64,000 nt of DNA from Rhodococcus sp. 14-2470-1b. Lineage in GTDB: Bacteria > Actinomycetota > Actinomycetes > Mycobacteriales > Mycobacteriaceae. The notes under the pieces were generated by a model that did not search any database, was not told where the DNA came from, and saw only the letters and a list, made by a program, of their open reading frames with translations. Below, piece after piece: positions 1 to 64,000 of this stretch. The translations under genes and the position numbers were made by a program. The stretch lies in NCBI RefSeq assembly GCF_002259415.1, contig NZ_NPFY01000013.1, positions 1-64,000 of the forward strand. Reading direction: 5' to 3'. Every line of letters starts with the position of its first letter. The stretch's first letter is position 1.

Positions 1-81
1 CGGGACAAGCTGCTTGCTGATGCCGACCGTGATCGGATGTAGACGCGAGCCCGTGCCGCCCGCCAGAATGATTCCCCGCAT
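1..81 (-). CDS. rmlA: Glucose-1-phosphate thymidylyltransferase, 5' end only
   Basis: The reverse strand encodes the first 27 residues of RmlA; the rest lies outside the window. It starts MRGIILAGGTGSRLHP and continues through ITVGISKQLVP, the nucleotide-binding loop typical of sugar-1-phosphate nucleotidylyltransferases. RmlA makes dTDP-glucose from glucose-1-phosphate and dTTP, the first step towards dTDP-rhamnose, which links arabinogalactan to peptidoglycan. A purine-rich GGGAGA lies 9 bases before the ATG. rmlB is 3.4 kb away on the other strand. Confidence 0.93.
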   Translation of the reverse strand, partial: MRGIILAGGTGSRLHPITVGISKQLVP

Positions 82-119
82 ACCGGGAAGTCTCCCAGAC
101 GGGACCTGGTCGTGCGCGC

Positions 120-470
120 TCACTGCCAGGGGATGCTGTACGGCTCGTCCTCCTGCGGCAACGGCCAGTGACGGGGCCAAACGATTCTGGGGTCGGCCTT
201 CATCTGTTCGACTTCCGGTGGGATCGGTACGGCATCGAACTCGATCCGGTCCCATGTCGTGCTGCCCGACGCCACCCTCACGCCGTACGTCTGGAGTTCC
301 GGGCTTGCTGTCCTTGCCTGTGAGAGGCGTTCGAGCAATGCCTCGGCGACGACGACAGGGCCCTGGTCCACACGGATCGGTGTGGCATCGGCGCGGAGTC
401 GAGCTGCGCGCAGGCGGTCGACGGCGTCGAGCACTCTCCTGTACTCGGGAGTGTTCCTGGGATCGGTCAT
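120..470 (-). CDS. Hypothetical protein, 116 aa, coupled to the WXG-like gene
   Basis: I do not recognise this family. The start MTDPRNTPEY at 470 is chosen because its ATG overlaps the stop of the upstream gene (ATGA), which implies translational coupling. The protein is soluble-looking, with an amphipathic N-terminal helix (residues 5-60) and a proline- and tryptophan-rich C-terminal end (WPRHWPLPQ, SIPWQ). It lies between the WXG-like protein and rmlA. By position it could be a partner, chaperone or immunity protein for the secreted WXG-like protein; this is inference only. Confidence 0.6.
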   Translation of the reverse strand: MTDPRNTPEYRRVLDAVDRLRAARLRADATPIRVDQGPVVVAEALLERLSQARTASPELQTYGVRVASGSTTWDRIEFDAVPIPPEVEQMKADPRIVWPRHWPLPQEDEPYSIPWQ

Positions 471-1678
471 ACCGCGTCCTGCCACGGTTGGTCGCCTTCG
501 CCGACGGAGAATTGTTGGTCAGGCGTGTCGAGGACTGGGGTTATGTCGGCGGTTCTGCCTGCGTCGACGGCAGTTTTGCCCTTGTCCAGAGCCTCGTTGA
601 ACGGCTGGAGGTACTTGTCGATCGTGCGGCTGACCTGACCTTCCGGGTCGATGATCGCGTCGAGGAACAGTCCGAACTGGTCGACAAGTTCTTCGATTCT
701 GCGCACGAGATCCATCGTCAGGTCCATCGTCTGTCTCAGGATGTCGACGATCGCTCCGAGCTGCCAGGCTGTCCCGAGGACAGGAACTTTCTTGAGCGCC
801 ACTTTCATTGCTGCGGAGCCGGACCCGAGATCTACCTCGGCCTCCAACATCTCGGCGAACTTCCTCACGACGGTCTGGACGCCCTCGCGAATTTCCTCGG
901 CGATGGCTTCGGAGATGGCGTGGATCGTGCGACCGCACGAACCTTCCCAGTACATGGCTGCAATCTGTCGACCGGAATACTCGGTGAAAGCTTGGGCGGC
1001 CTGGCCATCCCAGTAGTCGTCGACGCGCCGGACGCCACGCTCGAGTGATGCGGCGGCAGCTTCCAATGCGCTGCCCGCGATGTCGAATGCTTCTCCAGCT
1101 CGTCTGATCTCGTTCCAGTTCCCGCTCAGCGGTGTGGTGACTTCAGTCAGGGGGCTCCAAGTGGTGAGTTCGAAGATCGTCTCGTCCACGTCGCCCAGCC
1201 AGCCTGCAGCCGCTTGAATGACCTCACGGGTGTCGTCCACGGCGGGATTTGCTGGCGGATAGTCGATTCCGTCGGGGTGGCCGTAGTCGGCGGCATTGAC
1301 GTAATCGTCGACATTTCCCACCGCGGCGGTCTTCGAATTACCCAGCTGCGGAACAGGTACAGGGACAAGATCGGTATGAGCGTTCAGTTGGTCGTATGTT
1401 TCCTTCTCGGCATCGTGATAGAGCCATGCTGCTTTTCGGAGTTCGTCTCCGATGTAGGTGCAGTTGGCCGATAGGTGGACGTGCCTGCTGCGCGTATTCT
1501 CTTGGTAAAGAGCAATGAACGGTGCAAGCCGCTGCAGAATCTGACCGGGGATTGTATCGCTCAAGCCCGCGTGATCCCCGATATAGCGATGGCATGCCAT
1601 CGTTCGTAGACCTATCTCGGACGTCAGTTTCCCCATCCCAGCGACTTCTGATGGACGAGCACCGAAGATTTCTTCCAT
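467..1678 (-). CDS. WXG100-like protein, possible type VII secretion substrate
   Basis: A 403-residue, helix-rich protein. Near residue 220 it has DDYWDGQAAQAFTEY, a W-x-G turn between two helices as in WXG100/ESX proteins, followed by helices rich in Ala and Glu. A Gly/Ala/Val stretch near residues 290-310 (VPVLGTAWQLGAIVDILR) could be a membrane-active helix. WXG100 proteins are exported by ESX (type VII) systems, often as the N-terminal half of larger effectors. No toxin domain is recognisable in the C-terminal part. It lies 1 bp after the stop of the upstream membrane-anchored gene, so it is probably in the same transcript. Confidence 0.6.
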   Translation of the reverse strand: MEEIFGARPSEVAGMGKLTSEIGLRTMACHRYIGDHAGLSDTIPGQILQRLAPFIALYQENTRSRHVHLSANCTYIGDELRKAAWLYHDAEKETYDQLNAHTDLVPVPVPQLGNSKTAAVGNVDDYVNAADYGHPDGIDYPPANPAVDDTREVIQAAAGWLGDVDETIFELTTWSPLTEVTTPLSGNWNEIRRAGEAFDIAGSALEAAAASLERGVRRVDDYWDGQAAQAFTEYSGRQIAAMYWEGSCGRTIHAISEAIAEEIREGVQTVVRKFAEMLEAEVDLGSGSAAMKVALKKVPVLGTAWQLGAIVDILRQTMDLTMDLVRRIEELVDQFGLFLDAIIDPEGQVSRTIDKYLQPFNEALDKGKTAVDAGRTADITPVLDTPDQQFSVGEGDQPWQDAV

Positions 1679-1679
1679 G

Positions 1680-2447
1680 TCAGCTCTTCCTTATCGTAGA
1701 GATTATGGCGTCGATATCCGAGTCGCCTAGTGCGCCTTCGACACCGCGGGCGGAACGGACGATGAAAACCACTGATTCTGCTGATGCGTAGCCGGGCGTG
1801 GCGATGACGTCGAACGTTGCCTGGCTGGACGAGCAGCGCTGAGCTGCGTCGGGTATGTCGTCGATCGTCGCTCGGTACCTAACCGCAGGTCGATCGCCGA
1901 TCCGGAAGGTCTGCGGCCCGGTGATACGGATCGACGGTTTCCTCGACTCATCAGAGCTGGAGAAGATCAGTTCGGCTCGTTCGACTTCGCTGCGTGCCGT
2001 TGCGTCGAGGTTAGTTGTTCGGCGTCCAATGACTCCGGTAATGGCGAGCTCGGAATGTTCGCCGTCAGAACACTTTGTGCGTTCGTAGAACACTAGTGAC
2101 CCGAACACCACCGAGGTTCCGTCGTCGAAATCCCATCTAGCCACCCCGCCGGACCAATTGTCCCAATCTGGGGCAACGTCATAGGTCAGTCCGTACTTTG
2201 TTGCGATCGGTTGTGGTTCGCCGTCGCCGACGATGATCCGCGGCGGCCTCGACATGGACGGAAACCCCGACGGCAGAGAAGCTGGTGTTGTCGTCGGAGC
2301 AAGTGGGCTCGTCTTAGACGGTTCGGCGACCGAGACCCCCTCGTACTGGCCGGGTGCTTCAGGTGCCAGTTTTGGTATTCCCCACAGCACTAGGTTGAAT
2401 ACGGCCAAGCTTCCTGCCAGCAGCAGTAGCCGTTTACGTAATCCCAC
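1680..2447 (-). CDS. Membrane-anchored extracytoplasmic protein, paralogue A
   Basis: Starts at GTG 2447 after a strong GGGGGGAG ribosome site, giving 255 residues. A positively charged MGLRKR precedes one hydrophobic segment (about residues 7-24), then a Pro/Thr/Ser-rich linker (25-75) and a predicted extracytoplasmic domain with GLTYDVAPDWDNW and WDFDDGTSVVFG. Two Cys (in the ERTKC and AQRC segments) match the two in paralogue B and may form a disulfide. Similar anchored proteins with Thr/Pro linkers occur beside WXG/ESX-type genes in Rhodococcus and Nocardia. No enzymatic motif seen. The stop TGA is one base before the ATG of the WXG-like gene. Confidence 0.65.
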   Translation of the reverse strand: MGLRKRLLLLAGSLAVFNLVLWGIPKLAPEAPGQYEGVSVAEPSKTSPLAPTTTPASLPSGFPSMSRPPRIIVGDGEPQPIATKYGLTYDVAPDWDNWSGGVARWDFDDGTSVVFGSLVFYERTKCSDGEHSELAITGVIGRRTTNLDATARSEVERAELIFSSSDESRKPSIRITGPQTFRIGDRPAVRYRATIDDIPDAAQRCSSSQATFDVIATPGYASAESVVFIVRSARGVEGALGDSDIDAIISTIRKS

Positions 2448-2495
2448 GAACGCTCCCCCCGAAGTCTGCGAAAAGGTAACACAGGGGTCGGACAC
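2260..2495. repeat. Left copy of tandem duplication
   Basis: This block (5' end and leader of paralogue A) is nearly identical to 3196-3431, at an offset of 936 bp. Both include the ribosome site, GTG start and signal-anchor codons. The rest of the two genes has diverged more. Confidence 0.85.
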
Positions 2496-2627
2496 GGTCG
2501 GCTCGGAAGAATGGCGATCGAGCAACATCGTCGACGACAATGGCGCCGTGTTTCGCGCGAATGGCTGTGTGGTCGGCGTGCAGTCGAAGAGGATGCGGGC
2601 GGTAACCGCGTACGGCGCCCTTCCCTG

Positions 2628-5919
<3,292 letters not shown>

Positions 5920-5934
<15 letters not shown>

Positions 5935-7440
5935 AGCAAAGTGTGCGACGCCTCGGGCTGCGGAATCCACTGTCCATGTCCAGGGTGAGCCGTCGCTCGG
6001 GCCAGGACGGTACTCGATGCGGTAGACCGGCACGACAGGCTTACGGGAGTAGTCGAGGTTGGCGTAGTTCGCGCGAAGCAGCAGGTCGCCGACAGGCCCG
6101 GATTCCTCCAGGCGCGGGATGATCCGCTCGTTGATGATGACGCCTCGGTCGGAGAACTCGTCGACGATCGTGCACTCGCAGGCGTAGGCCAACGTTCCGA
6201 TCTCTCCGGGGGACTTGACGGCGTCGTCGCCGACGATTTCTCCGATCTCCTCGCCGACGCGCTGGTAGTCCGCGGCCGAGGCGAAGTTGCCGAAGATAGG
6301 CGGTGACGCCCACGGCATGGGTCGGACGGTGTCGAACGCGATGGAGCCCACAATCCCTACGATGACGAGGAGAAGCGAGACGGCGGCCACCGGGCGCGGC
6401 GATATGCCGGCCAGGAAGATTGCCGCCGATCCACCCGCGATCATCGGGGTGACGTAGTACCAGTGGTAGGGAACGGTGTCGAGAACTGTGTAGGCGAGGT
6501 AGTAGGCGACCCCACCGAGTCCGAGGCCGATGAGGGGCCACGACGCTTGGTCGCGCGCGCGTCTGGACAGGCACGCAGCGAGCCAACCGATGGTGACGAC
6601 AAGGCCGACGACGGCAGGACCGAAACTCGCGAGTGTGCCCCACCAGTCGCCGTCGTAGTAGAGGGATGGCCCGTCGAAGTAGTTGAAACCCTCGATGGCC
6701 TGGCCTTCTTTCAGGACGAGCGTGTCCGGCACCAGTGATCCGAGCACGATCCAGCTGAAGACGTACCAGGGCAGGGAGACCGCGGCCGCGGCTAGAAGAG
6801 CCCGAGGCCAGCGGCGATACAGCGTCGGCGCGAAAGCAGCGAGAAGTAGCACGAACAGAACGAGATCGAGTCTGACCAGGACGGCCAGCCCGCTCGCGAT
6901 GCCGAAGACTACGGGGCTGCCCCGCAGAGCCGCAGCGGTCAGCGTGAGGACCGCTGCGGGAATGAGGAGAACTTCGAGTCCGATGGACGACAACAAAAAT
7001 GGGTTGCTCATGACCAGAACGACCGCGATCCCACCGAGCCACATGCCTCGACCGATCGACCGTGAGATCGACGCGCACGCTGCACCGACGATTCCCCCGG
7101 CCAGAACGTTGGCGACGAACAGAGCGAACAACGGCGCGGGCGCGCCGAAGAACGACGTGACCCACACGATGAGGCCGAGGAGCAGAACGTTGAGGGGTGA
7201 GGTCGACGTATTCGCGGTCAGGTCGGTGACGATGGCCCACTGACCGTGCTCGGCGAGATTTCGGGCCGCGGACAGGCTGATGTACGCGTCATCGGTGAGG
7301 CTGGGTGCAGCAACCCAGTACCCGACGGCGCCCAGGGCCGCGCCGAGCGCGACGAGTATCCATGACGAGCGTCCTGCGCGCGACAACCGGGTTCCAGGCG
7401 AGTACGCCTCCGCGTCGGCGGCAGCGGACTGTGCAACCAT
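5920..7440 (-). CDS. GT-C family membrane glycosyltransferase, AftB-like paralogue
   Basis: Paralogue of the preceding gene, transcribed towards it. It shares LTDDAYISLSAARNL, NTSTSPLN, YHWYY and the C-terminal EIGTLAYACECTIVDEFSDRG. About ten membrane segments. The start MVAQSAAAD at 7440 (506 residues) is chosen by length of the paralogue; an ATG at 7533 would add 31 residues of no membrane character. Divergent from glfT2, which it neighbours as aftB is close to glfT2 in mycobacteria. Likely substrate is a polyprenyl-phosphate sugar; exact role unknown. Confidence 0.7.
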
Positions 7441-7553
7441 GGTCACCAGAATGGCAGACAACAGGGCTCGTACGCTGCACCGCGAGCCCTCGCCCGGCGT
7501 TGTGTCTCGCAATACGGGCAGCACAAGAGCCAAGGAGAAAAGGGACCGTTGCT

Positions 7554-9425
7554 GTGAGTCACGCTGATTCCACCACCACGACCGAGGCAGAATCCGTCGA
7601 CCTGCCGTCGTCGACGGAGTTGCGCGCGCAGCGTCTCCTCTTCGACGGGCCGTCGCCGCTGGTGAGTGCGGATATGTACACGACTGTGGCCAAGGGCAAT
7701 GTCGAGCGCTCTCGGTATGCGGCGAAGCTGGCGAAGCGCACGGTTCTCGAGACGAACAGTTACTTCGGGCGGTTCCCGGCGAGTTATTGGCAGCGCTGGA
7801 CCGATGTGACCGAGGTGCGTTTCTCGGCTTCCGTTGCCGGTTCGGGGCGCATCGACATCGTCGCCACCGATTACAAGGGTCGTAAGCGAACGATGGCCAG
7901 CGAGACTCTGACCACCGACGGGCGGGCCAGGCGGCTGGACTTCGCTGTTCCCGTCAAGCAGTTCCTCGACGGCGGAGCCTTGTTCGCCCGATTCACCACC
8001 ACGTCCGGTGAGCTGACGGTCGAGGACGCCGAGTGGACCGTCGACGCGCCGGAGAAACTGCGTCCGACGTCCGTGGTCATCTGCACGTTCAACCGGGCCG
8101 ACGACTGCGCCAACACCGTGGCAGCCATGGCCGATGATCCGATTGCACTGCTCGGCGTCGACAACGTGTACGTCGTGGACCAGGGAACCGACCAGGTGCA
8201 GACGCGGCCCTTGTTCCAGCGTGTCGCGGCCGAACTCGGCGACAAGCTGGTCTACATCACTCAGCCCAACCTCGGCGGTGCGGGTGGTTTCACCCGCGGG
8301 CTGTACGAGGTGCAGGGCAAGGGCGGCGACCCGGCCAACGTCGTGTTCATGGACGACGACGTGCTGTGCGAGCCCGAGGCGATCGTGCGCATGAACGCGT
8401 TCGCGAACAAGACCATCGAGCCCGCGATCATCGGTGCGCAGATGCTTTACCTGCTGCATCCCGATCGGGTGCATGTCGGTGCCGAGGTCGCGAACCTTCA
8501 GAAGCTCGAAGCCGGTTTGCACGTGAAGAACGCGATCTCGGACAAGAGTGCGCTGAAGAAGAAGCAGGAGATCCGCGTCGACGCCGGCTACAACGGCTGG
8601 TGGTCGTGTCTGATCCCGTCGGAGATCGTCTCGCAGATCGGTTACCCACTTCCGCTGTTCTTCCAGTGGGACGACATCGAGTACGGCTACCGGGCCCGTG
8701 CCAATGGATTCGCGACGGTCACGCTTCCGGGTGCGGCCGTGTGGCACGCCGATTTCGCGTGGAAGGACTGGGACGAGTGGCACCGCTACTTCAACCTGCG
8801 CAACGGCATGATCACGGCGTCGCTGCACGCGGGGCTCGACGGTAAGAAGCTCGCGCGTCAGTTGACGACCGATCTGTTCCGCTATCTCGTTTCCATGCAG
8901 TACGGCATGGCGTTCACGTTGATCAAGGCCATCGAGGACTTCCTCGTCGGACCGAGCAAGCTCACCGACGGCGGCATGGATGCCGCGGCGGCGATCCGTC
9001 GTGATCGAGCCGCGTACAACGAGACGAAGCGCTACAACGCGAACTCGGTTCCTGACGTCCGCCCTGCGGACATGTTCATCACCCCGGCTGGGCCTCACCC
9101 CAAGAAGAGCCTGGAGTGGGCCGTTCTGGCGAAGCGTGTGCTCAACCAGTCGCGTGGCCGCGTTCACCCGGGCCCGGTCGCGATCTCGGCCGATGATGCG
9201 CACTGGTGGCACGTCTCGCTGTTCGCGCATGCCGTCGTCACCGATCGTTCGCAGGAGGGTGTGCGAGTTCGTAAGCGCGACAAGGCGGCCGCCACGGAGC
9301 TACTGAAGCGAGGGCTGACGGCGCTGCGTCGTCTGCGTGTCGAGACCGACAGCGTGGCCGAGTCCTACCGGCAGGCTGTTCCTGAGCTCACCAGCCGAGA
9401 GAACTGGACGCGGCTCTACTCCTAG
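7554..9425 (+). CDS. glfT2: Galactofuranosyltransferase GlfT2
   Basis: Processive enzyme that polymerises the galactan of arabinogalactan from UDP-galactofuranose with alternating beta-1,5 and beta-1,6 links, at the inner membrane face. 623 residues from GTG 7554 (mycobacterial GlfT2 about 637). N-terminal beta-sandwich (to about 160), then GT-A domain: VICTFNR, QPNLGGAGGFTRG, the metal-binding FMDDDVLCEP, the acceptor-site QWDDIEYGYRA and WHADFAWKDWDEW, then the C-terminal helical region. The start is set by VSHADSTTTTEAE after AAAAGGGA; longer in-frame readings run into the divergent gene. Confidence 0.95.
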   Translation: MSHADSTTTTEAESVDLPSSTELRAQRLLFDGPSPLVSADMYTTVAKGNVERSRYAAKLAKRTVLETNSYFGRFPASYWQRWTDVTEVRFSASVAGSGRIDIVATDYKGRKRTMASETLTTDGRARRLDFAVPVKQFLDGGALFARFTTTSGELTVEDAEWTVDAPEKLRPTSVVICTFNRADDCANTVAAMADDPIALLGVDNVYVVDQGTDQVQTRPLFQRVAAELGDKLVYITQPNLGGAGGFTRGLYEVQGKGGDPANVVFMDDDVLCEPEAIVRMNAFANKTIEPAIIGAQMLYLLHPDRVHVGAEVANLQKLEAGLHVKNAISDKSALKKKQEIRVDAGYNGWWSCLIPSEIVSQIGYPLPLFFQWDDIEYGYRARANGFATVTLPGAAVWHADFAWKDWDEWHRYFNLRNGMITASLHAGLDGKKLARQLTTDLFRYLVSMQYGMAFTLIKAIEDFLVGPSKLTDGGMDAAAAIRRDRAAYNETKRYNANSVPDVRPADMFITPAGPHPKKSLEWAVLAKRVLNQSRGRVHPGPVAISADDAHWWHVSLFAHAVVTDRSQEGVRVRKRDKAAATELLKRGLTALRRLRVETDSVAESYRQAVPELTSRENWTRLYS

Positions 9426-9481
9426 GTGAGCGGAAATGTAGGCCCTGCGGAGTGACCAGAACGCACTGCAGTTTCACTCAC
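9426..9481. repeat. Intergenic hairpin repeat, degenerate copy
   Basis: Starts GTGAGCGGAAATGTAGGCCC and ends TTTCACTCAC, an imperfect inverted repeat filling the gap between the convergent glfT2 and methyltransferase genes. Same family as 10370-10432 and 15176-15235. Probably acts as a two-way terminator. Confidence 0.65.
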
Positions 9482-10332
9482 AACGACGGAGCGGTACGGA
9501 TTCGAACGACGACCTGTTCGTTGTCCGCGGTGTAGCCGAGGTAGTCGAATTCCGTGCCGGTGCGGCCGACGAACTCGGTCCACGCGCGGTATTCGTGATT
9601 GCGCCAGCCGGGGAAGTTGAAGTACTCGTCGAAGACGATGACGGTTCCCACGGCCAGGCGGTCGGCGACGAGGTCGAGGACGGTCACGGTCGACGAGTAC
9701 AGGTCCGCGTCGAGGTGCAGGAACGCGAGCGTGTCCTTGTGGCTCTTCAGGAACTCGGGTAGCGATTCCTCGAACATGCCGGGGACGATCTCCGCGCCAG
9801 GCACCGTCGGTTCGGTTTCCTGCTCGAACAGTCCCTTCGGAAAGCCCGTCCTCCACGTCTCGGGTAGACCGGAGAAGACGTCGAATCCGGCGACGATGGA
9901 AATGTCGTGTCGCTTCGCCATCTCCTCGGCGATGATCTCCAGCGTCGTACCGCTGGCGACACCGAACTCGAGCGCCATCCCCGGTACCGATACCTCGCCG
10001 AGCGCGAACCTCAGCGTGGCGTGGGGACGCAGGAACGTGGGTGCCTTCGGCATGACCTCCTCGGCGAACTCGGCGCTCTGAGCGGCGGCCTCGACGTCGG
10101 ACGCGTACGGAATATCGCGGCGCATGCGCATTTCGAGTCCACGGATGAAGGCGTGCAGATCATCGATCTCGCGGCGCTGACGCTCGAGAATGTCCAGCAA
10201 CTTGGTCTGCTGATCGCTCGTCTGCTCGGCCAGCTGGGCCGTCTGCTTGTCCAGAACCTCGCCGATCGCGCGCTGTAACTTCTCTCGCGCCGAATGCCGA
10301 ATTCGATCCGTCAGCTTCCGAGATTCCGTCAT
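9478..10332 (-). CDS. TylF/macrocin O-methyltransferase family protein
   Basis: Class I SAM-dependent methyltransferase, 284 residues from MTESRKLTDRIR at 10332. An N-terminal coiled coil (about residues 15-70, Gln/Glu-rich) precedes the catalytic domain: EFGVASGTTLEIIAEE (SAM loop), GFDVFSGLPETW, LHLDADLYSST and VFDEYFNFPGW, the Asp residues of which bind metal in TylF-like enzymes. It follows glfT1 in the galactan export operon, so it may methylate an envelope sugar or a lipid-linked glycan; the substrate is unknown. A reading from 10428 would start inside a repeat and is rejected. Confidence 0.85.
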   Translation of the reverse strand: MTESRKLTDRIRHSAREKLQRAIGEVLDKQTAQLAEQTSDQQTKLLDILERQRREIDDLHAFIRGLEMRMRRDIPYASDVEAAAQSAEFAEEVMPKAPTFLRPHATLRFALGEVSVPGMALEFGVASGTTLEIIAEEMAKRHDISIVAGFDVFSGLPETWRTGFPKGLFEQETEPTVPGAEIVPGMFEESLPEFLKSHKDTLAFLHLDADLYSSTVTVLDLVADRLAVGTVIVFDEYFNFPGWRNHEYRAWTEFVGRTGTEFDYLGYTADNEQVVVRIRTAPSL

Positions 10333-10369
10333 GCGCACACGGTAGCGGACGCAGACGCCCACGGCCGTT

Positions 10370-10432
10370 GTGAGTGGAAATGTAGGCCCTGGGGCAGGAG
10401 CGGAGCCTGCGGAGCGACCAGATTCCACTCAC
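10370..10432. repeat. Intergenic hairpin repeat, composite copy
   Basis: Perfect 10-bp arms GTGAGTGGAA (10370-10379) and TTCCACTCAC (10423-10432). The loop contains GGAGCGGAGCCTGCGGAGCG, related to the short repeats at 11351-11422 and 13122-13218. It lies between glfT1 and the methyltransferase gene. Confidence 0.75.
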
Positions 10433-10440
10433 CTCGGTGG

Positions 10441-11349
10441 TCACCTCCGGAAATGCTCCCGACGCCCGAGTCGACGGAGACGAAGCCATTCCAACAGGCC
10501 CTTGGGATTGTGAGTGGTCACAAGGAAGAACCACCCGAAGCGAATCCACTCCTGCGGCAGCAGTTTCCGCATACCGGGCTGCGACATGAGGTACCCACGG
10601 TTGCGATAGGTGAAATAGCGCTTGGTGGCGTCGTCCGGGTACTGCGTGTGCATCCGCCCGCCGAGGATCGGTTTGAACTCCTCGGCGCCGTTGGGGTGGA
10701 CGTAGGCCGTCGTCAGGCAGGTGCCGAACTTCAGGCCCGATCGCTGCAGTCTGCGATGCACCTCCACCTCGTCACCGCGGACGAACAGTCGCAGATCGGG
10801 CACCCCGACGGCGTCGATCGTCGACGCCTTGAACAGGGCTCCGTTGAACAGTGACGCGATTCCTTCGAGCAGGTCGTCGTCGGGGTTACGGGGGTCGATC
10901 AGCTCGGACCGTAGTCGACGCCATTCCACTCCGCGCCGCAGCGGGAACGCGAGACGATCGGGGTCGTCGATGTCGCAGACGACGGGGGAGACCTCGTCGA
11001 GGCCGTGCTTCAGTGCGCACTCGTGCAGCGTCTTCAACACGTCCGGACCCTCGGGACGCCCGTCGTCGTCGGCGAGGAACACCCAATCCGCGCCGAGCGA
11101 CAGGGCGTAGAGAATGCCGAGCGCGAATCCGCCCGCACCGCCCAGATTGTGATGCGACCCAAGATAAGTAGTCGGAATCGACGCAGACTCGACGAGCTCG
11201 CGGACCTCGTTCTCGTGCGCGTTGTCGACAACGACGAGATGGTCCAGCGGGCGGGTCTGGCGCGTGATGACATCGAGTGACTTCGCGAGGAGCTCGCGAC
11301 GCTTGTGCGTCACGATGACTCCGATGATCGTCTCAGCCACTGGTCTCAT
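10441..11349 (-). CDS. glfT1: Galactofuranosyltransferase GlfT1
   Basis: Adds the first two or three galactofuranose residues to the decaprenyl-PP-GlcNAc-rhamnose linker, priming galactan before GlfT2. GT2-family GT-A fold, about 302 residues as in M. tuberculosis Rv3782. Motifs: VIVTHKRRELL, LGSHHNLGGAGGFALG, metal-binding FLADDDGRPEG, RGDEVEVHRRL, and C-terminal QYPDDATKRYFTYRNRGY and RLRRLGRREHF. The ATG at 11349 overlaps the end of wzt; a GTG at 11340 would match the mycobacterial start better. Operon order wzm-wzt-glfT1 matches Rv3783-Rv3781-Rv3782 as a functional set. Confidence 0.94.
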   Translation of the reverse strand: MRPVAETIIGVIVTHKRRELLAKSLDVITRQTRPLDHLVVVDNAHENEVRELVESASIPTTYLGSHHNLGGAGGFALGILYALSLGADWVFLADDDGRPEGPDVLKTLHECALKHGLDEVSPVVCDIDDPDRLAFPLRRGVEWRRLRSELIDPRNPDDDLLEGIASLFNGALFKASTIDAVGVPDLRLFVRGDEVEVHRRLQRSGLKFGTCLTTAYVHPNGAEEFKPILGGRMHTQYPDDATKRYFTYRNRGYLMSQPGMRKLLPQEWIRFGWFFLVTTHNPKGLLEWLRLRRLGRREHFRR

Positions 11350-12208
11350 CTCGAGGTCGTTCCGCAGGCTCCACTCCCGCTTCGTCTCGAGGTCGTTCCG
11401 CAGGCTCCACTCCCGCTTCGTCTCGAGCGAGCTCTTTCAAGATCGTCGCCACGTGGTCGCCCGCGTCGTTGCCTTCGTACGCTCGTACGACTTCTTCGAT
11501 GCCACCGTCTTGACGGATCTGGCCGTGGTCGATCCACATCGCGCGGTCGCAGAGTTGCGCGAGGAACTCGTTGGAGTGGCTTGCGAAGACGAGGATGCCG
11601 GAGCGTTGCACCAGTTCCTGGAGCCGGATGCGTGCCTTCTTCATGAATTCTGCGTCGACGGCGCCGATGCCCTCGTCGAGCAGAAGGATTTCGGGATCGA
11701 TGCTGGTGACGACACCCATCGCGACGCGCACCCGCATGCCGGTGGAGTAGGTCCGCAGCGGCATGTCGAGGTAGTCGCCGAGTTCGGTGAAGTCGGCGAT
11801 TTCGTCCATCTTCGCAAGCATCTGCTTACGCGTCTGGCCGAGGAACAGGCCTCGGATGATGATGTTCTCGTAGCCGGAGATCTCCGGGTCCATTCCGACA
11901 CCCAGGTCGAAGACGGGGGCGACGCGGCCGCGCACCGAGGCTGTACCGCGGGTGGGCTCGTAGATGCCGGACAGCAGGCGCAGGAGCGTCGACTTGCCTG
12001 CACCGTTGTGTCCGACGAGGCCGACGCGGTCGCCTTCCTTCAGGTTCATCGTGATGTTCTTGAGGGCTTCGACGACGACGACGTCGGAGCTGTTCCGGTC
12101 GATGGCACCGCCGGCTTTGCCGAGGAACGCCTTCTTCAGGGAACGAGTTTTGGCGTCGAAGATGGGGAAGTCGACGCAGGCGTCGTGCGTGGAGATGCTG
12201 ACTGACAT
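11333..12208 (-). CDS. wzt: Galactan export ABC transporter, ATP-binding protein
   Basis: ATPase of the exporter that flips lipid-linked galactan across the inner membrane. Walker A GHNGAGKST (about residue 66), signature YSTGMRVRV (about 155), Walker B ILLLDEGIGAVDAE, H-loop FASHSNEF. 291 residues. The C-terminus carries two 12-residue units (DEAGVEPAERPR) translated from a dispersed DNA repeat and ending just inside glfT1; these look like a recent extension rather than a domain. It follows wzm by 11 bp. Confidence 0.93.
   Translation of the reverse strand: MSVSISTHDACVDFPIFDAKTRSLKKAFLGKAGGAIDRNSSDVVVVEALKNITMNLKEGDRVGLVGHNGAGKSTLLRLLSGIYEPTRGTASVRGRVAPVFDLGVGMDPEISGYENIIIRGLFLGQTRKQMLAKMDEIADFTELGDYLDMPLRTYSTGMRVRVAMGVVTSIDPEILLLDEGIGAVDAEFMKKARIRLQELVQRSGILVFASHSNEFLAQLCDRAMWIDHGQIRQDGGIEEVVRAYEGNDAGDHVATILKELARDEAGVEPAERPRDEAGVEPAERPRDETSG
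11351..11422. repeat. Two 36-bp tandem units inside the end of wzt
   Basis: Period 36 bp (11351-11386 and 11387-11422), identical copies, each containing the dispersed motif GGTCGTTCCGCAGGCTCCAC. The period is a multiple of three, so the wzt frame stays open. Confidence 0.85.
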
Positions 12209-12219
12209 GGCGGAGACCC

Positions 12220-13050
12220 CTAAACCCAGTAGGGCACTCGGGCCCGGAACTTCTTGAGAGCGAAAATGGTCAGGAGCCAGCCGACGATGGTGCAGGCGAT
12301 CACGATGTACCAGTGGTAGGCCTCCTGGGGCTCACCGATCATCGGGGCTCGGAGGATGTCCAGGTAGTGGAAGAGCGGGTTGATCTCGACGAGGCGGGCG
12401 CGCTCGGCGGCCTGTCCGCCCTGGTTGAGCAGCCCTTGCGTCGTCCACACGATCGGCGTCATGAAGAACAGCAGCGTGACCATGGACTGCAGAATCGGCG
12501 CGATGTCGCGGTAGCGCGTTGCGACGATGCCGAACAGCAGCGCCACCCAGACGGCATTGACGGCGATGAGCGCGAAGGCCGGGAACGCCGCAAGGTCGGT
12601 CCAATGGAACGTCGGCCGGAAGATCGCGATGATGATCACATAGACGATCAGGTTGTGCGCGAACAGCAGGATCTGACGCCACACCAGCCGGTACACGTGC
12701 ACCGACAGCGCCGACGGCAACTGCTTGATCAGGCCTTCGTTGGCGACGAAGACGTCACCGCCCTCGAGAATCGCTGCACTGATGAAGTTCCAGATGATCA
12801 AACCGACGGCCACGTGCGGCAGGAACGTCCTCAGATCCATGTCGAGCAGCACCGAGTACAGCAGGCCCATGGCGGTGGCCTGGACTGCGGTGGCGATGGT
12901 GATCCAGAACGGGCCGATGACCGAGCGTCGGTACCGCTGCTTGATGTCCTGCCAGCCGAGGTGGAGCCACAGCTCACGCTGACTGAACCCGGTCTTCAGA
13001 TCGCGAAATGCGCGCTTGTACGTCTGCGAATCCGAAACAGGGACGGTCAC
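12220..13050 (-). CDS. wzm: Galactan export ABC transporter, permease
   Basis: Membrane subunit partnering Wzt, ABC-2 type. About six membrane segments (for example VIGPFWITIATAVQATAMG and LIAVNAVWVALLFGIVATR) and the family motif WQDIKQRYRRSVIGPFW near the N-terminus. The GTG at 13050 is chosen because AGGAG lies 5 bases upstream; this gives 276 residues, close to mycobacterial Rv3783. Longer readings run into the non-coding repeats at 13122-13218. First gene of the wzm-wzt-glfT1-methyltransferase operon. Confidence 0.92.
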   Translation of the reverse strand: MTVPVSDSQTYKRAFRDLKTGFSQRELWLHLGWQDIKQRYRRSVIGPFWITIATAVQATAMGLLYSVLLDMDLRTFLPHVAVGLIIWNFISAAILEGGDVFVANEGLIKQLPSALSVHVYRLVWRQILLFAHNLIVYVIIIAIFRPTFHWTDLAAFPAFALIAVNAVWVALLFGIVATRYRDIAPILQSMVTLLFFMTPIVWTTQGLLNQGGQAAERARLVEINPLFHYLDILRAPMIGEPQEAYHWYIVIACTIVGWLLTIFALKKFRARVPYWV

Positions 13051-13121
13051 ACGCTCTCCTGTCTCGTTCTCGGGTTCCTTCGCTGGAGCTGACACGACGG
13101 TCGACCTTACCCGCTCCCGAC

Positions 13122-13218
13122 GGTCGTTCCGCAGGCTGCACTCCTGCCCAGCCCCGGTCATTCCGCAGGCTCCACTCCTGCCCCTCCCCGGGTCATTCCG
13201 CAGGCTCCACTCCTGCCC
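13122..13218. repeat. Three direct copies of a 28-bp dispersed repeat
   Basis: Copies at 13122-13149, 13156-13183 and 13191-13218, each GGTCRTTCCGCAGG followed by CTSCACTCCTGCCC, with GCAGG/CCTGC arms that could form a short hairpin. Spacers are only 6-7 bp. It lies in the leader of wzm, just after the bpa stop. Confidence 0.85.
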
Positions 13219-13222
13219 CCCC

Positions 13223-13807
13223 TTACAGGTACTGGCCCGTTCCGCCGCCGGTGTGGCCTGGGCCACTGGGGTTGATGGCGACGCCGGGAGGCAGGGCGCC
13301 TTGGCGCATTTGTTCGAGTTGGGCGCGTGCTGCCATCTGCTGGGCGAACAGGGCGGTTTGAATTCCGTGGAACACCCCTTCCAACCAGCCGACCAGCTGG
13401 GCCTGCGCGATGCGCAGTTCGGCGTCCGACGGTATGGCGTCCTCGCCGAAGGGGAGGGCGAGACGTTCCAGTTCTTCGCGGAGTTCGGGGGCCAGGCCCT
13501 GTTCGAGTTCGCGGATCGAGGACTGGTGGATGCCTTTGAGTCGTGTGCGGCTGGCGTCGTCGAGGGGAGCTGCCCGCACCTCTTCGAGGAGCTGCTTGAT
13601 CATCGTGCCGATGCGCATGACCTTCGCCGGTTGCTCGACCATGTCCGACAAGGGCGTTTCGCCGTTCTCCACGTTGTCGGTGCCTGCGGCGCGGGCCGCG
13701 GCGGCGGTTGCCTCTTCCCGGCTGAGTGCGAGAGGCTGTCCGTCTGGACCGATCACGACGACGTGGTCGCCGGCTTCTGGATTCGAGTGCGAGTCCGAGT
13801 GCGTCAT
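13223..13807 (-). CDS. bpa: Bacterial proteasome activator Bpa
   Basis: ATP-independent ring that opens the 20S proteasome for unfolded substrates such as HspR in mycobacteria. The protein ends GTGQYL; a C-terminal GQYL that docks into the proteasome alpha ring is the hallmark of Bpa. The central four-helix bundle spans about residues 50-175 (MVEQPAKVMRIGTMIKQLL, LAPELREELERLALPF, AQLVGWLEGVFHGIQTALFA). 194 residues from ATG 13807, with GGAAGG 9 bases upstream; an ATG at 13816 is too close to that site. Neighbours match the Rv3780 context. Confidence 0.93.
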   Translation of the reverse strand: MTHSDSHSNPEAGDHVVVIGPDGQPLALSREEATAAAARAAGTDNVENGETPLSDMVEQPAKVMRIGTMIKQLLEEVRAAPLDDASRTRLKGIHQSSIRELEQGLAPELREELERLALPFGEDAIPSDAELRIAQAQLVGWLEGVFHGIQTALFAQQMAARAQLEQMRQGALPPGVAINPSGPGHTGGGTGQYL

Positions 13808-13973
13808 GTTCGCCATCCTTCCGGTTTCGGTGGGATTGCGCGATGAGCGGGGCCGATTATTGTTGTTTCGGGTCGTTGAGGAGGGAAGACAAGCGTGCAA
13901 GACAGCCAGGCGGTCGATCCGAAAAAGGGATGTGGAACACACGCTCACGAAATCGGCGCTTAGAGTGTCCGGC

Positions 13974-15179
13974 ATGGGGTACGACGTCGCGCGAGTCAGG
14001 GGATCCATTCCCTCGTTGGGCGACGGCTGGATCCACCTCGATCCGCAGAACGGTATGCAGATCCCCGACCGTGTGTCGACCGCGGTGTCCACAGCGTTTC
14101 GCGGAAGTGCGCCAACTCACACTTCCGGCCACCTGTCGTCTCGTCGCAGCGCTGGTTTGCTCGACGCCGCGCGTCAGGCGATAGCGGATCTGGTCGGCGG
14201 CGATCCCGCAGGTGTCGTTCTCGGTCCGGATCGAGCGACGATGCTCGCGTGGCTCGCCGAGTCCATGTCGTCGCGCCTCGGACTCGGGACGGGCCTTGTG
14301 CTGTCGCGCCTCGACGAGGAAGCGAACGTCGCGCCCTGGCTGCGCATCGCCAACCGCTACGGGGCTCAGGTCCGGTGGGCCGAGGTCGAGATCGACACGT
14401 GCGAACTCCCCAGCTGGCAATTCGAAGAACTCATCACGACGACCACTCGCCTGGTGGCGATGACCGCGGCCTCGCCCATCGTCGGGTCGGCCCCGAACGT
14501 GCGTGTTGCGGCCGATCGTGTCCATGCCGTCGGCGGGCTGATCGTCGTGGACGCCGCAGGCGCGGCTCCGTACGCGCACGTCGACATCGAGGAACTGGGC
14601 GCCGACGTCGTCGCTGTTCAAGCGTCGGCTTGGGGTGGTCCGCAGGTGGGCGCGCTCGTCTTCCGTGATCCGGGTCTGTTGGATCGAATTCCGTCGATGT
14701 CGCTCAATCCGTTCGCGAAGGGCGTCGAGCGGCTCGAGGTGTCGGGTCATCAGTACGCGTTGCTCGCCGGTGTCGTCTCCTCGGTGGACTATCTGGCCAA
14801 CCTCGACGACGCGGCTACGGGTACCCGTCGTGAGCGCTTGCAGTTGTCCATCGGTTCGCTGCAGGACTACCACGACCGGTTGTTCGATTATCTGCTGCGA
14901 TCGTTGGAGAAGCTGGAGCACGTCATGGTGCTCGGCGACGCTCCCAGCCGTATCCCGACGTTGAGTTTCACCGTCGCGGACACGTCCGCCGAGAAGGTCG
15001 CCGAGCACTTGGCGCAGAACCGAATCGGCACCGTCAGTGGAATCCACAGCGGCAGTAGGCTTCTGGATGCTCTAGGCGTCAACGACGAGGGTGGCGCGGT
15101 GACCATCGGGCTCGCGCCGTACACGACGCGGTACGAGATCGATCAGCTTTCCAAGGCGTTGTCCAAGCTCCGTATGTGA
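13974..15179 (+). CDS. Cysteine desulfurase-like (aminotransferase class V fold) protein without PLP lysine
   Basis: 401 residues with the class-V fold: DGWIHLDPQNGMQIP, LSRLDEEANVAPWL, VDAAGAAPYAHVDIEELGADVV. At the site where cysteine desulfurases have S-G-H-K-x-x-G-P it reads QASAWGGPQVGAL, so the lysine that binds PLP is replaced by Ala. I recall the same in the mycobacterial relative Rv3778c, so this may be a subfamily trait. Function unknown; probably not a normal PLP enzyme. It is divergent from bpa and its stop codon lies inside a terminator-like palindrome. Confidence 0.82.
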   Translation: MGYDVARVRGSIPSLGDGWIHLDPQNGMQIPDRVSTAVSTAFRGSAPTHTSGHLSSRRSAGLLDAARQAIADLVGGDPAGVVLGPDRATMLAWLAESMSSRLGLGTGLVLSRLDEEANVAPWLRIANRYGAQVRWAEVEIDTCELPSWQFEELITTTTRLVAMTAASPIVGSAPNVRVAADRVHAVGGLIVVDAAGAAPYAHVDIEELGADVVAVQASAWGGPQVGALVFRDPGLLDRIPSMSLNPFAKGVERLEVSGHQYALLAGVVSSVDYLANLDDAATGTRRERLQLSIGSLQDYHDRLFDYLLRSLEKLEHVMVLGDAPSRIPTLSFTVADTSAEKVAEHLAQNRIGTVSGIHSGSRLLDALGVNDEGGAVTIGLAPYTTRYEIDQLSKALSKLRM

Positions 15180-15235
15180 GTGGAAATGTGTCCTCGGGTC
15201 AGGGCCCAGGGCCCAGGGCCCACATTTCCACTCAC
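15176..15235. terminator. Bidirectional terminator-like palindrome with 15-bp perfect arms
   Basis: Arms GTGAGTGGAAATGTG (15176-15190) and its exact complement (15221-15235) enclose three copies of AGGGCCC. Both convergent genes stop inside the arms (TGA at 15177-15179 on the plus strand; TGA at 15234-15232 on the minus strand). Confidence 0.85.
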
Positions 15236-16203
15236 GAGACGCGGAGCAGGACCTTTCCGATCGCGTCGGCGTCGAGCAGTCGATGCCCCTCTGCCGCTTC
15301 GGTGATCGGTAGTTCGGCGTGAATGATCGGGGCGACGGCGCCTTCCTCGATCAGCGGCCACAACCGTGCAGTCATGTCTGCGACGATGTCCGCCTTGCTC
15401 GACGCTCCGGTTTCCGGTCGGCCACGCAGACCCGCGGCGTGAACGGTGCCGCGCTTGGCCAGGAGTGCACCGAAGTCGAGCTCACCCTTCAGTCCGCCCT
15501 GCATCCCGATGGTGATGAGCTTCCCGTCCTTGGCAAGCGCATTTACATTGCGCCCCAAGTACTTCGCGCCCATGTTGTCGAGGATGAGGTCGGCTCCGTC
15601 GGGTAGTTTCTCGACGAAGTCCTCGTTCTTGTAGTCGATGAGGATGTCCGCGCCGAGGGATGCGCAGAAGTCGAGCTTCTCGCGTGATCCGGCCGTCACG
15701 GCGACGGTGGCGCCGAATGCTTTGGCGACCTGGATCGCGTGCGTTCCGATGCCGCTTCCGCCTCCGTGGAGGAGAACCACATGACCGGAGCGGAGGCCGC
15801 CGAACATCACGAGATTGGACCAGACCGTCGACGCGACCTCTGGAAGTGCCGCTGCCGCATGGAGATCGAGCTTGCCGGGGATGGGAAACAGCTGGGTCGA
15901 CGGGACGGCGACCTGCTCTGCGTACCCGCCGCCGGCGAGGAGGGCGCAGACTTTGTCGCCGACCTTCCAGTCGTGCACTCCTTCACCGAGTTCGGAGATG
16001 ATCCCCGAGCATTCGAGCCCCAACGTGTCGCTCGCCCCGGGCGGTGGCGGGTAGAAGCCTTGACGCTGCATTAGGTCGGCGCGGTTGACCGCGGTGGCTG
16101 CGACGTCGACGATGACCTGCCCGCGCTCGGGACGTGGGTCCGCTACTTCGGTCCACTGCATCACGTCGGGAGCCCCGAACTCTTTCAGCGTTATCGCATG
16201 CAT
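15232..16203 (-). CDS. NAD(P)H-quinone oxidoreductase, zeta-crystallin/PIG3 type
   Basis: Medium-chain dehydrogenase/reductase, 323 residues, lacking zinc ligands. N-terminal GroES-like domain (AVNRADLMQRQGFYPPPPG, GLECSGIISELGEGV), then Rossmann domain with VLLHGGGSGIGTHAIQVAKAFGA split as GGGSGIGTHA, a nucleotide loop. It reduces quinones with NADPH in this family. Similar position to Rv3777. It is 9 bp downstream of the aldo-keto reductase and likely cotranscribed with it. Confidence 0.9.
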   Translation of the reverse strand: MHAITLKEFGAPDVMQWTEVADPRPERGQVIVDVAATAVNRADLMQRQGFYPPPPGASDTLGLECSGIISELGEGVHDWKVGDKVCALLAGGGYAEQVAVPSTQLFPIPGKLDLHAAAALPEVASTVWSNLVMFGGLRSGHVVLLHGGGSGIGTHAIQVAKAFGATVAVTAGSREKLDFCASLGADILIDYKNEDFVEKLPDGADLILDNMGAKYLGRNVNALAKDGKLITIGMQGGLKGELDFGALLAKRGTVHAAGLRGRPETGASSKADIVADMTARLWPLIEEGAVAPIIHAELPITEAAEGHRLLDADAIGKVLLRVS

Positions 16204-16212
16204 GCCTGCCCC

Positions 16213-17250
16213 TTACCCGATATCCCAGAGATTGATGCCGAAGTCCCGTGCGTGCTCGTCGATTCGGCTCAGTTCGTCGGCGGAGAAGTCGAGGTTCTCC
16301 AGTGCACCCACGTTGTTCTCGAGCTGCTCGACACTCGATGCTCCGATGAGTACCGATGTCACGCGAGGGTCGCGCAGGGCCCAGCTCAGCGCGAGTTGCG
16401 CGAGTGTCTGTCCACGTGAGGTAGCGATGTCGTTCAGTCCGCGGAGGTGGGCGACGTGTTCGTCGGTGAACCAGTCAGGGTTCAGCGACTTGCCCTGTGT
16501 TGCGCGTGAGCCGTCGGGAATCCCGTTCAGGTATTTGTCGGTCAGCATGCCTTGCGCGAGGGGAGAGAACGCGATGGTGCCTGCGCCGACCGAGGCGAGG
16601 GCGTCGAGCAACCCGTCCTCGATCCATCTGTTGACCATGGAGTACGACGGCTGGTGGATCAGCAGGGGCACACCGGCCGCGGACAGGAGTTCGGCCATCT
16701 TCGTCGTGTTCTCGGGCGTGTAGGAGCTGATCCCGACGTACAGAGCCTTGCCCTGATGCACGGCGCTGATCAACGCCCCTGCCGTCTCCTCGAGGGGTGT
16801 CTCGTGGTCGGGTCGGTGGCTGTAGAAGATGTCGACGTAGTCCAGGCCCATTCGATGCAGCGATTGGTCCAGCGACGACAGAAGGTACTTCCGCGACCCG
16901 CCGAAGCCGTACGGCCCCGGCCACATGTCCCACCCGGCCTTGCTGGAGATGACCAGTTCGTCGCGGTAGCCGGCGAAGTCCTCCCGCAGAATGCGTCCGA
17001 AGTTCTTCTCGGCACTGCCGTACGGCGGTCCGTAGTTGTTGGCGAGGTCGAAATGGGTTATCCCCAGGTCGAAGGCTCTGCGGAGCACTGCGCGCTGGGT
17101 CTGCAGCGGGGCATCGTCGCCGAAGTTGTGCCACAGGCCCAGCGAGATCGCGGGGAGCTTCAGGCCACTGGTGCCGGTTCGCCGATACTGCATCGAGTCG
17201 TAGCGATCTGCAGCCGCGACGTACGGGGGATCGATATGAGGTTCGGACAT
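16213..17250 (-). CDS. Aldo/keto reductase, YghZ/MgrA type
   Basis: 345 residues, TIM barrel. Catalytic tetrad visible: Asp in HFDLANNYG, Tyr in the same segment, Lys in ISSKAGW, His in YSHRPDHETP. NADPH-binding end: SVLIGASSVEQLENNV. Family members reduce methylglyoxal or L-glyceraldehyde-3-phosphate, protecting against toxic aldehydes. Divergent from a MarR regulator 116 bp away, which may control it. Confidence 0.92.
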   Translation of the reverse strand: MSEPHIDPPYVAAADRYDSMQYRRTGTSGLKLPAISLGLWHNFGDDAPLQTQRAVLRRAFDLGITHFDLANNYGPPYGSAEKNFGRILREDFAGYRDELVISSKAGWDMWPGPYGFGGSRKYLLSSLDQSLHRMGLDYVDIFYSHRPDHETPLEETAGALISAVHQGKALYVGISSYTPENTTKMAELLSAAGVPLLIHQPSYSMVNRWIEDGLLDALASVGAGTIAFSPLAQGMLTDKYLNGIPDGSRATQGKSLNPDWFTDEHVAHLRGLNDIATSRGQTLAQLALSWALRDPRVTSVLIGASSVEQLENNVGALENLDFSADELSRIDEHARDFGINLWDIG

Positions 17251-17366
17251 GCACCGAGCCTATTCCGACCGCCCGTAACGGACATCGAGCGGGAGCGTCG
17301 CCCAGGGAGTGACTGGAAAGGACCGCTGAGCTACTCATCGGTAGCTCTGGTGCCTAATATGGTCGG

Positions 17367-17864
17367 GTGACGGCCGAACGATCCTTTGGTCCAGGGGGGG
17401 ACCCGCAGTGGTTAGATGCTGCGGAAATGAGAGCGTGGCGCGCCTATATCGACGGCGGCCAACGATTGCAGGGGGTACTCAACAAAGATTTGCAGGACGC
17501 GCACAACCTGACGATGGCGGAATACCGCATCCTCGTGATGCTGTCGGAATCATCCGATGGCTCGCTGCGGATGAGCGACCTGGCCGACGGTGTGCTGTCG
17601 TCGAGGTCTCGCCTGACGCATCAGATCAGGCGCATGGAGTCCGACGGCATGGTCGAACGCAGCACGTGCGTCGACGACGGGCGGGGTGTCCTTGCCGTCA
17701 TCACTGCCATGGGTCGCCGCCGACTGGAGGAAGCGGCACCGACTCATGTCACCAGCGTCAGGAAGCATCTCGTCGATCTGTTGACGGCCCGTGAACTCGC
17801 GGTTCTCGGCGACATCTTCGAAAAGGTCGACGCAGCGATGGGGAGCCCGACGGGCCGGGGGTGA
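17367..17864 (+). CDS. MarR family transcriptional regulator
   Basis: 165 residues, GTG start. Winged helix: LTMAEYRILVMLSES, LRMSDLADGVLSSRSRLTHQ (recognition helix), MVERSTCVDDGRGVLAVIT (wing). It probably binds the divergent promoter shared with the aldo-keto reductase; the ligand is unknown. An unusual GGGGGGG run occurs near codon 11. Confidence 0.9.
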   Translation: MTAERSFGPGGDPQWLDAAEMRAWRAYIDGGQRLQGVLNKDLQDAHNLTMAEYRILVMLSESSDGSLRMSDLADGVLSSRSRLTHQIRRMESDGMVERSTCVDDGRGVLAVITAMGRRRLEEAAPTHVTSVRKHLVDLLTARELAVLGDIFEKVDAAMGSPTGRG

Positions 17865-17916
17865 TTGGCCCCTGACCGGCAGAACCGTTTAGGATCGTCT
17901 TTCGTCGGTAGACGAT

Positions 17917-18003
17917 GGAAGCGTGGCAGAGCGGCCCAATGCACTCGCCTTGAAAGCGAGAGACGTCCAAAAGCGTCCGGGGGTTCAAATCCCTCCGCTT
18001 CCG
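17917..18003 (+). tRNA. tRNA-Ser (TGA)
   Basis: Acceptor arm GGAAGCG/CGCTTCC with discriminator G, anticodon loop CTTGAAA between CTCGC-type arms (anticodon TGA), long variable arm, T loop GGTTCAAATCC. CCA not encoded. Its 3' end is the integration site of the element that follows. Confidence 0.97.
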
Positions 18004-18006
18004 CAG
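17983..18006 (+). other. attL core
   Basis: Overlaps the T arm and acceptor stem of tRNA-Ser; identical over 24 bp to 28483-28506. Confidence 0.92.
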
Positions 18007-18015
18007 TGTGAAGAG

Positions 18016-18053
18016 GCCCTGATCTTGCACTCCGGTGCAGGTCAGGGCTTTTT
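18016..18053 (+). terminator. Rho-independent terminator for tRNA-Ser supplied by the element
   Basis: GCCCTGA (18016-18022) pairs with TCAGGGC (18042-18048), with inner arms GCAC/GTGC, followed by TTTTT. The int stop codon (18044-18042) lies in its 3' arm. Confidence 0.85.
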
Positions 18054-19184
18054 CTCTGCCGAGATGACGACGACCGGCGAACCGTCTGGCCACACTTTGG
18101 CCACACTCTTCGCCGAAACTGCACGATCGAGCGCGTCCGCGACGGCGTCCAGATCGTCGTCGAACAGGTCGGCGTAGACATCGAGTGTCATCGCGGCCGA
18201 CGCGTGCCCGAGCATCCGTTGTAGCGCCTTCACGTTTACCCCGGCGCTGATCGCCAGGGACGCCGCAGTGTGCCGCAGATCGTGCGGAGTGAGCCGAGGT
18301 ACTCCGGACTTCTCGACGGCACGCGTGAACCATCCCGTGGACGACACGGACCGTCTGAGGTACTCGCCACCTCGGCCGGCGAACACCAAATCGTCGCGAC
18401 CCTTGCTCTCGCACGCTCGCGCGAGCTCGTCGACGAGAAAGGCCGGCACCGGAACCGCGCGCGACTTGTGCGATTTCGGAGTGCCGACGTGGATCTGCTG
18501 TTGCACCTGCACGGCGTTGTCGACGACGTTGAGGCGCTTCCGGAGCAGATCGAGATGACGCACGCGTAGCCCGATCGCCTCGCCCCAGCGCACACCGCAG
18601 TACGCAAGCAGGAGGACGAGCACCCGATGCTGACCGGACGCTGACGCCAGCTCGGCGACCTCGGCGTGCGAGAGGTACACGTGCGTCTTGCGCTGCTTCC
18701 GTGGCAGGTTCTCGACGCCGCGCGCTGGGTTCTTCGCGAGACGCTTCGCCTTCACGGCCGAATCGAGGACACCGGCCAGCACACCGTAGGCGCGGATGAC
18801 GACCGTCGCGCCCTTGCCTGCACGCGTCATGTCGGCGATCCACCGCTCGACCGAATCGAGCGTGATGTCTGCGAGCTGGACGCGTCCCCAGCGCGGCATC
18901 ACGTGAATGCGCCACGCGGTCTCGATCGACTTGTAAGCCGAAGGTTTGAGGTCGGACTCCTTGCGCTGCAACCAATCTGGGCCAAACTCTGCGACGGTGA
19001 TCTTCCCCAGTTTCGGCGGCACGTACTGGCCCGTCATCATCTCGACCTCGACTGTGGCCGCGAAGTCTTGCGCTAGTCGCCTAGACGTGAAGCCGCGCTT
19101 CTGGGTCTGGCGTCGTTCGGGCGTGCGGTAGCGGACCCGCCAGCGCTTACCGGCCGCAGTCTCGTAGCTCTCGATGGTTGCCAT
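18042..19184 (-). CDS. int: Tyrosine-type integrase
   Basis: Site-specific recombinase, 380 residues, that inserts and (with Xis) excises the element at tRNA-Ser. N-terminal arm-binding domain (1-60), SAM-like core-binding domain (60-160), catalytic domain with Arg in YCGVRWGEAIGLR, Lys in TPKSHKSRAV, HDLRHTAAS (His-x-x-Arg), LGHASAAMTLDVYAD (His and nucleophile Tyr). Its ATG overlaps the repressor stop (TGATG), so the two are coupled. The 3' end of the gene contains two arm-type sites. Confidence 0.96.
   Translation of the reverse strand: MATIESYETAAGKRWRVRYRTPERRQTQKRGFTSRRLAQDFAATVEVEMMTGQYVPPKLGKITVAEFGPDWLQRKESDLKPSAYKSIETAWRIHVMPRWGRVQLADITLDSVERWIADMTRAGKGATVVIRAYGVLAGVLDSAVKAKRLAKNPARGVENLPRKQRKTHVYLSHAEVAELASASGQHRVLVLLLAYCGVRWGEAIGLRVRHLDLLRKRLNVVDNAVQVQQQIHVGTPKSHKSRAVPVPAFLVDELARACESKGRDDLVFAGRGGEYLRRSVSSTGWFTRAVEKSGVPRLTPHDLRHTAASLAISAGVNVKALQRMLGHASAAMTLDVYADLFDDDLDAVADALDRAVSAKSVAKVWPDGSPVVVISAEKKP
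18087..18106. other. Left arm-type integrase sites
   Basis: TGGCCACAC twice, at 18087-18095 and 18098-18106 (11-bp step), inside the int 3' end. The same motif recurs at 28368-28397 beside attR. Confidence 0.75.
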
Positions 19185-19723
19185 CAGTCATCCTCGTCGT
19201 TGTCGCGAATCAAGTCGCCGTAGCCAACCGACACGATCAAGTCGACCGTCTCGCCGTCCGATTGAGTGCGTCGGGCAATCCGTAGGGGCTCACCGGCAGG
19301 TGCGGGGCGCGCAGAATCGACGGATTGACGGTGGCTCATGAAGGGCGGTTGCGACCGAACGACGAAGTCGAGCGATTGCTCGGTGAGTGAACGCATTCCG
19401 TCGAGGAAGTGCCACGCCGAACGAGTCGAAACTCGTTCTGCCCCAGTTATATTCACGTAACGCTCGCCGTCGTAATGCGCGGGCATGAGCAGGGTGTTGG
19501 GGGAGACATCGAGGGCGATCGAGAACGCCAGCAAGTCGTCCACGTCCACTCGGCGCGCTCCTGTTTCCACCTGACTGATAGAAGAGTTGCTGATCGGCCG
19601 ACCCACCTGCGTGAGCCGCTCGGAGAGCGCCCTGAGTGTCAGGTTCCGCTCACGTCTCACTCGCGCGATGTTCTCGCGCACGGTTTCGCCTGTAGGTCCA
19701 AGGACGATCTTACTTGCTGCCAT
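19184..19723 (-). CDS. XRE/Cro-type repressor
   Basis: 179 residues. N-terminal helix-turn-helix: ENIARVRRERNLTLRALSER, then SNSSISQVETGARRVDVDDL as recognition helix; the remainder may be a dimerisation domain. No LexA/CI protease motif is visible. Divergent from the excisionase operon, with direct TATCCAA motifs in the gap; it likely represses both promoters and keeps the element dormant. Confidence 0.88.
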   Translation of the reverse strand: MAASKIVLGPTGETVRENIARVRRERNLTLRALSERLTQVGRPISNSSISQVETGARRVDVDDLLAFSIALDVSPNTLLMPAHYDGERYVNITGAERVSTRSAWHFLDGMRSLTEQSLDFVVRSQPPFMSHRQSVDSARPAPAGEPLRIARRTQSDGETVDLIVSVGYGDLIRDNDEDD

Positions 19724-19823
19724 TATCCAAACTTATATCCAACCTTGCCAGCATGGAAGCGGTGGTGTACGAATGAAGACAACCCAAACAAGATTGGGAT
19801 AATCCAAGCAAAGGAAAGAGAAG
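19724..19823. promoter_or_regulatory. Divergent control region with candidate repressor sites
   Basis: TATCCAA at 19724-19730 and 19736-19742 (12-bp step) and the near-palindrome TTGGGATAATCCAA at 19794-19807. The first overlaps the repressor leader, the last lies just before the excisionase ribosome site. Sequence is AT-rich relative to the surroundings. Confidence 0.6.
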
Positions 19824-20030
19824 ATGCCAGCTTCCCCTCTTGCAACCGCCGACGAGGCAGCCGAGTTCCTACGCACCACGAAGCAGAAGCTCGCGGAGAG
19901 TCGATACCGCGGCACAGGCCCGAGGTTCGTCAAGCACGGGCGTCGCGTGCTCTACCGCTGGGCCGATCTGACCGCATACGTCGAGGCCAACACGTTCCAG
20001 CGCACCGATGACCGGCCAGTGAGCGCCTGA
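19824..20030 (+). CDS. xis: Excisionase-like helix-turn-helix protein
   Basis: 68 residues, MerR-like HTH_17 fold: LATADEAAEFLRTTKQKLAE, then RGTGPRFVKHGRRVLYRWAD, a typical AlpA/Xis pattern. A strong AAGGAAAGAG precedes the ATG. Such proteins bend DNA to favour excision or activate integrase genes. First gene of the rightward operon; its stop overlaps the next ATG. Confidence 0.88.
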   Translation: MPASPLATADEAAEFLRTTKQKLAESRYRGTGPRFVKHGRRVLYRWADLTAYVEANTFQRTDDRPVSA

Positions 20031-20410
20031 TGCACTACCCCGATCCCTACGAAAACGCCCCCGATGCCGGGCATGGCACCGAGGGCAACGAACCAGCCAA
20101 CGACCAGGAAGGCGATTCAGACATGAGCATAAACCCTGCCACCGTCAACGTCGACAAAGCACTGCGCGCTCTCGGGCTCACTCCCGATCAATGGGACGGC
20201 ATCACGTCCGACTTGCGTGCCTACCGAACAACGTCCGTCATCGAGAACCCGAGCGTGCTGGTCACGGTCACCGAATACTCCGACGGCTCCGAGGAGGTGG
20301 ACGTGTACGTCGAGGACCGGGAGCCCGAGGATGGCAACTGGGCGAATCGTCTGCGCGCACTCGCGAAGGACGCCGAGGCTGCAGCCGATCTGGTGGAGGG
20401 ACTCCAGTGA
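20030..20410 (+). CDS. Hypothetical element protein, 126 aa
   Basis: Acidic protein. No family recognised. N-terminal half is disordered-looking (DAGHGTEGNEPANDQEGDSD); the C-terminal half has a beta-rich segment (VLVTVTEYSDGSEEVDVYVE) and a closing helix. The start codon overlaps the xis stop (ATG within TGATG); an ATG at 20123 (MSINPATVN) is an alternative. Ends in GTGA overlap with the recombinase. Confidence 0.65.
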   Translation: MHYPDPYENAPDAGHGTEGNEPANDQEGDSDMSINPATVNVDKALRALGLTPDQWDGITSDLRAYRTTSVIENPSVLVTVTEYSDGSEEVDVYVEDREPEDGNWANRLRALAKDAEAAADLVEGLQ

Positions 20411-21294
20411 ACCTCCAACTCGTCACCGCCGACAGCGACTCGACCCTGCCGAGTAGGGAAGAGCTGCTCGAGAAGCACTTGCGCATGCTGAAGCGACGCA
20501 ATGCCTCACCGCACACCATCGAGTCCCGCAAGGGCGCACTGACACGCCTGGCTGAATGGCTCGGCGACACTCACCTTCTCCTGGTGACGCTGACCATTCT
20601 CGAAGATTGGCAGGACAGTCTCAACGTGTCCGCGTCCGCGATCGGCACCTACACCGTGCACGTCCGGAGCTTCTACAAGTGGGCCGAGCAGCAAGGACTC
20701 GTCACCGTCGACCCGGCGCGGCACATGGTGGTCCCGAAGATCGGTCGGCGCATGTCGCGACCGATCACCGAGCCCGATCTGAAAGACGCCTTGCTCGCAT
20801 CGAGGTACGACCAGACCCTCCACTGCATCCTCCTGCTTGCCGCGTACTGCGGGCTGAGGGCAGCGGAGGTGGCCGCGTGTACCGTCGAGGACTTCCGGCG
20901 CGGTGACTCCACTGGCGGAGCGTTCCTGACTGTCCACGGGAAAGGTTCGAAGGATCGAGTGGTGCGGGTTCCAGTGCCGATCATGGCCGAACTCGACGTC
21001 CTGAATCGGCGCACCGGGCCGATGTTCATGAATGGGGTCGGCAAACCCATCACCGCAGATCAGGTGTCGCACTGGGCATCGAGATTCTTCCAGGGTCTCG
21101 GCATGACGTACACACTCCACAAGCTCCGACACCGCTTCGCGAACAGGCTCGCTGACCTCGGCACCGACGTACGCGACATTCAGGCGTCCCTTGGGCACGA
21201 GAGCCTCAGCACCACAACACTTTATCTCGCCGCGAACAGTCGCCGAGCTGCAGACTCGATCGACAAACTCGCTGACGACATGGACGGTGCGTGA
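20407..21294 (+). CDS. Second tyrosine recombinase, XerC/D-like
   Basis: 295 residues from GTG 20407 (GTGA overlap with the previous stop). N-terminal core-binding domain (TIESRKGALTRLAEWL), catalytic domain with Arg in AAYCGLRAAEVA, Lys in HGKGSKDRVV, HKLRHRFANRL, LGHESLSTTTLYLA. All catalytic residues are present. It lacks the arm-binding domain of the first integrase and resembles phage- or plasmid-borne Xer proteins. It may resolve multimers of the excised, replicating circle, or carry out a second recombination. Confidence 0.93.
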   Translation: MNLQLVTADSDSTLPSREELLEKHLRMLKRRNASPHTIESRKGALTRLAEWLGDTHLLLVTLTILEDWQDSLNVSASAIGTYTVHVRSFYKWAEQQGLVTVDPARHMVVPKIGRRMSRPITEPDLKDALLASRYDQTLHCILLLAAYCGLRAAEVAACTVEDFRRGDSTGGAFLTVHGKGSKDRVVRVPVPIMAELDVLNRRTGPMFMNGVGKPITADQVSHWASRFFQGLGMTYTLHKLRHRFANRLADLGTDVRDIQASLGHESLSTTTLYLAANSRRAADSIDKLADDMDGA

Positions 21295-21467
21295 TGTTCG
21301 CGACCATCGACGAGCTGTCCGACGAGCCGGTCACCGTAACCCTCGAAGGTGAGCGTGTGCGGATTCGGTATGGCCGGGGCGCGACGTTGTCGCTGGACAT
21401 CAGCGAAGCGGTAGACCTGGTGGACGCTGTTGCGACGGTGCTCGGTGAGGTAGCCGAGAAGCAATGA
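21294..21467 (+). CDS. Small hypothetical protein, 57 aa
   Basis: Reads MFATIDELSDEPVTVTLEG at the start and ends GEVAEKQ. Overlaps both neighbours (TGATG with the recombinase stop, ATGA with the next start), so it is probably translated. Short beta strands followed by one helix. Function unknown. Confidence 0.65.
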   Translation: MFATIDELSDEPVTVTLEGERVRIRYGRGATLSLDISEAVDLVDAVATVLGEVAEKQ

Positions 21468-21949
21468 CCAGGGAGTCACCACCACCATTCCGATTCGAGT
21501 GGGAGAGCTGCGTCAAGCGCACTCGAATGCCTGGCAGCGCCAAGTTCCTCGCGCTCACCCTCGCTACGTTCGGCTCGTCGAAGACAGGGAAGAACATTCA
21601 CCCGAGTGTGGCGAGGCTTGCGCGAGAAATGGAAGTCACCGAGCGGACCGTGATGCGTGGAATGAAGTGGCTCCGAGACAACGGCTGGATCGTGCGAGAG
21701 AAGCAGGGCAACAGGTGGCGCAGTCACGCTGACGAGTACCGACTGAACGTCCCCGAGAACGTCCTCGATGTGATGTGGCTGGACCCGTACAGCCATCCAT
21801 ATTCGAGCGTTCCACCTGACACCAGTGTCACTCAGACTTCGGAAGTCCAACTGACACTGGTGTCACCTGGACAAGGCAGCGCATCGAATGTCCAGGTGAC
21901 ATCTGAGCAATGTCTAGGTGACATCTCCGCAAGTCCAGGTGACAAATGA
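21464..21949 (+). CDS. Winged-helix protein, candidate replication initiator
   Basis: 161 residues. Central helix-turn-helix HPSVARLAREMEVTERTVMR, then GMKWLRDNGWIVREKQGNRW, a winged helix as in phage and plasmid replication proteins. The C-terminal 50 residues are low-complexity and are encoded by DNA full of iterons (21810-21977). An initiator with its binding sites inside its own gene is the arrangement of lambda O and many plasmid Rep genes. It could alternatively be a transcription regulator. Confidence 0.75.
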   Translation: MTRESPPPFRFEWESCVKRTRMPGSAKFLALTLATFGSSKTGKNIHPSVARLAREMEVTERTVMRGMKWLRDNGWIVREKQGNRWRSHADEYRLNVPENVLDVMWLDPYSHPYSSVPPDTSVTQTSEVQLTLVSPGQGSASNVQVTSEQCLGDISASPGDK

Positions 21950-21977
21950 GCCGGGTCCACCTGACACCAGTGTCACC
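21810..21977. repeat. Iteron cluster, candidate replication origin
   Basis: Core GTCCAGGTGACA at 21890, GTCTAGGTGACA at 21912 and GTCCAGGTGACA at 21933, then GTCCACCTGACACC at 21955: steps of 22, 21 and 22 bp, two helical turns. Two more inverted or paired sites lie upstream (21810-21831; 21845-21872), and each pair contains a palindrome of type TGACAC-N2-GTGTCA, as does the last site (21961-21974). Confidence 0.8.
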
Positions 21978-22088
21978 CCATCCCGTAGGTAACCCTGGAA
22001 ATGGACCCCGTAAAGAAGATCCCGTGTGGTTGCGTCAATCAGCCACCTCACTTCCGGGCCCGCTGCAACGGCGAAAGGAAGCACTCGA

Positions 22089-22262
22089 ATGTTGGATCGA
22101 ACCGGAGACCAAATCGACGCGCCCGAGGCGCCTCGGTGGCACGACCCGCGATGCCGCAACGGCTGGCTCGGTGATGACCTCGACGGTCGTCCAGTCCCGT
22201 GCCTGCAGTGTCGGCCGCACCTGCGCCAGACAGCCGACGTCAACGACTGCAGCAGGCGGTAG
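22089..22262 (+). CDS. Small zinc-ribbon-like protein, 57 aa
   Basis: ATG 22089 follows AAAGGAAG by 8 bases. It contains HDPRCRNGWLGDDLDGRP followed by VPCLQCRPH, giving a Cys-x14-Cys-x2-Cys set with flanking His, likely to bind zinc. Very similar short proteins occur in actinobacterial phages and plasmids. Another reading in a different frame (from 21946) lacks any ribosome site or pattern. Confidence 0.65.
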   Translation: MLDRTGDQIDAPEAPRWHDPRCRNGWLGDDLDGRPVPCLQCRPHLRQTADVNDCSRR

Positions 22263-22336
22263 GGCGTCGGCATCGCTGGAGCCTCCTCACCCCAGACGAC
22301 CTCCGTGGCAGGTTTGAAAATCTCACCGAGGCTCAG

Positions 22337-22418
22337 TGTCCACATGTGCGCGTCCGCATGTGGACACATGACCAGCCTTGACCTGCGGAATGCCACATTG
22401 TGGCCCTGTACATGTACA
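22337..22418. promoter_or_regulatory. Cluster of three palindromes before the structural module
   Basis: TGTCCACATG/CATGTGGACA arms (22337-22346 and 22357-22366, 10-nt loop), CCACATTGTGG (22393-22403) and the perfect TGTACATGTACA (22407-22418). They lie 25-105 bp before the next gene and are candidates for a late-gene operator. Confidence 0.55.
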
Positions 22419-22443
22419 ACCACTCGAACAGAGGAGCGAACAC

Positions 22444-22698
22444 ATGACCGAACACCGAGCAGTGAGACCCATCGACCGATCGAGGGCCGCACGAGCCGTA
22501 CTCGCGTTCCTGACCAACGACCTCGGCCAGCTCAACCGATCGCTGATGGAGGCGAACGAAGCTCACGAGGTCGATCTGCTGATCGCCGCGCTCGCCGAGG
22601 GCCTGGGCGAGACGCTCGTGCAGTCGATCGGTGAGGACGCCACCCGGCAGTTGATGGATCGCGTCATTCTCGGCGAGCAGATCGGATTCCAGCCGTGA
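22444..22698 (+). CDS. Hypothetical element protein, 84 aa
   Basis: Start chosen at ATG 22444 after AGGAG. All-helical prediction: RSRAARAVLAFLTNDLGQLN, then HEVDLLIAALAEGLGETLVQ. No family recognised. GTGA overlap with the next gene indicates coupling. Confidence 0.6.
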   Translation: MTEHRAVRPIDRSRAARAVLAFLTNDLGQLNRSLMEANEAHEVDLLIAALAEGLGETLVQSIGEDATRQLMDRVILGEQIGFQP

Positions 22699-22853
22699 GC
22701 GACGAACCGGAGATCGACGAGCCGGACGAGCCCGCTGTTCCCATGAAGTCGGTCCCGATCACTCGCGAGCGGGGCTGGCCTCCGGAGCGCCCGCAGATGG
22801 TCGAAGTGCCGGCCGAAAACGCCGACGATTGGGACGAGCGGATCTGGCACTGA
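22695..22853 (+). CDS. Small acidic hypothetical protein, 52 aa
   Basis: GTG start overlapping the previous stop. Begins MSDEPEIDEPDEPAVPMK and ends DDWDERIWH. Very acidic; no known family. The 247 bp that follow, before the capsid gene, hold no convincing gene. Confidence 0.55.
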   Translation: MSDEPEIDEPDEPAVPMKSVPITRERGWPPERPQMVEVPAENADDWDERIWH

Positions 22854-23100
22854 AAGTTCGGGTATGGTCGCTTTCGAAGTCGAGACAAGTGACGAGGAGC
22901 CCTAGCGGGCCAAGTCATCGAGGATCGAGACTCACGAAGAAGCGCAAGGTTCGACCAGCGGTCAAGTGTGATCCGCGCCGAGGTTCCCTTCGGGTTCAAG
23001 GCAGCTGAGATCCGCGTCAACCCGTCCGTCACCGTGGCTTCCGACCTCCCCTACTTTCGTGGTGCCTCGACGCACCCTCACCATGCCTCGGAGGCATCCC

Positions 23101-24306
23101 ATGTACCGAATCAAGCAGCTTCAGGACTCTGCGACCAGCGCCATCAAGAGGGCCCGCGACATCGCCGAAAAGGCCACGGCCGAGGACCGAGACATGGACT
23201 CGGATGAGCGCAAGCAGTTCGACATCGAGATGGCCGCGGGCCGCGAGCTGCTGGAAAAGCTCAAGGCCGCGAAGGCGGACCAGCTCGTGGTCGACGAGGC
23301 CGAGTCTCTCGCGAAGGCGGTCGGCGGCGCACCCGGCACCGACGACCACACCGGAGCATCGAAGTTCCTCGGCATCGCAGGCACATCGGTGAAGAGTCTC
23401 GCCCGCAGTATCGCTGGAACCATGCTCCGCGAGGAGAACGGCCGCAAGGCGGTCGCGCCTGCAGGCACCAGCCTGACCGCGATTCCTCTCCTGCCACAGA
23501 GCCCGATCGAGCTACCGCGCGCTCTGCAGACGTTCCTCGAAGTCATCCCGAGCGGCGTCGAGTCCTCGCCGTCGTGGAAATACCTCAAGCAAACGGTGCG
23601 GACGAACAACGCCGCACCTGTCGCCGTGGGCGCAACCAAGCCGACCTCGGTGTACACCTGGGACTCGGCAAACGCCGCACTGCACGTCATCGCGCACATG
23701 TCCGAGCCGATCGACAAGTACCTGCTCGAAGACGTGAACGCGCTGTCGGCGTGGATCGAGAACGAGCTGCTCTTCGGACTGCGTATCGCGGTCGAGAACC
23801 AGGTGCTCAACGGTGATGGGCAACTGCTCTCAGGCAGCACGACCGACCGTGCAATATTGGGCCTGAACAGCACCTCAGGTGTGCAGTCGCAGGCCTTCGC
23901 CTCGAACCTGCTGACGACGGCGCGGCGGGCCATCACCAAGCTCGAAGTGATCGGTAAGTCGCCCTCGGTGTTCGTGCTCTCACCCACCGACTGGGAGGCC
24001 CTGGAACTGACCGCAGCGACCGACGACGCGGTCGACTACCGCGGCCTGCCGGTGGACCGTGCAGCGCAGAAGCTCTGGGGCGTCCCGGTGTCACTCTCGA
24101 CGGCGCTCGCCGCGAAGGCCGGTGTCCTGCTCGACACGTCGACGCTCCGGGTCGTCACCGACACGCAGGGCGTCGAGGTGAAGTGGTCGGAGAACTACGC
24201 CGACGACTTCGCCAAGAACCAGCTCCGCGCTCGTTGCGAGGGTCGGTTCGAGCTGGAGGTTCAGCAGCCGCTCGGCACGGTCAAGATCGCTACTCAGGCG
24301 CCGTAA
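23101..24306 (+). CDS. HK97-type major capsid protein
   Basis: 401 residues, start after GGAGG (23090-23094). Residues 1-90 are helical and charged (the scaffold or delta domain: DMDSDERKQFDIEMAAGREL). The HK97 core follows: HMSEPIDKYLLEDVNALSAW (spine helix lead), NELLFGLRIAVENQVLNGDG, TDRAILGLNSTSGV, PSVFVLSPTDWEAL, KLWGVPVSLS. Forms icosahedral shells in phages and satellites. No separate head protease gene is seen, so the delta domain might be removed by a helper protease or not at all. Confidence 0.93.
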   Translation: MYRIKQLQDSATSAIKRARDIAEKATAEDRDMDSDERKQFDIEMAAGRELLEKLKAAKADQLVVDEAESLAKAVGGAPGTDDHTGASKFLGIAGTSVKSLARSIAGTMLREENGRKAVAPAGTSLTAIPLLPQSPIELPRALQTFLEVIPSGVESSPSWKYLKQTVRTNNAAPVAVGATKPTSVYTWDSANAALHVIAHMSEPIDKYLLEDVNALSAWIENELLFGLRIAVENQVLNGDGQLLSGSTTDRAILGLNSTSGVQSQAFASNLLTTARRAITKLEVIGKSPSVFVLSPTDWEALELTAATDDAVDYRGLPVDRAAQKLWGVPVSLSTALAAKAGVLLDTSTLRVVTDTQGVEVKWSENYADDFAKNQLRARCEGRFELEVQQPLGTVKIATQAP

Positions 24307-24313
24307 TCCTCGA

Positions 24314-24401
24314 CAGCCCCAGCTGGTCGCCTCCTCGGGCACTGGGGCTGCCGACCCTTGACTCACTCCGGCTCGTCCCAGCAGCCGAGCCGGAGTGAGT
24401 C
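24314..24401 (+). terminator. Two consecutive hairpins between capsid and tape-measure genes
   Basis: First: CAGCCCCAG (24314-24322) with CTGGGGCTG (24342-24350). Second: a perfect 16-bp stem GACTCACTCCGGCTCG (24360-24375) with its complement at 24386-24401, 10-nt loop. No T-run follows, so this may attenuate or stabilise mRNA ends rather than fully terminate. Confidence 0.7.
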
Positions 24402-24450
24402 ACCCCCCCACTTTCAGGGTCCGCTGCGAACGCTCGCTGAAAGGGCAACA

Positions 24451-27400
24451 GTGGCAACCGAACTCGCTGTCGCGTATGTGTCGATCGTTCCAGAGACCTC
24501 GCGGCTCGTTCCCGAGTTCAACCGTCAGGTTGGACCGGGTCTCGAGCGCTCCGGACGCGAGCAAGGCCAGCGCTACGGCAATGCCTTCTCGGGCGCTGCG
24601 GGCAAGCTCATCGGTGCTGCTTCGGGGCTCGTCGCGGGCGCGGCCATCGTCGCGTTCGCGAACGAGTCGATCAAGTCGCTACAGCGGATCGAGCGGATCA
24701 ACACTCAGACCGAGACCGTCATTCGCTCGACGGGCAACGCGGCAAAGGTCTCTGCCGAAGAGGTCGAGGGGCTTGCTGGCGAACTCGAGAATCTGACGGC
24801 GACCGAGGCCGAGACGATCCAGCAGGGCGCGAACTTCCTGTTGACGTTCAAGAACATCCGCAACGAAGTCGGCGACGGCAACGACATCTTCAACCAGACG
24901 GTCGGCGTCATGACCGACCTGTCTCGGGCCACCGGCACCGACATGAAGGCCGCATCGCTGCAGCTCGGTAAGGCCCTCAACGATCCGATCAAGGGCATCT
25001 CGGCTCTTGCCCGCGTCGGCATCACGTTCTCGGCCGAGCAGAAGAAGCAGATCGAAGGCTTCGTCGAGACGAACGACATCCTGTCGGCTCAGAAGATCGT
25101 TCTCGGCGAGCTGGAGTCTCAGTTCGGTGGATCTGCGGAGGCGTACGCGCAGACCACCGAGGGCAAGATCGAGCTGGCCAAGCACGCCCTCGGTACCTTC
25201 GGTGAGGCCGTCACGGCGCAGGTGTTGCCTCCGCTGGCTGCTATCGGCACTGCAACCGCTGCCGCGTTCAACGGACTCGCTGAGCACTCGGACGAGGTTC
25301 TGCTGATCGCCGGGGCGTTCGTGGCGTGGAAGTTCATCCCGCCCCTGATGGCCCAGATGAGCAGCAGCGTCGGCTCTGCTGCAGCGCGAGTGGGTGCGTT
25401 CAATACCGCGACGACGTACATGCGGACCGCAGCAGGCCGCTCGCAGGCCGACGTCGGCCGTCTGACTGCCACCATGCAGGTCCTCGGCCAGCAGGGCGGC
25501 AACATCGGCCGCATCGGAACGGCGTTCACCAACGCGTCGACTCAGGCGTCTCGCTTCGCGACGACGGCCGGTCTTGCGGCGGCGTCAGGTCGCGCCATGC
25601 AGATCGCTGGCAGCGGCATCGTGGGCGCTCTCGGTGGCCCGTTCGGCATCGCTGTCCTCGCTGCCGGTGCGGCGCTGTTCTTCTGGGTCAAGAAGAATCA
25701 GGAGGCGAAGGCTGCAGCCGAGGCGAACGAGGCTGCGATACAAGCAATTTCCGACACTCTGGATGCGCAAACCGGAGCGGTCACTCAGAACACGATCGCG
25801 GCCCAGGCGAAGATCCTCGCCGACAACAGGATGATCGACAGCGCGAAGAACTACGGCATCGCAGCGGCCGATCTCGTCAACGCACACCTCGACGACGCCG
25901 ACGCTCTCGCGAAGGTCAACCCGGTCATCGAGGAGAACATACGGAAGTCGACCGAGGCGTCGAACGTCTACAAATCGAACGCGGAAACCTATGCAGCAGC
26001 GGGAGTTTCGCTCGATGACTTGACTGCAGCATTAGGCGGCAACAGCGACAAATACAGCGAAGTCGAAGGCAAGATCGACTCGTACAACACGCGAATGTCG
26101 GCGGCGGGCGCGAACGAGACGGAGAAGGCGGCGTCCCTCGATCGACTGAAGACGAGCCTCGATCAGGCGGGCATCGGCGCCATCGATCTCGGCGAGTCGG
26201 TTACGACGACGAACGGTCAGCTCGCCGATAGTCGTCAGGTCACCGAGGACGCGGCTGCAGCCCAGACGAAGGGCGCGGAAACAGCGAACGCGTTCACCGA
26301 GGCGATGGACAAGTACAACGATTCCGCGGCCACCGCCGAGGATCGAACGTCAGCGCTCAAGGCCGCACTCGACGCTCTCAACGGAAACCCGCTCGATCTC
26401 GAGGAAGCGAACGCCTCGCTCAACGAGGCTTTCGACAGCACGGCCGAGGCGGTCAAGCCGAAGGAAGGCGAAGCGGCACCCACCGTCAATCTGGACACCA
26501 ACACCATCGACGTCGCCACCGAGGCGGGCCGACGACTGCTCGACGTGACCGTAGCTCAGCGAGACGCCACGCTCGACGCCGCGCGGGCAGCGAGAGACGC
26601 AGCAGTCGCGAACGGTGACCTGGAGGGCTCACAGGCCGCGGCAACGGCAGTTGTCGAACAGTCGAGGCAGAAGTTCGTCGAGCAGATCGGCACTCTCGGC
26701 ATCGTCGGAGACGAAGCGCAGCGTCTCGCCGACAAGTACATCGGGATCCCCAGCGTCGTCTCGACGCTCATCGAGGCACCGGGCGATGTCGAGACTCAGC
26801 TCGCGATGGACATCCTGAAGAACAAGGTCGACCTTGTTCCGGACGACAAGTCGATCACCGTCGACACCCTCGACGAGGAGGCGAAGAAGCGACTCGAAGC
26901 GCTGGGCGTGAAGGTGCGCGATCTACCTGACGGCAATGTCGAGGTCTACGCCGACACGACGGCCGGACAGACCGTCATCGATCAACTGATCAACACACCG
27001 CGCAAGATGACGGTGACGATCGATACCGTCCGAACGGCGCAGGCAGAGCGAGACTTCCGGGCACTCGGCGGCGACATGCCGATGCAGGGTCCGGTCGCTC
27101 CGGTCTTCAACGCGAACGGCAACCTGCTCGAATTCTTCGCTGGCGGTGGGCTTTCGCCCATGTCCAGCCGAAGGGCTCAGGTCGTGCCACCGAATACGTG
27201 GCGCGTCGTCGGCGACCGACCGGTCAACGATGAGTTCTTCATCCCCGACACCGACCAACCTCAGCACGTCAGTATCGGTGCGGAGTGGGCTCGGCGCCGC
27301 GGACTGATCCTCGTCGACCCGAACCAGCCAGTGCGCGCTTTCGCGGACGGAGGAATCCAGAACGCCATCGAGGCAGGACGGGGCGTCACCGGCAACCGCT

Positions 27401-28359
27401 ACCTCTGGGGCGGAACAGGCCCGACGAACTTCGACTGCTCGGGATTCGTCGGATGGCTGCAACAGATCGCGATGGGCATCGTCGGATCGACCAAGCGCCC
27501 CTATACGACCTACTCGCTCATTGCTGGATCGTTGGCCGGTCTCGAACCGGGCCTCGGACCTGCGGGCACTCTGTTCCAGGTCGGCGTCTCCGACGAGCAC
27601 ATGGCAGCGACTCTCGAAGGGCACAACGCCGAGTCGGGAGGGTCGCTCGGCGCGTCCGCCATCGACAGCGGGGCAGCAGGAGCTGCAGACAGCCAATTCC
27701 CGTACAAGTTCCACCTGCCGAACGCTCTGCTCAATCCACAGCCCACACCACCGGCAGCGCCAGTCGAGGCCACCGACCCGGCGACGACAGCACTCGACTC
27801 GACGATTACGGACAGCACCACGACGTCGAGCACGATCCCCGAGACCGCAGCGGCGACCCAGCCCGAGCTGTTCTCCGTCAGCGACCGACTCAAGAAACTC
27901 GGCTCGGATCTCAGCAGCGTTGCCGTCGATGCGATGCTCGAACAGATCCCGTTCGGCCTCGGCGAGTCCCGCTTCCTGACGACACCGCTCATCCCGGCCG
28001 CTCCGGACGCCTTCCCGAAGGAAGACATCGCTAACCAGCTCCCAGTGACCCCGGGGCATGGCAACTGGCTGGAGGACTGGGTCAAGGCACTACGTCGACC
28101 CGCGAGCATCCCAGTGTTCGATCAGGGCGGCGTCGTGGCACCCGGCATCAACCTCATCAACAACAAGACCGGCGCCCACGAAGCCCTGGCGAACGTCACC
28201 GGGTTGCTCGAAGCCATGCCAGCCGAAGGCATCGGAGGGTCAGGACCGGACTTCTCGATCAACAACGTGACGATCACCGGCCACGACACCAGAGAGGTCA
28301 TGCGCCAGATGAACGCGCTACAGACTCGGCAGATGATGCGCTACGGCGGCAAGCCGTGA
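24451..28359 (+). CDS. Tape-measure protein with NlpC/P60-type motif
   Basis: 1302 residues from GTG 24451 (AAGGG upstream); the reading VATELAVAYVSIVPETSR matches the usual start of actinophage tape measures. Residues 20-280 form the TP901-like region with a small hydrophobic segment (LVAGAAIVAFANESIKSLQR); hydrophobic stretches near 280-430 could cross the membrane (IAVLAAGAALFFWV). Long helical mid-region. Near residue 990 comes YLWGGTGPTNFDCSGFVGWL with the Cys of NlpC/P60 peptidases, and His candidates follow near 1051-1057. Tape measures set tail length and help DNA entry; the peptidase would open cell wall. Confidence 0.92.
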   Translation: MATELAVAYVSIVPETSRLVPEFNRQVGPGLERSGREQGQRYGNAFSGAAGKLIGAASGLVAGAAIVAFANESIKSLQRIERINTQTETVIRSTGNAAKVSAEEVEGLAGELENLTATEAETIQQGANFLLTFKNIRNEVGDGNDIFNQTVGVMTDLSRATGTDMKAASLQLGKALNDPIKGISALARVGITFSAEQKKQIEGFVETNDILSAQKIVLGELESQFGGSAEAYAQTTEGKIELAKHALGTFGEAVTAQVLPPLAAIGTATAAAFNGLAEHSDEVLLIAGAFVAWKFIPPLMAQMSSSVGSAAARVGAFNTATTYMRTAAGRSQADVGRLTATMQVLGQQGGNIGRIGTAFTNASTQASRFATTAGLAAASGRAMQIAGSGIVGALGGPFGIAVLAAGAALFFWVKKNQEAKAAAEANEAAIQAISDTLDAQTGAVTQNTIAAQAKILADNRMIDSAKNYGIAAADLVNAHLDDADALAKVNPVIEENIRKSTEASNVYKSNAETYAAAGVSLDDLTAALGGNSDKYSEVEGKIDSYNTRMSAAGANETEKAASLDRLKTSLDQAGIGAIDLGESVTTTNGQLADSRQVTEDAAAAQTKGAETANAFTEAMDKYNDSAATAEDRTSALKAALDALNGNPLDLEEANASLNEAFDSTAEAVKPKEGEAAPTVNLDTNTIDVATEAGRRLLDVTVAQRDATLDAARAARDAAVANGDLEGSQAAATAVVEQSRQKFVEQIGTLGIVGDEAQRLADKYIGIPSVVSTLIEAPGDVETQLAMDILKNKVDLVPDDKSITVDTLDEEAKKRLEALGVKVRDLPDGNVEVYADTTAGQTVIDQLINTPRKMTVTIDTVRTAQAERDFRALGGDMPMQGPVAPVFNANGNLLEFFAGGGLSPMSSRRAQVVPPNTWRVVGDRPVNDEFFIPDTDQPQHVSIGAEWARRRGLILVDPNQPVRAFADGGIQNAIEAGRGVTGNRYLWGGTGPTNFDCSGFVGWLQQIAMGIVGSTKRPYTTYSLIAGSLAGLEPGLGPAGTLFQVGVSDEHMAATLEGHNAESGGSLGASAIDSGAAGAADSQFPYKFHLPNALLNPQPTPPAAPVEATDPATTALDSTITDSTTTSSTIPETAAATQPELFSVSDRLKKLGSDLSSVAVDAMLEQIPFGLGESRFLTTPLIPAAPDAFPKEDIANQLPVTPGHGNWLEDWVKALRRPASIPVFDQGGVVAPGINLINNKTGAHEALANVTGLLEAMPAEGIGGSGPDFSINNVTITGHDTREVMRQMNALQTRQMMRYGGKP

Positions 28360-28367
28360 AACTCGTC

Positions 28368-28397
28368 TGGCCACAATTTGGCCACACATGGCCACGA
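28368..28397. other. Right arm-type integrase sites
   Basis: TGGCCACAA (28368), TGGCCACAC (28379) and TGGCCACGA (28389), steps 11 and 10 bp. Same motif and spacing as in the int 3' end. Confidence 0.75.
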
Positions 28398-28482
28398 TTA
28401 AGGTCGATTCAGGTGGGTTGTACGAGGCGTCAAATGCCTGGTGGGACCGGGTAAAGCGCATCGACCAGCAGGGCGCAGAAGA

Positions 28483-28506
28483 GTTCAAATCCCTCCGCTT
28501 CCGCAG
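28483..28506 (+). other. attR core
   Basis: 24-bp copy of the tRNA-Ser 3' end, identical to 17983-18006. Confidence 0.92.
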
Positions 28507-28507
28507 C

Positions 28508-28550
28508 ACGACGACGGCCCCGGTGCTCACCGGGGCCGTCGTCGTTTCGT
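28508..28550. terminator. Perfect hairpin terminator beside attR
   Basis: 18-bp arms ACGACGACGGCCCCGGTG (28508-28525) and complement (28528-28545), followed by TTCGTT. Probably the original terminator of tRNA-Ser before insertion, and it also serves the minus-strand gene that ends at 28554. Confidence 0.85.
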
Positions 28551-28553
28551 TCG

Positions 28554-29465
28554 TCATGTCAGGGCGTGATCCAGGCGTCGGGAAGTCTGAAACTGTCTGG
28601 ATCTGCCGGTCAGCGGGTCGGTGAATTCCATCGTCGAGGCCAAGAGTTGCAAGGGCTCCGTGAAGTCGTCGACGGCTCGGTCGGTGGGATGCGGATAAAG
28701 ATCGTCGCCGACGATGGGGGTCCCCATCGAGTTCATGTGGAGGCGTAGCTGATGGGTACGTCCTGTTGTCGGGTGAAGTCGATAGTGTCCCAGCGTATTT
28801 CGGTGGTCAAGGAGTTCGACGGTGGTGTGCGCATTCGGCTCGCCCGCGACTTCTCGGGCGGCGAAGTCGTATTTTTCCTTGACGATGCGACTCGATACTT
28901 CGCGCGGAAAGTGGAGTGCAGGATCGTAACCGGCCACGGCCTCGTAGACCTTGCGTACTTTTCGGTCCTGGAACAGGGTCTGGTAAGCGCCGCGTACGGT
29001 CGGATCGATCACGAACAGCACGAGACCTGCAGTGACTCGATCCAGTCGGTGCGCCGGAATCAGATGCGGCAGAGCCAATTCCTGGCGTAGGCGCACCAAT
29101 GCTGTCTGCAGAATGTGTCCGCCGCGCGGGATGGTCGGCAGGAAGTGGGGTTTGTCGATCACCAGGATCGTGTCGTCGCGGTAGACGATGGGGATGTCGA
29201 ACGGGACCACGGTTTCGACGGGGAGATCGCGATGGAACCAGACGGCCCCGCCCGGGGCGTACGCGGTGTCGCGGCTGACAGGACCTTGCATGTCGACGAT
29301 GGCGTCGGCGTCGAACATCTCGTCGATGCGGTCCGGTGACATCCGTGGTTCGGTCGCGACGAGAAATTCACGCACGGTGACCCACCGGCCGTCTTCCGGC
29401 ATTCGCACCCGGGCTGGATCCAGGCCGTGCCTTTTCGGCAACGGGGGTTGCTGCCGTCGTCTCAC
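28554..29465 (-). CDS. RluA-family pseudouridine synthase
   Basis: Converts uridine to pseudouridine in rRNA or tRNA. Catalytic motif PAHRLDRVTAGLVLF with the essential Asp, then YRLHPTTGRTHQLRLHM and PIVGDDLYPHP. The long N-terminal segment (to about residue 80) holds FDADAIVDM, weakly S4-like. I place the start at GTG 29465, after the hairpin at 29479-29535; a start at 29522 would sit inside that repeat. 303 residues. The modified base cannot be predicted. Confidence 0.88.
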   Translation of the reverse strand: MRRRQQPPLPKRHGLDPARVRMPEDGRWVTVREFLVATEPRMSPDRIDEMFDADAIVDMQGPVSRDTAYAPGGAVWFHRDLPVETVVPFDIPIVYRDDTILVIDKPHFLPTIPRGGHILQTALVRLRQELALPHLIPAHRLDRVTAGLVLFVIDPTVRGAYQTLFQDRKVRKVYEAVAGYDPALHFPREVSSRIVKEKYDFAAREVAGEPNAHTTVELLDHRNTLGHYRLHPTTGRTHQLRLHMNSMGTPIVGDDLYPHPTDRAVDDFTEPLQLLASTMEFTDPLTGRSRQFQTSRRLDHALT

Positions 29466-29478
29466 CGACCGACGGTAC

Positions 29479-29535
29479 CGAGTTCGCACTTGTGCAGGCA
29501 AAACGCAGCCCGAAAGCTGCACAAGTGCGAACTCG
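29479..29535. repeat. Intergenic palindrome with 19-bp perfect arms
   Basis: CGAGTTCGCACTTGTGCAG (29479-29497) and its complement (29517-29535), loop 19 nt. It is between the Excalibur gene and the pseudouridine synthase on the minus strand and may terminate the former. Confidence 0.85.
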
Positions 29536-29540
29536 AGGAA

Positions 29541-29867
29541 TTACTCGCAGCCGATGCCGTCGTTGTCGCGGTCGAGGTGTGGGCCGTAGCCGTATTCGTC
29601 GCGGTAGACGGGGGCGGCCCCTGCGTCGCGAGCCTCGGTGCAGTTCTTGTACTGGAACGTGGACTGTGGCCGGGGTGCTGCCTGAGGCGCGACACGTGGT
29701 GCGGGAGCCGGCTGCACGAACGCGGGGCAGAACTGCGACGAACCGGAGTTGCAGAGGAAGTCTGCGACGGGATCGGCGCTTGCAACGGATGGACTGATGG
29801 CCATCGTGGCAGCGAGGGCGATACCGCCCAATCCGAGACGGGCGAGCATGGAGGTCTTGCTGGTCAT
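29541..29867 (-). CDS. Secreted Excalibur-domain protein
   Basis: 108 residues. Sec signal (LGLGGIALAATMAISPSVAS, cleavage after ASA), a Pro/Ala-rich linker, then the Excalibur calcium-binding domain: FQYKNCTEARDAGAAPV and DRDNDGIGCE, an EF-hand-like Asp-x-Asp-x-Asp-Gly loop with two Cys. Located outside the membrane; role in these bacteria unclear. Confidence 0.92.
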   Translation of the reverse strand: MTSKTSMLARLGLGGIALAATMAISPSVASADPVADFLCNSGSSQFCPAFVQPAPAPRVAPQAAPRPQSTFQYKNCTEARDAGAAPVYRDEYGYGPHLDRDNDGIGCE

Positions 29868-29977
29868 AGGTGTGGCTCCTGAGCTGAGGGGGTTTCAATC
29901 GTCGAGCAGGTGTGATCAAACGGTCAATCATCTGCGCGAATGAGTTTGGAATCCGACGCTCGTGCGTATACGAACGT

Positions 29978-30181
29978 ATGAGCGAAAACGAGCAGGTCAA
30001 CCAGAACCCCGAGAAGGATCCCGACCAGTGGGTGACCGGCGACGAGCCGATCACCGGTCCGCAGGAAAGCTACTTGAACACGCTGGCGCAGGAAGCAGGC
30101 GAGGACGTGCCGGCCGATCTGACCAAAGCCCAGGCGTCGGAAATGATCGACAAACTGCAAGGCGAGACGGGTCGCGGATAA
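29978..30181 (+). CDS. DUF3072-type small protein
   Basis: 67 residues from ATG 29978. Core WVTGDEPITGPQESYLNTLA followed by LTKAQASEMIDKLQ is the DUF3072 pattern; a short helical, SAP-like fold is plausible. Function not known. Divergent from the Excalibur gene. Confidence 0.85.
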   Translation: MSENEQVNQNPEKDPDQWVTGDEPITGPQESYLNTLAQEAGEDVPADLTKAQASEMIDKLQGETGRG

Positions 30182-30232
30182 CCATCCCCGACGGGTGAGG
30201 ACGGCCTGGGCGGAGCCCGCGACAATCGGCCG

Positions 30233-30862
30233 GTGAATGTGCAGGGGCTGCGGCGGGAGTCGTGGGGGTTCGTCGTCGGTTCGCTGCTGTTCGGGATGGC
30301 CGCGGTGCCTGGTTATGCGCATTGGGTAGGCGTCGACGTCGACAACGTCACCTACTTCGTGGGTTCGTTGTTCTTCACCGCGTCGGGTTTCATCGCGTTG
30401 AGGCTCAGTGGGCGCCCGGTACCCGGTTCGGAGTCGGCGAGGGTAGAGCACTTCGACTGGTGGGCGGCTGCGGTGCAGTTCGTGGGTACCGTTCTGTTCA
30501 ACGTGAGCACAGGTGTCGCCCTGGTGGCCGGGTTGACGGCGGCCCAGGCGGACAAGTGGGTGTGGCGTCCCGATGTGTTCGGCTCGGCGGCTTTTCTCGT
30601 TGCGAGCGCGCTCGCTGTCGTAGCGACCACCGAAACGGACAAATTGTGGGATCCGCATGCTCGTAACTGGCGGAGCACGTGGTTGAACATGATTGGTTCG
30701 ATCGCGTTCGGATTCTCGGCGGTGGGGGCATTCATCAGGCCTGCGACCGGGGATCCGGCGAACGCGTCGATGGCGAATCTGGGGACGCTCGTCGGTGCAC
30801 TGTGTTTTCTCGTTGCGGCCCTGCTCATGCGGCCTTTGGGACGAGTCCCAAACAACTCGTAG
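30233..30862 (+). CDS. Membrane protein with YrhK-like repeats
   Basis: 209 residues, GTG start. Six hydrophobic segments in three pairs, for example FVVGSLLFGMAAVPGYA with VDNVTYFVGSLFFTASGFIA, and NMIGSIAFGFSAVGAFI with LGTLVGALCFLVAALLM. The repeating 'helix-G-S-x-x-F' pattern resembles YrhK-domain proteins. Substrate or role unknown. Confidence 0.75.
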   Translation: MNVQGLRRESWGFVVGSLLFGMAAVPGYAHWVGVDVDNVTYFVGSLFFTASGFIALRLSGRPVPGSESARVEHFDWWAAAVQFVGTVLFNVSTGVALVAGLTAAQADKWVWRPDVFGSAAFLVASALAVVATTETDKLWDPHARNWRSTWLNMIGSIAFGFSAVGAFIRPATGDPANASMANLGTLVGALCFLVAALLMRPLGRVPNNS

Positions 30863-31003
30863 AACTTTTGTACGACCCTCCTTACGACTATTGTGAGCGG
30901 AACCACAGCTCGCGGCACGGCTGCCTACCGGTGAGTTACCTTGTGGAACAGATGTTGTTCGTGTTGCGCCGGAGACGGGGTGACGGGGGAGGATGGATCA
31001 GTA

Positions 31004-32041
31004 ATGCACCGTCGTGTTCTGGCAGCGCTCGGAACCGGTATCGCGCTGTCGATATTCGGGTCCGGTGTGGTGTCTGCCCAACCGCTCCCCGGGACCGGTA
31101 GCTCGGAGGGGGCCCCGGCACCGTTCTCGCAGTCTTCGCCCGCCACATCTGCGCGTATCGACAAGGTCGAGATGTTGACCGATCGTCGTGCAGCGGTTTT
31201 CGTGGACTCGCCTGCAATGGGCAAGATCGTCCAGGTTCAGGTTCTGCTTCCCGCCGCGCAAGCTGTCTCCCGCCCCACGCTGTACGTGCTCGACGGCGTC
31301 AGCGCAGGCAAGGAATCCAACTACGCGGAGAGCACGTGGACGCAGAAGACCGACATCGTCGACTTCTTCGCCAACAAGAACGCCAACGTTGTTCTGCCGG
31401 TGGGTGGTTCGAGTAGCTACTACACCGACTGGAACGTTCCGGACCCCATCCTCGGTGTGAACATGTGGGAGACGTTCCTGACGCAGGAGCTCCCACCGCT
31501 GATCGACGCGCGGTTCTCCGGCAACGGCACCAACGCTATCGCCGGTGTGTCCATGGGCGCACAGGCCGCGATGGATCTCATCACCCGTCACCCGGATCTC
31601 TACACCGGCGTCGCGGGGCTGAGCGGGTGCTACGACAACTCGCAGAACAACTTGAAGGACGCAGTGCGCGCAACGGTCGCGATGAACGGCGGCAACGCAA
31701 CCAACATGTGGGGCGAGAACGCCGACCTCCGCTGGGTCGAGCACGATCCATCGCGTAATGCAGAAGCGTTGCGCGGCAAGGATGTCTACATCTCCGTCGG
31801 TACCGGACTGCCCGGTCCGTACGAGCTCGGCCCCGGTGGAAGCGGACTCGAGGTGGCAGCGCAGGGTGGCCCGCTCGAGGCTGCTGCGCTCTACTGCACC
31901 ACTCTGTTCGATACGCGGCTGCGCTCACTCGACATCGACGCGACCGTCGTCTATCGCCCCTACGGCATTCATCAGTGGGTGTACTGGCAGGACGATCTAC
32001 GCGAGTCCTGGCCGACGCTCGAGCGGGCTCTGGGCCTCTAG
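31004..32041 (+). CDS. Antigen-85/mycolyltransferase-type esterase
   Basis: 345 residues from ATG 31004, Sec signal ending VVSAQP. Alpha/beta hydrolase of the Ag85/EstD type: PTLYVLDGVSAG, GGSSSYYTDWNVPDP (Ag85-like loop), nucleophile in GVSMGAQAAMDL, Asp/Glu region and closing GIHQWVYW with catalytic His. Such enzymes transfer mycolic acids between trehalose and arabinogalactan outside the membrane. Substrate specificity (mycolyltransferase versus esterase) is inferred. Its stop shares 4 bp with the convergent gene. Confidence 0.9.
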   Translation: MHRRVLAALGTGIALSIFGSGVVSAQPLPGTGSSEGAPAPFSQSSPATSARIDKVEMLTDRRAAVFVDSPAMGKIVQVQVLLPAAQAVSRPTLYVLDGVSAGKESNYAESTWTQKTDIVDFFANKNANVVLPVGGSSSYYTDWNVPDPILGVNMWETFLTQELPPLIDARFSGNGTNAIAGVSMGAQAAMDLITRHPDLYTGVAGLSGCYDNSQNNLKDAVRATVAMNGGNATNMWGENADLRWVEHDPSRNAEALRGKDVYISVGTGLPGPYELGPGGSGLEVAAQGGPLEAAALYCTTLFDTRLRSLDIDATVVYRPYGIHQWVYWQDDLRESWPTLERALGL

Positions 32042-33099
32042 AGGGCCGCGGTCGCCGCGTAGTTCAAAAATGCGTCGTTCTCGTGCGGGTCACCGATGGT
32101 GATCCGCACGCCGTCGTTTCCGTAGGCACGCAACAGGACTCCGGCCTCGGCCGACCCTTCCGCGAAGGCGCCGGAGCGGTCGCCGAGCGGAAGGAACACG
32201 AAGTTCGCGTCGGAATGTGCTACGTCGTAGCCGTATCCGATCAGCGCGTTTCGTACGCGCTCACGTTCCGCCACCAGCGCATCGGTGCGGGCAAGAAGCT
32301 CGTCCTTGGACGCCAGCGATGCCAATGCGGCTTGCTGTGCAATGGAGTTGACGGCGAATGCGATGCGCACCTTGCCGAGGGCGGTGATGATCGACGGATC
32401 GCCGACGGCATAGCCCACGCGCAACCCGGCGAGTCCGTACGCCTTGGAGAAGGTACGCAGGACCAGCACGTTACGACGACCACGGGCCAACTCGACTCCG
32501 TCGGTGTAATCGCCTTCGGGGTTCTCGCGGGCGTACTCGAAGTAGGCCTCGTCGAGCACGACGAGTACATGCGCAGGGACGGCGTCGAGGAAGTGCTCGA
32601 GCTTCGAACGACGGACCACCGTGCCGCTCGGGTTGTTGGGGTTGCAGACGAACACCACACGGGTGCGGTCGGTGATCGCCGCGAGCATCGCGTCCAGGTC
32701 GTGGACGTGGTTCGCGTCGAGCGGTACCTGCACGGGGGTTGCTCCGGCGACACGGGTGATGATCGGATACGCCTCGAACGAGCGCCACGCGAACACCACT
32801 TCGTCACCCGGTCCACAGGTGATTTGGACGACCTCCTGGCAGAGTGCGACGGAGCCGTTGCCTGCCGCGACGTTCTCGGGTGCGACTTTCAATTCCGAGG
32901 CGAGGGCTGCGACCAATTCGGTGGCGAGGATGTCCGGGTAGCGGTTGACGCCTGCCGCGGCTTCGAGAATCTTCGCCTGAACGCTCGGCAGCGGCCCCTG
33001 GGTGGTCTCGTTGCTGGCCAGCTTGATCGCCCCGGGAAAGTTGCGGCCGGGTACATAGGCGGGGATGGCGTCGAGGTCGGTGCGTATGCGAGCGGTCAC
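32038..33099 (-). CDS. pat: HisC-type aromatic or histidinol-phosphate aminotransferase
   Basis: Fold-type I PLP enzyme, 353 residues, the size of M. tuberculosis Rv3772 (HisC2/Pat). Motifs: KLASNETTQGP, AAGNGSVALCQ (PLP phosphate), VFVCNPNNPSGT, VVLDEAYFEYA, and RTFSKAYGLAGLRVGY with the PLP lysine. Probably forms phenylalanine or tyrosine from keto acids (Pat) rather than the histidine-operon enzyme, since no his genes are near. Confidence 0.92.
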   Translation of the reverse strand: MTARIRTDLDAIPAYVPGRNFPGAIKLASNETTQGPLPSVQAKILEAAAGVNRYPDILATELVAALASELKVAPENVAAGNGSVALCQEVVQITCGPGDEVVFAWRSFEAYPIITRVAGATPVQVPLDANHVHDLDAMLAAITDRTRVVFVCNPNNPSGTVVRRSKLEHFLDAVPAHVLVVLDEAYFEYARENPEGDYTDGVELARGRRNVLVLRTFSKAYGLAGLRVGYAVGDPSIITALGKVRIAFAVNSIAQQAALASLASKDELLARTDALVAERERVRNALIGYGYDVAHSDANFVFLPLGDRSGAFAEGSAEAGVLLRAYGNDGVRITIGDPHENDAFLNYAATAAL

Positions 33100-33190
33100 G
33101 GCTCACATTATGCGCCTGGCGTTCATGTGCTTTTTCTGTGTGTCCGCCGGTATTGATGCGAGCACCGCACGAGCGCACTAGTTTGGGTTC

Positions 33191-33943
33191 ATGTCGGGAA
33201 TCTTCACGGATGTGGCAGTGCTCCGAATCGATGTCGACCCCGGTGTGGTGGAAGCCGACACCGAGCAACCACCTGCGGTGCAGCAGAAAGTCCCCCTCAC
33301 CGCCATCGAGCCCGACGGCAGTGTGCGCGGCGGCATCGTCGTCCTGCACGAGTCCCGCGAGATCCCGGCGTCGCTGCTGGATCTGTTGCGCGCCCTCGCG
33401 CTGGAGGGTTGGTTGGCCGTCGCTCCTGACCTTTTCCATCGCGACGCCGACACCGACGGCGACGAGGTCTTCGGCGAGAACCTCTTCGCCGACTTCGACG
33501 CCACGTTCGACTGGCTCACCACTCGAGGCGTCTATCCGGACTGCGTCGGCGTCATCGGGTTCGACGACGCTGGGACCGCCGCGCTGATCGTCGCCACCAA
33601 TCGTCCCATCGGTGCAGCTGTCAGCGTCGCCGCAGCCGGGATTCTCGAGCCGTTGAACGACGACGCCGTCGCGCTCGTCGAAGCCGCGCCGTCGCTTCAG
33701 GCGCCGTGGCTCGGCCTGTACGGCGAGAACGACCCCAAGACCCCACCCGAGCACATCGAGAGCCTTCGGGAGGCGGCGACGAAAGCGTCCGTGGCAACCA
33801 ATGTGGTCAGTTACGGCGGACTCGGTCACCGAGCTGATGCCCCGCCGTCACCCGGCAGCGCCGAGGACGGGGATCCGACGGCGGCTGCCCTCGTCGAAGC
33901 GCAGACCCGAATCTTCGACTGGTTCGACTCATTCCTTCGCTGA
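33191..33943 (+). CDS. Dienelactone-hydrolase-like protein without Cys/Ser nucleophile
   Basis: 250 residues, alpha/beta hydrolase fold: GGIVVLHESREIPASLLDL (oxyanion strand), LAVAPDLFHRD, LGLYGENDPKTPPEH (acid loop) and GGLGHRAD (His). Where DLH has G-x-C-x-G-G it reads VIGFDDAGTAAL, so the nucleophile is Asp. It may be non-catalytic or use another chemistry. Divergent from the aminotransferase, with 91 bp between them. Confidence 0.8.
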   Translation: MSGIFTDVAVLRIDVDPGVVEADTEQPPAVQQKVPLTAIEPDGSVRGGIVVLHESREIPASLLDLLRALALEGWLAVAPDLFHRDADTDGDEVFGENLFADFDATFDWLTTRGVYPDCVGVIGFDDAGTAALIVATNRPIGAAVSVAAAGILEPLNDDAVALVEAAPSLQAPWLGLYGENDPKTPPEHIESLREAATKASVATNVVSYGGLGHRADAPPSPGSAEDGDPTAAALVEAQTRIFDWFDSFLR

Positions 33944-34016
33944 CCAGCCGTTTTGCGTTAACCGTGTAGGCATGTGTAATCTTCTTCCTCGGCGGTCCGA
34001 GAGGGCCGGCAGCCTA

Positions 34017-34106
34017 GGAGGCGTGCCAGAGCGGCCGAATGGGAGTCACTGCTAATGACTTGACCCTTCACCGGGTCCGGAGGTTCAAATCCTCTCGCCT
34101 CCGCCA
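34017..34106 (+). tRNA. tRNA-Ser (GCT)
   Basis: Acceptor GGAGGCG/CGCCTCC with discriminator G and encoded CCA (34104-34106). Anticodon arm AGTCA-CTGCTAA-TGACT gives anticodon GCT. Long variable arm. Confidence 0.97.
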
Positions 34107-34151
34107 CGGTTGGTAGAGTTCTACCGGCCAGCAAGACCAATTGAATAGCAC

Positions 34152-34224
34152 GCGCCCGTAGCTCAACGGATAGAGCACTTGACTACGGATCAAGAGGTTA
34201 GGGGTTCGAATCCCTTCGGGCGCA
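34152..34224 (+). tRNA. tRNA-Arg (ACG)
   Basis: Acceptor GCGCCCG/CGGGCGC, discriminator A, anticodon arm CTTGA-CTACGGA-TCAAG (anticodon ACG), T loop GTTCGAATC. CCA not encoded. Confidence 0.97.
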
Positions 34225-34230
34225 CAGAAG

Positions 34231-34270
34231 AAAATGCCCCGAGCTGCAGCGATGCAGTTCGGGGCATTTT
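34231..34270. terminator. Strong bidirectional terminator after tRNA-Arg
   Basis: AAAATGCCCCGA (34231-34242) pairs with TCGGGGCATTTT (34259-34270), with inner CTGC/GCAG. It ends the tRNA pair and also the minus-strand gene downstream. Confidence 0.92.
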
Positions 34271-34346
34271 CGTTTCCGGCCCGACTCGACAGTCACTCGA
34301 CGCAGCCTGCGGTGCGGCTGAAAGTGTCGAAGGCTCCCGCAGGGTT

Positions 34347-34964
34347 TCACCCGCGCACAGGGATCACTGTCACTCCGGGGAAGACGCAGCTCTCGGCTTC
34401 GTCGAGCATCGCCGCGGCAACGGTTGCGCGGCTGATTGTCGCGGGGAAGATCCTTCGGGGGGCATCTTCGAGCGCAACTGTCTTCCATGTGTCTGCACGC
34501 AGTTTGTCGGTCAGCGGTCCAGCATGGAAGACGGTTCCTCCCGCACCGAGGACCGCAGCGTCTGCACTTACTTTGTCGGGCAGTTCTTTTCCCATGACGC
34601 GACGCAGTAGCCAGCGGGTGAACACGCCGGCGGCCTCGCCTGAGGTACCCGTTCCGAAGGCGCCGAGCCAGATGATTCGGGATGGTCGGGCGGCGATGAT
34701 GCTTCGCGCGCCTGCGTCGAGGGTTCCGACACCACCTGTGGTGACCCCGAGACCTGAGATCACGATGGTGCCGGGGTCGATGACACGCTCGATGGATTCG
34801 GCGTCGAACACGTCGGCCGACACCTTCGTCAGGTGCGGGGCGTCAGGAAGGGCGATTCGGCCGGGATCGCGCGCTATGGCGACAACGGTATGTCCGCGTT
34901 CGAGTGCTTGCCCGGTCAGCTGGTGTCCGGTAGCGCCCGACGCGCCGAGGATGGTGATGTGCAT
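34347..34964 (-). CDS. NAD(P)-binding NmrA/flavin-reductase-like protein
   Basis: 205 residues. N-terminal Rossmann loop ITILGASGATGHQLTGQAL, then VVAIARDPGRI, VISGLGVTTGG and IIWLGAFGTGT. Atypical short-chain dehydrogenase of the NmrA/BLVRB type; it may act as a reductase or redox sensor. It is 22 bp downstream of the IMPase-like gene and divergent from the LysR regulator, which may control both. Confidence 0.85.
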   Translation of the reverse strand: MHITILGASGATGHQLTGQALERGHTVVAIARDPGRIALPDAPHLTKVSADVFDAESIERVIDPGTIVISGLGVTTGGVGTLDAGARSIIAARPSRIIWLGAFGTGTSGEAAGVFTRWLLRRVMGKELPDKVSADAAVLGAGGTVFHAGPLTDKLRADTWKTVALEDAPRRIFPATISRATVAAAMLDEAESCVFPGVTVIPVRG

Positions 34965-34986
34965 GACTTGCTACCTTTTCGATCGA

Positions 34987-35772
34987 TCAGATGGAGGAGA
35001 GGGTGGCCGAAGCCTGTTGCGCGAGCGATCTATTGGACACGAGAATGTCGGCGCTTCCCGGGTGCCACGGGGTCCCGTCGATTCGCGTTGCGATTCCGCC
35101 GGCTTCGGTGGCGAGAAGTAGTCCGGCTGCCACGCCGGGGAGCGTGGGGCGATATTGCCAGAAGATGTCGGCGTGGCCCGCCGCCACGGACAGAAGTGGG
35201 AAGGTCGACGGCACGGTTGCGCGCACCAACAAGCTCTGGCCCAGCAGTGCCTCGACCGACCGAGATATCGCCTGGTGAGTGTCAGTCTGTCCGTGCTCTG
35301 CCTGACCGGTGAGAGCAACGGCGTCGGCGAGGTCGCGCTTGCGAGCCACGTGAAGTTCGGTAGTGCCCAGGTACGCGCCGCCGCCGGTGACCGCGGTGTA
35401 GGTCCTGTCTCCGATCGGTTGCCGAACCACCGTGAGTGTGGGAGCGCCGTCGACGACGAGTGTGACCGTCACGCACCACTCGCCGGATCCGTGGACGTGA
35501 TTGACGTTTCCTTCCACCGCGTCGACAACCCACCACTCGCCGTCCGGTAGCGAGGTGGACGACAGAGTGTCCGGCAGCCACTGGGCATTCGGTCGAAGCG
35601 AGGCGAGTTCGTCCCGTAGGCCGGAGACCGCGTCCTCGTTCCGGCGCATGGCGTCGAACAATTGGGTCCGGTCGGTGGGGCGGCTGTCGGGATCGAACAA
35701 GGTCAGGAGCGTCTCGCCTGCGGCGTGTGCGACCTCCTCGACCTGAGAGAGAAGTGTGCTGGAGATGTCCAT
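34987..35772 (-). CDS. Inositol-monophosphatase-like protein with degenerate metal sites
   Basis: 261 residues with IMPase fold signatures: EWWVVDAVEGNVNHVHGSGE, LGTTELHVARKRDLADAVAL, PGVAAGLLLATEAGG. The metal motif D-P-I-D-G-T reads DAVEGN, and W-D-x-A-A-G reads LPGVAAG, so two acidic ligands are changed or lost. It may have altered specificity or be catalytically weak. Divergent from the LysR gene. Confidence 0.78.
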   Translation of the reverse strand: MDISSTLLSQVEEVAHAAGETLLTLFDPDSRPTDRTQLFDAMRRNEDAVSGLRDELASLRPNAQWLPDTLSSTSLPDGEWWVVDAVEGNVNHVHGSGEWCVTVTLVVDGAPTLTVVRQPIGDRTYTAVTGGGAYLGTTELHVARKRDLADAVALTGQAEHGQTDTHQAISRSVEALLGQSLLVRATVPSTFPLLSVAAGHADIFWQYRPTLPGVAAGLLLATEAGGIATRIDGTPWHPGSADILVSNRSLAQQASATLSSI

Positions 35773-35838
35773 GTCGCCAAGTTAGGCTCCGGGAACAGTT
35801 AACTCCAGTGCAATATTGGAATCTATTAGTTTACTCTC
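35773..35838. promoter_or_regulatory. Divergent LysR control region
   Basis: AT-rich 66-bp gap between the IMPase-like gene (-) and the LysR gene (+). TCCA-N9-TGGA surrounds the perfect palindrome CAATATTG, a likely LysR box. Confidence 0.5.
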
Positions 35839-36741
35839 GTGCATGTGGATCTGAACTTGCTACTGGCCCTGGATGCTTTGCTCGAAGAGAACAGCGTCCA
35901 GGGTGCGGCCGATCGGATGCGGCTCTCAGCCCCGGCAATGAGTCGTGCCCTGGGGCGAATCAGACGTGCGACGGGTGACGACATTCTCGTGAGATCGGGC
36001 CGAACGATGGCGCCGACCCCCCGTGCTCTGGAGATAAGAGACGAGGCCGGTGATCTCGTACGCCGCGCGAGTGCTCTACTGACTCCCCGGCGCGAGGTGG
36101 ACCTCGCTCGAGTCGACAGGACGTTCGTCGTCCGGTGTCACGATGCGCTTCTCGGCACGCTCGCGCCGCGTTTGCTCGATATGGTGGCCGATGCAATGCC
36201 TCAGGTTTCCGTACGGTTCGTGGCAGAGGCCGCGAACGACGACCTCGATGTGCAGCGTGGGCGTGTCGATCTCGATATCGGAGCCACCAGCGCTTCTGCT
36301 CCGGACATCTCGTCGACATTCGTGGGAACAGACAGGGTGGTAGCTGCGATGCGGCCCGGGAATCCACTCGCGTCGGACGTTGTCACGGCGGCGTCGTTCG
36401 CCTCCGCTCGACATGTCATCGTGTCGAGGAGAGGGCGTGATCGAGACCGCGTCGACGAGGTCCTGGGGGGAATAGGCCTCGATCGACGCGTGTGCGCGGT
36501 TGTTCCGACGAGCTCCTCGGCGTTGGAACTTGTATCGGACTCGGATCTCGTTGCCGTAGTAGCGGAAGGCATGTGCGCCGCCCCAATGCGGCGGTTCGGG
36601 ATCGTCGCCAGAAGTCTCCCGTTCGAGTTGCCAGGCAGTCCCGTCCACATTCTGTGGCACCGACGCAACGACAGCGACCCGCCGCACGCGTGGCTGCGGT
36701 CACGGGCGAGGGACGTTCTGGACGCAGTGCTCACGAAGTAG
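35839..36741 (+). CDS. LysR family transcriptional regulator
   Basis: 300 residues, GTG start. N-terminal helix-turn-helix: LNLLLALDALLEENSVQGAA, then MRLSAPAMSRALGRIRRATG; C-terminal periplasmic-binding-like effector domain (VRFVAEAANDDLDVQRGRVD). NodD/LinR-like subgroup. Probably regulates the divergent pair of genes; the effector is unknown. Confidence 0.93.
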   Translation: MHVDLNLLLALDALLEENSVQGAADRMRLSAPAMSRALGRIRRATGDDILVRSGRTMAPTPRALEIRDEAGDLVRRASALLTPRREVDLARVDRTFVVRCHDALLGTLAPRLLDMVADAMPQVSVRFVAEAANDDLDVQRGRVDLDIGATSASAPDISSTFVGTDRVVAAMRPGNPLASDVVTAASFASARHVIVSRRGRDRDRVDEVLGGIGLDRRVCAVVPTSSSALELVSDSDLVAVVAEGMCAAPMRRFGIVARSLPFELPGSPVHILWHRRNDSDPPHAWLRSRARDVLDAVLTK

Positions 36742-36898
36742 GTCGAACGCGGCGGCGTTCGAACACTGTTGGAAAACTCGCCTCGAATGTTGCCCCGGTC
36801 ATTGTCCGTGCGACACACTGCGCGGTGCGCCAGTATGGCAGAGTGAGGTGCTCGAGGCCCTTCTAGGCCGTCGGGTGGGTCGTTCGAAGGGGAGCCTT

Positions 36899-39800
36899 GT
36901 GCGCGAGGATTCGGATGAAACCGTGCCGACATTGCGGGTGATCGTTGTCGGTAGTTCAGCTGGTGGGCTCGACGCTCTGACGTCGATGCTCGGAGTAGTC
37001 GAGGTGGGCCTTGGCTGGTGCGTAGTGGTAGCCCAACACATGGCGCCGACAGAGGCCAGCGAGCTTGCCCACATTCTCGATCGTACGACAGACCTGCAGG
37101 TCGTCGAAGCTGTCGACGGGGCTCCACTTCGCGCGGACACCGTTTTCATCGCGCCACCGGGCCACGACATCTTGGTCGATGGTCATCGCATCGCAATCGA
37201 AGCCCCCAGTGCGAACATTCGGCCGTGGCCCAGTATCGATCGTCTGTTCATCTCCGCGGCGCGGGCGTTCGAGGACAGGTCTGTCGCCGTCGTCCTGTCC
37301 GGTACCGGAAACGACGGAGCGTCGGGAGTCGAGGCCGTCGAGTCAGCCGGCGGTCTCGTTGCGGTACAAGAACTGGCAACAGCGGCCTTCGAGCCGATGC
37401 CGGCGGCCACATTTGCAACTGGATCGGTGGATATCGAGGCACCGGCGCAGGACATCCCCCGTGAACTGAAGCGCTACCTCGACAACAACACACTGATGGA
37501 CTACGGCGGTTCACTCACAGATGACCTCGCCGATACCGTCCATCTCGGTCCGGCGCACCTCGACGACATTCTCGAGGCATTGCACGCAGAGACCGGACTC
37601 GACTTCTCGGGATACAAGACCTCGACACTGGAACGTCAAATCGCCCGGCGACAAAGACTTCTGAACATCGGAAGCGCGAGCTCGTATGCCACGCTTCTGC
37701 GTGATGCTCCCACCGAGGCATCGGCACTGTCGAGGGCGCTTCTCGTGACCGTGACGGCGTTCTTTCGTGACCGGGATGTCTGGGACGGTATCCGCGAGCA
37801 TCTACGCACAGCCGTCGAAGCATCGGGATCCGATCAGGTCCGAATTTGGGTGCCCGGCTGCGCAAGTGGTCAAGAGTCCTACACAATAGCAATGCTGGCT
37901 GCGGACGTACTCGGTGTCGAAGCCGACGAACTGTCCAGTCGTGTGAAGATCTTCGCCACGGACCTCGACGAGCACGCCTTGAATGTCGCGCGAGCCGGTA
38001 AGTACCCATCGAGCGAGGCCGATGAGATTCCTGAGAATTATCGCCGCCAGTGGACGCGCATAGTCGACGGCACAGTGGAAATGCTTCCCGCGCTGCGTGA
38101 AAGCATCGTGTTCGCTCGTCACAATGTGGCGTTCGACCCGCCGTTTCCCAACCTCGATCTGATCTCCCTGCGCAACACGCTGATCTACTTTCAACCGCGA
38201 CTGCAGGAGCAAGTTCTACATCTGTGCCAGTTCGCCCTGAATCCGAAAGGGTTGCTGCTGCTCGGTCAGAGCGAACGCGTTCCACGTACCGATGAGGCGT
38301 TCACGGTCGTCGATCCCGATCGCCGCCTGTATCGCAGGCGCCAGCATCTCCGTGTGCTCGGGCTTCCACTCCGCGGAGTCTTTCCGCTCACCCGTTCACC
38401 GAAACAAGCTGAGCAGGTGGATGTTTCGACGCACACTTCCGTCGCCGATCGAGAGTTCTACCGCGACATCGTCAGATCCGTGGTGCCCGCGGCGCTTATC
38501 GTCGACGACAGGTCGATCCTCATCGAGGTGGTCGGTGATGTCGGGAAGTGGTGCACGATAAGCGAAGGCGTACACAGTGGCAGTGTCGTCGACCTTCTGA
38601 AGGAGCAATACCGCGCGACGGTTCGTGCCATGCTCAGCCAAGTTCAGCACAGTGCCCCGAAAGCGACGACCCGAACGATTCGATCCGACGAGGCAACTAC
38701 CCGGATATCGGTCACCCGGATCGGCTCCTCCCTTGCCGACGGCAGCGGCGATGGCGCGATTGTTGCCTTCGACTCCGAACCGGTCCTTCACGTCGGCCTG
38801 GATCCGGAAACAGTCGGTACTGCAGTAGATTTCAGCGACGAACTCGAGACCGTCTACGACGCACTCCAGGCGACAGTCGAGGACCTCAGCACAGCCAACG
38901 AGGAACTGCAAGCCCTGAACGAGGAACTGCAGGCATCGTCGGAGGAACTGCAGGCGTCGTCCGAGGAAGTGCAGGCGTCCAACGAAGAACTCGAAGCGAC
39001 CAACGAAGAACTGACGACGCTGAACCAAGAGCTCACAACGCGCGGAACCGAATTGACGCGTGCGAACATCGATCTGGAGAATATTCAGAGTTCCCTCACG
39101 AATGGACTGGTCCTGCTCGACAGAGACCTCCGCGTCACTCGGTTCACGCCCCTGGCGGTACGTCTGTTCTCGCTCATACCGTCGGACATCGGTCGGACTC
39201 TCAGTGCGGTCCCGACGGCCATCACCGTTCCCGGACTCGACGACGCGCTGCAGAGAACATTGGGCGGGGATTCGATACTCATCGAGCTCGAAAGCGACCA
39301 GCGTGACTTGCTGATGCAGACGCAGCCCTATCGCGGAGACAACAGCGAGATCCTCGGCGTCATCGTCGTGGTCATCGACGTCAGCGACATCACAGCCGAG
39401 CGGCGGGCGCGCGAACGGGCCTTGACCAACCTCGAAATAGTGACCGAGTCCATTCGAGAACTCGTCTGGCAACGCGACACGTCCGGAGTGTTGACCCTCC
39501 TGACCCGCCGAGTAGAGGCGCTGTACGGTCTGGACCGCACCCGTGTCCTGGCCGACCCGTCGCTTCTCCTGGCTGCAGTGCACCCCGACGATCGCGAGCG
39601 TGTAGCTGCGGTCTCCGCGTCGACGGACCAGAGTTGGCAAATTCAGTACCGAATCATCCGACCGGACGGCACGATCCGATGGATCGACGAGTCGGCCACC
39701 TACATGCAACCACCCGACGGGTCGCCGCCGGTGCGAGTGGGCAGCGCATTCGATATTTCGGAGCAGAAAGAGCTCGCGGTGCGTATCGACGGCCAAGCCA

Positions 39801-41413
39801 AGCTCATCGAGTCGCTGTTTCTCAACTCGTCCCTGGGTCTGCTCCTGGTCGACGGTCGGGGGCGGATCGAGCGGGTTAGCCCCGTGATCGAAGCCATGAC
39901 CGGATACACCGCCGACGCGATCGAAGGACGCATCCTGTCCAGTCTCATACCGTCGATTCGGCACGACAACGACAGCCGGGCACCGACGAATCGCGCGCTG
40001 GTTCGCGCTGACGGACACACTGTTCCGGCTTCTGTCGAGTTCGTCGACGGTGCCGGGGTGGGTCGATCCGTTGTCGTCGTACAGGACAGTTCGCGGTTGC
40101 GCCGTCTGAGTGCAGAGCTGGCCGCGCATGAGCAGTTCGATCAGCAGACCGGCCTGCTCACGCGCACGTTCTTTCGTGCCCGTGCCACCGATGTGGTCGC
40201 TGCGAGCAACGACCCGTCCGCGGTGCTGTGGATCGACCTCGACGGCTTCAAGGAAGTCAACGACAGGTTGGGCCATCGGAACGGTGATCTGGTTCTCGGT
40301 GTCGTCGCCCATCGTCTGAAAGGCGCAGTGCGCAAGGACAACCTGATCGGAAGGTTCGGAGGTGACGAGTTCGCAATACTGGTCAGTCGCGCAGACGATC
40401 TGGATGCTCTCGACAGTCTGGTTCACCGAATATTGAATGTCGTACGCGAGCCGATCGTCGTCGACGAGTCCCACGCCTTCGTGTCGGCGTCCATCGGAAT
40501 AGCCGTACAACCGACCGACGGCAACACAGCTGACGAGTTGCTCCACAACGCAGACGTCGCAATGTATTCGGCAAAGCAGAACGGCCGCGACCAACACGTC
40601 TACTTCACTACTGAGATGGACCGCGATGCCGACGCGCGTGCAACTGTGCGCCACCAGCTCTCAGCGGCGGTGAGATCCCGCGATTTCGAGCTGCATTACC
40701 AACCAATTCGTTCGATCGCGACCGGTGACATAGCGATGATCGAGGCTCTCGTTCGGTGGAGGCGAGACGGTGAGCTGGTCAGTGCGGGCGAATTCATCGA
40801 TATCGCGGCCGACACCGGCCAACTCCGCGCCCTCGGCCATCTCGTACTGGACTGCCTCATCGAGGACGTCGGTACACTGCACGAACGGTTCGGAACCGAC
40901 CATCCACGCGTGGCGGTCAACATGTCAGCCACTGAACTACGTGAGCGCGACCTGATGGACAGACTCCTAGGATGGCGCCCGGCAGCGGGGTTCGAGAAGA
41001 TCGTCATCGAAGTCACCGAGCAGATCACCCTCACACCCGGTGACCGAGCGTTCGGTGTTCTCACTCTTCTACAGAGACTGGGCGCAACGATCAGTATCGA
41101 CGACTTCGGTACCGGCTACTCCAATTTGGAGTTGCTCGGCCAACTCAAACCGGGGATCATCAAGATCGACCGATCGCTGACCGAACGCGCGGCCGAGGAC
41201 TCGCGGGGGGAACGCATACTCGAAGCAGCGGTAGGGCTCGCACACGCCCTCGAGACCACTGCAGTCATCGAGGGGGTAGGGGATGCGAGGTTGTCGGCTG
41301 TCGCGGTGGCATCCGGAGCCGAGTTGGCTCAGGGCTACCACCTCGGACGGCCGATGTCCCTGCCGGACATCATCGATTCGATCTCCGGTGATTTAGCGGC
41401 CGGTCCAACGTGA
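36899..41413 (+). CDS. CheB-CheR-PAS-GGDEF-EAL fusion protein
   Basis: 1504 residues. Start chosen at GTG 36899 after GGGGAG; a GTG at 36848 is possible. Order: CheB methylesterase (about 10-195; Ser in GSSAGG, His in AQHMAP, Asp in GTGNDGASG), CheR methyltransferase (about 215-500; WVPGCASGQESYTIAML, FATDLDEHAL), a long coiled coil of NEELQ-type heptads (about 650-735), PAS domains (about 740-1080), GGDEF cyclase with intact GGDEF (about 1153) and EAL phosphodiesterase (EAL at about 1281; DDFGTGYSN, QGYHLGRPM). It should make and/or degrade cyclic di-GMP in response to PAS signals. No flagellar genes are nearby. Confidence 0.93.
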   Translation: MREDSDETVPTLRVIVVGSSAGGLDALTSMLGVVEVGLGWCVVVAQHMAPTEASELAHILDRTTDLQVVEAVDGAPLRADTVFIAPPGHDILVDGHRIAIEAPSANIRPWPSIDRLFISAARAFEDRSVAVVLSGTGNDGASGVEAVESAGGLVAVQELATAAFEPMPAATFATGSVDIEAPAQDIPRELKRYLDNNTLMDYGGSLTDDLADTVHLGPAHLDDILEALHAETGLDFSGYKTSTLERQIARRQRLLNIGSASSYATLLRDAPTEASALSRALLVTVTAFFRDRDVWDGIREHLRTAVEASGSDQVRIWVPGCASGQESYTIAMLAADVLGVEADELSSRVKIFATDLDEHALNVARAGKYPSSEADEIPENYRRQWTRIVDGTVEMLPALRESIVFARHNVAFDPPFPNLDLISLRNTLIYFQPRLQEQVLHLCQFALNPKGLLLLGQSERVPRTDEAFTVVDPDRRLYRRRQHLRVLGLPLRGVFPLTRSPKQAEQVDVSTHTSVADREFYRDIVRSVVPAALIVDDRSILIEVVGDVGKWCTISEGVHSGSVVDLLKEQYRATVRAMLSQVQHSAPKATTRTIRSDEATTRISVTRIGSSLADGSGDGAIVAFDSEPVLHVGLDPETVGTAVDFSDELETVYDALQATVEDLSTANEELQALNEELQASSEELQASSEEVQASNEELEATNEELTTLNQELTTRGTELTRANIDLENIQSSLTNGLVLLDRDLRVTRFTPLAVRLFSLIPSDIGRTLSAVPTAITVPGLDDALQRTLGGDSILIELESDQRDLLMQTQPYRGDNSEILGVIVVVIDVSDITAERRARERALTNLEIVTESIRELVWQRDTSGVLTLLTRRVEALYGLDRTRVLADPSLLLAAVHPDDRERVAAVSASTDQSWQIQYRIIRPDGTIRWIDESATYMQPPDGSPPVRVGSAFDISEQKELAVRIDGQAKLIESLFLNSSLGLLLVDGRGRIERVSPVIEAMTGYTADAIEGRILSSLIPSIRHDNDSRAPTNRALVRADGHTVPASVEFVDGAGVGRSVVVVQDSSRLRRLSAELAAHEQFDQQTGLLTRTFFRARATDVVAASNDPSAVLWIDLDGFKEVNDRLGHRNGDLVLGVVAHRLKGAVRKDNLIGRFGGDEFAILVSRADDLDALDSLVHRILNVVREPIVVDESHAFVSASIGIAVQPTDGNTADELLHNADVAMYSAKQNGRDQHVYFTTEMDRDADARATVRHQLSAAVRSRDFELHYQPIRSIATGDIAMIEALVRWRRDGELVSAGEFIDIAADTGQLRALGHLVLDCLIEDVGTLHERFGTDHPRVAVNMSATELRERDLMDRLLGWRPAAGFEKIVIEVTEQITLTPGDRAFGVLTLLQRLGATISIDDFGTGYSNLELLGQLKPGIIKIDRSLTERAAEDSRGERILEAAVGLAHALETTAVIEGVGDARLSAVAVASGAELAQGYHLGRPMSLPDIIDSISGDLAAGPT

Positions 41414-41423
41414 TGTGAATCGG

Positions 41424-42494
41424 TCAGTTGAGCGCCACGAGTTCGTGCAATGTCCTCCCCGTCCGGACTTCGGTTCTACCGTTCCGGGTGACGGTGAGCT
41501 CGAAGGTCGAATCGAACCGGAAGTATCCGGGGTGTCCGACGAGTCGATACAGCAGCGGCCGGACAGCTTTGTGGCCGGCCACGGGTACGTCGCTCAGCAG
41601 ATCGTGTGCATGAACTACCGTACCGACGGTCAGTATCAGCTTCACCACGCCGGGGATCTCGATCCGAAGCCACTCCGGGTATGCGCGATTGGCGACGGCG
41701 TTGTACTTCATCGGCCCTTCCGAGACTTCCGCTTCGCCGGAGCTGAGAATCACCTCGCCCTTGTACGCCAGCATCAGCGGTCGGCTCTCGTGCGCTCCGA
41801 GTCGCTCCTTCGTTTTGACCAGTGCGTAGAGCAAGGAGTAGTCGTCGTCGTACAGGCGCCCCCAGTGCCACCGGTCGATGACGCTCTTCATGTCGCCTGC
41901 ACCCCAATTGTGGTCGGCGTACCCCCGTCCGGTGACGGTCTTCGTCTCTGCTCCGATCGTGATCGACCCCTCGACACGTGCACGGGGAGCAGCGACTACC
42001 CAACCGAATACATCGGTCCCCCCGAACAGGGTCTCGCCTTCGCCCGGCATCCAGCTGGGCAGCTCGTTGTGGAACCGTAGGTCGAACGTCACGTCCTCTT
42101 CCGAGAGCGACAGATGATGAATCGGAAGACCTTCCTGCGGGAACTCGGCCCAGGCGTGATTGGGTCCCACTCTCACATCGCATCGAGCGATCGATGCCGA
42201 GGCGTGTTTCTTGGAGTATCGCGTGAAGATCTGACGGCGGGTTCCGTCGGGCGCGTAGATCAAGATCTCGACACTGGGTTTGGCCACCAATGCCGGTTCC
42301 TCGGGCCGCCGGAGGTTGAGGAAGCCGATGATGGTGTGTCCGTCGTCGAGGTGCGCGTCGAAGTACCAGTGTTCGAAACCTGTGCGACTGCCCGGCACCG
42401 GGTGCGCGCCGTTGTGCCGCGGTTGAACTGTGGTGAGGGCGGCGTCGGCTCTGCCCGGCCCGTTCCAGGTTTCGACGATCTCGGGAGCTGTCAT
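41424..42494 (-). CDS. CrtC/AttH-like lipocalin-type hydratase family protein
   Basis: 356 residues, start at MTAPEIVETWN after CGGAG. Two lipocalin-like halves: FEHWYFDAHLDDGHTIIGFL at the start and VTGRGYADHNWGAGDMK in the middle, the G-Y-x-D-H-N-W-G motif of hydroxyneurosporene/carotenoid 1,2-hydratases and related proteins. It probably binds and modifies a hydrophobic substrate. Last gene of the hmgA operon, 35 bp after the aldehyde dehydrogenase. Confidence 0.8.
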   Translation of the reverse strand: MTAPEIVETWNGPGRADAALTTVQPRHNGAHPVPGSRTGFEHWYFDAHLDDGHTIIGFLNLRRPEEPALVAKPSVEILIYAPDGTRRQIFTRYSKKHASASIARCDVRVGPNHAWAEFPQEGLPIHHLSLSEEDVTFDLRFHNELPSWMPGEGETLFGGTDVFGWVVAAPRARVEGSITIGAETKTVTGRGYADHNWGAGDMKSVIDRWHWGRLYDDDYSLLYALVKTKERLGAHESRPLMLAYKGEVILSSGEAEVSEGPMKYNAVANRAYPEWLRIEIPGVVKLILTVGTVVHAHDLLSDVPVAGHKAVRPLLYRLVGHPGYFRFDSTFELTVTRNGRTEVRTGRTLHELVALN

Positions 42495-42529
42495 CTGTGG
42501 ATCTCCGTTTCGTGCGGTGAAGTTCGGCA

Positions 42530-44017
42530 TCACATGCTGTCGAAGCCGATGTGGACGGTCTTTTCCTCGGTGTCCCCGTCGAGTCCGGATCGGCCCAGTT
42601 CACGTCCGATACCGCTTCCTGCGCGGCCTCCCCAGGGCAGCGCTGGGTCGGGAACTCCCCACCCGTTGACCCACACCGTGCCCACACGAAGCTTCTCGAC
42701 GACGGAGTGGACGCGAGAGATGTTCTGCGAGTACACCATCGCATTGAGTCCGTAGCGCGTGTCGTTGGCGATTCGAACGGCTTCCTCGGTGGTGCGGAAT
42801 CCGATCACCGTGGCGACGGGTCCGAAGATCTCGTCGCGGGCGATGGTGAGGTCGTTGGTACCGCGGAACACCGTGGGTTGCGCGTAGAAACCGGCGCCGC
42901 GCTCACGTTTGCCGCCGCAGATCAACTGTGCGCCCTCGGATATTCCGGAATCGATGTAGCCGTCGATGCGGTCGAGTTGCTTCGCGTTGACGATGGTCCC
43001 CATCGTGGACCTGTCGTCGAACGGATCTCCGACGACAGCGCTCTCGGCCGCGGCAACGAGTCCGTCGACGACCTGGTCGATGACCGACTCGTGCGCCAGG
43101 ACTCGCGTCCCAGCGGCACATACCTGTCCCTGGTGGTAAAAATTCCCCATCGAGATCCAGGGCATCGCAGCCTCCAGATCCGCGTCCTCGAAGATCAACT
43201 GCGGTGCTTTTCCGCCGAGCTCGAGAACGAGTTTGCGGAAGCTCTCGCCCGCAAAGCTCCGAATCGACTGGCCGACAGTGGGACTTCCGGTGAAGGAGAC
43301 CTTGTCGACGCCGCCATGGCCTGCCAGGGCAGCCCCCGCAACCGGACCGAGGCCGGTGACCACGTTGAGCACCCCGTCGGGAATACCGGCTTCGGAGGCG
43401 AGCTCGGCCAGTCGCAGCGTCGACAGCGACGCGTCCTCGGCAGGCTTGACGACGGCGGTGTTCCCTGCGGCGAGGGCGGGGGCAAGCTTCCAGGCTGCGA
43501 TGAGAGCCGGGTTGTTCCACGGGGTGATCGCCGCGACGACACCGAGAGGTTGCCGTACCGTGTAGCCGAATCGTTGCTGCGGGCCGAAGTTCGGCAAGGA
43601 CATCGCCGAACCGGAGATCTTGTCGGCCCACCCGGCGAAGTGCCGGAACGCTTCGGCCGCACAGGGAATGTCGCCGCCGACGGAGTCGCGGTACAGCTTG
43701 CCCATCTCGACGGCTTCGAGTGCCGCGAGAGTCTCGGCATCGGCTTCGATCAGTGCTGCCAACCGGGTGAGGGCTTTTCCTCGTTCGGGGCCACTGGTTC
43801 GGGACCACTCGCCGTGCTCGAATTGATGGCGCGCAGAGCGAACGGCCGCGTCGACGTCCTCCTGGCCGGCCGCGGCGATCTCTGCGACCACCTCGCCGGT
43901 AGCAGGATCGGTCGAGGTGTACGTCGCACCGTCGGCGGCCCCGACACGGGCTCCACCGATGCGAAGCAGCGGCTCCGGTAGATCGAATACGGGTCGTGTG
44001 ATGTCGGCCGTGGTCAT
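42530..44017 (-). CDS. NAD(P)-dependent aldehyde dehydrogenase
   Basis: 495 residues from ATG 44017, which overlaps the hmgA stop (ATGA). [20 protein letters not shown] (cofactor), [26 protein letters not shown] (general base Glu), [15 protein letters not shown] (nucleophile Cys), EIFGPVATV. Oxidises an aldehyde to the acid; the substrate is unknown. Within the operon it probably handles an intermediate of the same pathway. Confidence 0.94.
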
Positions 44018-45336
44018 CGTGACTCTCCTGTGGCTGCGGAATCCTGCGAATCGAAATGTCGTTGCAAGCCGCTCCACGAGGAGTCGTAGTCCGGCTGTCG
44101 GTGTTTCGCGTTGTAGGCGAAGTCCGTCGTGATCAACGGGAGTCGTGTCTCGAACATGAACGCCAACGAGTTCTCTAACTTCTGCGGCACCAAATCTGCA
44201 CTCGATGCGGTGTCGAAGGTCTCGAGATCGGGACCGTGGGCGCCCCACATGTTGTGCAGACTCGCCCCGCCGGGGATGAATCCTTCCGCCTTGGAATCAT
44301 GTTGTCCGCGAACAAGGCCCATGAACTCGGTCATGATGTTGCGGTGGAAGTGGGGTGGTCGGAACGAATGCTCGGCAACGTTCCACCGTGGCGGGAAAAT
44401 AGCGAAGTCGACATTGGCTTGGCCGGGTCGCTCCGATGGAGAGGTGAGCACGGTGAAGATGGACGGGTCGGGATGGTCCCACCCGACGGTGCCCATCGTG
44501 TTGAAACGGTTCGTGTCGTACTTGTACGCGCTGTGCGTACCGTGCCACGCCACCACATCCAAGGGTGAGTGATCGTATTCTGCTGCCCAGAGCTGCCCAC
44601 CGAACTTCTGGATCACCTGCACCTCGTCAGTGCGATCTTCGTAGGCAGCAACGGGGTACGAGAAGTCCCGTGCGTGGGCAAGTCCGTTCGACCCGATCGG
44701 GCCGAGTTCGGGTAACGCGAAATAGGCGCCGTAGTTCTCGCAGATGTATCCGGCGGCGGAATCATCGTGCAACGACACCCGAAACTTCACCGCGCGGGCG
44801 ATCACGGCGATCTCGCCGGGTGCGACGTCGAGGAGCCCGAGTTCGGTGTGCAGCCGGAGGCCACCCGACTGCGGAACCACGAGTAGCTCACCGTCGAGGT
44901 CGGCGAAGTACCTGTCGGTCATCGACCTCGTCGCGTGATACATGTGTACCGCGATACCGTTGCGCTCCAGAACATTGCCGTTCGCGGCGATGGTGTGGAC
45001 ACCGTCGAGGAAATCAGCGTCGGGCCACGGAGTGCCGAGCGGATTCCACCGCAATCGATTGACATCGAGTATCCCGTCGGCGAGCGGAGCCGAACGGAAG
45101 AGGCCGTTGTCGATGCGCTCGAATCTCGGATGACGCGCGGACGGGTGGATTCGGTACACCCACGTGCGCCTGTTGAGCTCCCGCGGTTCGGTGAACGCCG
45201 TACCGGAGAGTTGCTCGGCGTAGAGGCCGTAGGGTGCTCGCTGCGGAGAATTCTGCCCCCAGGGTAAAGCGCCGGGGATTGCCTCGGACTGATGTTCGTT
45301 TCCGAATCCAGTGCTGTATTCCAGGTTCTCGGTCAT
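44014..45336 (-). CDS. hmgA: Homogentisate 1,2-dioxygenase
   Basis: Opens the ring of homogentisate to maleylacetoacetate, using Fe(II). 440 residues, normal for the family. N-terminus [20 protein letters not shown] is typical; iron ligands in [15 protein letters not shown] (His and Glu) and NMWGAHGPD (His). ATG at 45336 overlaps the previous stop (ATGA). No maleylacetoacetate isomerase or fumarylacetoacetase is in the window, so the pathway is either split or the enzyme acts on a related catechol-like acid. Confidence 0.95.
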
Positions 45337-46586
45337 CGTCGCAACGCTCCCTGTGCGTCGAACTCGGCCTCCCGGCCGTCCATCTGGGCGCGGAGCCAAC
45401 TGCGCCGATGTCGATCGGCGATGCGCTCCATCCGACGTCCGGCCCTCGGAACAGTCCGCCGGACGAGCTCGAGGACAGTGATGAGGGGGAACCGGGCGAT
45501 CACGATCAGAATCCACGGAAACGTAGAGGGCATGTCGTACTTCGCACGCGTCGCCGGGCCCATGAACAGTGTGGTGTAGGCGCCGTAGATTCCGTAGTTG
45601 TATCGAGCGCGCATGCGGGCCAGTCCTTTCTGGTGCGGTCTGGGTGCGAAGCTGGCAGGAAAGGACTCGATGAGTTCCTTGCCGTGCACCCCCGCGTCGT
45701 AGCTTCGTGCTGCCGAGACCATGACAGTCATGCGGAGGGAGTCCGCGATGGTCGTCGGGAAGTTGCGCACGTCGACACCCAGCAGATGGCCCATGAACTT
45801 CTGGAAGTGCAGCAGCGCGCGAATCTCGGTCGGTGTGGTCTGCAGTCCTACCAGTCGGAGCGCCAACGCAGGCACGGTACTGCCACCCAGTAACGTCAAC
45901 ATCTGATATCCCTGGCTGATCGGGTACCCCCATTTCTCGGTGTCCCACTCCGGGTGGCCGTCGATGCGCCGTCGGACAGCAACGTGCATCACCCGTACCT
46001 TCATCGCGGTGGCGCGGCCGGTCGAGCCGATGCGCAGCAACGCTCCTGGCTCCGAGGTATCGACCCAGAACTGGCACGTTTCCAGAAAGCGCCGCAGGGC
46101 GTTGTCGCCCGCGTACCCGCCGGCGAGAGACAGCGGTGTCGCGACGGCGGCTTCGGTGTACATCTCCAGGGTGATTCCGCCTGCGACGGCGAACAACATC
46201 GTTCCCCAGCGGCGCCAGATGGCAGCGCCCTGCTCGACGAGATCGGGCCGCACCCAGTCCGGCAGCGTCTCGAACTCGTCGAAGAGCACCCGCATGCTGG
46301 CCGGCACGTCGTCGAGCGCGTCGATACCTTCCGTCAGAGCGCGTTCGAGTAGTGCTCGCCCACCCTTCGGATCGGCTGCGAACACGTCGTCGACGAAGTT
46401 CTCGGCGACCGTGTCTCCGCGAAACAGGCTGTCGCAGAACTCGGCGGCAACATCGTCACTCGGAAAGATCGACGTCCCGAACACGTGGCGCGCGGCCGCC
46501 TCGAGTCGAGCGATTCGAGGGTTGCGGCGGTGTTCCCAATACGTGAAGGCAGTCGGAACTCGCATCGCGTTCTGGGTGAGCGTCAT
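45333..46586 (-). CDS. MpaB-like (DUF2236) protein
   Basis: 417 residues, start [11 protein letters not shown] at 46586 from an ATGA overlap. All-helical haem-binding-like fold of the latex-clearing/MpaB family: [33 protein letters not shown] (His), [35 protein letters not shown]. Relatives are oxygenases that cleave rubber or remove groups from mycophenolate. It may supply an oxygenation step in this operon. Confidence 0.85.
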
Positions 46587-47686
46587 ATGTTCTTCTCCAT
46601 CCAGGCGCCGCACTCGCCGGTGACGGTGCCGATTCCGTGCGGCTGATCGACGAGATAGTGATTGAGTTCGGGCAGTTCGACCAAGGTGGAATCAGGACTG
46701 GCATCGTGCATCGCTCGAGCATCGTCGGCGAAGGCAGCTTGGTCGCCGAGCAGCGAGACGATGAGGGTCGGTGCGTGGATCCTCGGTAGATTCTTCAACG
46801 CGTCCGCCCCGGTGTGATCCGAACTCCATGTGCTGAGCCAACTCCGCACCGACACGAATCGGGCAAGTCCGCCTGCGGCGGTGTTGGCACGTTGTGGATC
46901 TCCGTACATGCTTCCCAGCTCCCTGTCGCTGGGATCGAGCGTCAGGTCGACGAACCGAGGATCGGCGACGGTGCGGTGCACCACGAACGCGTGATCCGAA
47001 GCGCCTCGTGCGGACAGTGTGTCGAGCTCACGAATCGCCCAGTCGTCGATCCTTCTGATGCGCTCGAGCTGAGCCGCGCGATACTGCTCGACCCAGTCCC
47101 GATCCAGGGGGACAGTGCGAGAAGGGTCGTACAGGTCGAGTGCGGGGTCGGTGGAGAACGGATCCGATTCGTCGGTGACCGAGGCGTCGATCCAGTGCCT
47201 GAGGACCCTCGCACGTCCGGAATGGGCCCCGACGAGCATCAGGCCATCTGCCGGGACGAGAGGGGGACCGTCGACCTCGACGGTCTGCGTCTCCGCCTGC
47301 TCTTGGTAGTAGGTGGACAGCGAACCACCGCCGCTGAAGCCGAGAAGGATCACCTTGTCGAATCCGAGTTCGTTCTTCATCCACCGGACGCCGGATCCGA
47401 GGTCGGCGATGGCGCGTTCCATCAGTAGTGCCGGCTCGTTGGAGGTGTATCGCGTGTTGAGCCCCATGATGGGCATGCCGGCCTCGGCGAAGCCACGAAG
47501 AAGAAAGTGTGACAGGAAGTCAGAGGTGGGATGTGCGAGCAGGATCCCTACGCCGAGATCGTGGCTGTGCGGCGCAACGAAATTGGCATGCAGGGTGGGG
47601 TAATGCCGCGATAGACCTGAGTGCATCTCCACTCGGCCGTCCCGAGCTGGTTCGTACTGAATTCTCTGGAAATTGTCGACGATCAC
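46583..47686 (-). CDS. Alpha/beta hydrolase
   Basis: 367 residues, GTG start with GGAGG upstream. GILLAHPTSDFLSHF, nucleophile Ser in LLGFSGGGSLSTYY, acid near SLLGDQAAF and catalytic His in LPELNHYLVD. First gene of a five-gene operon with ATGA overlaps. Probably cleaves an ester or a carbon-carbon bond of the pathway's substrate. The promoter region holds palindromes at 47736 and 47793. Confidence 0.88.
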   Translation of the reverse strand: MIVDNFQRIQYEPARDGRVEMHSGLSRHYPTLHANFVAPHSHDLGVGILLAHPTSDFLSHFLLRGFAEAGMPIMGLNTRYTSNEPALLMERAIADLGSGVRWMKNELGFDKVILLGFSGGGSLSTYYQEQAETQTVEVDGPPLVPADGLMLVGAHSGRARVLRHWIDASVTDESDPFSTDPALDLYDPSRTVPLDRDWVEQYRAAQLERIRRIDDWAIRELDTLSARGASDHAFVVHRTVADPRFVDLTLDPSDRELGSMYGDPQRANTAAGGLARFVSVRSWLSTWSSDHTGADALKNLPRIHAPTLIVSLLGDQAAFADDARAMHDASPDSTLVELPELNHYLVDQPHGIGTVTGECGAWMEKNI

Positions 47687-47735
47687 GTCTGGGTCCGCCT
47701 CCTAGGACGAATGCGATCCGAGTCACAGAAACGTA

Positions 47736-47753
47736 CCATACTTCGAGGTATGG
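47736..47753. promoter_or_regulatory. Operator-like palindrome, site A
   Basis: CCATACTTCGAGGTATGG: perfect 6-bp arms, N6 core itself nearly symmetrical. 50 bp upstream of the hydrolase start. Confidence 0.75.
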
Positions 47754-47792
47754 ACAAGGGCGCTTTTTCTCGGGCATTCGGCTGCGGAGTAT

Positions 47793-47810
47793 CCATACTG
47801 TGTAGTACGG
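47793..47810. promoter_or_regulatory. Operator-like palindrome, site B
   Basis: CCATACTGTGTAGTACGG: same pattern with one arm mismatch, 57 bp from site A and 32 bp upstream of the Mce-associated gene. Confidence 0.65.
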
Positions 47811-47841
47811 TCGAATTTCTGCGGACCGGGAAGGTGACGAC

Positions 47842-48426
47842 GTGAGTCAGCGAGAAACTCTGCTGGACAGTGCATCCGAGGAGGACGAGGACAGTCCGGA
47901 ACGGGAACCGAGCGAGCTCGAATCTGCCTCGTCGAAGCCGGCGAGGCAGGTGCGTCGCGGGGCGGTGGGGGCTGCGGTGCTCGCCGTGGTGGCGCTCGGC
48001 GCAACGGCGGGAGTGCTGCTTCACCAGCATCGCACGTTCGAGTCCGCGCACGACCTCGAGCAGCGCTATCTGCAAACCGCACGACAGAGTGTGCTCGACT
48101 TGACGACCATCTCGGCAGCCACTGTCGACGACGACGTCGCGCGGGTACTCGAGCGGTCGACGGGAGCGTTTCGTGACCAGTTCGCCGAACGCTCGGACGA
48201 TTTCGTCTCGGTGGTAGAGCAGGCCGACGTCCGGGCGACGGGATCGATCACCGAAGCGGGTATCGAGAACTCCGACGACAGTGCCGCGAGTGTCCTCGTG
48301 GCGGCGACCTCCAGCGTCACCAATTCTTCCGGGGCGCAGGAAGAACCGCGAGTGTGGCGGCTTCGAATCACGCTCGACAACGAGGACGGGACGATTCTGG
48401 TCTCCGATGTGGAGTTCGTGCCATGA
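47842..48426 (+). CDS. Mce-associated membrane protein 1
   Basis: 194 residues, GTG start. Acidic cytoplasmic N-terminus (EEDEDSPEREPSELE), one membrane helix (GAAVLAVVALGATAGVLL), then the Mas-type extracytoplasmic domain (LEQRYLQTARQSVLDLTTIS, closing WRLRITLDNEDGTILVSDVE). Mas proteins stabilise or assist Mce transporters. ATGA overlap with the next gene. Confidence 0.9.
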   Translation: MSQRETLLDSASEEDEDSPEREPSELESASSKPARQVRRGAVGAAVLAVVALGATAGVLLHQHRTFESAHDLEQRYLQTARQSVLDLTTISAATVDDDVARVLERSTGAFRDQFAERSDDFVSVVEQADVRATGSITEAGIENSDDSAASVLVAATSSVTNSSGAQEEPRVWRLRITLDNEDGTILVSDVEFVP

Positions 48427-48905
48427 TCGGTCGTCGAGCATTCGCAGTGGGCCTGTCGCTGGTGCTCGTCGGTGCGGGAGCGTCGACCGCCTTCCTGTAC
48501 GCGCAGACCCGTACGGACGAGCAACTGTCCCAGTCACGCTCGGCGATCGGTGACGCGGCCGACGACGGTGCGGTCGCCGTGCTGTCCTACAGGGCGGATT
48601 CGGTGGACGCCGATATCGAGCATGCAGCGTCGTTCCTCACCGGAGATTTCCTGAGTTATTACAGTGCGTTCGGTGCAGAATCGATCGCTCCTGCGGCCAA
48701 GGAACGCGGAATCATCTCCAGCGCAACGGTCTCGGCGAGTTCGATCGTGTCCTCGTCGGAGGATTCCGCCGTTGCACTGGTCTTCGTGAACCAGAACATC
48801 ACCTCGACCGACGCCCCCGATCCGAAGGCGGCGTCGAGCAGCCTTCGGATCGAACTCGATCAGGTCGACGGCCGATGGTTGATCTCGAAGTTGGATCCGA
48901 TCTGA
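48423..48905 (+). CDS. Mce-associated membrane protein 2
   Basis: 160 residues from ATG 48423. N-terminal membrane helix (AVGLSLVLVGAGASTAFLY), then a Mas-type domain (DDGAVAVLSYRADSVDADI, GDFLSYYSAFG, LDQVDGRWLISKLDPI). The end converges on mceF, 7 bp away. Works with the previous gene product at the Mce system. Confidence 0.9.
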   Translation: MIGRRAFAVGLSLVLVGAGASTAFLYAQTRTDEQLSQSRSAIGDAADDGAVAVLSYRADSVDADIEHAASFLTGDFLSYYSAFGAESIAPAAKERGIISSATVSASSIVSSSEDSAVALVFVNQNITSTDAPDPKAASSSLRIELDQVDGRWLISKLDPI

Positions 48906-48912
48906 CGGGCGG

Positions 48913-50214
48913 TCATTCTCCGTCCGGGACGAGCAGCCCGTCCAGTGTCTCGGGCAGGGCGTCGAGTCCACCGTCGACATACCGGCGTCCGTCCCCGGCG
49001 ATGTAGGAACCGTCGGTCGGGTCGTAGTCTCCGGTGGACGCCACCGGGTCTCGACACAGTTCCACCGTGGCTGCGCGTCGTCCCGGGAACTCCATGCACG
49101 GGAGGTTTCGCGCGCCGCGGACCGCGGTGGGGTCGGCTGGATCGATCCTGCAGTACAGGCCCTTCGGGGTCGGAATCGTATCCACCTCGGTGGGTGATCG
49201 GCGTTCGGACGCAGGCAGGAATCCGGTGGTGCACGGAGGCGGGTCGTTCACCTGGGCGGCGAAGAAGGTGTTCTGGCCGGGCTCTCCCGACTGGGAATTC
49301 AGCATCCCCGTTCCCTGGGTCGCTGCGATGAGCGGCGGGTACAGCACCAGAATCTGCTCGATCGAAGGGTTGTACACCGCCGCAACCTGTTCCACGGTCG
49401 TCAGGTCCTCCAGGAGAAGAGGCAGAGTCGGCTGCAACTGTTGAAACAGGGCGGTCACCTCCGTTGCCATCGGCGTGCCCTTGTCCACGAGGGCGCGCAC
49501 CGACGCATCGTGGTCGCGAAGCGTCCCCGTGACTCCGGTCAGTGACGCTGCCCAGGCCTTGATCGACTCGCTGCTCGCGGCGGTCGCTGCCAGGACGGGG
49601 TCGGCTTCGTCGACGAGCGCGATGATCGACGATGTGTCGGCGTTCGCGTCGGCGGTGAGAGTTCGAAGCGAATCGAGTAGCTGGGATACGTTCGCGCCGT
49701 TGTTTCCCAGTGCGGCAGCGCTTTCGTCGAGCACGCTGCGTAGGTTGTCCGAGCCGATGGATGCCAGCGCCGACTGCAGGAGATCGATCGTGGGGCCTAC
49801 CGGTTCGGGAACGGAGGTTCGGCCCTTCGCGATCACCGCGCCCTCGGACAGGTACGGGCCCTCGTCGGAGCTCGGCACCATGTCGATGTATTGCTCTCCG
49901 ATCGCGGACATCGAGTGCACCTCGGCCGTCGTGTCTGCGGGAACATCGACATCGGATTCCAGGGACACCACCGCTCGCGCGCCGGTACCGAGGGTTGTGA
50001 GCTCGACGACCCGTCCTATCTCGGAACCGCGATAGGTGACGTTCGCACCGGTGTAGAGGCCTGCGCCGTCGGCGAGCTCGACAGCGACTCGGTAGCGGCC
50101 GATACCGACCTGCTCCGGCACACGGGCGAAATAGATTCCCGTGGTTGCGGTGGAGACGATGCCGACGGCCAGGATGATCCAGAGCTTGCGATGGAGCGTT
50201 GTCTTCGACGTCAT
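48913..50214 (-). CDS. mceF: Mce family protein MceF
   Basis: 433 residues. N-terminal membrane anchor (LWIILAVGIVSTATTGIYF), MlaD/Mce domain (VAVELADGAGLYTGANVTYR, YIDMVPSSD), helical tunnel-forming region and a C-terminal disordered tail. Subunit of the mce lipid or hydrophobic-compound importer. Last gene of the operon; its ATG overlaps the mceE stop. Confidence 0.94.
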   Translation of the reverse strand: MTSKTTLHRKLWIILAVGIVSTATTGIYFARVPEQVGIGRYRVAVELADGAGLYTGANVTYRGSEIGRVVELTTLGTGARAVVSLESDVDVPADTTAEVHSMSAIGEQYIDMVPSSDEGPYLSEGAVIAKGRTSVPEPVGPTIDLLQSALASIGSDNLRSVLDESAAALGNNGANVSQLLDSLRTLTADANADTSSIIALVDEADPVLAATAASSESIKAWAASLTGVTGTLRDHDASVRALVDKGTPMATEVTALFQQLQPTLPLLLEDLTTVEQVAAVYNPSIEQILVLYPPLIAATQGTGMLNSQSGEPGQNTFFAAQVNDPPPCTTGFLPASERRSPTEVDTIPTPKGLYCRIDPADPTAVRGARNLPCMEFPGRRAATVELCRDPVASTGDYDPTDGSYIAGDGRRYVDGGLDALPETLDGLLVPDGE

Positions 50215-51317
50215 GGGTTGCCTGCCGGTGGGATGAGAAGGTCGGTGGTCGACGGAATCGTCGGCGACGGAGTGGGTGCGAACGATCCGAGTGCGCCTTC
50301 GAGCGGTGTGCCGAGAAACAAGGCGTTGTCGAGAGTGTCGAGCCGAAGATCCAGAGTCACCTCGCCGTTGGCGTAGTCACCGCGTACCGCGTTCTGATAA
50401 GTGTCGATCGGGAACGGGTAGGTGAGCAGGTAACGGAAGGCATCCGTCAGGGACGTCCCGGAATCTGCCAGTGAGGCAAGCACAGGACGCAACTCCTGCA
50501 GCTCGGCCACCAGATCGCCTCCGGTGTCGTCGACGATCTTCTCGGCCGTGGTACCCAAACGGCCCAACGAGGTGAGTGCGGCGGTCAAGTCCTGCCGGCT
50601 GTTCGACAGTACGGTCAGCGCGGGGCCGAGTGTGGTCACGGCGTCGGCGAGCACCTGGTTCTGATCGGCGACGTCGACGGCGAATCGATCGAGGTTGTCG
50701 ATCGTCCGCTCGATGTTCGCCTGCTGTTCGACGAGCCCGCCGAGGAGAGCGTTCAGCCGATCGATCACGGACCGCACCGATTCCGGTCGTCCGCCGATCG
50801 CGGCATCCAGTTCGTTCACGATGTCGCCGAGTTGGGGGAGTCCACCGCCGTTCAGTACGAGCGACAGCGACGACAGGGTCTGCTCGGTGGTGGGATACGC
50901 ACCGGCGCGATCCAGTGGGATGACATCGCCGTCGGCGAGCCGGCCGGTCGGTGCTTCGGCAACGGGTGGCAACAGTTCGATGTGCGTCGATCCGAGAAGG
51001 CTGGTCTGACCGACCGCTGCGACGGCGTTCGCCGGCAGGTCGACGCTCTGGTCCAGGTGAACGGTGACGACGGCGTGGCCGTCGTCGAGCTCGATGTCCG
51101 CGACGCGGCCCACGGTGACATCGGACGCGAGCACTCGTGAATTGCGATCGACGGTGGACACGTCCGGCATCTCGATGGTCACCGAATACGCTCCCTCCCC
51201 TTCTCCTGCGGTGCCGGGGAGCGGCAGTGAATTGAGGCCCTGCCAGCCGCAGCCGGACGTCAGCAGCGCGAGTGCGAGCACCACTGCCGGCCGAGTCCCG
51301 ATTCGTCGTGTCGTCAT
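50211..51317 (-). CDS. mceE: Mce family lipoprotein MceE
   Basis: 368 residues with lipoprotein signal (VVLALALLTSGCGW, lipidated Cys at about 23). Mce domain: VTIEMPDVSTVDRNSRVLAS, TSLLGSTHIELLPP. The lipid anchor is the mark of MceE (LprK-like) subunits. ATGA overlaps both neighbours. Confidence 0.94.
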   Translation of the reverse strand: MTTRRIGTRPAVVLALALLTSGCGWQGLNSLPLPGTAGEGEGAYSVTIEMPDVSTVDRNSRVLASDVTVGRVADIELDDGHAVVTVHLDQSVDLPANAVAAVGQTSLLGSTHIELLPPVAEAPTGRLADGDVIPLDRAGAYPTTEQTLSSLSLVLNGGGLPQLGDIVNELDAAIGGRPESVRSVIDRLNALLGGLVEQQANIERTIDNLDRFAVDVADQNQVLADAVTTLGPALTVLSNSRQDLTAALTSLGRLGTTAEKIVDDTGGDLVAELQELRPVLASLADSGTSLTDAFRYLLTYPFPIDTYQNAVRGDYANGEVTLDLRLDTLDNALFLGTPLEGALGSFAPTPSPTIPSTTDLLIPPAGNP

Positions 51318-52531
51318 CGATCACCTCCGGGAAGTAACAGATCCGTCAGCGACGGTGCCGGCGTCGGCGCGGGGGTGGCCGGTTCCAGGTCGGGTTCGCT
51401 GTAGACCAGCTGATCCGGCAGTGCGCCGACGCCGTGAATCGGGTTGGTGGACAGAGGAAGATAGTCGAACGCCAGCGTCTTCAGCAGGGGACCGAGGTAC
51501 TGCACGCACAGGTTCGCTCCTTCCTGAGCACCGACATCCTCGGCTGCGGCGATGGCCGAGCAGATGAAGTCCATCGGATTCGCGAAGTTGTTGGGCGCGA
51601 GCGCGGAAACTATCGCGTTGTGTGCAGGCTGGTAGATGTTGTTCAGATTCGACAACGCGGTCGGGGCCACATGGAGGATCTGGGCGATTCCGTCACGCTG
51701 CGAGGCGAGTTCGCCCACGACGGTCTGCAGGCTGCGGAGTGTGTCGTCCAGACCGTCGCGATTGTCGGCGACGAACCTCTGCACATCGCCGACGGCGACG
51801 TCCAGAGACGTCAACGCGGTGCCGATCTGCTCGGAGTTGTCGTCCAGGACAGCGGTGATCGATGCCATCGAGTCGTTGAAGTTCACGATCTGTTGCCCGC
51901 TTGCGGACAGTCCGGACACGAACACCTGCAGGTTGCGCACGACGGCGAACAAGTCGGTTCGACCGTCGGACAACGTCTTCAACGCGTCCGAGAGTTGAGC
52001 GACGGTCGCTCCGAGGTTCTGCCCCTGCCCCCTGAGGTTGGCATCGGCGGCGTCGACGAGGGCTCCGAGAGGTGCTCGGCCGTCGGGCGCAGCGGTTCCC
52101 ACCGCGTCCGCCAATCGAGACAGTTGAGCTTTGATCTGGTCCCACTCGACCGGTACCGCGGTGCGCGACATCGGGATGTGCTGCCCATCGACCATCGTCG
52201 AGCCCCCGGTGTAGGGCGGAGTGAGCTGTACGAAGCGGCTGGCGACCAGACTGTGCGAGACGATGACCGCCAGGGCGTCGGTCGGTACCGAGTAGGACGA
52301 GTCGATCTGTAACTCGACGTCGGAGTGGTCACCTCGTGGCTCGATCGAGCCGACGGTTCCGACGTCGACACCCATGACTTTCACGTCGTCGCCGACGTAC
52401 AGTCCAGTGGTACCGGGGAACTGGGCGACGATGGTCGTGGTGTTCAGTGCAGGGACGACGGTGTAGGACACCGCGGCCAGAATCGCCAGGCCGATCCCGA
52501 TGGCCGCGAGTTGCCATCGCCTGGCCGTCAT
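51314..52531 (-). CDS. mceD: Mce family protein MceD
   Basis: 405 residues: N-terminal anchor (LAAIGIGLAILAAVSYTVV), Mce domain (TTIVAQFPGTTGLYVGDDVK, VMGVDVGTVGSIEP), helical region and a Pro-rich tail (PATPAPTPAPSL). ATGA overlap with mceC. Confidence 0.94.
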   Translation of the reverse strand: MTARRWQLAAIGIGLAILAAVSYTVVPALNTTTIVAQFPGTTGLYVGDDVKVMGVDVGTVGSIEPRGDHSDVELQIDSSYSVPTDALAVIVSHSLVASRFVQLTPPYTGGSTMVDGQHIPMSRTAVPVEWDQIKAQLSRLADAVGTAAPDGRAPLGALVDAADANLRGQGQNLGATVAQLSDALKTLSDGRTDLFAVVRNLQVFVSGLSASGQQIVNFNDSMASITAVLDDNSEQIGTALTSLDVAVGDVQRFVADNRDGLDDTLRSLQTVVGELASQRDGIAQILHVAPTALSNLNNIYQPAHNAIVSALAPNNFANPMDFICSAIAAAEDVGAQEGANLCVQYLGPLLKTLAFDYLPLSTNPIHGVGALPDQLVYSEPDLEPATPAPTPAPSLTDLLLPGGDR

Positions 52532-53583
52532 CGAGGTGCTCCGTCGATGGCGGACAGTGGGTTGACACTGGCAGATTCACCGGGGGCGGGGCCGAGTCCG
52601 AGGGCGGCACGGATGAACGGTGAAATGATCTGGCCAGGGATCAGGTTCTGAATGTACGAATTGAAGAACGGTCCGCTCGACACCGCCTCGCCGAGTTGAG
52701 TGATGTACGGGCCCAGATTCTCGATGGCCGTGCCGATATCGGCTCTGTTCTGCTCCAACACCTCGAGTACCGAATCCAGTGATGCCAGAGTCGATCCCAG
52801 TTGCGCCTCGTTGTCCGCGACCAGCCCACTGAGATGCCGGGCGAGCTCGGTGACGCTGTCGAACAATCGATCCACGACGGCTCGTCGACGGTCGAGTTCG
52901 CTCAGAATGGTGTTCGCGTCGGTGACGAGGATGCCGATCTGTTCACTCCGGGTGGCGAGTACTCCGGTGACCTGTTCCGCCGCTGACAGCAAGGACCGCA
53001 GAGAGTCGTCGCGCGAGGCGATGCTCTGGGAGAGTCGGCCCACTCCGTCGACTGCCGCAGCGAGATCCGCGGGGGTCTGCTCGAGCACCTCGGTGCTCAC
53101 GCGCATGGCGTCGGTCAGTCCGTCGGTGTCGAGTTCGGTGACGTCGTCGGTCAGGTCACCCAGCGCATCGGTCAACTGGTAAGGACTGGATGTGTGATCC
53201 AGTCCGATCCGAGAGCCTGGGGTCAGCCGTCCACCGGTGCCGGGATCGACACTCAGATTCTTCGTGCCCAGCACAGTCTGTGTCGGTATGGCCAGGCGCG
53301 CATCGTCGTGGAGTTCGACCCCGCCGCCTACGGTGAATGCGATGACCACTGTGTCCGCATCGATCTCGATATCGGTGACCTCGCCGACGACGATTCCTGC
53401 CACTTCGACATCGGCTCCGGTCACGAGTCCGCCGGTGTCTCGGAACACGCCGCTGTAGGCAGCGCTCGCCGACAGAATCGGTAAGGATGACACGTTCGTC
53501 GCCACCACTGTCACCAGTACCGCGAGGACGGTGCCGACTATGCCGAGCCGCACGGTGTTGCGCTCGCGTACACGCTGATTCAT
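52528..53583 (-). CDS. mceC: Mce family protein MceC
   Basis: 351 residues from ATG 53583, chosen by ATGA overlap with mceB. Anchor VLAVLVTVVATNVSSLPILS, Mce domain (YSGVFRDTGGLVTGADVEVA, TVLGTKNLSVDP), long helical segment. Confidence 0.94.
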   Translation of the reverse strand: MNQRVRERNTVRLGIVGTVLAVLVTVVATNVSSLPILSASAAYSGVFRDTGGLVTGADVEVAGIVVGEVTDIEIDADTVVIAFTVGGGVELHDDARLAIPTQTVLGTKNLSVDPGTGGRLTPGSRIGLDHTSSPYQLTDALGDLTDDVTELDTDGLTDAMRVSTEVLEQTPADLAAAVDGVGRLSQSIASRDDSLRSLLSAAEQVTGVLATRSEQIGILVTDANTILSELDRRRAVVDRLFDSVTELARHLSGLVADNEAQLGSTLASLDSVLEVLEQNRADIGTAIENLGPYITQLGEAVSSGPFFNSYIQNLIPGQIISPFIRAALGLGPAPGESASVNPLSAIDGAPR

Positions 53584-54602
53584 CGTGGTGCGCACCTTCC
53601 CGTCTCCTGTCCGATCAGCGGCGTGGTGAGGCCGCCGCCGTCGGGAGTGTCGATCTTCAGCTTGATGCCGCAGAGGTAGTAGTTGAAGAAGTTGCCGTAG
53701 GCACCGAGTCGGCTGAGCGCGGCGTAGGTGTCGGGGAGGCGCGAGACGATGCTCCCGATGCTGTCCTTCTGCGAATCCAGTTGCACAGCAGTTCGATCGA
53801 GTTCGTGGAGTGTCGACTGCAAGGGCGGTCTGGCCACGGTCAGCAAGTCGGCCACGGTTGTCGCAGACGAATCGATCTCCGTCAGGGCGGTACCCCATGC
53901 CGCGCTGTCGGCAGCGAGGCCGGTTGCCAAGTTCTGTGCCCGATCGAGTGCGGTCGACACGACATCCTTCTGGTCGGTCAACGTTGTCAGCGTGGTGTCC
54001 AGGTTGGTGATCACCCGCCCGATCACCTCGTCTCGATCGGCGAGTGTGGTGGTCAACGTGGCGGTGTGGGCGAGCAGGGATGCGATCGAACCGCCCTGTC
54101 CCTGGAGAGCAGCGACGAGTTCGGCGGTCAGGTCGTTGACCTTGGATGGATCGACGGACTCGAACAGGGGCTCGAAGCTTCCGACGAGTTGGTCCAGATC
54201 CAGGGCGGGTGAGGTCCTTTCGAGGGGGATCGTCGAGTTGTCGCTCAGAGGTTCGGCCTCACCGGCGCCGTCGGCCAGTTCGAGATAGCGGTCGCCGACG
54301 AGATTCTGGTACCGGACGGTGGCAGTGGTCGACGAGGTGACCACGTAACCGGGCCCCACGTCGATGCCGACCTCCGCGTGGTGGTTGTCCACGATGTCTA
54401 CTTCCGAGACCTTTCCGACTTCCACCCCTGCCACCCGTACGAAGTCACCGCTGCGCAGACCCGACGCGCTGGTGAAGACGGCGCGGAAGGAAGTGGTCGA
54501 CTCGAACCGGACCTGTCCGAACACCACGACCAGGCACGCGAGGACTGCAGTCATCACCACCACGAAGACGACCAGCTTGATCGTGCTCGATGTGCGGTTC
54601 AT
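53580..54602 (-). CDS. mceB: Mce family protein MceB
   Basis: 340 residues from ATG 54602 (ATGA overlap with mceA). Anchor IKLVVFVVVMTAVLACLVVV, Mce domain (FRAVFTSASGLRSGDFVRVA, LVGDRYLELADG), helices, then a Cys-containing end (YYLCGIKLKIDTPDG). Confidence 0.94.
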   Translation of the reverse strand: MNRTSSTIKLVVFVVVMTAVLACLVVVFGQVRFESTTSFRAVFTSASGLRSGDFVRVAGVEVGKVSEVDIVDNHHAEVGIDVGPGYVVTSSTTATVRYQNLVGDRYLELADGAGEAEPLSDNSTIPLERTSPALDLDQLVGSFEPLFESVDPSKVNDLTAELVAALQGQGGSIASLLAHTATLTTTLADRDEVIGRVITNLDTTLTTLTDQKDVVSTALDRAQNLATGLAADSAAWGTALTEIDSSATTVADLLTVARPPLQSTLHELDRTAVQLDSQKDSIGSIVSRLPDTYAALSRLGAYGNFFNYYLCGIKLKIDTPDGGGLTTPLIGQETGRCAPR

Positions 54603-55804
54603 CGGGTGCCACCCGGTGCAGCGAGTCCGCCGGGCAGAAAATCCAGTATCGAACCCGGCGACACAACCGGGCCCGTGTTGCCCGCACGGAACGGGTTCGA
54701 TCCGGTATCGGCAACCACGTACGGGGTCGGCACGGCGTCGTCGGGCACGATGGGCAGTGCGCCGCATCGCGGGCCGCCCGACGCGGCAACGCGGGGGAGA
54801 TCCGACTCGGGCCTGTAGGGCGGGATTCCGAACAATACGGTGCTGTTGAGCAGCATGGTGCGTCCGTTTCCGCCGGACACCTCCTCTGCCCCCACCCGGG
54901 CGCGGTCCGCACCCTGCAGGAAGCAGGTGAACTGGGGTGAATATTCTTCCAGCAGTTCGGTTGTCGGCTTCAGCTCGTGCACGGTGCTCGAGATTCCTCC
55001 GGCATTGTCCGTCAGGACTCCGTTGCCCACATCGGCCATCCCGATGACACCGAGCAGCACGGTGTCGAGAGCATTGGCTTCGTCGACGAGAGTGCGCCCG
55101 GTGGTCGTCAGGTTACTCAGATCGGTCAGTACATCCGGTGCCGCGTCTGCGGCGGTGTCGCTCACGGTCGATCCGGAGTCGATATCGCGTTGCAGGGTCG
55201 GAATCCGAGGTTCGACGGCAGCGAGGAGTGCGTTCGTGTCGTCCAGGCTCCGTCCCAGGTCGCTGCCGCGCCCACCGAGTGCCGTGGCCAACGTCGTGAG
55301 GGTGGCGTTGAGCTTGTCCGGTTCCACTGCCGACAGAACCTGGGTGAGCGATTCGAAAACGGTGTTGACCTCCACTGTCACCGAGGACGAGTCGATGACA
55401 GCGCCGGAGGCGATCGGCGTCGTCGACGGATCGGCCGGTTCGGTGAGTGTGACGAACTTCGAACCGAAGATGGTGGTGGCGGCGATGTTCGCTTCCACGT
55501 TCTCGGGTATCGATTGTGCTGCATCGCTGTTCAATCGCAGCTGGACGACGGCACCGCCTGCGTCCCGATCGACGACGTCGACGGTCCCCACTTCCACCCC
55601 GTGCATCTTCACCAGGGCACCTGCTTGCATGACGAGACCGCTACGGTCGGATCTCAGTGTCACCCGCGTAGGTGGATCGACGGCGTCCTGCGCGGCGCCG
55701 GTGAAGGCGAGGTAGGTGGCGGCGACTGCGACGGCGACCGTGGCCGCCAGAACCACAGCCGCCAGGCGGGTTGCGCCGGATCCGGTGCTGTTCACGTCGG
55801 ACAT
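54599..55804 (-). CDS. mceA: Mce family protein MceA
   Basis: 401 residues from ATG 55804, two bases after the YrbEB stop. Anchor LAAVVLAATVAVAVAATYLA, Mce domain (RVTLRSDRSGLVMQAGALVK, TTIFGSKFVTLTEPAD), helical region, C-terminal Pro/Gly tail (SPGSILDFLPGG). Confidence 0.94.
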   Translation of the reverse strand: MSDVNSTGSGATRLAAVVLAATVAVAVAATYLAFTGAAQDAVDPPTRVTLRSDRSGLVMQAGALVKMHGVEVGTVDVVDRDAGGAVVQLRLNSDAAQSIPENVEANIAATTIFGSKFVTLTEPADPSTTPIASGAVIDSSSVTVEVNTVFESLTQVLSAVEPDKLNATLTTLATALGGRGSDLGRSLDDTNALLAAVEPRIPTLQRDIDSGSTVSDTAADAAPDVLTDLSNLTTTGRTLVDEANALDTVLLGVIGMADVGNGVLTDNAGGISSTVHELKPTTELLEEYSPQFTCFLQGADRARVGAEEVSGGNGRTMLLNSTVLFGIPPYRPESDLPRVAASGGPRCGALPIVPDDAVPTPYVVADTGSNPFRAGNTGPVVSPGSILDFLPGGLAAPGGTR

Positions 55805-55805
55805 C

Positions 55806-56648
55806 TCATCCCGCCAGGTGCACTGATCGGGAATTGCCGTAGAGGGCAAGTGAAATCATCAACGTGACCATGACGACGGTGATGAGCGAGAGTCGAACAG
55901 CGCGACCGGTTGCGGTCCCTACTCCCGCCGGCCCACCCGATGCGGTGTAGCCGTAGTAGGTGTGAATCAGCATCACCGCGGTGGCCATCATGAACACTTG
56001 CAGGAAGGACCACAGCACGTCCGAGGGGACGAGGAACGTGGAGAAGTAGTGGTCGTAGACGCCACCAGATTGGCCGAGAACGACCACGGTGGCTATGCGG
56101 CTCGCCAGAAACGAGGTGATGAGAGACAGGGAGTACAGGGGCAGGACTGCGATCATGCCGGCGAGCACGCGGGTTCCGACCAGGTACGGCACCGATTTGA
56201 TGGCCATGACTTCGAGCGCGTCGATCTCTTCGCTGATACGCATCGCGCCCAACTGGGCGGTGGTACCTGCGCCGATCGTCGCGGCGAGGCCGACGCCTGC
56301 CGTGATCGGAGCCACGACTCGCACGTTGACGTACGCGGCGAGGAATCCGGTGAGCGCGTCGACTCCGATGTTTCCCAGTGAATCGAATCCCTGGACGGCA
56401 ACGGTGGCACCGGCGAACAGGGTGAGGAACCCCAGCACGACGATGCTTCCTCCGACTGCCGCGAGAGCCCCTGTGCCGAGACTGATCTCGGCAAGTACAC
56501 GGAGTGTCTCGGCGCGGTAGTCGCGCGCGGCCTTACCCGTCGACGCGAGGGCGCGTCCGAAGAAGAGTGCCAAGTCGCCGACGTCGTCGATGCCGCGAAC
56601 GACACCGCGCACACGGTTACTCACTCGGATCGACATATCGAAGCCCAT
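55806..56648 (-). CDS. yrbEB: YrbE/MlaE-family permease B
   Basis: 280 residues, 5-6 membrane segments. GTTAQLGAMRISEEIDALEV is the conserved cytoplasmic loop of MlaE/YrbE proteins that couples to the Mkl ATPase; TVAVQGFDSLGNIGVDALTG near the N-terminus. The ATPase gene is not in the window. 6 bp downstream of YrbEA. Confidence 0.94.
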   Translation of the reverse strand: MGFDMSIRVSNRVRGVVRGIDDVGDLALFFGRALASTGKAARDYRAETLRVLAEISLGTGALAAVGGSIVVLGFLTLFAGATVAVQGFDSLGNIGVDALTGFLAAYVNVRVVAPITAGVGLAATIGAGTTAQLGAMRISEEIDALEVMAIKSVPYLVGTRVLAGMIAVLPLYSLSLITSFLASRIATVVVLGQSGGVYDHYFSTFLVPSDVLWSFLQVFMMATAVMLIHTYYGYTASGGPAGVGTATGRAVRLSLITVVMVTLMISLALYGNSRSVHLAG

Positions 56649-56654
56649 CGCTTG

Positions 56655-57440
56655 TCACCGGTCACTCAGAGCGAGGCCGACGGATGTCAGCGCGAGATTG
56701 ACGAGAAACAGTGCGACGAAGGAGAACACGACGGTTTCGTTGACCGCCTCGCCGACGCTTTTCGGTCCGCCGACGACCGACAACCCGCGGTAGCAGGCGA
56801 TCAGTGCTGCCAACAATCCGAACAGGGCTGCCTTGATCTCGGACAGAACCAGTTCCGGTAGACCGACGAGCAGGGTTATGCCGGATACGTATGCACCAGG
56901 CGTGACGTCCTGCAGGTACACGGAGAAGAAGAAGCCGCCGACGAGGCCGATGGTGCAGACGGCACCGTTCAGCAGTGTTGCGATCAGAGTGCAGGCAACG
57001 ACGCGGGGGACCACGAGCCGATGAACGGGGTCGATACCGAGAACTTCCATCGCCGCGACTTCCTCACGGATGGTGCGTGAACCGAGGTCGGCGGCGATCG
57101 CGGTTGCCGCAGCGCCCGCGACGACCAGGACGGTCACCAGGGGTCCGATCTGGGTCACCGCGCCCAATCCGGCTCCCGCACCGCTGAGGTCACTTGCCCC
57201 GAGTTCGGAGAGCAACGAGTTGAGGGTGAACACGACCAGGACCGTGAACGGGATGGACATCAGGATCGTGGGCAGTAGTGACACCCGAGCGATGAACCAG
57301 CTCTGGTCCACGAATTCTCGCCACTGAAAGTCTCGACGTCCAAGGGCTACTGCGGTATCCAGGGCCAAGCCTAAGAACTCGCCGACCGAGGACGCCGCAG
57401 CGACGGTAACGCGGGCCGCACTCCGAAGAGCCTGAGTCAC
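56655..57440 (-). CDS. yrbEA: YrbE/MlaE-family permease A
   Basis: 261 residues from GTG 57440, overlapping the oxidase stop (GTGA). GSRTIREEVAAMEVLGIDPV is the conserved coupling loop. First permease gene of the mce operon. The unusual feature is its coupling to a multicopper oxidase gene upstream. Confidence 0.93.
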   Translation of the reverse strand: MTQALRSAARVTVAAASSVGEFLGLALDTAVALGRRDFQWREFVDQSWFIARVSLLPTILMSIPFTVLVVFTLNSLLSELGASDLSGAGAGLGAVTQIGPLVTVLVVAGAAATAIAADLGSRTIREEVAAMEVLGIDPVHRLVVPRVVACTLIATLLNGAVCTIGLVGGFFFSVYLQDVTPGAYVSGITLLVGLPELVLSEIKAALFGLLAALIACYRGLSVVGGPKSVGEAVNETVVFSFVALFLVNLALTSVGLALSDR

Positions 57441-59287
57441 GGCACTATCCGGTACTTGAGCATCATGTCGTGGTCCTCGTGGTCGAGGAGATGGCAGTGC
57501 CAGACGTAGCCCTGAAGGTCACCGGCGGATTCCTCGGAATGATCGACTCCGTTGTGGACCTCGTGCATGGGGTCGTGACGGTTGTCGTGATCGGTGCTCG
57601 GCTGTACGGCAGCGGCCGGTCGAGGGAAGGTGGCGTCGGGGTCGAAACCCAATTCCTCGGCCGTCGGGAAACGTACGACGATGCGCGTGACCGTCCCGCC
57701 GTCGACTCGGACCGTGTCCTTCCAGCCTGCCTCCCACGGTGCAGGCGGGGTCATCGGTCCGCCGAGGAAGCCCTCCGGGTCAGGGGTCCACTTGATCCCG
57801 ATGGCCGGCTGCGGATTCGCGACCTGGTAATCGAGGGTGCGCAGTGGTGTACGACCCACGATCCTGAAGGTGACGAGGTGGATGTGAATCGGGTGGGGAT
57901 CGGGCGTGATGTTGACGATGTTCCACTGCTCGACGGTGCCGGGTCGCGGCATTTCGATGTCCGGGTCGCTGTAGCGAAGATTGTTCAGCGACATGATGGC
58001 CGGCGGATTGCGTAGTGCATAGGGCTGGCTGACGGTGACGGTGCGAATCTTCGTCGGCTGCTGGATGGGTCCGATCGGTGCAGGCCCTCGACTGCCGCGC
58101 AGCGATGTAGGTATCCCGCCGGTGAACCCGCGCGCGGTACCCACTCGAAAGCGGCAGAACAGCGGCATGGTGACTGCGCCGATGACGGCCGCTTGGAAGG
58201 GCGGGGCCTCGTCGTTGAGTAGCTCGACCGTCTGGCCTCCGTCGTACTCGGAGAAATCCACGAGCACGTCGTACCTCTCGCCTGGGGCGACCCTGATGGA
58301 CGTGACGGGGACGGGGGCGTCGAGCAATCCGCCATCGTTACCGATGACCCAGAACTTCATGTGGTTCTCGAAGTGCAGATTCCACACGCTGTAGGAGGCG
58401 GCGTTGATCATTCGAAAGCGATACAGCCCTCGGGCAACGGTGAGTTCTGGCCAGATCATGCCGTTGACGAGCCCGACGTCTCCGACGGCGCCACCTTCCC
58501 ATGAACCCTCCGGCACGATGCGAGTCGATCTGATGCTCAGGTGGCTGTCCTCGCGAAAGATTTTCTCCTGCATGACCAGTGGCATCTCGAACTCGCCGGC
58601 AGGTAGGCCGAGGGGGTTGTCGGTGCGACCGGTGTCGAATCGATCTCGGAGCAGGTACATCCCGGCCAGGCCTGCGTAGACGTTGACGCGGGTGATTGCC
58701 ATCGCGTGATCGTGATACCAGAGCGTTGCCGCTTCCTGCCTGTTGGGAAAGTGATGGACGATGCTTCCGCCAGGGATCGTGAGCTGCTCCGGGTTGCCGT
58801 CGCTCTCCGGCGGGGTCACGCCACCGTGTAAATGCAGCGACATCGGCGTCGAGGTACGGAAACTCTCGGTCACACCGTGCAGCGAGGTGTCCATGTCCCG
58901 GGCCATGGGATGCAGGGCCATGTTGTTGGAGAATCGGAGAGTCAGCGGATCGTCGGCGTGCGCTTCGACGATGGGCCCGAGGTAGCCGAGTTGTGCGTTC
59001 GGTCCGCAGTGATATGCCAGCGCGGGGACTTCGGGCATGTCGGTATGAAATCTGTGCATCGCAGACACCGCGTCGACCGAGAGATTCGATCCCGACACCG
59101 TAGGCAGTGTCGGTAGTGCATCCCGGAACGGAGCCACGTCGGGCGAGTGGAACAGCAGCGGACTCTCGAACGCGTCGTCGACGGGCGAGGTGAACGCGCG
59201 GGAGGCGCTGACGCCGCCGAGTGCGACTGCCGCGGTGCCGACCCCCAGCGCTCGGAAGAGGGTGCGGCGGGTCATGTCCTGCGCCAT
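57437..59287 (-). CDS. Tat-exported multicopper oxidase, CotA/bilirubin-oxidase type
   Basis: 616 residues from ATG 59287. Tat signal MTRRTLFRALG with a hydrophobic stretch to about residue 35. All four copper motifs are present: SLHLHGGVTP, LWYHDHAMA, HPIHIHLVTF and YVWHCHLLDHEDHDMM (type 1 copper His-Cys-His). A His/Asp-rich insert precedes the last motif (HDNRHDPMHEVHNGVDH). It should oxidise phenols or similar compounds with oxygen outside the membrane. Divergent from the lipase-like gene; the shared operator is at 59327. Confidence 0.94.
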   Translation of the reverse strand: MAQDMTRRTLFRALGVGTAAVALGGVSASRAFTSPVDDAFESPLLFHSPDVAPFRDALPTLPTVSGSNLSVDAVSAMHRFHTDMPEVPALAYHCGPNAQLGYLGPIVEAHADDPLTLRFSNNMALHPMARDMDTSLHGVTESFRTSTPMSLHLHGGVTPPESDGNPEQLTIPGGSIVHHFPNRQEAATLWYHDHAMAITRVNVYAGLAGMYLLRDRFDTGRTDNPLGLPAGEFEMPLVMQEKIFREDSHLSIRSTRIVPEGSWEGGAVGDVGLVNGMIWPELTVARGLYRFRMINAASYSVWNLHFENHMKFWVIGNDGGLLDAPVPVTSIRVAPGERYDVLVDFSEYDGGQTVELLNDEAPPFQAAVIGAVTMPLFCRFRVGTARGFTGGIPTSLRGSRGPAPIGPIQQPTKIRTVTVSQPYALRNPPAIMSLNNLRYSDPDIEMPRPGTVEQWNIVNITPDPHPIHIHLVTFRIVGRTPLRTLDYQVANPQPAIGIKWTPDPEGFLGGPMTPPAPWEAGWKDTVRVDGGTVTRIVVRFPTAEELGFDPDATFPRPAAAVQPSTDHDNRHDPMHEVHNGVDHSEESAGDLQGYVWHCHLLDHEDHDMMLKYRIVP

Positions 59288-59326
59288 GTGTGAGGGGCCT
59301 TTCGCACGGTCCGACAATGTGACACG

Positions 59327-59348
59327 CACCATACCGCACTGTATGGTG
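59327..59348. promoter_or_regulatory. Operator-like palindrome, site C
   Basis: CACCATAC (59327-59334), CGCACT, GTATGGTG (59341-59348): perfect 8-bp arms containing CCATAC-N6-GTATGG. 39 bp from either divergent start (59287 and 59388). Confidence 0.8.
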
Positions 59349-59387
59349 TGGTCAGCCGAATTCGACGAAACCGCTGATAGGAAGCCA

Positions 59388-60218
59388 ATGAACCTGCGTG
59401 AGAACGTCGGTCGAGCACTACGTGGAATAGGTGCGACGTCAATTGCTGTCGCCGCAGTCCTGAACGTCGAGGTCGCGACTGCAGCCGCCTCTCCCTCGGC
59501 GTGCGCAACGCCCACCGTCCTCGTGCACGATCTCGCATCCTCGGAGCGCGAGTGGGACGGGTGGCTCGACGACCTGGACCGGCATGGGTTGTGCGCGTTC
59601 TCCTTCACCTACGGCAGTTCGGATGCATCGGCGCTACTGCAGCTGGCTGGGCTCACGGTGACAGGTCTGACGAGCATCGAGGACTCGGCGCTCGAGTTCG
59701 GCGCATTCGTCGCCTCCGTCCGTGAAAGAACCGGGGCCGACCGAGTGCAGGTTCTCGCCCGCGGTGCCGGCGGGTTGGTGGCTCAGCAGTGGGTAGCGCG
59801 GTCCCGTGCGCAGGACGTTCGCACGCTCGTGACCGTCGGACCGTTGTGGAACGGAACCGATGTGGCCGGCCTCGGCAGCCTGGCCGCGTTCAATCGGAGC
59901 ATCGGAATCTACGACGCTCTCGCCGCCGTGGAAAAGCCCCTGCTCGAACCGAGTTGCGCGGCGTGCGGCCAGATCGTGGCCAATTCCGGCTACATGCACG
60001 ACGCTGCTCGTGCCGGATGGGTCTCGCCGGGCGTGCGGTACGTCAACGTGATCTCGCGGTACGACGGGCTCATGACCGATCCGCTGTCGGCAGCACTGCC
60101 CGGCAGTGAAAATCTCGTCGTGCAAGACGTGGATCCGGAGGATCGGTCCGATCACCTGCACTTGTCGAACGATCCCCTCGTCCGTCGGTTGGCCCTCGGC
60201 GCCCTGGCCGTCGGATGA
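59388..60218 (+). CDS. Secreted lipase-like protein lacking the Ser nucleophile
   Basis: 276 residues from ATG 59388 (GGAAG upstream), signal peptide ending in TAAA-SPS. Lipase class-2-like alpha/beta fold: TPTVLVHDLASSEREWDGWL, FSFTYGSSDA, VISRYDGLMTDP (acid) and RSDHLHLSNDP (His). Where G-H-S-x-G-G is expected it reads VLARGAGGLVAQQ, so the nucleophile is Gly. Probably not a classical esterase. Start of a unit with the TetR and CoA-transferase genes. Confidence 0.82.
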   Translation: MNLRENVGRALRGIGATSIAVAAVLNVEVATAAASPSACATPTVLVHDLASSEREWDGWLDDLDRHGLCAFSFTYGSSDASALLQLAGLTVTGLTSIEDSALEFGAFVASVRERTGADRVQVLARGAGGLVAQQWVARSRAQDVRTLVTVGPLWNGTDVAGLGSLAAFNRSIGIYDALAAVEKPLLEPSCAACGQIVANSGYMHDAARAGWVSPGVRYVNVISRYDGLMTDPLSAALPGSENLVVQDVDPEDRSDHLHLSNDPLVRRLALGALAVG

Positions 60219-60279
60219 CGACTCCGGATCGTACGATCGAAGGGCGGTACGCCACCCCGACAGCGAGGAGTTCACTCTG

Positions 60280-60909
60280 ATGGCAGGAACACCCAGGTCG
60301 GCTTCGACGCGCCGCGCACCCGCAAAGAAGGCTGCGGCTGCCAAGACCGGGAGCAAGCCGGCGCGACGCGCAACACGCCTGTCGGTCGACGATTGGATCG
60401 ACGCCTCGTTCGAACTGATGGCGACCGACGGTGTCTCCGGAGTGAAGATCACCAAGTTGTGTGAACGCCTCGAGGTCACCAAAGGCAGCTTCTACTGGCA
60501 TTTCGCCGACATCGACAAGCTGATGGAAGCGATCGCGGACAAGTGGTGCGACACCCAGAACGACACGGTGCGCGGATTGAAGGGGCTCGAGACCGTCGAG
60601 GTCGAACAGCGCCTGCAGATCATGGCCGAACTGTTGATCGACCAACGCACGTGGGCAGTGGAGTCGGCCGTCCGGGATTGGGCACGCAACTACGGCAAGA
60701 TCGCCGACGCTGTGCGCGAACTGGACAATCGAATCTTCGAGGTCGTACAGCGCTCGTTGCTCGATCTCGAGTTCGACCCGGACGAAGCGCGGCTCCGGGC
60801 AGGCATTCTCGTGTATTCGGGCATCGGCTTCGTTCACGCACGGGGCTCCCTGCCCACCCCGACAGCTGCGGAAGTACATGCAATGTTCGAGCTGCTCACA
60901 CGGCATTGA
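60280..60909 (+). CDS. TetR family transcriptional regulator
   Basis: 209 residues from ATG 60280 (GAGGAG upstream). An Ala/Lys/Arg-rich tail (residues 1-30) precedes the HTH: WIDASFELMATDGVSGVKIT, then LCERLEVTKGSFYWHFADID (recognition helix). C-terminal ligand domain of unknown specificity. Best candidate to bind CCATAC-N6-GTAYGG upstream of its own transcript and of the other operons. Confidence 0.94.
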   Translation: MAGTPRSASTRRAPAKKAAAAKTGSKPARRATRLSVDDWIDASFELMATDGVSGVKITKLCERLEVTKGSFYWHFADIDKLMEAIADKWCDTQNDTVRGLKGLETVEVEQRLQIMAELLIDQRTWAVESAVRDWARNYGKIADAVRELDNRIFEVVQRSLLDLEFDPDEARLRAGILVYSGIGFVHARGSLPTPTAAEVHAMFELLTRH

Positions 60910-60940
60910 AACCGGTTCATCCCACTCGACGGAGGCACCT

Positions 60941-62152
60941 GTGCTCGGAGAAGAATCGCCCGACGACTCGAACGCGCTGCCACTGAGCGGCTTTCGCGTT
61001 CTGGAACTGGGTAACTACATCGCCGGGCCCACTGCGGCGCGCATGCTCGCGGATTTCGGTGCCGAAGTGATCAAGGTGGAGCGCCCGGACACCGGCGACG
61101 AGACGCGGTCGTGGCGCCTGCACTCGGGGACCACGTCGATGTTGTTCAGGACGCTCAACCGCAACAAGAAGTCGATCGTGCTCGATCTCAAGACCGACGA
61201 AGGTAGGCGGCACGTCCTTGCTTTGGCGGCAACGTGCGATGTGGTGGTCGAAAACTTCAGACCGGGGACGTTGGAGAAGTGGGGGATTGGACCGGAAGAA
61301 CTCGACGCGGCCAATCCCAACATCGTTCTGGTGCGCATTTCTGCGTTCGGTCAGACCGGACCGCTGTCGAGGCGTCCGGGATTTGCGGCAGTCGCCGAGG
61401 CCTACAGCGGTTTTCGGGAACTGGTCGGCGATCCCGACCGGCCACCCGTGCGAGTCGGGGTGTCCATAGGCGATACCGTCGCGGCCCTGTACGCGGGATT
61501 CGGAGCAGTGATGACGCTGCTGCACAGCCGTTCTCGCTCCGACGAGCAGGGCTCGCTGCCGCTGCCGTCTCGCATTGTCGACGTCGCGCTGAGTGAATCG
61601 ATGTTCTCGGTGATGGAGTCCTTGGTTCCCGATTACCTCGCGTACGGCGTCGAGCGACGACGCCTCGGCGGGCGGATGGAAGGAATAGCCCCATCCAACG
61701 CGTACACGTGCGCCGATGGGTTGTCGATCGTGGTCGCAGGCAACGGAGACGGCATCTTCGTTCGCTACATGCTGGCGATCGGGCGTCCCGACCTGGCCTC
61801 CGACCCCGAACTGTCGGGTGGTGCCGGCAGGTGGAAACGGCGAGACGAACTCGACGCGGCCATCGGGGCATGGGCTCTCACGCGGACGCGCGCCGAGGCC
61901 CTCGCGGTACTCGACGCTGCGGAAGTGCCGAGTGGTCCGATCAACACGGCAGCTGACATCTGCGCGGACGAGCACATGCTTTCCCGCAACATGATTCAAC
62001 AGTTCCCGGTGGATACCGGCGGTCAGGATCCGGTCTCGGTGGGCTTCCCCGGAATCGTACCGGTGATCGGCGAGCGATCCCTACAGATCAGAAACCTCGG
62101 TCCCGAACTCGGCGAACACACCGACGATATTCTCGACGAGCTCACGCGGTGA
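60941..62152 (+). CDS. CaiB/BaiF family CoA-transferase
   Basis: 403 residues from GTG 60941 (GGAGG upstream). LSGFRVLELGNYIAGPTAAR, LADFGAEVIKVERPDTGDET, LNRNKKSIVLDLKTDEGR, DVVVENFRPGTLEKWG are all family III CoA-transferase signatures. It would activate an acid from the imported compound as its CoA thioester. 31 bp after the TetR gene. Confidence 0.93.
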   Translation: MLGEESPDDSNALPLSGFRVLELGNYIAGPTAARMLADFGAEVIKVERPDTGDETRSWRLHSGTTSMLFRTLNRNKKSIVLDLKTDEGRRHVLALAATCDVVVENFRPGTLEKWGIGPEELDAANPNIVLVRISAFGQTGPLSRRPGFAAVAEAYSGFRELVGDPDRPPVRVGVSIGDTVAALYAGFGAVMTLLHSRSRSDEQGSLPLPSRIVDVALSESMFSVMESLVPDYLAYGVERRRLGGRMEGIAPSNAYTCADGLSIVVAGNGDGIFVRYMLAIGRPDLASDPELSGGAGRWKRRDELDAAIGAWALTRTRAEALAVLDAAEVPSGPINTAADICADEHMLSRNMIQQFPVDTGGQDPVSVGFPGIVPVIGERSLQIRNLGPELGEHTDDILDELTR

Positions 62153-62197
62153 CGAGGGGCAGGCCGCAGCACCGGCTGGTCGTGCTCCGGTACCTGG

Positions 62198-63472
62198 CTA
62201 AAGGCTACTGGCTGCGGTGAGGAAAGGGCTTTCGGTGGGCGGACTCGTTTCACTGGAGACGTGATGGGGACCGAGATCGGAAAGCCTTTGCACACCAAGC
62301 AATCGCATGGTTCTCACGATGTCGTCTCGGAGGATGGACAGAACCCGATCGACACCTGGTGCCCCGCCTGCCATGAGGCCGTACAGATATGGCCGGCCGA
62401 TCATGCACGCGTCCGCGCCGAGACACAATGCGGCGACTATATCCGCGCCGGAACGTATTCCGCTGTCGAGCAGAATCGTGCGCGTCGGACCTACTGCTCT
62501 GCGGATCGCAGGGAGCGCAGTAACAGGCGGGATGGTCCGGTCGAGTTGACGACCGCCATGGTTGGACAGGACGATCCCGTCTGCACCGAGTTCGAACGCG
62601 GTACAGGCGTCGCTCGGACTGACTATTCCCTTGATCACGAGCTTTCCGCTCCATTCGGCACGGATCCACCTCAGGAAGGTGGCGTCGATGCCCTGTCGGA
62701 ATTGCGAGTTGAGATCCGCGAACATGGATTCTCCGGAACTTCCGAGCGCATCGAATCCAAGTGGTGCCCCAGTCAATGCCCCCGTCCACCACCTCGGGTG
62801 CACAGCCATGTCGACGAATGTTCGTGGGCTCACGGTCGGTGGAACGGTCAGTCCACTCCGCAGGTCTCTGCGTTTGGATCCGATGACTGCGGTATCCACA
62901 GTGACCACGAGGGTATCGAAGCCGTGGGTTCTCGCGGTGGCAAGGAGGTCGAGATTGGCCTGCTCGCTTTTGTGGGCGTAGAGCTGGAACCAGCGCGGTA
63001 CGCGGGGTGTCACCTCGCAGATGTCCTGTGCCGATGCCGTACCCAGAGTTGCTAGTGTGTAGGGTATTTCAGCGCGATTCGCTGCCCATGCAACACCTAT
63101 TTCGCCTTCGCGGTGGACCATGCGTGTGAAGCCGGTGGGAGCGAGGGCAAGTGGCATCCCTACGGTGTCACCCAGAATGTTCGATCGAGTGTCTGGATCG
63201 CTCACGTCGTTCAGTGCGGTCGGGTGGAATCGCAGACGCTGAAATGCATCTCGATTGGCGCGCAGAGTGATTTCTTCCTCGGCCGCTCCGTCCACGTAGT
63301 CGAAGATCGACCGCGGGACTCGCTTGCGGGCGCGAACTCGCATCTCCTCGACAGACAGGATTCTGTCGAGGGCAGATCTTCGGGATCGACGTTGTGTCAG
63401 CCCCAGCAGTTGAGCGGCCTGCTGCAGGTTGGGCAACTGCCGCTTCGGTTTCGGACGCTCGAGTGGGTCCAT
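62198..63472 (-). CDS. FMN-dependent alpha-hydroxyacid oxidase or dehydrogenase
   Basis: 424 residues, TIM barrel. IFDYVDGAAEEEITLRANRD, LALAPTGFTRMVHREGEIG, WFQLYAHK, VTVDTAVIGSKRRDLRSGLT, LVIKGIVSPSDA (FMN Lys), GIVLSNHGGRQLDR (catalytic His and Arg), LLDSGIRSGADIVAALCLGA. Oxidises an L-2-hydroxyacid such as lactate or mandelate; the substrate is not clear. It follows an IclR regulator 24 bp upstream. Confidence 0.93.
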   Translation of the reverse strand: MDPLERPKPKRQLPNLQQAAQLLGLTQRRSRRSALDRILSVEEMRVRARKRVPRSIFDYVDGAAEEEITLRANRDAFQRLRFHPTALNDVSDPDTRSNILGDTVGMPLALAPTGFTRMVHREGEIGVAWAANRAEIPYTLATLGTASAQDICEVTPRVPRWFQLYAHKSEQANLDLLATARTHGFDTLVVTVDTAVIGSKRRDLRSGLTVPPTVSPRTFVDMAVHPRWWTGALTGAPLGFDALGSSGESMFADLNSQFRQGIDATFLRWIRAEWSGKLVIKGIVSPSDACTAFELGADGIVLSNHGGRQLDRTIPPVTALPAIRRAVGPTRTILLDSGIRSGADIVAALCLGADACMIGRPYLYGLMAGGAPGVDRVLSILRDDIVRTMRLLGVQRLSDLGPHHVSSETSPPTESPFLTAASSL

Positions 63473-63496
63473 GTGTCGATCCTTTCGTGGTCATCA

Positions 63497-64000
63497 CTAC
63501 CTACCGTCGCCCGAGTGACGATAAAAAGTGAGGGTGTGGCGAGACTCGGATCGCTTCAAGATCTGAGACAGATCCGAGGCAGCGGAGACCAGAGGAGGTA
63601 AGTATCGGCGGTACAGATCCGAATCCGTCGGGAATGAAATGGACAATGCAGCCATCGAACTGCTCGATCTCGAATGGATCGGCACGGCGAGTTCAGTGAT
63701 TCCCTTTTTGCTCGAGTCGGTCAGGACCGCATACCCTGCCCGTCGAATATCGGCGAAATTTCGTCGATAGACCGCCATATCGGACGAGATGCGCGCCGGA
63801 GAGTCCGAACGTCCAGTCACCAGTGCTTCGTCCTGTACCACTGCCGGCGAGAACGCTAGCATCGCCAAACCTGCCGCCGAGCTGAGCGCCGGACGTCTGT
63901 GTGCTCGCGCGATCACTTGAGTAGAGGGGTCTGCCGGTCCGCGGTGATCGATACACAGAGCATCGCCGCCGGACACTACGCACAGGTACGTATGTTCTTG
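63497..64000 (-). CDS. IclR family regulator, C-terminal part
   Basis: Open to the window edge; the 5' end is missing. The visible part is the IclR effector domain: EHTYLCVVSGGDALCIDHRG, RRPALSSAAGLAMLAFSP, YRRNFADIRRAGYAVLTDSS, ITELAVPIHSRSSSSMAALS. It probably regulates the hydroxyacid oxidase directly downstream. Confidence 0.88.
   Translation of the reverse strand, partial: QEHTYLCVVSGGDALCIDHRGPADPSTQVIARAHRRPALSSAAGLAMLAFSPAVVQDEALVTGRSDSPARISSDMAVYRRNFADIRRAGYAVLTDSSKKGITELAVPIHSRSSSSMAALSISFPTDSDLYRRYLPPLVSAASDLSQILKRSESRHTLTFYRHSGDGR

Follow-up and report, generated by a model that had tools for sequence, protein, structure and literature searches.

The 10.5-kb element integrated in a tRNA-Ser gene of Rhodococcus sp. 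14-2470-1b is, in our view, best read as a capsid-encoding satellite whose virions would be chimeric, with the satellite's own head and its own tail ruler, an interpretation that we hold with moderate confidence. The element occupies positions 17983..28506 of the window, the 64,000-nucleotide stretch of contig NZ_NPFY01000013.1 analysed here, lies between 24-bp direct repeats and has a layout that we take to resemble that of phiRv1 and phiRv2. Its features are given below in window coordinates (G numbers denote genomes and L numbers loci).

17917..18004, forward strand: tRNA-Ser(TGA), called by ARAGORN; integration target
17983..18006, forward strand: attL core, 24-bp direct repeat GTTCAAATCCCTCCGCTTCCGCAG, of which 22 bases overlap the tRNA 3' end
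18042..19184, reverse strand: tyrosine integrase, 380 aa (PF00589, E 8.9e-24; phrog_1), 89% identity in G032 and G034
19184..19723, reverse strand: HTH repressor-like protein, 179 aa (PF01381, phrog_11503)
19824..20030, forward strand: excisionase-like HTH_17 protein, 68 aa (PF12728; phrog_66, E 3e-4)
20030..20410, forward strand: small uncharacterized protein orf126, 126 aa, with 32-46 aa alike across same-integrase elements
20407..21294, forward strand: second tyrosine recombinase, Xer-like, 295 aa (PF00589, E 3.2e-18)
21291..21467, forward strand: 58-aa protein, 88% identity in the G032 sister element
21464..21949, forward strand: replication-initiator-like wHTH protein, 161 aa (phrog_270, E 3e-12; PF13730)
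21811..21976: iteron-like direct and inverted repeats (TCCACCTGACACCAGTGTCAC / AGGTGACA), candidate origin
22026..22262, forward strand: 78-aa protein with Cys motifs (C..GWLG...C..C.PHL); similar ORFs, judged by eye, in L074, L076 and L077
22259..22276, forward strand: cos-like half-site, 14.3 bits with a Streptomycetaceae-derived position weight matrix; could be a promoter
22378..22698, forward strand: 106-aa protein orf106 (likely start 22444), with relatives 5' of the capsid gene in L074, L117, L118 and L119
22695..22853, forward strand: 52-aa protein with C-terminus WDERIWH, such an end occurring in 5/79 loci
23101..24306 (ORF from 23059), forward strand: HK97-fold major capsid protein, 401 aa (PF05065, E 1.2e-23; TIGR01554 above cut-off)
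24310..24445, forward strand: hairpins between the capsid and tape measure genes, candidate attenuator by fold stability
24451..28359 (frame open from 24358), forward strand: tape measure protein (TMP), 1302 aa from GTG (phrog_10780, E 3.5e-73), with an NlpC/P60-like patch
28483..28506, forward strand: attR core, second copy of the 24-bp direct repeat GTTCAAATCCCTCCGCTTCCGCAG

The integrase, repressor, excisionase-like, capsid and tape measure genes are all open frames without a stop, and their Pfam and PHROG matches and the repeat coordinates agree with an earlier note on this DNA, which had described a 24-bp repeat, an integrase, a repressor, an excisionase and two structural genes, all intact. 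Ten predicted proteins of the element were scanned against Pfam and PHROGs and three small proteins against Pfam only, and none of the hits was to a terminase, portal, protease, connector or tail tube family, as the note had read for all but the connector, or to a tail assembly chaperone or hub protein. Its statement that the element has no lysis gene holds insofar as no separate one was seen, but two of the PHROG matches of the TMP, phrog_971 (E 1.6e-15) and phrog_6707, carry the label endolysin, and several other TMPs show such matches. The second tyrosine recombinase, the replication-initiator-like gene with its repeats, and the small genes kept in the sister element were not in the note's list. 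The top NCBIfam match of the second recombinase is TIGR02224 XerC, with a score under the cut-off, and the 78-aa Cys-motif protein has no match in Pfam or PADLOC. When the region 24300-24460 was folded, its stability corresponded to a z of -4.7, reached by 0/200 shuffles. An encapsulin-like shell was considered for the capsid and rejected, the NF041188 match scoring 24.7 bits against a 180-bit cut-off. An empty attachment site was sought in a near relative and none was found; the stretch covered of the nearest relative, G004, contains no tRNA gene, and the joined flanks matched on the right side only.

The same integrase-repressor-capsid-TMP set, which the earlier note had proposed to seek at tRNA-Ser genes of other Rhodococcus genomes, is present in Rhodococcus sp. 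H36-A4 (G032), where a complete but diverged sister occupies the same tRNA gene with an identical order of integrase, repressor, excisionase, second recombinase, replication, capsid and tape measure genes. Aligned identities to this sister are 89% for the integrase, 87% for the excisionase, 82% for the replication protein, 78% for orf106, 77% for the capsid, 70% for the second recombinase and 69% for the repressor, with orf126 alignable over 32 aa only; among the repeats, the sister carries TGACACCAGTGTCA twice and AGGTGACA once. The dN/dS ratios between the two are 0.09 for the integrase, 0.20 for the capsid and 0.18 for the last 335 TMP codons, by which the genes are under purifying selection. 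This arrangement is carried by only two elements among 37 genomes of the genus; a capsid gene followed by a TMP gene occurs also in Mycolicibacterium, in Streptomyces and in one further genome of the same family. The sister and this recurrence lend support to the candidate satellite that the note had proposed. Furthermore, a full prophage at this site in close relatives, which the note had regarded as the sign of a one-off deletion, was found in none of the four same-integrase tRNA-Ser elements resolved at both ends (G032, G034, G024 and G018; the related integrases of G001, G008 and G023 fall outside this count). All four are small, and G034 and G024 have capsids different from that of the window, followed by a Fic protein and a Gp37-like tail protein.

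In a capsid tree whose support is SH-aLRT only, the window capsid falls within a 79-row actinobacterial side (SH-aLRT 98) from which all five reference phage capsids are absent. The 79 loci were obtained after merging 13 near-duplicates at 98% capsid identity and leaving the fragments L160, L206, L203, L213 and L113 out of both tree and count; several are short contigs, with less than 1.5 kb after the capsid in three (L077, L170, L211). TerL was found at 0/79 of these loci, portal at 2/79 and a major tail protein at 0/79. At the 21 phage-type loci, set aside by hand for a portal, terminase or protease beside the capsid (protease only in L242, L200, L212 and L188), TerL was found in 15 and portal in 17, a control that is partly circular because these loci were chosen partly by such hits. 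L119, with a separate protease, and L122 and L124, with a portal, were retained as satellite-type, in agreement with the tree. In 7/79 loci (the window, L074, L130, L152, L155, L208 and L217), spread over five separate places within the 79-row side, the first long frame beyond the capsid gene on its strand encodes a TMP. Relatives in other soil bacteria appear to have acquired a tail-length gene on several separate occasions, on a tree where counted changes cannot separate gain from loss. A Gp37-like tail protein is found in two loci (L076, L214) and neither protein in the remaining 70/79, so a TMP is not needed by this kind of element. L243, with a TMP at +904 from the capsid, lies on the phage side with L202 and L198 and, joining L242 by long branches, is outside the seven. 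L217 also carries an adaptor-like gene; neither L217 nor L155 is bounded by repeats, and in L155 a search for att repeats gave nothing convincing. One relative is a circular record made of two copies, 99.8% identical, of a 6.8-kb recombinase-capsid unit. A WDERIWH-like end directly upstream of the capsid gene is shared with L074, L155, L163 and L166.

Evidence bearing on packaging comes chiefly from Streptomyces. The satellites L155 and L163 share segments of 94 bp (85%) and 83 bp (82%), respectively, with a resident prophage at another site of the same genome, and the prophage copy sits between HNH (PF01844) and TerS (PF05119) genes, the junction where cos would lie. In L152, a satellite with a TMP, an HNH gene adjoins the segment, and in L166 TerS follows it. 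A position weight matrix built from eight Streptomycetaceae sites found matches of at least 12 bits on the capsid strand of 12/68 other satellites versus 1/68 on the opposite strand, and at 10 bits 17/68 versus 5/68; in L121 the profile match and the capsid gene are on opposite strands. The window has a half-site only, and under the full profile its score is equalled in 7/200 shuffles. A blastn search of positions 21900-23100 against phages returned four records at E 0.03, and neither a loose motif scan nor the opening 140 bases of eight reference phages was of use for locating cos. Among the matches listed, those below E 1e-6 connect 5/21 same-genome and 7/302 different-genome pairs, and those below E 1e-15 connect 2/21 and 2/302; the latter two link satellite L173 with prophages L270 and L276 and partly reflect a match in the L173 HNH region. 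Some satellite-prophage matches lie outside the segment (L151 at -2051, L078, L131, L153), and the shared Streptomyces segment could be a late promoter instead. A Streptomyces satellite and its same-genome prophage also share DNA in the capsid and TMP genes. The L155 TMP (1109 aa) compared with that of the prophage (1592 aa) is 71% identical over the first 51 aa, 71% over the last 190 aa and 37% in the middle, and is a collinear, shortened version of the resident prophage's protein. A shorter TMP as a rule for satellites was rejected, since the L208 protein (1061 aa) matches those of Phrann (1033) and Xeno (1046) in length.

Three other explanations were weighed. The element could instead work by interference: its capsid and TMP, produced during infection, would be defective components that spoil virion assembly in invading phages, serving as immunity cargo and not for particles of its own. 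The slot after the capsid can indeed be a cargo slot, because in L075 it holds a Fic protein matching the SoFic defence model (PADLOC, E 1.5e-84). Moreover, G006 carries an 18-kb tRNA-Ser element with a lone 1609-aa TMP; the genome yielded no capsid relative, and BLAST with nine phages and the satellite proteins as references revealed no further tail gene. Tail assembly is described in PMC11364771 as a target of satellite and prophage immunity. However, capsid and TMP genes stand in tandem on the same strand, with gaps of 11 and 13 nt in two Streptomyces elements, the cos-like segment and the HNH and TerS genes point to packaging, and both ends of the prophage TMP are retained in L155. We consider interference unlikely. 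We consider it more improbable still that the TMP is kept for entry and not for length, its hydrolase patch and membrane segments passing DNA into hosts or bypassing entry blocks that stop the helper. The window and L074 TMPs do share an NlpC/P60-like patch with the DCSG Cys and the following His (in the window barely under the Pfam cut-off, 22.7 versus 23 bits), the last 335 aligned TMP residues are 80% identical versus 30% for the first 475, the L155 TMP has an SLT transglycosylase domain, and the same slot can hold Gp37-like proteins, which by gene position would belong to the tail tip. Yet phage TMPs of the group also have such patches, by membership of phrog_971, so their presence says little, and no entry block is known here. 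Finally, a drifting prophage without its middle genes, the earlier note's own alternative, agrees with capsid and TMP families that are phage families and with the mosaicism of phage modules but is very improbable, and a decayed or one-off deleted prophage is rejected, because no decayed genes and, among the four same-integrase elements resolved, no full prophage counterpart at the site were found, the diverged sister keeps the same frames open with dN/dS well below 1, the capsid lineage is separate from the phage capsids sampled, the same layout recurs at five tree places and, a weak point by itself, the nearest phages differ between capsid (Moosehead, Basilisk) and TMP (BetterKatz, Ewald, Sleepyhead).

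We return to the satellite with its own head and ruler. In this proposal the element belongs to a capsid-encoding lineage of actinobacterial satellites, known in Mycobacterium as candidate PICIs, that exploit tailed phages; it would reside integrated in tRNA-Ser under the hold of its repressor, and it can probably excise and replicate by its own initiator. Upon infection by, or induction of, a siphophage helper, it would make its own capsid protein and TMP, with the helper supplying portal, protease, terminase, tail tube, tail tip and lysis functions. Satellite DNA would then be packaged from a helper-type cos-like site into a particle in which a satellite head joins a helper tail built around the satellite ruler, such that the element would set both particle size and tail length during helper infection. 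No helper is known for this element. Profile searches of its whole genome with the PF03354 terminase and PF04860 portal families gave no match; of 12 phage-type control genomes, 7 gave a PF03354 match and 11 a PF04860 match, which makes the terminase absence by PF03354 alone a weak result, as other terminase types would escape it. More tentatively, the survey may outline a dedicated actinobacterial satellite lineage of ~7-16 kb, usually without terminase or portal, that dictates head size and tail length, its TMP or Gp37-like protein having perhaps been captured from helpers several times independently and often trimmed. If these elements also build chimeric tails, tail takeover would be convergent and found across Actinomycetota, and the capsid-TMP pairings would offer natural replicates for how a satellite ruler wins over that of the helper, one of them with a same-genome helper candidate (S. 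coeruleorubidus). Surveys in which a tail gene counts as the mark of a prophage would overlook such satellites.

Among known systems, the Mycobacterium candidate PICIs, including phiRv1 and phiRv2, are defined by integration genes and a major capsid gene in a phage-like region (PMC10654092), and here integrase and capsid genes lie inside the att repeats; both are satellite-like, with tRNA sites for tyrosine integrases. Some candidate PICIs have terminase or scaffold genes, whereas in our element the capsid is followed by a TMP and the family scan detected no packaging gene; the main text of PMC10654092 does not contain the term "tape measure" and describes helper mobilisation as not demonstrated. 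The cf-PICIs likewise encode their own capsid, but together with portal, protease, connectors and terminases (PMC10690885), none of which the family scan found here, and some carry putative tmp genes (PMC12987554, Extended Data Fig. 10 legend). The Streptomyces satellites MulchRoom and MiniFlayer are also actinobacterial and have both small capsids and capsid genes of their own, but carry terminase, portal and scaffold genes, and "tape measure" does not occur in the text describing them (PMC10690885). Satellite TMPs as such are not new, having been proven in the Vibrio PLEs, the one family in which chimeric tails built by a satellite were first demonstrated, in 2026 (PMC12987554). The PLEs, whose host and helper are unrelated to those considered here, encode a tail assembly chaperone, and neither this nor a hub protein was seen beside our TMP; PLE11 virions use the helper capsid protein, whereas our element has its own capsid gene (PMC12987554). 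As in our element, the TMP of the PLEs is satellite-encoded, and that of PLE11 replaces the helper's, entering chimeric, shorter tails with its own baseplate hub protein, a counterpart to which may be the Gp37-like tail protein of two of our relatives; loss of tmp lowers transduction in PLE11, PLE1 and PLE4 (PMC12987554).

The window element lies on contig C20 of a 5.9-Mb genome and is delimited by two copies of a 24-bp repeat, between which the following features could be placed:

17917-18004, tRNA-Ser(TGA), whose last 22 bases start the 24-bp repeat
20407-21294, second, Xer-like tyrosine recombinase
21811-21976, iteron-like repeats
22695-22853, 52-aa acidic protein with the C-terminal end WDERIWH
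28483-28506, second copy of the 24-bp repeat

The open frames inside the repeats encode, in order, an integrase, a repressor, an excisionase-like protein, a 126-aa protein, the second recombinase, a 58-aa protein, a replication-initiator-like protein (with repeats within and after the 3' end of its gene), a 78-aa Cys-rich protein, 106-aa and 52-aa proteins, an HK97 capsid and a 1302-aa tape measure protein (TMP), whose stop lies 123 bp short of the right repeat. All the parts listed in the earlier note (repeat, integrase, repressor, excisionase, capsid and TMP) are present, the genes with open frames, and the absence of packaging and tail tube genes that it reported is borne out: the element's proteins (ten profile-scanned against Pfam and PHROGs, three small ones against Pfam) gave no match to a family of packaging, connector or tail tube proteins. 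Its statement that there is no lysis gene stands only in part: no separate one was seen in the element, but the TMP itself matches endolysin-labelled PHROGs (phrog_971, phrog_6707), as do several other TMPs in the set. The capsid-TMP gap folds into strong hairpins (z -4.7) that could reduce TMP expression relative to capsid. The iteron-like repeats, taken together with the second recombinase, hint that the element replicates like a plasmid and resolves its dimers. Relatives of the 52-aa protein ending in WDxRxW lie directly upstream of the capsid in four other satellite-type loci from Rhodococcus and Streptomyces, and none was found among 19 phage-type records scanned.

A capsid match at E <= 1e-3 is found in 8 of 37 genus genomes, the element's own included, and one of these, Rhodococcus sp. 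H36-A4 (G032), carries the entire gene set in identical order at the same tRNA, with 89% identity to the window in the integrase, 87% in the excisionase, 70% in the second recombinase, 82% in the replication protein and 77% in the capsid, which is followed by a TMP of 1425 aa. Nei-Gojobori dN/dS between the two copies is 0.09 for the integrase, 0.25 for the second recombinase, 0.10 for the 58-aa frame, 0.23 for the replication protein, 0.11 for the 106-aa frame, 0.20 for the capsid and 0.18 for the TMP over its final 335 aligned codons; the N-terminal TMP part (30% identical, dN/dS 0.61) is too diverged to be informative and the repressor is saturated. A diverged copy with the same gene order and frames under purifying selection speaks against a prophage that lost its middle genes, the alternative raised in the earlier note, and on this comparison the window element is not a one-off deletion. 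Among tRNA-Ser elements of other Rhodococcus, G032 repeats the full set. Three further genus members with a related integrase at tRNA-Ser carry different capsids (38-39%) and other post-capsid content: the last gene is a Fic gene with a match to the SoFic defence model in G034 (integrase 89%), a gene for a Gp37-like tail protein in G024 (90%), and the capsid gene itself in G018 (58%, tRNA-Ser CGA). The SoFic-matching Fic protein, at L075:8226-9449, sits directly behind the capsid in a Rhodococcus element that shares the integrase. Related integrases also occur in G001, G008 and G023, where the element ends are only partly traced.

Capsid relatives were collected from 301 family genomes (30 with a match, E <= 1e-40), 394 class genomes (15, E <= 1e-30), GTDB contigs (72 loci) and IMG/VR (4 loci), and the resulting 120 capsid loci were reduced to 107 by merging near copies. 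In a quick IQ-TREE phylogeny of 108 rows (5 fragments removed, the window and 5 phage capsids added), a branch with an SH-aLRT of 98 separates 79 rows, the window among them, from the 5 phage capsids, 21 phage-type loci, L202, L198 and L243; the tree has no bootstrap values and several long branches. Two-round profile searches of all frames at each locus detected a terminase large subunit or a major tail protein in 0/79 satellite-type loci, a portal in two (L122 and L124, also the only capsid loci with a Pfam portal among the G-handle satellite genomes), an adaptor in one (L217) and a protease in 12, of which 11 are fused to the capsid; among the phage-type loci, a control set picked partly by such matches, 15/21 have a terminase and 17/21 a portal. 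The in-frame fusions of prohead protease and capsid protein are those of L116, L121, L122, L124, L127, L128, L144, L147, L150, L151 and L214. A tyrosine recombinase match lies within 10 kb of the capsid in 60 of the 78 loci besides the window, and of 33 capsid loci checked for a repeat of the tRNA 3' end beyond the element, 21 have one, which puts their sizes at ~7-11 kb; the L152 element measures 15.8 kb. L202 of the alphaproteobacterial Qipengyuania nanhaisediminis, which the tree places with the phages, combines an integrase and a capsid, with no portal or terminase detected.

In seven of the 79 loci a TMP gene starts 11-774 nt past the capsid: the window, its sister locus L074, L130 (G268), L152 (Streptomyces marokkonensis), L155 (S. 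coeruleorubidus), L208 (Mycolicibacterium peregrinum, with 47-bp att repeats) and L217 (IMG/VR). All seven products match tape-measure PHROGs, and in phage-type loci with a matched TMP the capsid-TMP distance is 3.3-4.7 kb, L188 (0.95 kb) excepted. With L243 counted in, the TMP label requires 6 changes on the tree, a number as low as this arising in 8 of 500 shuffles, and it falls in five separate places within the 79-row side. Gain and loss look alike in such a count; the TMPs, however, resemble different phage types, which favours separate acquisition on more than one occasion. The window capsid and TMP have different nearest phage groups, and a Gp37-like protein (PF14594, phrog_110) takes the post-capsid slot of L076 and L214. 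The TMPs of the window (1302 aa), G032 (1425) and L130 (778) are shorter than the best-matching phage TMPs (1448-1837), a rule that fails for L208. The L217 contig carries two TMP genes on opposite strands (5519-8362 and 12621-14729), one behind the satellite-type capsid, and two TMP-bearing elements encode a small connector/minor-tail-like protein close to the capsid (L208:8949-9377, by PHROGs match; L243:11478-11801, by eye only). At L083 (G006:C24:240000-259900), an 18-kb element at tRNA-Ser(CGA) (~821-19152) has a related integrase whose gene is broken into two frames and a lone 1609-aa TMP at 6351-11180; no capsid relative was found in the G006 genome, and BLAST revealed no further tail gene.

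A matched pair is provided by S. coeruleorubidus ATCC 13740, where a prophage resides ~64-80 kb from satellite L155 and has genes for terminase, portal, capsid and tail. Besides capsid and TMP gene stretches, the two share a 94-bp segment (85% identical) that lies between HNH (PF01844) and terS (PF05119) in the prophage and overlaps only unsupported frames in L155. When 19 regions upstream of prophage terminases were compared with the satellites, L163 and its resident prophage showed the same segment (83 bp, 82%), and matches below E 1e-15 occurred in 2/21 same-genome versus 2/302 different-genome pairs (both involving satellite L173), and below 1e-6, some of them away from the segment, in 5/21 versus 7/302. 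A profile of the segment also finds L168, L196, L152 (where HNH adjoins it), L117, L169, plasmid pWTY27 and prophage L237, as well as L121 on the strand opposite the capsid. Since cos is expected at the HNH-terS junction in such phages, we read the shared segment as a putative packaging site; it could instead be a late promoter common to satellite and prophage. A matrix trained on eight Streptomycetaceae sites and tested on 68 other satellites gave scores of at least 12 bits in 12/68 on the capsid strand versus 1/68 on the opposite strand (17 versus 5 at 10 bits, 31 versus 23 at 8 bits). This Streptomycetaceae-derived matrix scores 14.3 bits at 22259 in the window and 14.1 in G032; by the full segment profile the window is weak, with 7/200 shuffles as good, against 3/200 for G032. 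In Streptomyces satellite L166, terS (PF05119, 8756-9238) directly follows the cos-like segment, and the small Streptomyces plasmid pWTY27 (L251, NC_013667.2), with traA/traB, carries a cos-like segment at 10322-10405 and a satellite-type capsid at 10642-12102. The L155 TMP (1109 aa) is 71% identical to the resident prophage TMP (1592 aa) over the first 51 residues, 37% in the middle and 71% over the last 190; judged by this alignment, it is a shorter form of the prophage protein that has retained the two ends.

A 13.6-kb circular record of R. pyridinivorans Y6, 'plasmid unnamed1' (L252, NZ_CP096036.1), is a head-to-tail dimer, 99.8% identical, of a 6.8-kb recombinase-capsid unit with one capsid copy split. 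This suggests that such elements can exist as circles, and the dimer itself may be an assembly effect.

At the sequence level, the elements combine a mobile layout, selection, a capsid lineage, a recurrent tail gene and, in Streptomyces, the shared segment. We propose that a helper would trigger excision and replication of the satellite, whose capsid would be assembled on the helper portal and matured by the helper protease; the helper terminase would then package satellite DNA, and the helper tail would polymerise around the satellite ruler. Vibrio PLE11 offers a direct precedent for such a chimeric tail: the satellite's TMP and hub protein take the place of those of the helper, the tails lose ~10 nm in length, and deleting tmp lowers transduction by ~99.9%, compared with 96% in PLE1 and 99% in PLE4 (PMC12987554). 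In the legend of Extended Data Fig. 10 of that study, putative tmp genes are ascribed to some cf-PICIs. Integrase-plus-capsid candidate PICIs of Mycobacterium, phiRv1/phiRv2 included, have likewise been published (PMC10654092). No titles or abstracts on actinobacterial capsid-plus-TMP satellites were found in the literature on satellite TMPs, Rhodococcus satellites, phiRv1, Streptomyces PICI-cos and cf-PICIs, a coverage that mostly excludes subscription papers; within it, a capsid-plus-TMP satellite of Actinomycetota appears not to have been described previously, the satellite kind itself being known. In gene content, the window element resembles a PLE at the tail, where it has its own TMP and would act in a similar way, and a cf-PICI at the head, where it has its own capsid, but it falls outside the cf-PICIs by their membership test.
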